64,000 nt of DNA, taken from contig NC_049979.1 of the NCBI RefSeq assembly GCF_000003815.2, forward strand, positions 20,939,934-21,003,933, in the 5' to 3' direction. Every line of letters begins with the position of its first letter. The first letter of the stretch is position 1. A model generated the notes under the pieces. That model was not told the origin of the DNA, ran no database searches, and saw nothing but the letters and a program-made list of their open reading frames with translations. The stretch comes from Branchiostoma floridae. Taxonomy: Eukaryota > Chordata > Leptocardii > Amphioxiformes > Branchiostomatidae. Of this stretch, positions 1-64,000 are shown piece by piece. Both the position numbers and the translations under genes were made by a program.

Positions 1-79
1 CAGTCATCCTGAAAGCACCAAAAATGTTCCAAGATAGTTGTCACAGATCATAGAATAAGCTTTTTTTATCTCTCTATAT

Positions 80-245
80 ATATGAAAAACGGAAATATAG
101 TTTTGGGTGTGGTTGTCTGTCTGTGTCTGAAGACAAAAGTTAAGGTCGATTTTGGGCCCCCTGGTATGTGACTTTGGTACTGCAGTAGATATTCTGTTTT
201 TTAATATCTTTTAACCTGGACATGCTATGATCTTGACTTCTTTTT
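80..245. repeat. Dispersed repeat fragment in the copy A intron
   Basis: This stretch shares an extended, diverged core with 5640-5900 and 16730-16950. The core has a TGTCTG-rich start, then blocks reading like AAGGTCGATTTT, a TTGGTACTG block and an ACCTGGAC block. Reverse-oriented relatives lie at 3980-4110, 15400-15620 and 26270-26420. It is a multi-copy non-coding repeat. I cannot assign a class, and no terminal repeats were resolved. Confidence 0.5.
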
Positions 246-281
246 AGCTCTGTCTTCCTTCTTGTATCTCCACACACACAG

Positions 282-1110
282 GGAAGACTTATCTTCGATG
301 AAATACATCACGTTGTGTGTGAAGGAGAGCCTGAGGCTGTACCCTGCCGTTCCGGAGATATTACGAGACGTGGAGACCCCTCTTACCTTCAGCGATGGGA
401 GGACCGTACCCAAAGGTAAGGGCGCGGTCACATAGGCCGTACGATGGTCGTACGGTTTTGGTGCAATAGGATTCTCAAACAGGCTGTGACAAAACCAACC
501 ACTGAGAGGGATCCAAAACGGTCTTTTGAAGTTGAACATATTGAACTTTACAAGACACGTACATGGCTGTTCTCCAAAATGCCCGGTGACTGAGGTACGT
601 CGATTGCACGACCCATGTGACCGCGCCCTAATAATGATAGGAAGTGCGACAATACGACAGACTTTGAGAGATTTACGTTTGTTGCCTCCACAGAAAACAA
701 ATCAAAAAGACAAGTTAACAAAGCCGAAGGTGCCATAGATAACAGCCATATGTTAAAATGTTCATTACCTGTTATCTCTGTCTCTTGCATTTCAGGATCA
801 CAAGTGTATATCAGTATGCGTTTTCTTCACCGTAACCCACGCATCTGGGAGAAACCCGAGGTATTTATAACTTATGATATTTATCTATATGTGGTTGCAA
901 ATTTTTGCTCTTTAAAAGCCAATCTATGCCAATAGCATAACGTTACGTTAGAATGCATCAGATATGTATGCATATATTCTAAAAGGTATGTTTCCTGTCT
1001 TTATTTCTCTTCAGGAGTACGATCCTCTGCGTTTTTCATCGGAGAACTCCAAGGGCAGACACCCGTACGCCTTTCTTCCCTTCTCAGCAGGCCCAAGGTT
1101 TGTACTACCA

Positions 1111-1182
<72 letters not shown>

Positions 1183-1609
1183 ACACACACACACACACAC
1201 ATCAACACACTCAAGCACACGTGCGTGCATACAATCACACAGACATATATATACGTACACCAACACTCACACTAACGCACTAACACATGTCTCTTTCTGT
1301 ACAACATGAAACTACTACACTATATATGAATGAATATAGCCAACTTGAAGGGTTATGTATTAACTAAGCTCGAGTTGTGAACAAATCACAAAATATAAAA
1401 TTTGTAACAAAATATGATGTGATTCTAGGAACTGTATCGGACAGCACTTCGCCATGAACGAGTTGAAGACAGCTGTTGCGCTCATCCTACAGCGGTTCAT
1501 TCTGACTCCTGACGATACCCTGCCGGAACCCTTCCCTGTAGAAAGGATGGTCCTCCGAGCCGATAGTCCGGGTCTCTACATCAAGATCACACCTTTTGAG
1601 GTGGAATAA
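282..1609 (+). CDS. CYP4F-like cytochrome P450, copy A (3' part only)
   Basis: This is the 3' end of a microsomal CYP4-family monooxygenase; relatives omega-hydroxylate fatty acids and eicosanoids in the ER membrane. Four exons are visible: 282-415, 796-860, 1015-1097 and 1429-1609 (stop TAA 1607-1609). All junctions are GT-AG and the phases match copies B-D. The first exon carries the K-helix ExxR (ESLR) and ends in a T-V-P-K stretch. The third and fourth exons together spell the haem signature FSAGPRNCIG with the axial cysteine. The product ends in a KITPFEVE-like tail, as human CYP4F proteins end near ...RVEPL. The upstream exons, including the I-helix, lie before the window, and bases 1-281 are intron. 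No lesion is seen in the visible part. A 209-bp MITE sits four bases into the intron at 416, and a CA repeat follows the donor at 1098. The subfamily assignment (4F versus 4V) is by memory of conserved motifs. Confidence 0.88.
417..631. mobile_element. Harbinger-like MITE at the intron 9 donor of copy A
   Basis: The element occupies 420-628 (209 bp). It has perfect 14-bp terminal inverted repeats, gggcgcggtcacat at 420-433 and its reverse complement at 615-628. The 3-bp TAA at 417-419 and 629-631 is the target duplication. TAA/TTA duplications are typical of the PIF/Harbinger superfamily. Copy D retains the unoccupied site at 32304-32306, which supports the boundaries. Related copies lie at 12878-13085 and 23290-23493. 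There is no coding capacity. Confidence 0.75.
1114..1200. repeat. (CA)n microsatellite, copy A last intron
   Basis: Nearly pure CA dinucleotide run starting 16 bases downstream of the splice donor at 1098. The same position carries CA repeats in copies B, C and D, so it predates the duplications. Confidence 0.97.
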
Positions 1610-2503
1610 GTGCCTAGTGGTCTGAAGTTGTTGTGGTCTGTAATTACTGACTGTCTGTACGATCGTATACACAACGGATTCAATCACAAGCAAGAGTTCG
1701 GAGATCCCATGAAATATTTTGAGCTTTTGGAATTTTTTGTTTTATCTCGACTCATGATTAAGCAAATAACTATAGCTAGCATAGTACTCTTTTTTGGTAC
1801 TCTTAAGTGTGAAAGTCCCTTTCGTTGGCAGAAATCAATGCTTATACTTTGTCATAAATCATGCAAATTTCTTCCAAATTTACATAACTTCTGCATATTA
1901 TGATTACATTCCACGCATCACAAAATCATTTACTGTTAAGGAATTATAGCACTTTAGCACTGATTATATAAAAAAAGCGATTATTTACATAATTGATACC
2001 TTTAATGTTCCAACTGACGTAAATTAGATATTTTAAAGCCCTAGTATGGAATTATAGAATTTCCTCGTTAATCATGCAAGTCCTAATCTGAATAATTTGA
2101 ATCCCAATGTATACAACCGTCTAAGTAACCTACATTCTGAATATCATGGAAATACGTCGTTCACTTCTCCTTAAAAGGTTGAATACACAGATTCATTTTA
2201 AGCCTTGCCTTCGTATTTTAATGTCGCTGACTAGTACTAACAATTTCGTGCATCCCAAAGTACTAGAATTCGACGGAGAAACAAATAAATACAACTCCTT
2301 CCAAATGATCATAGTAAGCTCTAATATTTGATACTCTCATGTGCAATGCCACGTTTATGATAGTGAGTTTATGTTCGCTGAACAAAAATCCAATTCATGG
2401 TATCATTTATTATCATATAGCCAGGCGCCGCGGACCAATCAGAAGGCCCCGTTCCACGTTGGTTATGACGCCGTAACACTTCGATTCCGGCCAGGCAGGT
2501 GCA

Positions 2504-2629
2504 AATTAACACCAGTGGTGTTAATTCATTTTGAATTAACACCAGTGGTGTTAATTCATTTTGAATTAACACCGGTGCTGTTGTTAATTCATTTTGAATT
2601 AACACCGGTGCTGGTGTTAATTCATTTTG
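2504..2629. repeat. Palindromic minisatellite, 4 units of 30-33 bp
   Basis: Four tandem units lie at 2504-2533, 2534-2563, 2564-2596 and 2597-2629. Each begins aattaacacc and ends ttaattcattttg. Every unit has a self-complementary core such as ttaacaccagtggtgttaa. Units 3 and 4 carry a 3-bp longer core. Confidence 0.92.
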
Positions 2630-3024
2630 ACCAATCAAAAGGAACGAAAGAAAGGTATATGCAGGCATTGGCCAATAAAAAGGAGCAAAACATATGCCGG
2701 AGCAGACTGCAAGGGGGAATGGCTCCTTCTGTTAACATTGATAATGAGTTTTGTTTTTCTAAAAAGCCTGCAATGTTTCGAATATTTTCTGTGGAAATTT
2801 TGGTTTCAAAATGCAATCTGTAATCTCCTTACATATGTATGTACCAAATGTGAACTTTCAGAAATTCGACAAAGGAATTCACACGTATAGTACCAAGGGA
2901 TCTATGCGTCATACAGGAATTTGCAAGTTTGGGTAGGCTATATGATAATAACGTTAATGCCCCGCCTTATCGTCGGTGTATATGGTGAGATAAGCCCTGG
3001 ACAGGTGCGATAAGCACCTCATAA

Positions 3025-3124
3025 NNNNNNNNNNNNNNNNNNNNNNNNNNNNNNNNNNNNNNNNNNNNNNNNNNNNNNNNNNNNNNNNNNNNNNNNNNNN
3101 NNNNNNNNNNNNNNNNNNNNNNNN
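3025..3124. other. Assembly gap (100 N)
   Basis: A run of exactly 100 N, the usual placeholder for a gap of unknown size. Confidence 0.99.
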
Positions 3125-4146
3125 CTTTATTAGCCTCCAACAAGCATTTCTATGGAGTACGGGGATCGTAGAATTCGGCAAAAAAAATCAGAAAATTGGT
3201 CAGGCGAGTCAATCCACGCTAAGGTTTCGAGGCCGACCATCTCCTCTGGTAGCAAAACGCCCCTTGCAAATTGTTTCCTAGCGTAGTCAGTCTGGTAGAA
3301 ACTAATCATTTATTGCGGTTACCGACTTTCTTTTTGTTCGCATGTTATTATCTTTTTAAACATGTTATTGTTTTATTCCAACGTCCATAGTTTCTCTTTC
3401 TATATGATATACTTAGCCGCTGATTTAAAATCTTTATTGAATTGTAATTGTATATTTGTAAGAATAGCACTTCATGATGTAAAGCGTGCAGTTAGAAAGT
3501 GTTCTCCTGTATGGTAGAGATACCGTCGCGAAAATACTGAGTCTGTTATACTAGCGGTTAACAACTCCAATCGGTATCGTTTTTAGTTCGAGTCCGCAAG
3601 AAATAACATCAGTTTCTTGTTAACATTTATGAATAAAGTTAATAAGACCATGTACGTTATGTGTGTCAGTTTTCTTTGTGTCAATAGTTCTTACCTCCCA
3701 CAACACCTCTCGGCCAATCCGCCCGTAGTGGTGCGGTCCAACTGGGTAACTTCGTATTATTGCACGAAATTCAGATAATTGCATGAGATATGCTGGCAAA
3801 TTGGGTGTGCAATTAAACGGCTTCTACTGTACTACTACCAACAAAGTTGATTAACAAAATGTTGTCACGGTTTGGTGTCATAAACATTTTAAGTTCAATT
3901 GAGATCTACAAATGAAAGATGAAATGATTTTTGACGGTATGAAGTTGTGGAACTCTCATGTTAACAAGCTATCAAAAATTCAAGACCACAGCACATCCAG
4001 GTCAAAAGATACAAAAAACGGAAATTCTGCTAAAATTGGCCTTGACCTTCATCTTCCCAACACAATACCAAATATCATCGTAATCCATCCAGCCGGAAGC
4101 AGACAGGCAGACAAACAAACACAACCCAAACTAATTATATCTCAAT

Positions 4147-4338
4147 TTTTCATGGAGATATTGTTGAGCCAGCGTTTAAAAGAGACGTGTTCTTTGTGTA
4201 AACAAACGCTACCTGAGTATTTGCACTGCGGAATACTTATTTGACTGGCCCACTAACCATGTTGACCTTTGTAACTCTAACCCTTGGCGCATTGAACCAT
4301 CGAGGTCAGCATTGTGTGTTGTAAGAAGACGATGTACG
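4147..4338 (+). promoter_or_regulatory. Conserved 5' flank of CYP4 copy B
   Basis: About 190 bases upstream of the ATG are strongly conserved with 15629-15821 and 26440-26632, whereas farther upstream the copies diverge. The block probably holds the promoter and 5' UTR. It contains TGACCTTTG (4263-4271), a nuclear-receptor half-site with DR1-like extension; vertebrate CYP4 genes are known PPAR/HNF4 targets. No clear TATA box is seen. Function is inferred. Confidence 0.45.
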
Positions 4339-14187
<9,849 letters not shown>

Positions 14188-15628
14188 GTGCCTGGTGGTC
14201 TGCGGTTGTAGTAGTCTGTCATCAGATACTGAAGTCAATCACAAACAACAGTTCGGAGACCTCATACCTCCACATGAAATATCAAGAGCATTTGGATTTT
14301 TTTTGCTTCACCTCGTCTCATTCATTATGCACAAAACTGTAGCTAGCACATTACTCTATGTTGGTACTCCATAGTGCGAAAGTCCTTTTCTCTGGCAGAA
14401 TTCCACATTTACATTTCATCATAGATCGTGCAATGTCACTTTTGATTGAATTACACGCCTCACAAGAATGGAATTATATACTAGTAAGGATTTATGGCGC
14501 TTTTGTATTGATTAGGAAAATAAAGTCAATCCTGTCTTAGCGACCACCTTTGCATAGTAACTACCTGGTCATTGCGGTCACTTTTTGTAGGTCCCTTGGA
14601 TTTTTCACATTGACATTAAGAATTTACCGCATGAAGAAATAGACTATAGCGGCCACCTGTCCAACGCGACCACAGCCACACGATTTCCGGTCCCGTGGAT
14701 ACAGAAACACTGGCTACCGCGACCATACGGCGGCCGTATGTCAGCCTGCACCGAGTTTAAAATCGTAGTTTGCGAGGATTTAGAGTTCCTGACATGGTCA
14801 TTTTGGCGGTAGCGGAAGGTACGTGTGAACGTTAGAGTACAAGTCTTTGTCGGTGAATTTACCAACATTCCGCATGACAAAATCAATCATTTTCGGTAGA
14901 TTTAACTTTAGAAGGGTCAGTTGAATTTTGAGAAGATCGATTTGAGACACTACTCGGTGAGAAAGAGTGGGTACTGAAATTAACTTATTGCTCTTGGTTA
15001 ATTGATCAGCACCTGTCTATAGTGGCCACATTTCTCGAGTCCCTTGAGTGGCCGCTATAGACAGGTCCGAATGTAGATAATTTTACATGATTGATACATT
15101 CAATGTTCCAAATGCCGTAAATTAAGTACGTTACACTTATTAAAGCCCTACTATGGAAATGACCGGAAGTATATAATTTTCGTTAATTATGCATATTTAG
15201 TCCTAATTTAGATAACTTGCATTTCAATGTATACACCCGTCTAAGCTAGCTACATCCTGAATTTCTTGGAAATCCGTCGTTCCTTTGTTCATTTCTCCTT
15301 GAAAGATTTGATACACAGTTCCAATTGCATTGTCGCTAACTAGTACTAACGATTTCGTGCATCCCAAAGTACTAGAATTCGACAGAGAAACAAATAGATA
15401 CAACTCAAGACCATAGCACATCCAGGTCAAAAGATGCAAAAAACGGAATTTCTGCTTCAGTACCAAGGTGACGTACCATGGGGTCAAAATTGACATTGAC
15501 CTTCATCTTCCCAACACCTACTGACATACCAAATATCATCGTAATCCATCCAGAGGTTCTTGAATTATGCTGATTACAAAAATCCGGAAACACAGACAGA
15601 CAGACAAACAAACGCACAGACACACCCA
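14188..15628. other. Intergenic region between copies B and C
   Basis: 3' flank of copy B with an AATAAA at 14519-14524, a candidate poly(A) signal. From ~14530 to 15070 lies a repeat with diverged inverted ends reading like CCTGTCTATAGTGGCCAC. Its last ~55 bases (15010-15065) can fold on themselves. At 15400-15620 there is a dispersed-repeat copy in reverse orientation to 5640-5910. No gene is seen. Confidence 0.6.
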
Positions 15629-15821
15629 TTTTTCATGGATATATCATAGAGCCAGCGTTCAGAAGAGTCGTGTTCTTTGTGTGAACGTAACGTTACCTGA
15701 GTATTTGCACTGCGGAATACTTGTTTGACTGGCCCACTAACCACGGTGACCTTTGTAACTCTAACCCTTGGCCCATTGAACCATCGAGGTCAGCATTTTG
15801 CTTGTGGAAAGTCGTTGTACG
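15629..15821 (+). promoter_or_regulatory. Conserved 5' flank of CYP4 copy C
   Basis: Matches 4147-4338 and 26440-26632. TGACCTTTG lies at 15747-15755, preceded by GGCCCACTAACCA. It probably holds the promoter and 5' UTR; inferred from conservation only. Confidence 0.45.
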
Positions 15822-16729
15822 ATGTCGCCTGACAACGCTTCCAACATCCTGGGTTTCCTCAGCCGACATGTGCTCACCACGGCCCTGTGGTGCGCTGCTG
15901 CTCTCTGCGTGGCTGTGCTGCTGAAGGGCACGGCGGCTGTGGTGCGATCTCTGCGGAACCTGTGGGCCCTGGAGAAGGTTTTCCCCGTCCCACCGGGAGC
16001 ACACTGGCTGCTGGGGCACCTGGTGCTTGTGAGTGGACTGGGACCAGTAGGGGAAGGGCTGGTTATGACAGTTTCCGCTTTCTTTTTCACTTGTTGCCAA
16101 GCTGAAAATGTTCCAAAAATATTATTCATTTTATTTTTCTAGTCAAAATTCTTGCTTAGTTAACACACCCGTTGTCAGGAATACCAGCATTTAGTCACAA
16201 AGCTCGATACATTATCAAAACGTAACATGCTCGCTCTAATTTTTCCCATGGAGCGGCGGTAAAAGGAATGACCGACAACCACTCTCAACCACATGATTTG
16301 TCTCCCCAAATGCAGGAAATTGCACTTTTGAGTGATCCAAAATCCTAGTTTTCAGAGAGAACAAGTCCAGACCCCCATAGAATGCGTGCGACTTTCTAAA
16401 TAGCGCCCCAGTCACACTCTGGGCGTTCGGCAACAATTTGGGCAGCACTGATGGACTAGGGATGGCGGGAACGCGATTCTAACTTGTTCTTGTCCTGATT
16501 TAATTAGACCCATGTGAAGTTGGGTTGAAATTTTCACACAAGCTACAGCAACAGATGCTTCTGTGTGTTTTCTTTGAATATGACGTCAACAATTACTGCT
16601 TCTCGGGTTGCTTCTCGGGTTGCTTGTATCAAGTCGGCAATGTCTTCTGTATACTCATAAAGGCCAGCAATTATTATCTTCATGAAAAATGTTGTTTTTT
16701 TTTGTGTGTGTGTCTTTCTGTCTGTCTTT

Positions 16730-16955
16730 CTGTCTGTCTGTGTGTTTGTATTTCTGGATATTTTGACTAACATAACTTAAGACCTGAAGAACCTCTGGGT
16801 GGATTGTCATGATACGTGGTAAGTGGACAGGGACTGGAATGACAAAGGTAAAGGCCGATTTTTGACACCTTGGTATCAAACCTTGGTACTGCAGCAGAAC
16901 TTTTTGTATCTTTTGTACCTGGACTTGCCCTGGTCTTGATAGTTTTGTAGCAGAT
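16730..16955. repeat. Dispersed repeat copy in copy C intron 1
   Basis: Counterpart of 5640-5910, with the same order of conserved blocks after a TCTGTCTG-rich start. Confidence 0.55.
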
Positions 16956-18069
16956 AGCTTGTTGTATGGGAGGTAAGTGTTAATCGCTGTTGTGAAGATA
17001 GATCGAACCCCCATGCTTTGCCTTTGTGAATACCCCGCAATAATACCCGCATGTGTACTTGTCATCTTTGTAGTAGGTTGAGTGAAATAACTCAGATCGT
17101 TTGGGCAACATAAACTAGTGTGGCACACACAAACAAAGTAACTTAATCATTCTATTAAAAAAAAACATGCAAATAATGCCAAAGAAATGCTGATCTTACA
17201 TGGTAGTTATTTCTGTTATTTTAATGTCAATTGCAAAATCATAGCAGCAACACATGTCTACATTACATCAACAAATCGTTTTTAAATTCAAGTATAATTC
17301 TTTGTTTTAGTTTTTTACTGGTAGGGGGTTTCGACTCACGTCCACTGTGTATACATACGTAATTATCTATTTATTATTGTCCTGTATAATTTATATTTTC
17401 AATTCTTGTAAAAGTGGCGGCGCTAATATAAGTTGAATGTAACTTGAGTCCGCCGTCACTTTGTCCTCGTCCGTTTATTTTTACATGTATTTCAATAAAA
17501 AACAACAACCTTCAAACCCACTCTCTTTACAGCTAAGACAAAGTGATCGTCTCAAATATGAGAGAATGTCGGAATGGTTCCGACAATATCAGCAGGGTTA
17601 CATCTTCAAACACAGTGCAGCGATGGGGCGACTGATAGTAACCCATCCAGACGACGTGCGCGCGTTACTGAGGCGGACAGGTCTGAATGCATGTAGTTAC
17701 CTTGAAGCTTCGCTAAAGGTTATGTTTTCGGTAGCGTTTGTGTGTATGTGTGAGTGTGTCTACGTAGCATACCTCCAGAATGTATTGATGGATTGTCTTG
17801 ATATAGGGTAAGTGGTATAGGTTTGGGCCCTCTAGCGGCTTCTTTTTAGAACTGCAGGGACCCGTTAACCCTATCTAGACGGGGGAGGGGGATAAAAGTG
17901 CCTGAGCCAACTTTGACGTTGTATAACTGCTGAAAGGCGTGTACTACGACTGATTTCAGTTTAAATAATGAGATTTCATGGTTTTATTGGTAGACCACAC
18001 TTGTTTATCTATATCATTAACATCCTATGCAATCTTAAGTTACAATCATAATTGAATATTCATAATTTA

Positions 18070-18500
18070 TGCTAATTTGATGACGTCATGGGTCAAAATC
18101 CAAGATGGCGGACATTGTCATTAGCAACAGTAAAAACATGTCATTTTTACTCAAATTCCGTCAAAATCTTTTATTTTTTTTACAAAACACATTCATTTGA
18201 ACCATTTTAGTCCACTTCTATTGGGTTTGGGGGTTATATGCAGAAAAAAAACGTATTTTAGAAAATTCAAGCTTGTCGATCCAAGATGGCGGACAAAGGA
18301 CGTCATTTTTTGACGTCATATAGGCGTCAGGGTCGTCGTCATTGGCAACAAATGACTTGGCAGATTTAGATACCAATATGTTAGCCTTCATAGTCAACCT
18401 TTTGTTTATTACCTGTACGTATAGCGGAAATTCCATATTTAGACGGTTTTAGCCAAAAATATGATATTATGACGTCATAATTACGTCACATTACGTCATA
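18070..18500. repeat. Intronic block rich in CRE and YY1-type motifs
   Basis: Within copy C intron 2, TGACGTCA occurs at 18080-18087, 18311-18318 and 18470-18477, with further TACGTCA-type near-matches at 18482-18500. CCAAGATGGCGGAC occurs near 18100 and at 18281. Copies B and D lack this block, so it is an insertion, probably a repeat. Binding is not shown. Confidence 0.5.
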
Positions 18501-19543
18501 ACGATACCAAAATTCTAGAAAATATAAAACTTTTCGAGTACATCATCCCCTCCAAATTTGGTGATCGTAACCCATGCCATTTTGAAATTACGAAGGGGGG
18601 GGGGGTCAAAGGAGCCCCCGGCCCCAGGTATCCCAAAAAAGCCCGGTCTAGATAGGCTTAAGGGTCAGATTTTGAAAGGAAATAGCTGAACAAATGGGTG
18701 ACAAATCGTCATGATTTTTGTTATGTAGAGAGTTTAAGTGATGCTTCCTATAGTTGAATATCAATTGTGCAAATCGGAATCTAATTTATATAATTAATGA
18801 GGAAATTGTCTATAAATCTGCTCTGTTCCATTATAGGCATATTGCAACATGTGATATTTGCAACTGAGAAAGAGAAGAATGTTGAGATATTATGCAAATA
18901 AAGATCTAATTTGTATAATTAATGAGCAAATCTTATAATACCACTGTAGTAAATGGCTGGAATTTCTTACTTGTGGCATTTGGAAGTTATGTACAGGTGA
19001 ACACAATTGAACATTAATTATTGAAAATTAATCCATGCACATTAAGAACTTATTTGCATAATCAATGACAAAAACAATTAATATACTAATTGTAAAGGTA
19101 AATCATTTAGCGAAGGTATGGGGTCGCGGAACTCTAGTTTAATGACATGAACTTCTAATTGGTATGAAGTTTATAGTTATCGTACTGACAATGAGCATGT
19201 TATGCTTGCCCGTGTGTCCATGTGTTGATGAGTGCGTGTGGGCGTGCAGTTTCTATATCTTCCGCCAGACAGCCCGGCGGAGTTATAAAGTTTACTATCT
19301 TTGATTGTCTTGTTTTCCTTTGATTTCCACAGACCAAAAGCTCGAAATCTTCTACGGCATATTGAGACCATTCCTTGGTTCGTGAAATTCAATTTTTTTA
19401 TACGAACATACATTTCATTTCTTTCGATTGCATCAGTTTAGTTTATCAGTCTATGAGTTGTTGAACACCTATTGGGCTGCTCAACTTTTAAACACAAGAG
19501 CGGACGAAATCGTTATGTCTGCATCTCTGACTCTTGTGATTGA

Positions 19544-19687
<144 letters not shown>

Positions 19688-22371
19688 TAGGTTTAGAGTT
19701 AATGTTACAAAGACAGTAACATTAGACAAAGACAGGCTATATAGATACGGATACAGATACAGGAACAATATTAAAACTGTCAGCTGATTGACCGTCTTCA
19801 AATCTTTTAGATGTCAAACCGAAAACACGTCAGCTTAAACTAGAATTCCAGGACTTCCTATCTTCGCAATATGATGTTTCCCTACACAACGATGAAACAA
19901 ACAAACACACCCACAAATGAACCCAACCAGAAATGGCACGGAAAAGTCAGTAATACTTGTTTCAATAAGGTTTTCAAAACATAACCTTTTTTAAGTACTA
20001 CTACGTCACTAATTAACTCCAAGGATCGCTAGGACGACGCGTGTCTGGTTTATAAATCAAAAGTGGTGCTAAGTGATTTTTTTCAGGTTTCACATATTAG
20101 TCCAAACTCTACACACAGAATAACTGGAAAGATCTGAAGCCTGGGTCGTCCATTGACGTGTTTCACCACATGAGTCTGATGACGTTGGACAGCATGCTGA
20201 AGTGTACACTCAGCCAAAACACAAACTGCCAGACCAGGTGGGGAGCTAAATCCGGCTTGTAACAGACAATAGCTTAAGTACACTTTATGGCACCTGTAAC
20301 GTGTTTTCTTTTTACAGCTCAAGATGTGGTTAAAAAAAGACATAGATCGACATTTTCAATGGTCTTAGACTCCATGTGTAGCGAGTAAGGCTTTTTGCTA
20401 TCAACCGATGTCGTGATCTAACGTGGTATATGCTCAGCTTTAGTCCATGATTTGTTCAATTTTACGTGTATGATGTAAACGTATTTATTTTTTGCTGGCG
20501 CCAGTACGTCCCATGTGTTTATTTATGTATGTATATGATAAATGTGTCTATTTATCGTTAACTCTACATTTTCAATCGCTAGGAAAACCAACGACTACCT
20601 CTCTTCCATCCACGAACTAGCTGAGCTTACAGTACAGAGAGCCAAGTCCATTGTTTATCTACTGAGCGACTTTGTGTATGGCCTCTCGCCTAGTGGAAGA
20701 AGGTTTTGTCCCCTTTTTATAATATTGATTTGGTACTTTGGAATATCAAACAATAAAAAGGCTACATTTTCACCTGTATCTACACGTTAAGAATTGTTTT
20801 AAGGAATACGACGCTATAGAAAGTGTATTTCTCATGTATTTTGCTAACTTGAATCGAGTCAAATCCTATATTTGTCTCTCACTCGTTCTACATGAACTAG
20901 AGACTGTAGATGTCCACATACATGAAAAGTATTCTCAGTCAGTAACTTTTATTGATGATGTTGAAAATACATTATTAGAAATAATGCATTTACATCCATA
21001 CATTTACATCCATACCTAGATATAAAGCCGCATGTAACATTGTCCACAAACATTCAGCAGAGATAATTCGCCAACGGAAAGACACTCTGAAGGAACAGTC
21101 TGATGGAGACAGTGCCAAGAAGTATCTGGACTTTCTTGACATTCTGTTGAGGGCAAAGGTGCGTACTTTGTGGAAACATTTGTGGTGCGTACTTTGTGAG
21201 TACCTTGTCTGAATGTATCTGTTGTATTTTTGATAACAATATAATTATAAATGGCAGCAATTGCAGTTGTTTCTACCTTCAAATGTTACGGTACAATTAT
21301 CTTACAAACTTAGAATTGTATCAGTGAAATTGCGACATGATGCAGTAGAGAATCATAGACATGTATATACAAAGCCATCTGCGCTCAAAGTCTTCCTACA
21401 TCAAGCGAAACGTTCCAGGATGAAGATGGTAACGGCCTGACTGATGCTGAGATCCGTGACGAGGTGGACACCTTCATGTTCGAGGGACACGACACCACAG
21501 CCAGCGGGCTGGCCTGGACCCTGTACTGTCTGGCTCGTCATCCGGGACATCAGGAGAAGTGCAGGAAGGAGGCACAGGAAGTGCTGCAGGGGAGAACGGA
21601 AGTGACGTGGTGAGGGACTTAGCACATGTATAAACTGATGTGAGAATAAAAGGCAAACTATTTTTTCGATTCAACTCAGGTATGCACAACCAAAACACAA
21701 GACAAAGGAAGAACGTAAGATCAGTTAACTCAAAATCAAACCAACGACAGGTTACAATAATATGTAGGGATTCCCGTACTTGAAGTCCTTATGATTTCAT
21801 GCATTGGAAATGTCATTGCCATATTTAAAAGCCTCATTCACGCAGATTCTATAAATAACCGGTCACCCCAAACTACATGTATTGTTTGCGCTTCCTTGTT
21901 AACCTTTTTTCTATAAATTCAGTTGTTTCTCCGCACTTCTTTTAGCTCTGGTATGACTAAGTTACGTTTGAACACCTTATAGCAATTCTTCAGGTGATTT
22001 TTCTTTGCATTTTGACCCTGTTAGTTTCTTATCCAACAAACATGGTTAACTATAAGTTTGTGTTACTTTTATACTATAGATATGTTGTGTTCCAAAAAGT
22101 AAAAAGGAAAACAATCATCCCGAAATGTTCCAAATAAAACATTCCAAGATAGGTATCATAGATGATAGAAGAAGCTCTTTATTAGCACGGTCGTCATTCG
22201 ATATTCATCTATTTCCTCACACACAGGGAAGACCTACCGTCGATGAAATACATCACGTTGTGTGTGAAGGAGAGCCTGAGGCTGTACCCTGCGGTTCCGG
22301 AGATATTACGAACCGTGGAGACCCCTCTTACCTTCAGCGATGGGAGGACCTTACCCGAAGGTAAGCTTAAT

Positions 22372-23285
22372 ACCCCTGTCACATTACGCGAAAATCGATC
22401 GGCCGTCGATTCTGTGAGCTCTAAATGACATTTTCGTGAGTAAGACGTCAGGTGTTCTCACGATCATCCCGCGATTTTTCGGGATCGCCGGCGATTTTCA
22501 GGGGTCGTACGATGGTCGCGGTGCAGCGAAACATGTTCTTAGCATAAGCGACAATTCTCTGAGATCGCAGAGCTCGTTACCGAGTCGCAGATCGTGCGTG
22601 CAAATCGTGCGTACCTCGCAAGGGTATCGGTCAATAGTCTTGCGTCAATCAAAGACCAATAGGCGAACACAGACATAGTTCTTAATCATCGAGCGCAAAT
22701 CGGATGGCGAACGCCCGTCAGTTGGGCGACGTTCGTGCGACGTTCGCCCGACTTCCGACAATCCAACGATTGAAGACCGATAGGCGAGCACAGACATACT
22801 TCTCAATCATCGAGCGCAAATCGGATGGCGAACGCACGTCAGTCGGGAGATGTTCATGAGACGTTCGCCCGACTTCCATTTGTTTACAAATATTGAATTT
22901 TTGGGAATGTGAGGGTAATTCTGCCATTGTGACCCCTGTGGTAGTATGAAGCCTGACTTTGTGACACTTTCTTTTCTTGTGTCATTTCTATTATGCCCGC
23001 GCATTCCATTCATTGGTTTAAAAGATTCCGACAACAAAATAAGCAACATTTATTGATCTCTTGACTTTTTTGAGGAACGTTTTGTGTTACCTTGTCCGCG
23101 TGCAAGAGGTCATGGGAGATTTATTATCATAGATTTATTCACCGTCGATCGCACGAGCCTCGCTTAAATGTGACGGGACAGTTTTGGGGCGACCAATACG
23201 CAAGACCCTCCGAAGATCTTAAAATTTGCCAACCTTCCTGCGATCGCGAAGTACGTCCGAAGATTGTATATAATGTGACAGGGGT
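22372..23285. mobile_element. MITE-like element in copy C intron 9
   Basis: Perfect 15-bp inverted ends, acccctgtcacatta at 22372-22386 and its reverse complement at 23271-23285. Interior blocks are shared with 10098-12873 of copy B, which is a longer version swollen by a nested insertion. The target duplication is not clear. Confidence 0.65.
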
Positions 23286-23286
23286 T

Positions 23287-23496
23287 TAAGGACGCGGTCA
23301 CATTGCTCGCGCGATCGTCGTACGATTTAGATGCCATAGGATTTTTGAGAAGGCTGTGATAATAACTAACCACCAAAAAGGATCCAAAACAGCTTTTTGA
23401 GTATCAAGACAGTTGAACTTTGCAAGACAAGTACATGTTCTCCAAAATGCCCGAATGAGGTACGACGATTGCACGATTCATTTGACCGCGCCCTAA
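23287..23496. mobile_element. Harbinger-like MITE, copy C
   Basis: 204-bp relative of 420-628 (23290-23493) flanked by TAA at 23287-23289 and 23494-23496. The right end reads tttgaccgcgccc, one change from the copy A terminus. Confidence 0.72.
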
Positions 23497-24002
23497 TGCT
23501 AGGAAGTGCGACAATACCACAGACTTTGAGAGATGTACATTTGTTGCCTACACAGGAAAAATAAAACAGACAAGTTAACAAAGCCGAAGGTGCCATAGAT
23601 AACAGCTATATATGTGAAAATGTTCTTTACCTGTAATCTAAGAAACCTCTGTCTTGTATTTCAGGATCACAAGTGTATATCAATCTACGTCTTCTTCACC
23701 GTAACCCACATATCTGGGAAAAGCCGGAGGTACTCTTAATTTTTAAATACCATATCTATCTGTTTGTGGTTGGAAATATATGCTTTTCATGAATATAGTC
23801 AATCTATGTCAATAACATAACGTTACGTTAGAATGCATCAAATATGTATACATTTATGTTAATTCTTTAAAGTATGTGTCTTGTCTTTTATTGTTCTTCA
23901 GGAGTACGATCCTCTGAGATTTTTTCACCTGAGAACTCCAAGGGCAGACATGCATATGCCTTTGTTCCATTCTCAGCAGGCCCAAGGTTTGTGGTGCTAC
24001 TT

Positions 24003-24103
24003 CACACACACACAGAGACACACACACACACACACAGACACACACACACACACAGACACACACACATACACAGACACACACACAAACACGCACACACACA
24101 CAC
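24003..24103. repeat. (CA)n microsatellite, copy C last intron
   Basis: CA/CAGA repeat starting 17 bases after the donor at 23987. Confidence 0.95.
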
Positions 24104-24520
24104 AAGTGCATTACACACACGTATACACAAATCAACACACAAACGCGCGCGTACCCACACATCAACACTTATATATCCACAGACACGTCTCTTTCTGTAC
24201 ACATTGAAACTACTACACTATGTATGAATTAAAACAAAGGTTATGTATGGTTTATTATGTATTAACTAAGCTTTAGTCTTACCGAGTTGTGAACAAATCA
24301 CATAATATCAAATTGTAACAAAATATGATATAATTCTAGGAACTGTATCGGACAGCACTTCGCCATGAACGAGTTGAAGACAGCTGTTGCGCTCATCCTG
24401 CAGCGGTTCATTCTGACTCCTGACGACACCCTACCGGAGCCCGTTGTTCTAGACAGGATGGTCCTTCGAGCCGATAGCCCGGGTCTCTACATCAAGATCA
24501 CACCTATTGAGGTGGACTAA

Positions 24521-26439
24521 GTGCCTGGTGGTCTGCGGTTGTAGTAGTCTGTCATCAGATACTGCAATACATAACTTTATGCATCACTGTAATGAATTCA
24601 ATCACAAACAACAGTTCGGAGACCTCGTACCTCCACATGAAATATTAAGCGTTTTCGGAAACTTTTGCTTCACCTCGTCTCATTGATTATGCAAATAACA
24701 GTAGCAAGCACAGTTTTGGTACTCTATAGTGCGAAGGTCATTTCCTCTGGCAGATTTCCACGTTTACATTTCATCATAGATCGTGCAATGTCACTTTTGA
24801 TTAAATTACGCACCTCACAAGAATGGAATCATGTACTAGTACGGATTTATGGCACTTTTGTATTGATGATGAAAATACACATGTAGCGATGTTTGCATAA
24901 TTGATACCTTCAATGTTCCAATGTTAAATACGTTACACATATTAAAGCCCTACTATGGAAATGACCGGAATTATAGAATTTTCGTTTATTATGCATATTT
25001 AGTCCTAATTTATATAACTTCCATCTCAGTGTGAACACCCGTCTAAGCTAGCTACATCCTGAATTTCTTGAAAATCCGTCGTTCCTTTGTTCATTTCTCC
25101 TTGAAAGATTTGATACACAGTTCCAGTTATATTTCAAGGCTCCGTGTGTTAATGTCACTAACTAGTACTAAATATTTCGTGCATCCCAAAGTACTAGAAT
25201 TCAACGGAGAAACAAGTAAATAAAACTCCTTCCAAATACTTAATGATCAAGCTCTAATATTTGATACTCTAATGTGCAATGCTACGTTTCCAATGTGATA
25301 GTGATTTTATGTTCGCTCAACAAATATCCAATTCATGTTATCATTTAGTAGCCTCCATCAGCCCTTCCTATGGGGTGCGGGGATCGTAGAATTTGGCCAT
25401 AAAATCGGGAAAGTTTTCGGGGGAGTCAGTCCACGCTAAGGTTGCGCGGCCGACCAACTCCTCTGGTAGCACAACTCCCCTGGCAAATTATTTATTATCT
25501 GTCCATGGTCTAATTACTGTAATTGCAATTGAAATTCCTTTGCGTTAAGGAGAAAATATTAGAAGTGGAAAACCACACACGGCGACTCGGGTCCTACAGA
25601 CGGACATAGCAGCTAGTCTCTTTTGATGGTGCGGTGCTTTCGTGATCACCAACGTCAGCGTCACTGATCTAATCGTATCTACCCTCCGCGGATACGTAGT
25701 TCAGTACAGTGTACTTTACTACCATAGTGATGGCAGTCATCGTAACTCAAAATTGTGGAACCAAATTCATTATTTTCGTCTTGTTTGTCTTTGTTGTTTA
25801 AGCTATCGACGCCATGATGATTTTTCGGGAAAAGATGCTCTTGTTTTATTGCAACGTACATATTTTCTCTTTCTATATGATGTCGTTAGCCACTGATTAA
25901 AGATATCTATGGACTTGTGATTGTATATTACTTGTAAGAATAGCACTACAACAGTCTACGAGTATGTAAAGCGTGCAGTTAGAATGTGTTCTTCTGTATC
26001 GGATAGAGATATCATCGCCAAAGCACTCAGTCTGTTACGCTAGCGGTTAGGAACTCGGTATCGTTCTTTCAGCTCCAGTCTGCAAAATAATAAAGCACAC
26101 ACATCAGTTTCTTGATAACATATATGAATAAAGTTAATAGAACATGTATATAATGTGTGTCAGTTTTCTTTGTGTCAGTGGTTCTTACCTCCCACACCAC
26201 CAATCGGCCCCTCCGCCTGTGATGGCGCGGTCCAACTGGGTAACCAAGCACCGAGGTCACATACCAGGGGGCCTAAAATTGACCTTGACCTTCATCTTCC
26301 CAACACCTACTCACATACCAAATATCATCGTAATCCATCCAGAGGTTCTTGAATTATGATGACTACAAAAATCCGGAAACACATACAGACAAACAAACGC
26401 ACAGACACACCCATAACTATATATGATATTTATCTCCAT
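24521..26439. other. Intergenic region between copies C and D
   Basis: No gene. The 3' flank resembles that of copies A and B. Blocks at 25350-25490 and 26155-26245 match the A-B intergenic region. A dispersed repeat lies at 26270-26420. Confidence 0.6.
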
Positions 26440-26632
26440 TTTTTCATGGAGATATTATAGAGCCAGCGTTTAGAAAAGTCGTGTTCTTTGTGTGAACGTA
26501 ACGTTACCTGAGTATTTGCACTGCAGAATACATGTTTGACTGGCCCACTAACCATGTTGACCTTTGTAACTCTAACCCTTGGCGCATTGAACCATCGAGG
26601 TCAGCATTTTGCTTGTGGAAAGTCGTTGTACG
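26440..26632 (+). promoter_or_regulatory. Conserved 5' flank of CYP4 copy D
   Basis: Third copy of the conserved upstream block, with TGACCTTTG at 26558-26566. Probably the promoter and 5' UTR; no experimental support. Confidence 0.45.
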
Positions 26633-35981
<9,349 letters not shown>

Positions 35982-36973
35982 GTGCTTGGTGTTCTGTCAG
36001 CAGATACAGAAGTCCTTAACTTTATACATCACTGTATACGTAATGGGTTCAATTACAAAAAAAGAGTTCGGAGATCTCATACCTCCATGAAATAGTTAGA
36101 GCTTTCGGATTTTTTTCTTGTTCATTTGAGTTTATCTCAAAGCGGAGGAGAGGGGAGGGTCCGAACGATCTTTATAAGCTGCCCTCTAGTACATTAAAAC
36201 AACAACCATTGTGTAACATTACAATAACAACACGCGTCAATAAATTTGCAGGGCATATAAAATAGCAGGGCATAATCTGAATATTAGTATGTATGATGGA
36301 CTATAATGTGCAGGAGCCTAACGCGGCCTTGAAGCTACATCAGCTTTCCCTTCTAGTACTTTTGTATTTGTGAATGAAAATATGAAATAAAGTTTGATGA
36401 GGGTGTTTTGGTACCAAGGACAGGGATGTTCAGTGTGCAGTAAAAACATAGGAAAAGGCTGACGCTTTGAAACCGACATGCTGACACAAACAATTTTCAA
36501 ATATCAAACTGGAACTGTAGAGTATTGTATGTAGTGTAAGCATGTTTTACGTACAGAGTTTGGCACACTTCATAAACATAGATTAAGTCAATACTCTTTT
36601 CCCATTGTAAATATCTGCTTGAAATGTGCCATTCATGGGTTAGCTGGAGAAGTTTCAGATATTGATGTACTGTGACACATTACATTCCATAGTGCCATCA
36701 CACACTGACAGGTAAATTTACGCACAAGATAGACTTCAAACAAGGTATAGCAACTGGTAATTGGCATCCCTAATTCACAAACTAAATTCATACTCGGTTT
36801 ATAGGCGACCCAAACTATGAGGGACACGACATCAAGGTCAAATTGTGCCATAAGGCATTTTACAACGATAATCACAGCTGCTCAGATCATTTAAAGTCTT
36901 GTACTACAGAACGTGTACAGATTGAAGCAGCCACTGCTTCAAAATTACAGCTCAGTAATCTACGTTGTCACAG
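35982..36973. other. Convergent intergenic region between CYP4 copy D and CYP2-like gene 1
   Basis: Contains the 3' flank of copy D (poly(A) candidate 36386-36391) and the presumed 3' UTR of the minus-strand gene ending at 36974. Parts of 36400-36840 are diverged copies of 40450-40850 downstream of the second CYP2-like gene. No gene is seen. Confidence 0.6.
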
Positions 36974-39047
36974 TCAGCCACGTTTGACCGCCAGGAGTTC
37001 GTACGGATGTGGTCGAAGCGTTACTCCGAGGACGCCGTCAAAGTTGGGTCGAGCGCCCTCTGGCAGCGTGAAGGTGAACTGCTGTAGCATGTTGGTGAGG
37101 AACAGGAACAACTCCATCTTCGCCAGTTGTTCACCGAGACAAACTCTACGACCTGCGAAGTAAGACGAGCAAATAATTAGTCTTTTTCACAGTCAAACCT
37201 GCCTAAGCGGTCATCTCTTCAAGACGGTTACCTGGTCACTTTTTTCTCGGTCCCGAAAAATTTCCCATAGACGCTAGCATTAAGCGACCTACCCGTCCCC
37301 GGGTGACTGTCTTGAGTTGGTTTGACTTTATTTCACAACGTTAATATAAGTCAGTTTAGGAATAAAACAATAGAACTTTGTTTCAGTTGTATCTTTACCT
37401 GTAGAGAAAGGCATGAATGAATCGTTTGTCTGCAGTTGTCCGTTACCGTCTAGGAACCTGCTCGGGTCGAACTTGTCGGGGTTGTCCCAGGAGCCGGGGT
37501 CCATGTGAAGGGACCACAGGTTGATGAGCACGTCCGTGCCCGCGGGGATGTCGTAGCCGAGCAGGGCGGTGTCCGAGGTCGTGCAGTGCGGCACGGACAG
37601 AGGCACCACCGTGCGGATGCGCTGCATCTCCATGATGGTGGCTTCCGTGTAGGGCAGGTTGGGCTTGTCGCTGACGGCTGGAGGACGGTCCCGCCCCACC
37701 ACTTCATCCAGCTCGGCCTGAACCTTCGTCTGCACGTCGGGATGCGTTACAAGGTACAGCAGACCCCAGCGCAAGGTGTTGCCAGCCGTATCCGTCCCTG
37801 CGCCCAAGAGATCAATGAGTAGATATATCAGACTCTGATCGGGTAGTGAGTCCGAATTGAGTTCCACGCTCTTGGCGAACGCGTCGACGATCGTGTTGGC
37901 CTCATCGGAAACGTCCTGGCTCTTTTGTTGTTGAGGGATAATGTCTTCAATACATTTATGGACGCTAGCTGACAGATCCATCCATTCTTTGTACGGCCTC
38001 CCCACCACCGGGAAGAAGCGGAGTACCGGGTAGATGTTGATGACGTGAGCGGTGATGAAGAGGACCATGGCCCGCTCCACCATCTCCATTAGACGGAGGA
38101 ATGTTGGGTCTCCGTACTCAAACCTCTTCCCTATCGCCATGGAGCAGATGATGTTGGCCACGGCGTTGTGGAGAAGATGTGTCAGGTCGAAGGGTTGGTC
38201 TGCCTTCTCTTTCAGTGCAGTGCAGAAATGCTGACATTCGAGAATGATCTTGTCCTCCATGATACCTGTACCCATGCCGCAGGAGCGAAGTGTTGACGTG
38301 CTGAATCGTCGGAGAACCTTCCACTGATCACCGTACGGGCGCATGACGAGCCCTGATAGAAAAGAAATGAAATCGTTCACCAAAAAAGAGTAAACGAGAC
38401 ATGTCTTAGAGAAAAATGTTTTTCGCCATTTCCCTAAGGATCGTGCAAAAAAACATACATCTGTACTATGTTATCCGTAATTATTGATTTTTACCAAAGC
38501 TGATACAAGTTTTGCCCATGCCAACAGTACCAATGGGAACAAAGGTCAACATCACGGTTTCTAAAAACACCTGGAAATGTTCAATGTACAGGACCGGGTG
38601 ACCTAGTCTTTTGCTTTATCTTCTTAGTGCTACTCCACGTCTAGGATTTTATTTGTAGGTGACTCTGATTGGATCATAAAAAGATGTTTGGCGTAACATA
38701 CCATTACGGTGGTTGTTGCGGCGCATCAGGAACAGTTCAGGCCTGCTGGAGAAGTGCTCGGCCTTCCTGACCAGGGCCTCCCTGATAGCGTCCTTCCCGC
38801 TGACCACCACGGCGTCCTGTAGACCCATCTTCACGCTGAAGACGTCCCCGTACGTCCCACGCCAGGCCGTCAGCTGGAGGTGGGCGTTCTGGGCCAGACT
38901 GGGGAGGTTCCCGAGAACGGGCCATCCCGGTGGACCCGGTGGATAACCCGCTGGTTTACGGACTCTGCATGTGATGAATATAAGAAACGTCAGAACACCA
39001 ACCAGCACTGCCGTGATGTTGTGGCCTATCAGCAATGGTTCAAACAT
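36974..39047 (-). CDS. CYP2-type (CYP2U1-like) cytochrome P450, gene 1
   Basis: Microsomal haem monooxygenase of the CYP2 clan; substrate unknown (relatives oxidise fatty acids, steroids or xenobiotics). Three coding exons on the minus strand: 39047-38702, 38352-37399 and 37152-36974. GT-AG junctions and phase-1 joins give 492 residues, a normal CYP2 length. Residues ~8-30 form a membrane anchor, then the proline hinge PPGPPGWPVLGN. The C-helix WKVLRRF, I-helix AGTDTAGNT (300-304 for AGTDT), ExxR EMQR (357-360) and haem loop FSTGRRVCLG with Cys438 are all present. GEQLAKMELFLF after the cysteine resembles vertebrate CYP2U1. Most CYP2 genes have many short exons; here one 954-base exon covers what is usually several, so introns were lost or the gene derives from an intron-poor ancestor. 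It is paralogous to the next gene. Confidence 0.9.
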
Positions 39048-41018
39048 TGTTAAGTATCTGTCAAACTACGCCCGAGTAGCTGGAGAATAAAATAGTACGA
39101 CCAAAATGGGGGCGTATTTCAGCTACCCTACTGCACAATGGACGTGACTTTGGACTTTTGTTCCAAGGTCAAACTTCTGCGTCGTAGTTGGCGCAGGCGC
39201 AGGGTAAGATGTACAAGTATTCGATACTCAGATCCAACTTCATTTTATTGCTTCGTATTCTAATGTCGCTGACTAAAATAAACAGTTTATTATATTTTTA
39301 TGTACAAAGGCAATGGTGGTGATTTGATTGATATGGACGACATCGTCTGGGAACCTAAAAACGAGGGTGCAAATAAGAAATAAGTTTGTCCAAAAACAAT
39401 TTTCCTTCATTATGAAACCCAGAAAGAGTTTCATGGTCGTACAGATCCTAAATTGGACCCTAAGGAGTCGGCCAAACACAGGCTAGATTCGCTGGACAGC
39501 TTCTGACACTCTACAACCTAATGAAGCTCTTCAGAGTCCCTTTGAGTCCCTACCTTTTGGTACTCACCTACCCAGAAGAGACTGGGTGGACCTAAACTAG
39601 GAGCTAAGAGCAGAGTAGGCAGGACAAGAGACAACCTACTAAAATGGGGACGGGTGAACTCAGCTAAGTGTCGTTGTGGTCATCCTACCCAAACTATGGG
39701 ACACATTACACGGGACTACGTATTGGGCCCAACATCTCCAACCGTGACCTGCTTGAGGCCGTGGTCTGGCTGCAGTACTGGCGCGGAACGATATGATGAT
39801 TATGATGAAATCTTAGTGGTCAGGAAGTGTGAACAAATTACTAAACAGAGTATAGTATACAGATTCTTCATTTTTGTTCTTTCACATTTTCTATGACTTT
39901 GTAATTGACTTCGGCATTCCACGACATTAGTATCCAGTCTCTAATATTCGCAACTCACAGTACATATCTACTCATTTTGTTGCAGCTTTGCACAAGTTAC
40001 AATTTGGTCAAAATCTTGTGTGTGTGTGTGTGGACGTGGATTGGGGTTCAAAAACATCAACATAGCTCAATGTAAAAATACTGTACTAGAATTCGAAAGG
40101 AGAAACAAATGAATGCAGCTGCTTTCAAACGCTTGAGCGCTAATGCTTGATACAGTTATGTACACTGTTACGCTGATTTTGTTTTCGCTCAAAAGCTTGG
40201 TCCAATTGATAAGATTTTAGCTTTTCGTATGATTTTATCTTTTATTGCGGCTTCCGACTTTCTTATGCTAGACGATTTAAACCTTACCGTTACATTAAGT
40301 TTTAATAAGACAAAATGTCAACCGACATTTTTATGAGGTTGTATTAGTTTTTAATTTGTCCTGTATTGTACATGTACATGCTTTAGTGAGTGAAACATAG
40401 AATGAAGTACATTTATTGAGCTTGCAATCGCCATGCGGCTTTGGCAGTGAGGGTGATTCGGTACCAAGGACAGGGACGTTCAGCGTGCATCGAAAACACA
40501 GGAAATAGGATAACGCTTTGCACGACGTTGTGTATGGATAAAACCAACATGTAATATTGACACAAACATTTCAATAACAAATTCGAACTGTAGACATGTT
40601 GTATAAGTGTGTAGAATTGAGCAAAAGCCATTAACTATAGTCAGACTCAGACGTTACCAGAGCACATTCTCAATGGTAAAATGTCTCCTTGATATGTGTC
40701 ACTTTTGGGTTAGTTGTAGAGACTATGTCTTAACAAATTGATGTGTTGTGATACGTATGTCAAGCTAACAAACAAATGTACGCACAAGATTGAAACAAGA
40801 TAGAACAACTTGTATCTGGTCACGAAGTGTGTAAACTAGACGCTCAAACGGTGAGGTACACTTAATCTACGTAAACTTGTGCTATTACAGTATTAGAGGC
40901 GTTATCCACGACAATCACAGCTGCCCGTAAAAAGTCTTGTACTATACAACAATGACAAAAGATATGAGCAAGCAGCCAAGACTTGAAGTATACGAATCAG
41001 TATACTAAGCTGTTTCTG
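39048..41018. other. Intergenic region between the two CYP2-like genes
   Basis: Holds a retroelement fragment (39470-39790). The presumed 3' flank of the second gene (40400-41000) is related to 36390-36970. No other gene is seen. Confidence 0.6.
39470..39790 (+). mobile_element. Non-LTR retrotransposon ORF2 3' fragment
   Basis: Bases ~39560-39760 read as G-A-K-S-R-V-G-R-T-R-D-N-L-L-K-W-G then CRCGHPTQTMGHI. The CxCGxPxQTMxHI motif is typical of the C-terminal end of non-LTR (Jockey/CR1-like) reverse-transcriptase proteins. A stop and broken frames on either side show it is dead. It lies between the two CYP2-like genes. Confidence 0.6.
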
Positions 41019-43666
41019 TCAGCCACGTTTGACTGCCAGGAGTTCGTACGGATGAGGTCGAAGCGTTACTCCGAGGACACCGTCAAAGTTGGGTCGAGCG
41101 CCCTCTGGCAGTGTGAAGGTGAACTGCTGTAGCATGTTGGTGAGGAACAGGAATAGCTCCATCTTGGCCAGTTGTTCACCGAGACAAACTCTACGACCTG
41201 CGAAGTAAGACGAGAAAATGGTTAGTCTTTTTCACAGTCAAACCTGCCTAAGCGGTCATCTCTTCAAGACGGTTACCTGGTCACTTTTTTCTCGGTCCCG
41301 AAAAATTTCCCATAGACGCTAGCATTAAGCGACCTACCCGTCCCCGGGTGACTGTCTTGAGTTGGTTTGACTTTATTTCACAACGTTAATATAAGTCAGT
41401 TTAGGAAAAAAACAATAGAACTTTGTTTCAGTTGTATCTTTACCTGTAGAGAAAGGCATGAATGAATCGTTTGTCTGCAGTTGTCCGTTACCGTCTAGGA
41501 ACCTGCTCGGGTCGAACTTGTCGGGGTTGTCCCAGGAGCCGGGGTCCATGTGAAGGGACCACAGGTTGATGAGCACGTCCGTGCCCGCGGGGATGTCGTA
41601 GCCGAGCAGGGCGGTGTCCGAGGTCGTGCAGTGCGGCACGGACAGAGGCACCACCGTGCGGATGCGCTGCATCTCCATGATGGTGGCTTCCGTGTAGGGC
41701 AGGTTGGGCTTGTCGCTGACGGCTGGAGGACGGTCCCGCCCCACCACTTCATCCAGCTCGGCCTGAACCTTTGTCTGCACGTCGGGATGCGTTACAAGGT
41801 ACAGCAGACCCCAGCGTAAGGTGTTGGCGGTCGTCTCCATCCCTGCCACGAAAAGGTCTCCTAGGAGATGGGGAAGGCTGTGACTCGGCAGAGAGCCTGG
41901 ATCTTCCTCCAGCTTCGCTCGAAACGCTTCGATGACGTCACGTGCCTTCTCCTGGCCATCGCTCTGTTCATGCTGAGCGATGAAGTCCATGAAGTACTTC
42001 AGGCTCTCCTCTGACAGATCCATCCACTCCTGATACTGTCTCCCCACTATCGGGAAGAAGCGAAGTACGGGGTAGATGTTGAAGACATGAGCCGTCAAGA
42101 ATAGTTCGACGCCGCGTTCTGATATCTCCATCAAACGAAGAAACATGGGATCCCCGTATTCGAACCGTTTGCCCAGAGCCATGGAGCACATGATGTTAGA
42201 CACAGCGTTGTGAAGGAGGTGCATGAGATCGAATGGTTGACCGGACATTGTTTCCAGTTCGGTGCAGAAGTGGCGACATTCCATGTCGATCTTTTCTTCC
42301 ATGGTGCCCGTGCCCATGCCGAAGGAACGGAGTGTTGACATGCTGAATCGCCGGAGAACCTTCCACTGGTCACCGTACGGAGACATGACAAGGCCTGGAT
42401 AAAAAGGAGGAAATATTTGCATAATTGAATAAGAAAATAAGACCAGGTAGGGCATACGGGTCAAGGTGGCATAGATTTGGGTTTCGTTAGCTTCTTTCAA
42501 ATTTGATGCTTTATTTGGTTATATCATTTTCCTTGTTGGCTATTCCGATGATTTTCGTTATGTTCTTGTACATCTAATTGTTTGCTTTATTTAGTTGCTT
42601 GATATTATACCATTTACGTTTGGAGGAAGGTCCATGATAAAAATCTAGGTTTTTGGTCTCCAATGCATATTCCTTTTCATTGCTGTTGATAAATCATTTG
42701 TTTCTTTTCAAATGAAAAATAAACACAAACAAAGCCTCCATCAAACTTCCTGAAAATATTTCTCTTTTCTTTTTCTTTTCTTTTCTTAGACTTCTTTCCT
42801 GGTGAATCTGTCGTACGTCTTTTCATTGTCTATGAATAGGTCCTTAACCCACCATTACGGTAACATGCTAATTATGCTATTAATTTATCAGTACTTATCC
42901 TTTTTACTGTAATGTTCTGCTAAGTTTTCTCCTGTCCTTTCATGGTTAGAGCCTAAAATACATGTTACAGCATTATATGAGTAGCTGCCTCCCTCCCCTT
43001 CAATGGTATCTGCCATTTCTATTACTAGTATATAACATTACAAGCAGCGGAAGTCACAGTGCAGTGCCCCCTACGAACACTAGTAGTCTATAGCTACCGT
43101 GATCGAGAGTTACAGCGTTATATTTGATAGTGTAATAAAAACTTGACATGCTTGACATCTTCCATTACTATTATCTTATGTTATAACGTTAAAACAACGT
43201 TATGAAAACATTTAAGAATAAGAAAATTCTTCTAAAATAAATAAATTAACAAACAAACAAACAATGGTCCTTCGTGATCACCATTGTGCTGTTGGTTACG
43301 GCGTAACAGGAAAAGGTCCGGCCTGCTGGAGAAGTGCTCGGCCTTCCTGACCAGGGCCTCCCTGATAGCGTCCTTCCCGCTGACCACCACGGCGTCCTGG
43401 AGACCCATCTTCACGCTGAAGACGTCCCCGTACGTCCCACGCCAGGCCGTCAGCTGGAGGTGGGCGTTCTGGGCAAGACTGGGGAGGTTCCCGAGAACGG
43501 GCCATCCCGGCGGGCCCGGCGGAAGATTCCCTCTCCCTCTCCGTACTGTTGTTTTGAACCACGAAAATAATGTTATAGACGTGAGGAACGCTACAACAGC
43601 GATCAGCACTGCTGTGATGTTGTGGCCTGTCAACACTGCTTGAGCTATAGACACGAGAAACGCCAT
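41019..43666 (-). CDS. CYP2-type (CYP2U1-like) cytochrome P450, gene 2
   Basis: Tandem paralogue of the gene at 36974-39047 with the same three-exon plan: 43666-43282, 42394-41444 and 41197-41019, giving 504 residues. The start at 43666 (MAFLVSIAQAVL...) aligns with the neighbour and puts a hydrophobic anchor first; an in-frame ATG at 43765 would add 33 residues without an obvious role. The hinge PPGPPGWPVLGN, C-helix WKVLRRF, I-helix AGMETTANT, ExxR EMQR and FSTGRRVCLG (Cys450) are present. The 3' third of exon 2, all of intron 2 and most of exon 1 are almost identical to gene 1, while the 5' two-thirds of exon 2 is clearly diverged. This is a mosaic typical of gene conversion. Substrate unknown. 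Confidence 0.9.
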
Positions 43667-45432
43667 GACAGCCGGTTTAATACAAGCCTGACCTACTAAC
43701 GTTACGGCTTGTGTAAGACTACTATGGAGATCGCAGTGCGCAGTGGGATTCAATTTCCACCTCATAGCTGTGCGCGCTTTGACGTCACCACGAGGGCGGC
43801 AGTATTAAACATGAAGTAGTACCGCTGATAGAATTTATATTGAAAAGTTGCTATATTGGAGACAGGAAAGTTGTTTCTATGTACAAGATATGGTTAAACA
43901 GTTTTACATGTTCCAGTATCTATTTCGGCCCTAGCTGTTCGTATTCCACGGTCGATATGGGATCTTCTGGATCTACCAACGAGCTGCCTTTCCACCACTA
44001 TCAATCGTTAAGTGACTAAACCCCAAAATAAACATGCACTCTACCGGGCTATTAAAGAAATCAAGATTTAATACAAATCTGACTCCAGCATGCAAAGTTA
44101 CCTATATATAACTTTACCATATAGATTTTAGGCTAAGATCCACTTTATGTAAAATGTGATTTTTTTTAAAGTGTTCATGCACGCGCACTAGAAATAGAAA
44201 ATGTCAGATAAAAAAAAAAAAACTACCCGTTGACGAGAAAACATCTAAATACTTTACAGTGGAAGATGAACAACATTTGTCAATGCTCACAATACAGTTC
44301 GGAAAGAAGTAAATCATTCATAGAAATCTGCAAAACCCTTTTTTCAAGCTTTTCACATATTAACGACCAACAAAAACAATTTTCTAGTCATCTAACCCAT
44401 TTATCTACGAAAATGTTGGACAATTCATTGTATTCCACTGTTTCACGGAATTATTCAGATGGAAAACGATTTTGAACAGATGTCATGCCCCTTTATTAAT
44501 TTATTTTCATTCTTTGTTAAAAGTATACGATTCTGTATGCTACTGCTTTACTTTGCATATTGCAATTCGCCTCCGGCCATGATTTAAAAAAAAATGGACA
44601 GAGTATCGTACTAATATCCTTTATGACTTCCGTTTGTCTCAATCGCTGTTGCATGCCAAAAACATTATTAGGTACTAGTAGTTGATAAACATAATAAGCA
44701 AATTGAGAAAAGTACACAAATATTCCCCCTCAACCAAACGCATTATATTTCCTTTGGCCCTACTCCACCCCTCTCAAATGGTACAGCCTTAAGAGTTTGT
44801 AGGGCAAAGTTCACCTTAATTCAGCGGACGACAGAAACATTGCAGGTAAGAAGTACATTGCAGGCGTAGTCGTGAAACATCACAGAGAAGGTTGGTGCTA
44901 GACTTTCTTGGGCTGGGTGCTTAAGCGGACAATTGAAATTGTAATGTTGGTTTACGGACATGAGTATTTAGGCCGGACCGACCTACATGTACCGTTATAT
45001 TTGTTTGACCCATAGTCAGAGAGACCCATAGTCGACACCAGAAATGGACGTACCGGCCAGGCCTACTCCAAGTTTTACAACGCCCGGTTCGATGACTAAG
45101 CAAAACACACAATCCATTAGGCATCACATACATTACAAATCATTGTTTTTAGTCCTCTCTTGCTTGGTATGATTGTGATATAACACTAGTGACAGCATCA
45201 GAAAAGAGATTTGGCATGTTATGCCTTGTCTATCCCTTCAAAATAACTGAAACATTGTCGTTACACTAACACAGTGTAAGTACATGTAGTGCAAAAAAAA
45301 GGTAAGTTCGGAAAATGAATTCTTGTTGACCTGTCTGAGATAGATGTAGTATGTTGTGATAATGTCACAGTGATAATGTATAATTGCCCCATACGTACTA
45401 GGTCCCAGTGAGGCACCAGACAGGTACCAAAC
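43667..45432. other. Divergent intergenic/promoter region, CYP2-like gene 2 and RDH-like gene
   Basis: About 1.8 kb separate two head-to-head start codons. It must hold both promoters, but I see no convincing TATA or binding sites. It is AT-rich, with a poly-A tract at 44209-44222 and no gene. Confidence 0.5.
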
Positions 45433-48400
45433 ATGATGTCAGACTACCTGAGTGGTGACTTGGTGGACTTTGTCTCTTCCCATCAACATCTCATTCTCAC
45501 AGGGGTTGCAGCAGGTAAGCAGGGGCGTATGTGAGTGGAGGGGTGGGGGTGCTTAGCAAATACTTAACACTAAGTTCAGGACGACTACCAATATGTTATC
45601 TAGGTAAAATTTGACGACTTCACTATTTACAATTGACTGAAAATAGCTTGTGTGCTCCTTATGAAAAGGAGGCATGCAGGCCCATTTAAAACATTGTCAA
45701 TCAATGAAAAGATTTTGAACACTTAACGTTAATTGTCTTTATTGCTGAATTATTACATACATTCACTGCATTCCCTGGGGTTCTCTTATTGATACGAGAT
45801 CCATTCAAACTATATTGTACCTGCATGTAAGTTATAACGTTACAGTCGTACAATGTATGTCATCGCGCATCAAGAAAAGAGCTATTAACATTGTTTCTAG
45901 CCTACAGGAAAAAAGTAAATGTAGAAGAAAACTGTAAGTTGAATTGCTACTGACATTATGATGTAATACAGGAGTGGCCTTCTATGCCGCCCGGAAGTAC
46001 TTTGGCGGGGGCGGGTGTTACAGCACAGCCAGGCTGGAGGGGAAGACTGCCATCATCACAGGTTCTAATACAGGACTGGGCAAGGAGACGGCACGCGATC
46101 TGGCCAGGAGAGGTATACATTATCACTTATTGTAATCTTAGACCATATATAGATGCAAACACTTAATGCTGTTGATAAATCCACCACCATAGTTGAACAC
46201 ATATTTGACAAATCATAGCATAACATGTACATGTTTTTTAAGCTGGAAGATGTCCTATGGCTAATGACTCAAGTAACTGACCAGGCTGAACTGACATTTA
46301 CTTTCTGAATCTTAAAGAGTAAAAAGATGCAAGGTCACTTAAAGTGTATAAACTTTAAGATATAATGTTACATTGCTCTGCGCCACTATGTGATAGTTGT
46401 GTTAGTCAAGTAGTGACATCACTGTTGTGTGACGTCAGTGTCAAGGGTCACGTGGTCCCTCTCTTCATTCATGGTGTGATTGTACATGCACATGTGTGTG
46501 ATTGTACATGCACATGTGTGTGAATAAAGCTCTCTTTCAATCGAGTTGCATCGTGCCTCTAAGTCTCTCATCAGCACCTTCCTGCATCAATGTTGGTGCT
46601 GCATACTTGAACTGAAATGTAAGTAAGAAACACCAATATGGCAGACAGCCATCATGGACGTTGCACTTTTTGTCACACAATCCATTGTTATGAAAAAGAA
46701 CTTTTTGACTGACTTGAAAAGTGAGATCATCTGTGTGAAATTCTTTTGTGTTTAATAGTGTTGTGAGAAACAACAGACATTATAATTAGCTGTCATGTTG
46801 TAGTGACATTTCCTTGCATTGAAATCAAACTAACAGGTGAGTGCTGCCATTTCAGGTGCCCGGGTGATCCTTGCCTGTAGAGATGTGACCAAAGCTGAGG
46901 CTGCTGCGGAAGACATTCGCAAGACTACCGGAAACGGAAACGTTTTGGTGCGTAAACTGGACCTGGCTTCTCTGGCCTCAGTCAGGGAGTTTGCAGCAGG
47001 AATTAACGACAATGAAACCCGCCTGGACCTTCTCATCAACAATGCAGGTACTGAGCTGACATGTTTCCTCCTTGCAAATGGTGGTACAAAGTTTAATCTA
47101 TTGGTGTGTTTGTTTGTTTGCCATGGTGTGCATCCGCAGTGATGTTGCAGAGTTGTAGGATGTTTGGCAGACATGGTGCAAGATACCTGGAGAATTAAAA
47201 GATTTGGCTCAGGTCCAATGGTGTTCAGACTCATGGCTATGACCAACACAGTGATGTCAGGCTGCCAGAGGTATCCCGTTTAGGTACTGCACCTTTCCTT
47301 GTGTGCAAAGACAGTTAAGTGGCATGGCTTCTTGACCTGTTATCTGTATCATGGGTGATGATTGTTTACTTGTTTCCAATAACAGGTGATGATTTTGTTT
47401 ACTTGTTTCCAATAATAGCTTGTAGCATGAAAAGGAAAGGTGTAATAGGTAACATACAGATGTTTCATACACCTCGCAGGGATCATGATGTGCCCCCAGT
47501 GGAAGACAGAAGACGGTTTTGAGATGCAGTTTGGCACGAACCACCTGGGTCACTTCCTCCTCACCAACCTGCTGCTGGACAAGCTCAAGACGTCCGCCCC
47601 CAGCCGGGTCGTGACTGTGTCTTCGATGGGGCATCAGTTTATCAAGAAGATGCATTTTGATGACCTGAACATGGAAAATAACTACAACTCCATGGATGCA
47701 TACAGTCAGAGCAAGCTGGCCAACATACTCTTCACTAGGGAGTTGGCAACGAGACTAGAAGGTGAACTGAAACTATCATTATATTTTTAAAGATTAATCC
47801 ATACCACTGTTGTTTAAGAAGAAACAAACCTCCTCTGGTGACCTACTGTTATTTGCTTTGTTCCTTTTTTCCATCCAGTGAACCTTGAAATATTTGCAGT
47901 GGTTTTAGTTTTATCTGTTTCCATTGTACTACTTCTGTACCCCAGACTTGTTTCAGACACATGTGCTTAAAAATCTCCTTCCCTATCATTGTAAAATAAA
48001 GTCCTTGCAGAATGATTCACGAAATTTGGTCACAAAGTCTATTATTAAACATTCATCTTGCTACATTAATGCACAATGTGCTTCCTACAGCCAAAAGTAA
48101 TCATCAAACCATGTAAGGCACTTTAGAAAAGTATATAAATAATAATTGACAGATGTGATCATTCTTCAACATGTAGGGACAGGAGTGACCTGTTATTCTG
48201 TCCATCCGGGTGGTGTGCGAACAGAGCTAGGCAGATACATGACCGACACCTACGGACTATGGCTGATCCTGTTACGGCCAATCATCTCACCACTTATGTA
48301 CGTCGTCGGAAAGAGTAGCGTGCAGGGTGCACAGACCTCCCTCCACTGTGCACTTCAGGAGGGCCTGGAGTCCAAGTCTGGTCTGTACTTCAGGTGAGAA

Positions 48401-48981
48401 GGTCACACCTTGTTTAGGGCCTCTCAGCAACTTTGGAGTTGTGGAGTCTTTTTTTGGCAACACCACAGAGGCAGAGCCTTCTTTTTTCTGTGTTGGTGAT
48501 ACTATTATTCTTATTGGATAGTTTTTCTTTCTGAAACCGTATCTGTATCCGGCACTCGCTCACTCACTCACTATCCTTTGTTTGATTATACTGCTGCTGG
48601 GGTCCCTGACGTAGGGGCAGGCAGCAGTCGGCTAGTCTTCACACTTCGCTTCCATTTGGCTCTGTCCAGTTGGTCGACCCCTGTCAGGCAGCACACCTTC
48701 AAGTCCCTCCTGACACACTCCCTCCAGGTTTTTCTGGGTCTACATTGTACCACGACCTCTGTTGCTAGTCACTTTCAGTTTGGTGATCTTATTAATGCGG
48801 TCTTTCGATCGACCACGTGTCTGGTATATGTCTCTGTATGCTACATGTCAAAATGATTCCCTTTTTTCGTTCCCTTGACAGCGATTGTGCGGAGAAAGAC
48901 CCGAGTCCAGCGGGCCAGGACGTTGAGGCGGCCAAGAGACTGTGGGAGGTCAGCGAGGAGATGGTGGGACTCAAACAGTAA
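45433..48981 (+). CDS. Retinol dehydrogenase 11-14-like short-chain dehydrogenase
   Basis: NADP(H)-dependent SDR of the RDH11-14 group, which interconverts retinol and retinal or reduces lipid aldehydes at ER or mitochondrial membranes. Six exons: 45433-45514, 45972-46112, 46856-47047, 47480-47761, 48177-48393 and 48882-48981. GT-AG junctions and matched phases give 337 residues. A hydrophobic segment (~22-38) precedes the Rossmann fold with TGSNTGLG (57-64), NNAG (136-139), VSS (185-187) and catalytic Tyr213-x3-Lys217 (YSQSK). The stretch [10 protein letters not shown], followed by a short [12 protein letters not shown] block, is diagnostic of this group. The N-terminal layout and ILACRD resemble RDH13; the end [11 protein letters not shown] resembles RDH13/14. 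Two adjacent ATGs (45433, 45436) could both start it. Orthology within 11-14 is not settled. Confidence 0.9.
46473..46520. repeat. Short tandem duplication in RDH-like intron 2
   Basis: The unit tgtgattgtacatgcacatg is repeated twice head to tail, with an internal CATGCACATG near-palindrome. Probably neutral. Confidence 0.7.
48560..48790 (-). mobile_element. Non-LTR retrotransposon 3' fragment in RDH-like intron 5
   Basis: On the minus strand from ~48720 the frame reads [20 protein letters not shown] then A-K-W-K-R-S-V, ending at a stop near 48570. A D-R-x-x-W-(K/R)-R block shortly before the stop is characteristic of the C-terminus of non-LTR retrotransposon ORF2 proteins. CACT/CTCA simple repeats follow at ~48552-48575. 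It is truncated and without catalytic motifs. Confidence 0.45.
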
Positions 48982-49438
48982 TAACAACTGAGAATGTTAA
49001 AATGACAGAGGACAATTGTACTTTTAGGAATACTGTAATTCTATTTCCAAATTTCAGGTGGGCCAGTCTGATGGTTTATGTTAGGCTGAGACAAATCCTA
49101 AGAGTAGGTCATGGGAAAATGCTAAATGAAACTAAAGGGAGACAGGGACAAAATGTTTCCTCACAGTACCATAACATATGGTACAAGTATATTACATGTA
49201 CCTGTAACATTACATGTAGCTTGTGATGTCTAACATAACAGCCTCTTCTCATTATACAAGTAGTGCACTGGGGGAAAGGGTATCGGATGTAGCCATATCC
49301 GAGCAGGGATATTTGCGTATTTGTAACAAATGCTAGCGAATGCAAACGGATTCGAGTTGGATCCCTAAAATATCCGAAATTTGGATTTTTGGGATCCGGA
49401 ATGAAAAGACTCAAAAATATCCCAAAATGGGATTTTCC

Positions 49439-49850
49439 ACGGATGCGAAGTCGTTTTTTTAGGGATTTCTTTGAATACATGGAATGATCGGATCGCAAAG
49501 AATCCCCAAACGGTCTTTCCCTCGGATGCGAAGTCGTTTTTCAAAGGATTTTTTCAAATACCTGGAATGAACGGGTCCCAAAACGGCTTTGCCGCGGATG
49601 CGAAGTCGTTTTTATAGGCTTTTCCTCGTATATTTGTCATGGTCGGATCCTGAAGAATCCGAAATTTGCCGTTGATGCGAAGTCGTTTTTATAGGATTTT
49701 CCTCGTATATTTGGCATGGTCGGATCCTAAGAAATCCCAAGGCGGCATTTGCCGCGGATGCGAAGTCGTTTATTTGGGATTTCTTCGTATGATCAGATCA
49801 TAAAGAATCTAAAACGGGATTTTCTGCAGATACAAAGTCACTTTAATGAA
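49439..49850. repeat. Degenerate ~80-bp tandem repeat
   Basis: The block ggatgcgaagtcgttt recurs at 49441, 49523, 49596, ~49674 and 49756, with a decayed copy near 49829 (spacings 82, 73, 78, 82). Between copies runs a TTTCCTCGTATATTTG...GGTCGGATCC-type sequence. Confidence 0.85.
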
Positions 49851-51539
49851 TTTTCCGCACATTTGACAAATCACAATATCACGTGTGCCCAATTACTTTC
49901 TTATAAAAGGCTAACACGATTCGAAATGGAAAAGAATGCACAGAATAATCTTATTCTAAACCAGTCCTGCGAAGAACTAAACGACGTAATGTCATCGAGG
50001 CCGAATCCTGTCTGCCACATGATACGTATTCAGATACAATATTGCAACAAGAATGGGTTATACCAGGTATGTACAGAGAGTCCCTGTTATCTAATTATGT
50101 TAAGGGAAAGTTGAATCCTTTAACCGCCAATATCACATGACTTCTTATACTTCCAAATAGAATATAGGATCAAACGTGAATACAATTTGAGTTTTATGTA
50201 AAGCTGACATGGGAGTCTGTGGCTAATCTTGCTTCTACGAATATCTGTTTCTATTACAAATCATAGTCTTCGCGATGTCCAACTCTAAGGAATTTCCACA
50301 TCCGGCTACAGGATACAGATAGTGAATCCAGCTTGTAAATTACAACTAACATGACTTATAGTATCAGTATGTACAGCTTCTCGCAACAGCACAAAGTCTC
50401 CTTTCTACTAGTGACAGTGCTTCGCTTCTTTTCAGGCTAGTTACGCCCTGATCCCTCCCAGCTCAATTCCTTCTGTGCCCTTCCTGTAGTCCAGTGTTCT
50501 CCCAGCTGTTGACACGGCCAGAGAATGTCGACCCGCCTTCTGAAAAAGAGAAAGAATAATCCCATCAAATTTTGAGATAGGCTAAAGCATCCATGTTTGA
50601 TGGATGCGTCCGTCAAAGTAATTAGGATGTATATGAAAAGAAATGGTGATTGGCTTGTTATACAACAGGAACAAATGCATTTGATTGTGGTATCGCCATT
50701 ATCACCGTTACATTCCGCATTATCATACCAAAAAAGTCCCCCGGGAGGGCGCGGCAGAAACAGTCTAGCGTTGCATAATTAGTGACAAGGTGTGATCTGC
50801 TTCCCCGGCCGGACTTTGCATTGTGTACGAGACGTCGCATGTAAACAAACACGTAAACACCGTTGGAACAGAATGTTCCTATGCGAATAAATGCCAGGCT
50901 TGAGACAAACATATGCGTATACAAGTACTGTTTTGATGATGATTCAAATTTTTCCCAAATAAGTCAACAGTTACTCAGCAAGTATCATGCTTGTGACTTG
51001 TGTTTTGTAAGGCTCCGTTATGTCGTTTTCTGATAAGTTTCTGTTCAGCCCAAGCATACCAAAAGCGCTACTAACTACTAGCCAACAAGGAATGTAGTCA
51101 CAAAGACAAATTCAAAGCGGGTATTGTTTGGAAACAATCATTGTATAAAACATACCTCGCCGTGAGATCCGCAGGACAGTGATGTAAAATAGCCCCAGGA
51201 CGCCGAACTACAAAACAGGGCTGGCTGTTTCAGTCCCTCGATCGCCGTCCCGTCCGTCGACTGCCACTTGAGTTTGGTCACCGCCTCAACATCACCCTAC
51301 TACAGAAGTTCACACACGTGTGTACAAATCCATATCCCGAGTTCAACGTTTCAAAACTCAAAGTTTGAGGTACAAAAAGATTGCGGTCCTCACGGACAAC
51401 GCTGACTATCTCCGCTTTATTTTCAAACTGACTGATGTGCAGTCTGATTGGTCAGAGAGACAACGATTGGATTACCCACAATACACCGCCCCAATGTACG
51501 GATGCAAAAAAATACAGAGTCGCATATTTAAGATATCCC

Positions 51540-51620
51540 AAGATTACCAACAATGCACTGCTCCAATGGAATCCCCTCCACTGGAGCAATCCACTGGAGC
51601 AGTGCATTGTTGGTAATCTT
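51540..51620. repeat. Perfect 26-bp inverted repeat with 29-bp loop
   Basis: The arms 51540-51565 and 51595-51620 are exact reverse complements (aagattaccaacaatgcact...). The loop holds further ctggagcaat/ccactggagc repeats. The hairpin is long enough for a foldback element or a cruciform. Confidence 0.9.
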
Positions 51621-52732
51621 GCCACGAATGCAGAAAAAAACCATTTCGCATCCTTACGAATCCGAGTATCTTGGTATCTAGCGTAACGTGGATTGTCTCA
51701 CTTGTATTGACGTTACAAACTGTGGTGTCCGAGGTACAAAAAGGGGGAAAGATATGACCAATCTAAAAATGATATTTTGCGCAAAAACAAGAGTGCTAGC
51801 CACGCATACGTAAAAAGTAAGAATCCATACGGATGCTGTATTGGCATCCGCCAAGTACGTAAGCATACGAATTCCGTGTTTGCATCGATACGACAGCGAG
51901 TGACGAATACCAACAAATGCGTTTCGGATGTGTATGGGATCCGTGATTTTTGGTAATCTTAGGAATCCGTTAGCATCCGTTAGGATGTTGCAAATTCGTA
52001 TACGTCTGCATCTGAAGAGTTTTTGCTGATAAACAAGAATCCTGACCTCGTATGCTTTTGTTTACATTAAAAGTAAGTATCAATACGAATGCACTGTTTG
52101 AATCCGCTAGTGACTTATGGATACCAACGAATGCGTTACGTATGTGTATAGGGTCCGTAATTTAGGAAGTATCCATACGGATGTAGTGTTAGCATCCGTC
52201 GTGAATTACGTAAGTATACGGGTTTCTTGTTTGTATCCACCGCGGGTTACGGATACCTACGAATGCGTTGCGGATGCAAGTGGGATCCGTCATTTTTTGG
52301 GATCCGTGATTGATTTTGGGATACGTCAGCATTTGTCAGCATCCGTCAGCATCCGTCAGGTGTTGCAAATTGGAGTCCGTCAGCATACGTCTACATATTA
52401 GGTCTTTTCGTCTAGTGGTGGTGTTTCATTTAGGAAAAACTTCTCATTTGCAGTGAACTTCTCTACCATTTATGCAAGAGACAACCATAATCCTTGGGTA
52501 ACTGACATCTATCTCACTTCAACCACCTCTCGATAAGACAGCCAGAGCAGCATAGTTCTCCCGTAGAACTTTACTGTGCCTGTCAGTGTCTCTATGTAAT
52601 CAATGCAGTTCCTATAGGGAGTTATGCTGCTTCCGTGTCGTTGACAATGGTGATTGCAATGTCATCTAACCATTGTACAATATACCAGCTGTGAGCCTTC
52701 CTTGCAGTTTTTTAGTTACCATTTAGCAGATA

Positions 52733-53541
52733 CTGGGAGAAAATAACAGATTAAGTGTGTTGATTAAAAGTGTATGACAGATGATAAGTATGAAAAGATT
52801 TAGATTGTGATTATCTTAAAGAAGTCATCTTTTTCTCAATATAATAATGGATTATTTATCGAGAATGTGAGCAAAAGTTTGCAAATGGGCAAATGTGAGA
52901 AAAATTGTGTTACATGATTTTAATACTATTTGGCAGATACAGTGAAATATTGCATTATCACATGTATCAGTGATGCAAAGTATTTGGACATGATTTCTTA
53001 TACTGTGTAAAAATGCAACCACAAATAGATTTACATATGTAAAATATTGCACTTGGTCATTTCATTATTTTTCTTTCAATGAATTAAAAAAGGAAAACTC
53101 AAACTGCCAATAAACAAGTTGATTATTAGTAAGTATCCACAAATGCAGGATATATTTAATTTAGAGCATCCTTGGTCTAACGTGTGATGAATTCTTTGAT
53201 ACTGTTTGTTGACTACTTTGCGAGCCCCTGGTCCCGCCCTACTGTGATCGCAGTTGGAGAAAATAACAGATGAAGTGTGCTGATTAAAAGTGTATGACAG
53301 ATGATAAGTAATCTATGAAAAGGTTTAGATTGTGATTATCTTTAAGAAGTCTGATATTTTTCTCAATATAATAATGGACTATTTATCGGGACTGTGACCA
53401 TAAGTTGGAAAAATTGTGTTACCTGATTTTAATATTAATTGGCAGATACAATGAAATGTTGCAATATCACATGTATCAGTGATACAAAGTATCTGGACAT
53501 GATTTCTTACACTGTGTAAAAATGCAACCACAAATAGATTC
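52733..53541. repeat. ~300-bp direct duplication
   Basis: 52733-53035 and ~53255-53541 are diverged direct copies, sharing gattaaaagtgtatgacag, tcaatataataatgga and ctgtgtaaaaatgcaacc blocks in the same order. The second copy has internal deletions. The ~220 bp between them are unrelated. Confidence 0.8.
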
Positions 53542-53633
53542 AGGTTCAACCGTTCCTTTGGATGCATGGTTGGATCGGTCAATTTAACCAAACCCTTCTA
53601 ATAGCCCTGCTATACGCCTGATTACGTAATTGA

Positions 53634-53723
53634 GTCAGCCTGGTCGACCTGTCTAAGGTGCTGTGTGCAGATAGCAATTTGCTGCTGCAGCCGTGGATCG
53701 TGGGTTCGAACCCCACTTGTTAC
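53634..53723 (+). repeat. tRNA-like remnant (Leu/Ser type) or SINE head
   Basis: It has a perfect T-arm (gtggg-ttcgaac-cccac, B box GGTTCGAACCC at 53703-53713) and an A-box-like TGGTCGACCTGTCTAAGG stretch as in Leu/Ser tRNAs with a long variable arm. The acceptor stem (gtcagcc versus ttgttac) and the anticodon loop do not pair properly. A working tRNA is therefore unlikely; a tRNA pseudogene or a SINE 5' end fits better. Confidence 0.45.
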
Positions 53724-54074
53724 AATTTTTTCTCTTTGTTAGAAAAATGTCATGTAATGTTTTTTTAATAGAAGACAGACCAATTCAGTAATTCGACGTT
53801 TAAAAACTCTTTTTCATGTGATTTTGTTTAACATCCAGGTTTTTTCTAAAATACGCACCGGCCAGCTTTTTTCAGAAGCTTTCTTGTTTAATTAAACTGT
53901 AGTAGAAACCAAGCCGGGGGCACCATCTTTCTCCAATGATTACTTTTTTTGTGTCTTTTCTAAAGACCAAGACGCCTCAACAAAGCTAAGCAAAAGGTGT
54001 GTGGAAAGTTTAAAGTTGAGGTATTGAGTTTAGGACAAAAAATGGAGAATGAATCATCAAGTGTAAGTAGGTCT

Positions 54075-55807
54075 TTTATTGATACCATATCAGGTACTAT
54101 TTCCTGTTACAGTGGCTGTCAAATAAAACTCTTGACAACAGTCAAACTTTACACAAATACGTAGCCACGTACCGTACAAGGTTATTCATGTCAGACACCA
54201 TTATTACTCCAGCTGAAGTTTTCCTCCATAGCAAAATACAAAAACACAGTCAAGTTTTTTTGCCTGACATTGAGTATAAAACAAACTGTTGTTGCATTGT
54301 TAAGATTACTGTTATGATATCTCTACTATATCTTAGGTACAACACAATGGCTTTAGTAGTAAATTTCACTGTGAGAAACAACATAGAATTACGGTAACAA
54401 ACGTACTGGGGAAAACTCATATCTACGTTAAGTTTGGGACACGGTAGTACCAATAAACTCTATCTTCACAGAAACATTGGGCTGACAATGTTAAATACAT
54501 AAAGCTTCCCCTGCTTTTCACGATATTTACAGAGTTCAACGTTGGCATGGGAATATTCAGCTGACAGATGCTGCAGTACAGAGAGCAGCCCTCAAAATTA
54601 CATTGTTGAATGATCGTCTGACTGTGTGTCGTGCTTAGCTACAAGAAGTGCTTAATACATTCGGAGCACCAGTGCACAGTCTGATCTTCTAACACATGAT
54701 CTAACCACTCAGCATGGCAGTGAAAGAGCAAAAATTAAAAATAACAAAAAAGGCAAAAAAATTACGCAACACATGATTCCAGCTACTATGGTTGGTTCAC
54801 AACTTGGTACACAAAACTTGGAAGCTTTTTTCCAAAATAATAACTTGTCTTTCACTGCCGGCATGAAAATATACACAAACAAATATCTACTTGTCATGGA
54901 CAGGCCAAAGGGTCAGCAAAAAATATATATATATATTTATATAACTCTCACAGAGAAAACTCATACTTCATTACAGTATTAGCCACAGTACATCTTTAGT
55001 TACAATTTAATTGACTTCAGTAGGGTTACTGTTTTTTCTCTTTTCTTCTTCTTCATTAACTTAAACAACAAGTTTGGACTACAGCAATATGTATAAAACA
55101 CTGCAAAGCCAAATCCACGGTCTATATCAATCACTGCATAGACAGTGTTACCCTCATATTGGAGAGGGGAACACCTCTCTAGTAGCCTCCCAGCAATGCC
55201 TCTGGTCCCTCAATATATACACACACTTTGACAACAGTAGACATCAATGCTGGGGGGAGGGGGGCGGTTGGATTTCAAACTTCCTGATGCACTTCATGAA
55301 ATTTGCACAGTAGTTTGTGTGTTTTATTATTACCCAGGGCTTTCCTCTGTACAAAGATATTGCTGAGCCAAAAATTAACCACTGCTAAATATTTGCACAA
55401 AACAAAGATTCTGTATGTGAATAATGAAGGTGGTCGAAGGGACCACAAATGAGAAGTTCACTCCACAATCTCTCCTCTGTTCTTAAATTTACAAAACTGC
55501 TGGTTACATGTATATCAGACCCTACCAGCACTTTCAATACTTGTACTAAGTTAGGGGGAGTTATGTTAAATTAACAGTAAAAACCAAAGAAGATTTCATA
55601 TACATCCAACAGCAGTTTCTTGAATTGGTACATTGGGGGTAAGGGGGACTGAATTTGTTTTCCTTTTGTCATGAAGTACTGCCAACTTTGCTGATTTTCA
55701 GTGTTCTTCTAATTACACAAGAGTAGAAATGTTATCACTGAAGATTCTATCCATCCCATCTCTTCTCTGCCCTGGCGAGTCGTTCTTTAGCGTGTCAGGT
55801 TGACTCT
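54075..55807 (-). other. Probable Robo 3' UTR
   Basis: AT-rich, without a gene, directly downstream of the inferred Robo stop. A minus-strand AATAAA lies at 54080-54075 and could end the transcript. The extent is inferred from position only. Confidence 0.35.
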
Positions 55808-58800
55808 TCAACAAGCCTGTAGAAAGGAAAGAAAAATATCTTTAATACTGTAATATGATGCAACTTGTTCTTTGATCTATCTTTCACAACTAACAAAATC
55901 ATCTAGTACTTCAGATTTACCAAGTCTTATATTTCCTTCATTATACTGCAGCTATACATCGCATTTAGTTTCTATATACAAATGTAAATGTAATTGTGAA
56001 CTTACATGCTTGTTCTCGAAAGCTATAGGGTTAGCCTGTACATAACCCCCATCACTGCTCCCATCCCTGCCGGAGCTGCCGTTGCGTAAGCTCCCCTGGT
56101 TGCTCGGCGTACGCTCCCTCCGTCTCCCCGTGGAGCCTCTGGATGACGTGCTGTTCGGGCTCATCGGTGGCGTGTTGGTGCCCGCGGTGGTCGTTCCACG
56201 ACCGTACGACGACAACTCATCTGCAAAGAGTACCAGAAATGTTTACACCTGCGTACTTCCGCCACATGTGCCATGTTACACAAAGGAAGTTATGAATGCT
56301 AACACCTGCATAAAGCTAAACTGCATGAAGCCGTGCTTGCCTACAGAGAAAGCAACACCACGGCACTGTCACACACAGCCACTACCAAACTAAAGCAAAT
56401 CAAAGCAGCAAAACGACCCTGTTAGTGCGCTGGCTCGCCTGATAGCTATGCCCTACGTCTGCAGCTACAACTTTTTGCATTCTCATGCCTGGTTAGGACT
56501 ACACAGGACCACTACACATGCCCAACACACCTCTATAGACGTTTCTCGGAGAGAGCTGCCCTCCCCACTCGTGGTGGTGGGGACTGGTATAGTAGAGCTC
56601 TGATTGGAGGAAAGGAAAGTTGGGGTGATCAGATCCAATTCACCTGCCACCTTAATACAACTTTCGTGCTGAAGCAAATGCACACTATGCATGCTTGAAA
56701 AAGTGCTTGGTGTCATTAACAAGGGAAACTGACTCACAAGAGCATTTCCATATTAGGAACCAAACTTTATGTTGTACCATTCCTGCAAGTGCCTACAATG
56801 TGTACATTTTGCGGTAGAATTGTGAGGTCACGCCAAACAAAATGTTGTTACTTTAGAGGTTTAGCTGTTCATATTTCCGCAAAGACAACAGTTTTGTCAC
56901 TAGCAGGTATGGTTAGTGATAGTTGAAACAGAATTGTGAAGTACCTTCTGGCTCTTGCCGCTGCCTCCTGTTGGGTGCGGGCTTGCGGCTGACGTCCGGT
57001 CGTGTTTTAGGCCGGGAAGACTGCTCAGACTCTGACGAGGGCGCAATATCTCCACCTACATGTGTGTCAAAACATATGGTCAGTCTACAGTCTTTCTTAG
57101 AGGAAATGCTGTCTCCCCCCTCAATCCCAGTCAGTACATTGTAGCTTGTCTAGCCTGCTTCATTTGTCATCTCTGCGTTTCATGAAAAATGTAAACTGTG
57201 TCTAAATGATGAGCTCCTATACTACTTGAGGGTTTGTGATGTTTTTCAAATTCACGTTTGAAACAATTCTGCAGTGCATGAGTAATACATGGGAAATATG
57301 CCGTGAATTTGCGGTGGAAAGGCCATCATGAAAAACCCTGAATGTTTCAAGATTTACAGTACTGAGAAGCCCTCTGACCTATGTTTAGTGAGGGCCCGTC
57401 AGAGTCAGATCTGGACTGGTCCTGTCTCCTCCTGTGACTAGGCGGGTGTGGACGGGGCTTCTGGGCCAGGGCTGCGCTCGCATTGCTATCTGTACTGAAG
57501 GGGCTGCCCGACCTCTTGTGTCGAAGGGCTCCCGGGAACTGCTTTTTACCTGGCACAAGATATCAGACTCGATTATTGCATGGACAGCCACACTATAGTC
57601 AATGTAAATTTGAATCAAAGATACATCACACAAGTAAGTACAAGATCAAAGCAACAGTTCACTAGCCTGGTATGAGAACTGGTGTGATCAGAAGTGTCAG
57701 GCCCAGTATGGCAGTAAGCAGTGGACATCCAAATATTTGTAACTACCCAGGTGGACTCAATGCTGTATATAAACCTAATTGTACATGGTTCTCTTGCATT
57801 TTCAATCAATCATGTCTAAAGCTATGAACATCACTAACTACACGACTACTTTTACAATGAATGGAGCTAACAGCTGATACCACACTTGTAGCCAGAAATT
57901 AAACATATCTGATATTCCAAATTGCTTCTGTTTTTCCAAATTTGAAGTGACCAGTGTTAACTTGTCTTTAAAAGATGTATGACTAACCTGCATTAGGATC
58001 GGAGACAACAGAACCCTGCACTGTAAGCCCTGCACTCTCTGCAGCCGCCGCTACTGCACTGGCAAAGTCTGCGTCCGTGAAGAAGGACCCGTCCGACGAC
58101 TCTGCAGCGCTGGACCTGTTGCTGGCTGACGTCACGCTGTCGTTGTCATCAGTAGCCGAGGCCCATCCAGCAATCATCGAGTCTATATAGTACATGGACA
58201 ACAAGAAGTGTTAACAGCAATCAGTGTAAGTTTTAACGTGTATATTTCTACTTATAGATCAGACCAGTGTGTGATCACGATTTATCGTGGCATCTGACCC
58301 AATGGGAAACTGGCTGAAAACTAGGATTCATGCCCATGTTTTCCGATGCAATTTTTGCTTTGCAAGCAGGACTGATATTGCAAGCTTACATGTGATGACA
58401 GTGCAGACAGTTGTCTTCTTTTTTGCACTGGCCAGCATTGCATCTGCCTACATGCCAAGACGTTCTGGCCATGCACAACAGAGCAGACCTATCTCTCAAG
58501 CAGTGCAATTCTCAGGCACGGCGGTCTACCTGAGTATCTTCTGCCATTCTCTCGCGGAGGCTTCAGACTTTTGGGCTTACTCCTGCGATTTCTTTCCATG
58601 TTTTCCCACGAGTCCAAAAGTTTTTGGAATTGTAAGTAATAGAGGAGAAAGTCATTATCGGGACCATCAAGGGCATCAAATTCAGATGGTTCCAGACTGT
58701 CAATAGCTTCAACTTCTGATGTATCAAAACCATCAAAGTCGGTGTCCAATGCATCTACATCTGCTTGGTCAAGGAGATCTAGGGAACACAGTGGACAGGG

Positions 58801-61800
58801 GAGGGAAGACAGGCCAAACAAAAGTTAGACATGGGAGGAACAGAAACAAAGAACTCAAGAGCAGAACAAAGGAGTTTAAACTTAAAGGTCTCAAACAAAG
58901 GAGTACAGAGAGCAAGCAAAACAAGTCGATACTTCAAGTCACAAATTTTGAGGTGGCCATTAAACCAAATGTACTTAATTTTTTCACTATATTTGTTCCT
59001 TTTAGAATGTTGTAATTGCAACCATTCAAGGCTGTAAGGAGAATGACATGACAAATGCTTTTGATGGCCAGATCAAGGTTTGTGTCTTTTCCTACAACCA
59101 AAAAAAGATGGGAGTCTTTCACTGTAAAAGATAGACAACTAAAAATACTTTCATATAGTTTAATTTGTAAGTACAGAAAACAGAAAGCAGCATAATGACA
59201 GAATGGGGATAGGCTGACAGATGAGATTAATGCGTGAGTTTTTGAAAATACAACAGTTGCCAGTATGACTGGCAGTAGCAGTTGATTTTGCATGTGTGTG
59301 TGTGAGTGATTGCATTTAGTACTGTTAGCTTGCCACTTCACAAACACCTAGGTCAGAAAGCGAATGATACCACACCTCTATTACCTGTGACGCTGCTTTC
59401 CAGATCTCCCATGCTGGAAGCAGGCGTCTGTTCCCCCAGGTGGCGTTCCCTGTCGTAGTCACGGTTCTCGAAGTCCTCGTCCCTCACGCTGGTGTCCGCG
59501 TCCGACGGAGCGTCCAGGTAGCCGTACCCCGGCAGCTCGATTCTCAGCCCCGGCCCCTGCCCCGTATCCTCCAGGTGCGCCGGCAGGCACGGTAACGTCA
59601 CGTCGGTGTTGGGGGAATCTGGGGTGGGTCTGTGATCGGGGGAGGGAGGTACATTTACAGTTCGTTTCGGAGGGGTGGGGCCACGCTCCTCAGGGGAAGA
59701 CAAGTCTGAGTTGTTGTGTCGATATGTGCGAGCTGGTGGGGTGGGTCCACGGTCACTGCTGGACTTGTCACTCAGATGGCTGGGAGAGGTGGTGCAGGGA
59801 GGTCTCTTTGATGACCTAAAGGGCACATTGTTTCCATGGTATATGAATTTGGGGCAAGCTTTTTTTCCACTCCCACAGATGCGTGGAGTGTGGATATGCC
59901 AACCGTGGCCAGTTGGGAAAATAGTGTTGGTATTCTTGGTAATATTGGGCTAGACACGTCTGTCGAGTAATTTTCACAACCTTAAAAATACCAAAGGGGA
60001 AAAGAAAGCGTACAGGAAGGAAAGCACTTTCTCTTTTGGCCCAAGGGAGGGTAGAAATGAAACTCAATTGATGTAACAAAAACAGGGACTTGTCAGGTCA
60101 CCCCACTTTACACAGAAAGTGAATAATAATGAAAAACAAAACAAAACCCAGTAATATCTTAACATACTATTTGGCGGGATAATATACATGTACATGTGCC
60201 AGTACAATGTTTCTTACACTACAAAAGGTCCTACAGTATGATTAGAGGTAGACCCTGCTCACCTGTCACTCCTGTGTGAGGAGGAGTAGGGAGATCTGGG
60301 CGGGGTACCGGGAGGGGAGTCCACCTCGCTGGGTGGTGGATGTTCCGGGGGAGGGGGCAGCAGGTCTGCCCAGTTCAGCGGGGGCCCCGCCTGCTTGGCT
60401 GCCGAGGGCGGCGGCTTGTTCTGTGCTCTCCTCCGCCGACGGGAGGAGTCATCTATGCGTGAAAGCAAAAAAGATGAGATAACAGCGAAATTTAAAGATG
60501 CACAATTTAATGTGTGAAATAGACTCATGCGCACTGTTCATCATGCTTCGACTTTTAGGACAAAGATGGGCAAGAATGTAGTTCCCACCTGTGGCTGACC
60601 CATCACTGTAAGGGCTTCTGGGCCTGTTGTCATACATGGGGTTACTCAGAGAGGTGGACATCTGACTGCCTTCCGAGTTCTCCTGGGGATACATGTCTGA
60701 GGAAACAAACAAAAAAGAAAACTTTGTCAAAATGTTACAGTTAGAAGTGAAGTAGCATATGAGCATGATCATGTGCAAAACAACAAGTAGCTTTGCTGAA
60801 TGTGTAATTCTAATCATACAATGGATAGAAAATCTAAAGATGTTACACCCTGGGTTTATACTAAGGGGTAGCAAAGGTGTAAAGTAAGAAGGTTTGACAA
60901 TCATGTATGATGCTGGACACTACTAGTACTGGTAACTATGAGAAAGGGCTATAAGGACAACTCACCATTGTTGACTTTGTGGTCAGGTGTGTACGCATCC
61001 GGCGTCCTCCTCCCGTTCTTCCTCTTCCCCCGCGTGAAGGTCGGCATCCACTTCTCGCTCCCGTTCTCAGACACCGACTTCTCCAGGTTCAGGTTCTCGT
61101 TCAGGTTGGTGTCGACCACGGAGGTGGAGGCGTAGGGGGCCGGGGAGCCCAGGTGGTTCATGTTCTGCTGCTTGGTCAGGAAGGTCTTGAGATGGGGCTG
61201 GTTTCCAACCTCGGCATATTCCGGGAGGCTGAGGGAGAAAAAATGCAAATTTTATAGTTTTGCACTATAGAAGCAAGATACTCCCTTTGGTTCCAGATAC
61301 AGATGCACTACTTTGATGAAGGATGCAGTATGGATCTGTAAATCTGGTCCAGTCATGAACAGTGCTGAAGGGGGATATTGATAAGTCAGCCACATTCGGT
61401 ATTGCATTCTTCACACTGCAGCAGCGACACCTAGCTGAAGTGCAAAGTAATGCAGTTCAGCATCATCCTGATGTAGGCGACAGACCAAAACTGAAAACAC
61501 TTCTGTAATCTAAGAACTTTGTTATCCACAGCTTGTTGTCTGTTTTCGGGCAAACTTTTCAGACCATAACACTACTATTGGCAACACTTTTTTAAGTATC
61601 AGTTATGGGACTGGTCTCAAACCATTCAAACAATATTGGTAACATATCCATTGAAAGTAGTCCATCACCAGTAATGCCATCCCAGTAATACCCCTCTCCC
61701 GCTAGAGGGTTAATTAGGCTGCAATGTTGGACCAATTCTGGATGTAATGGTCTGCATAGATCGATGCATATCATCTGGAAACATTGAAGTATGTGCAATT

Positions 61801-63666
61801 TGTGCCTTGGCCTTTAATGGTCGATCAATATCAATGATAAATCTTTGCCAAGACCTATTCACAGGTCTCCATTCAAACTTTCCAAATCCTAACAAGAACA
61901 AAAAAAAAACCTCAATAGAATCATCACTATGTACAAAAATGGATGGCCACAGGTTCAACTTCCAATGTTGCAAGTGCAGCATATAGCATGACTGTAACCA
62001 AATCCTTTTATTGCTTTTGAGTGTAACCAAAAAGAATCAGCTACCACATGCAGTAAAAATGATGGAATGCGGTATGCAGTGGACAGCCCCTAGGTAGACA
62101 GAACAAGGTGACCCGACTGCCCAAAAGGGTTACTTACCATGAATCATTCTGACGTTATTGACTGGCCTGAAAGCTGCAATTTTTGGCAGGATCAATGTTT
62201 AATCACCGGGCGGCCTGGGTGCCATTGCTCACCCATCTGACCCCACTGTTCCCCCCAATGGTTATTGATCAATGCGACCTGTCCTAGGGACAACTACACT
62301 AGTACTGGGCTTTGCAGCAAAGCCTGGCACAGTGCTGAACAAGTGTCTTAACATGAACAATGAGATTCAGCAGCCACAAATAAGTGTACCAGAGGATTTT
62401 GTGTTGAGAGCAGGTCTTTTTTAGGTTGTCGTTCAGGTCCAATTTTGAGGGATATGACAATCAATATTATGTCAATGGTTTGCAATTATTCTCAGAATGG
62501 GGTTGACAATCTATCAAACTTGCATGGAAAGGATTTTCCAAAATTTTGCCCATGGCTATGGACTAGCCTTTCAAACTGTTCTAGATTTAAAATGCTACAC
62601 TCCAGTGTTAAACACAGCAAGCTGCAAGTGCTTTTCCAGCCTAGAATTTAAACATTACCGCTGCACTGCGTCCTAACTGAGGTTAACATACTATGATATT
62701 TGTCAAACGTATTAAATGTAATGTTTAATTCATTGGCAAAAATATTTCCAAGTATTGGTCACCCTACTTACATTATGTAAGTACAAGCATAAATGAAAAA
62801 TGTGCAGCATTTCAAGGTATTTCTCACAGCTGAATTAGTCATTAAGACAAGCAAGACAATAAAAATCACATTAAAGTACAACAGTATGCCAAACAAATAT
62901 TGAAACCTATGCCTGTGTTGGAAACTTCAAACATGTCTTGCTCACAAACTCTATCGTAACAAGTTGTATTGAGCTACAAGAGGCAAATGCCACTGTGCTA
63001 ATGATTTTTCAAACAATTGGGTAACAAATTAGCAACACAGAGACTTAACTACTCCAGTACAAAATTGCATCAGAGTATGACATGGGAGCCCAATAAACTA
63101 AGACGATTTGTAATTCCTCATAATTAAGACTGCATGTGGAAACAGTGGAGCTGATTGCCATGTGAGACTTCCATGTGTATTCTTTACCCTGTTAAAGTTC
63201 TTCTCTTAAGTTATAGTCAACCATACATGTACTTCCTCAGTGATCCATGCAATTATCATCACTATCACCATGGGAAATTAGTAGTCAAATGTCACACTTT
63301 GCAAACCAACTCAAGTAAAACAAAACACTGGTAATTGTCTGGGCAGTCTGCCAAAGTGCGACATTGTTAATTTTCAGGCATCAGTTGCTTGTTGCTACTG
63401 AGGTGAAAATATGCAGTGCAATTTGCAACCTCATAGTAGACAGAAGAAAAAGAGCAATCAGAAAAGAAAGGGGCCATACAAAAACGTTTGAAGCACCATG
63501 AAAAACTTGTAAAACTCTTTTCAAAGAACATTTGTTATTTCTTACCTCTCGACATCCGGAGGCATGTTGGCATTGTGGACCATGTAAGGTGGCACGCCCG
63601 TCTCAACCTCAGGCTGCATCTTGGCTTTCTCCTTCCCAAGGTTGTCGTACACCATGTCGTTAATGT
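55808..63666 (-). CDS. robo: Roundabout (Robo) receptor, cytoplasmic tail (3' part of gene)
   Basis: Robo is the Slit receptor for axon and cell guidance; its tail recruits Ena, Abl and srGAP-type partners. Minus-strand exons seen: 63666-63546, 61228-60966, 60696-60589, 60452-60263, 59815-59385, 58778-58530 (cassette?), 58182-57988, 57549-57379, 57055-56945, 56599-56531 (optional?), 56220-56006 and 55816-55808. All phases fit. [14 protein letters not shown] corresponds to CC0, [10 protein letters not shown] to CC1 (PYATTQLI in ROBO1), [15 protein letters not shown] to CC2 (the Ena-binding motif), then two RGPTPP repeats. [36 protein letters not shown] and [13 protein letters not shown] match ROBO1 almost word for word. 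The ectodomain and membrane helix lie beyond 64000. The last join gives the end FENKHAC; reading on past the donor at 56005 would give a different short tail, so the terminus is uncertain. Confidence 0.88.
56531..56599 (-). other. Candidate 69-nt optional Robo exon
   Basis: A pyrimidine-rich acceptor ends at 56600. The 69 bases are open in phase (reading [18 protein letters not shown]), and a GT donor follows. The exon is phase 1-1, and the neighbouring exons (56945 and 56220) join in frame with or without it. No vertebrate counterpart is recognised. Confidence 0.35.
58530..58778 (-). other. Candidate 249-nt acidic cassette exon in Robo
   Basis: The acceptor has a long pyrimidine tract (minus strand, ending ttccctag at 58779) and the GTAGAC donor lies at 58529. 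The 83 codons are open in phase 1-1. They encode an Asp/Glu-rich stretch ([20 protein letters not shown] and on), then a basic end ([20 protein letters not shown]). It splits the motif that reads SSVTGSMINGW in vertebrate ROBO1; skipping the exon restores VTDSMIAGW. Confidence 0.6.
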
Positions 63667-64000
63667 CTGGAAAAGGAAGACAAGGGAATCACTGTGATGA
63701 ACAAAAGTTTTTATTAGTTTTTCTATGTTGTGACTTTTTGCATTATTGAAAGGCATCCAGACCAAAAAATTCCCGGACTGCAACATAAATAGATATTACC
63801 ACCAATGGAACGGTCTCACAAAGAAGGACATTACCCAGTATACATGAACATGGCAGATCTCTCTGGCCCAGAAAAGGTGGTAACCTAGTAATGCACTAAA
63901 AGGCAGGTTCAAGTGCACATATACAATGTTGGTTGCCCAGCTTATCAGTGGGTCTTTTACTAATCCCTTACTTCTGGTAATGCTTACTTCCTTGGTGGTC

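Follow-up and report, generated by a model that had tools for sequence, protein, structure and literature searches.

A candidate acidic cassette exon in the cytoplasmic tail of a probable Robo gene of Branchiostoma floridae

Alternative exons in the cytoplasmic tails of Robo receptors are already known, as exemplified by exon 21 of mouse Robo2, an alternatively used segment of 42 amino acids located between the CC1 and CC2 motifs (PMC6687390, as far as its available passages go). In chick embryos, inclusion of this exon raised repulsion in receptors lacking microexon 6b but had no further effect in those containing it. The same passages state that Robo splicing controls midline crossing in mammals, and place Robo2 'exon 24b' among the primer sets that amplify multiple isoforms (PMC6687390). 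In the fly, the Robo motif YLQY (residues 1090-1093), a putative AP-2 motif, is required for Slit-dependent endocytic trafficking and repulsion, and receptors from which YLQY or YQAGL (both putative AP-2 motifs) had been deleted caused no ectopic repulsion and failed to rescue robo mutants (PMC4559387, available passages). Regarding splicing control, RBFOX proteins are described as binding (U)GCAUG and as promoting exon inclusion when bound in the downstream intron (PMC11701043), while recruitment of U1 by RBFOX is described in one case (PMC10514471), in both instances according to the accessible parts of these articles. In the open-access literature searched, no regulated exon was found described for the tail of an invertebrate Robo.

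The window here analysed (the whole stretch of 64,000 nucleotides) contains, between 63666 and 56006 on the reverse strand, the tail exons of a probable Robo gene whose 5' part extends beyond the window; all exon and motif coordinates of this gene are given on that strand. A CC1-like PYAST is encoded in E2 and a CC2-like stretch of ten residues in E4, PYAST and LPPPP-type stretches being characteristic of the CC1 and CC2 motifs, respectively. E3 (60589..60696; 108 nt, phase 1-1) encodes 36 amino acids between these two exons. Further downstream lie E5 (59385..59815), ending in an 18-residue run; E6 (57988..58182; 195 nt, phase 1-1), which reads DSMIAGW and later FFTDADFA; E7 (57379..57549; 171 nt, phase 1-1), which reads a 22-residue run; E8 (56945..57055; 111 nt, phase 1-1); and an uncertain exon, E9 (56531..56599; 69 nt, phase 1-1), with exon-like ends and 23 residues. 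Comparison of E1, E2, E5 and E6 with Pfam gave no family, and no Robo chain was found in the PDB with the joined E5-E6-E7 stretch; the sole chain matched by that stretch, CFAP21 (E 0.16), was taken as a chance match. A full-text literature search for FFTDADF returned no matches.

The candidate cassette exon lies at 58530..58778, between E5 and E6, and comprises 249 nt of phase 1-1 coding for 83 residues when the split first codon is included. Its acceptor reads gttccctag/ATC and its donor CAG/gtagac. E5 stops one base into a codon that the candidate exon completes with its first two bases, the candidate exon itself ending after one base; thus, it could be kept or skipped without change of frame. 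The used frame is open, while the remaining two contain 2 and 11 stops. After the split Asp codon, translation begins with an 11-residue run and ends in NGRRYS, the first 44 residues having a net charge of -17 and the last 25 of +6. When E5 and E6 are joined directly, a 15-residue junction is read, which in a longer view of 24 residues continues towards FFTDADFA; vertebrate ROBO1, quoted for comparison in the original prediction, reads this motif without interruption. These readings reproduce the original prediction exactly as to coordinates, length, strand, splice dinucleotides, phases and flanking exons (59815-59385 and 58182-57988), and bear out its claims of an open and frame-neutral exon with acceptor and donor both usable by score, of an acidic block followed by a basic segment, and of a position between CC2 and the FFTDADFA block, the CC2-like LPPPP stretch being in E4, two exons upstream. 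In line with its author knowing of no described Robo isoform with this insert, none was found in the open-access literature as represented by titles, abstract starts and some passages. As a side observation, the frame at 58489-58824 (reverse strand) continues for 13 more codons when the donor is left unused and then meets a stop, so that a retained intron would cut the tail short, upstream of the FFTDADFA block.

The insert is very probably a genuine coding exon. Its period-3 information, 0.053, surpasses the maximum of 0.051 recorded in 804 overlapping control windows of 246 nt, taken on both strands from 49000-63950 and free of Robo exons, although 34 of the 135 further open frames in the window (82 codons or longer, real genes included) reach this value when each is taken where it scores best. 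Values for the nine other Robo exons, which differ in length and were considered whole, lie between 0.015 and 0.247, indicating that a high score is not required of a real exon. With splice matrices built from those nine exons, whose own scores were obtained by leaving each one out, the acceptor of the candidate exon scores 8.58, the second highest of ten exons (others -6.4 to 9.5), and its donor 4.84, the second lowest (others 3.35 to 8.84). Within 15 kb, 12 of 1449 non-exonic AG and 91 of 1573 non-exonic GT sites score at least as high. When both ends are demanded of a single open phase-1-1 stretch of 100-500 nt, none is found outside exons on either strand of 49000-63950. Asp and Glu account for 20 of 82 residues, and no tile of that length in the 135 comparison frames holds more than 16.

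The opposite reading, that this is a chance open stretch of intron with splice-like ends or a decayed exon, draws on several of its properties. Third-position G+C is 0.38, below all nine other Robo exons (0.58-0.87), which may alternatively reflect a younger exon or one under other pressures; the insert matches no Pfam family and no PDB sequence up to E 10; and the intron just upstream holds a longer open frame, of 137 codons, so that openness by itself is weak evidence. Considering, on the contrary, that (i) the period-3 value tops all 804 controls, (ii) no comparable pseudo-exon is present in 15 kb, and (iii) organised repeats occur in the sole open frame, with 2 and 11 stops in the others, we regard a non-exonic origin as highly improbable. 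An origin as a copy of nearby DNA was also considered and rejected: the only repeat among those listed for 52000-64000 that touches the exon is a 34-nt, 74% match to E2, which is regarded as fortuitous since the two are read in different frames. No Rfam match was obtained over 57300-60000.

Whether the exon is alternatively used is a separate matter, for which its equal phases had been adduced as a sign. This argument does not stand, as phase 1-1 is shared by E3, E6, E7, E8 and the uncertain E9. The claim of alternative use itself is probably correct on other grounds, namely a pair of GCATG pentamers downstream, the weak donor and the pyrimidine tract. The 60 nt immediately preceding the exon (58779..58838) are 77% C/T, the highest value among 11 exons examined. 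Beyond the donor, a TGCATG of the Rbfox type lies at 58470..58475, its GCATG at offset 55 from the donor (counting from 0), followed by GCATG copies at 58451..58455 (offset 74) and 58329..58333 (offset 196). At least two GCATG copies occur within the first 100 nt after three of the 11 exons (E3, the candidate exon and E9), a property unique to this sequence among the 1024 pentamers, while two or more are present in 47 of the 6390 overlapping windows of 100 nt taken from the strand. The corresponding binomial probability, 6e-5, comes from an exploratory test made after the sites had been seen and includes the uncertain E9, without which the count is 2 of 10 and P 0.0023. The enrichment also depends on the window chosen, P being 0.025 for 300 nt and 0.027 for 60 nt (1 of 11 exons).

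In terms of density, six GCATG copies are present in the 1100 nt formed by the first 100 nt of the flanks, versus four in 4538 nt of intron farther out, and the reverse complement is seen once in all 11 of these 100-nt flanks taken together. Only the candidate exon, among the 11, has TGCATG at most 100 nt from its donor. The pair following E3 (60526-60546, reverse strand; offsets 42 and 58) is also at most 100 nt upstream of E4, and that following E9 has offsets 9 and 42. For NOVA-type YCAY motifs, the flanks of the candidate exon do not stand out from those of the other exons, and no UGC of the SRRM4 type is present in the last 60 nt before its acceptor.

The arrangement resembles that of Rbfox-activated cassette exons (PMC11701043 and PMC10514471, in their available parts) in having a (T)GCATG pair a short distance past the donor. 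Recruitment of U1 by RBFOX would suit the weak donor of the candidate exon. On this basis, alternative splicing of the exon appears likely, and its control by an Rbfox-type protein is a plausible, if tentative, proposal. A constitutive exon, perhaps lineage-specific, whose acidic block would always be present, without any switch, to serve for docking or as a charged spacer, would agree with the acceptor being the second strongest of ten exons and with a phase symmetry that is common to the tail exons and thus uninformative on skipping. Since the weak donor, the downstream GCATG pair and the 77% pyrimidine tract are instead those of an exon resembling a regulated one, constitutive use is considered rather unlikely.

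Overall, a genuine Robo coding exon used as a regulated cassette is the reading to which we lean slightly, and the exon is most likely, as judged from these features, a regulated cassette adding a sorting or docking module. On this reading, a strong acceptor, owed to the long pyrimidine tract, would be paired with a weak donor. In nerve or muscle, U1 would make use of this donor with the aid of an Rbfox-type protein on the GCAUG pair lying 55-78 nt downstream, and where such a protein is absent the exon would be skipped. Less surely, the included block would behave as an acidic insert for docking, largely disordered except for one helix, and its DNDFLL and YLQF would add an AP-2-type sorting signal to the tail. 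Also less surely, this signal might raise Slit-dependent endocytosis and repulsive output, somewhat in parallel with the effect of the tail insert e21 in Robo2.

The protein content of the insert was then explored for features consistent with such a module. Residues 6-39 include four imperfect acidic/hydrophobic repeats of a 7-residue unit (58663..58764; 28 residues in all). None of 1000 residue shuffles produced a four-copy set of 7-mers as good, and one of 1000 did so for four 6-mers over the whole insert; three copies were equalled in 16 of 1000 shuffles of the 44-residue segment and in 8 of 1000 of the whole insert, and two copies are unremarkable (196 or 136 of 1000), the unit length and copy number having been picked after looking at the insert. 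Immediately downstream, at residues 41-51 (58627..58659), an 11-residue stretch carries an acidic dileucine form, [DE]xxxL[LI], that runs into a YxxPhi form, YLQF. The insert holds the only [DE]xxxL[LI] (DNDFLL) and the only YLQ of the assembled tail. YxxPhi forms arise in 2725 of 5000 insert shuffles and dileucine forms in 1483 of 5000, whereas YLQ-Phi is rarer (78 of 20000), as is a dileucine running into YxxPhi (69 of 20000).

The basic end (residues 59-83; 58531..58605), 25 residues with a net charge of +6, contains RRYS, the assembled tail's only [RK][RK]x[ST], a match seen in 556 of 5000 insert shuffles. No WIRS motif is found in the insert, the tail having two matches with or without it, and the gamma-ear (GAE) pattern gave no match. 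A single-sequence structure model of 82 insert residues gave a mean pLDDT of 64.8, too low for a fold search, with one fairly confident helix predicted at residues 41-66 (pLDDT 75 for 41-50 and 88 for 51-60) and lower values elsewhere. YLQF sits inside this predicted helix, whereas tyrosine signals bind AP-2 in an extended form, a point against a sorting role.

The YLQF of the insert and the fly YLQY (PMC4559387, available passages) are of the same YxxPhi type and differ in their last residue. They also differ in tail position, and the signal in the insert would be optional. The fly motif lies before CC2. A sorting or docking role appears to be the likeliest single function of the insert, its odds being nevertheless kept low because chance readily produces YxxPhi and dileucine forms; a sorting signal as its main function is put forward as a doubtful candidate.

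The acidic composition admits a different function, in which the insert would be an acidic activation domain and, upon cleavage of Robo and entry of its intracellular domain into the nucleus, the included isoform alone would activate genes. Composition rules for acidic activation domains (PMC10550315, available part) agree with it: with the insert, 32 of 605 tiles of 39 residues pass equation 1 and 32 of 606 pass equation 3, while for the skipped tail the counts are 0 of 522 and 0 of 523, respectively. In addition, the intracellular part of Frazzled/DCC, a fly guidance receptor, contains an activation domain (PMC12570126), and cleavage and nuclear entry of ROBO1 are reported according to PMC12308364, as their accessible passages indicate. 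These rules, however, were built for transcription factors (PMC10550315, same part) and consider composition only, 2081 of 5000 insert shuffles passing equation 1, and neither the insert nor the assembled tail contains a nuclear signal of the strict form K[KR]x[KR]. The likeness to the P3 activation domain of Frazzled/DCC (PMC12570126, as available) is that of a guidance-receptor tail, the activity of the insert being a prediction from composition only. An activation domain is, in consequence, held to be improbable. Still more improbable is the combined version, in which an Rbfox-type switch would decide between a plain guidance receptor and one that, after cleavage, might act as a transcriptional regulator with an activation-domain-like block.

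Regarding the sorting or docking cassette that we prefer, the nearest described counterpart is Robo2 exon 21 (PMC6687390, available passages), similarly a frame-neutral insert in a Robo tail, which is alternative and alters repulsion. It differs, however, in contributing 42 amino acids between CC1 and CC2, whereas the exon here presented would contribute 83 after the CC2-like exon. The position of exon 21 is instead matched by E3, with 36 amino acids, the likeness being one of position only (PMC6687390, same passages). E3, with its own GCATG pair, is a second candidate for regulated use, and E9 is possibly a further optional exon of the tail, if it is an exon at all.

As for Robo2 exon 24b, its primers read, in one of three frames each, PRPLRAL and SQRQRP. 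These residues would flank the DSSVTG junction in ROBO2, the common form of which presumably lacks the FFTDADFA exon. On this alignment, the isoform-testing primers appear to straddle the same SSVTG junction, and exon 24b would probably be the counterpart of E6, which encodes FFTDADFA, rather than of the acidic insert. If this alignment is right, the junction at which the insert is placed is a known alternative-splicing site in mammals, probably of the E6 counterpart. The acceptor of E6 in the present gene is weak (leave-one-out score -1.83).

If the tail insert of this invertebrate Robo gene is regulated, it would suggest, together with the GCATG pairs after the candidate exon and E3, that splicing of Robo tails by neural factors predates the vertebrate Robo duplications. 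The candidate exon would also make it simple to test if splicing a sorting signal into Robo sets the strength of repulsion.

Elsewhere in the window, two adjacent copies of a unit of ~510-530 nt, 86-96% alike over four aligned pieces, occupy 52736-53540. Likely exons of a short-chain dehydrogenase lie on the forward strand at 46834-48397, the piece 47449-47790 that was scanned matching adh_short (E 2e-6). Two adjacent cytochrome P450 genes are present on the reverse strand at 37328-39065 and 41373-43804, their frames 37331-38470 and 41376-42518 matching Pfam PF00067 with E 3e-84 and 7e-88, respectively. By eye, the 3' halves of this pair are nearly identical, perhaps owing to a recent tandem duplication or to gene conversion.
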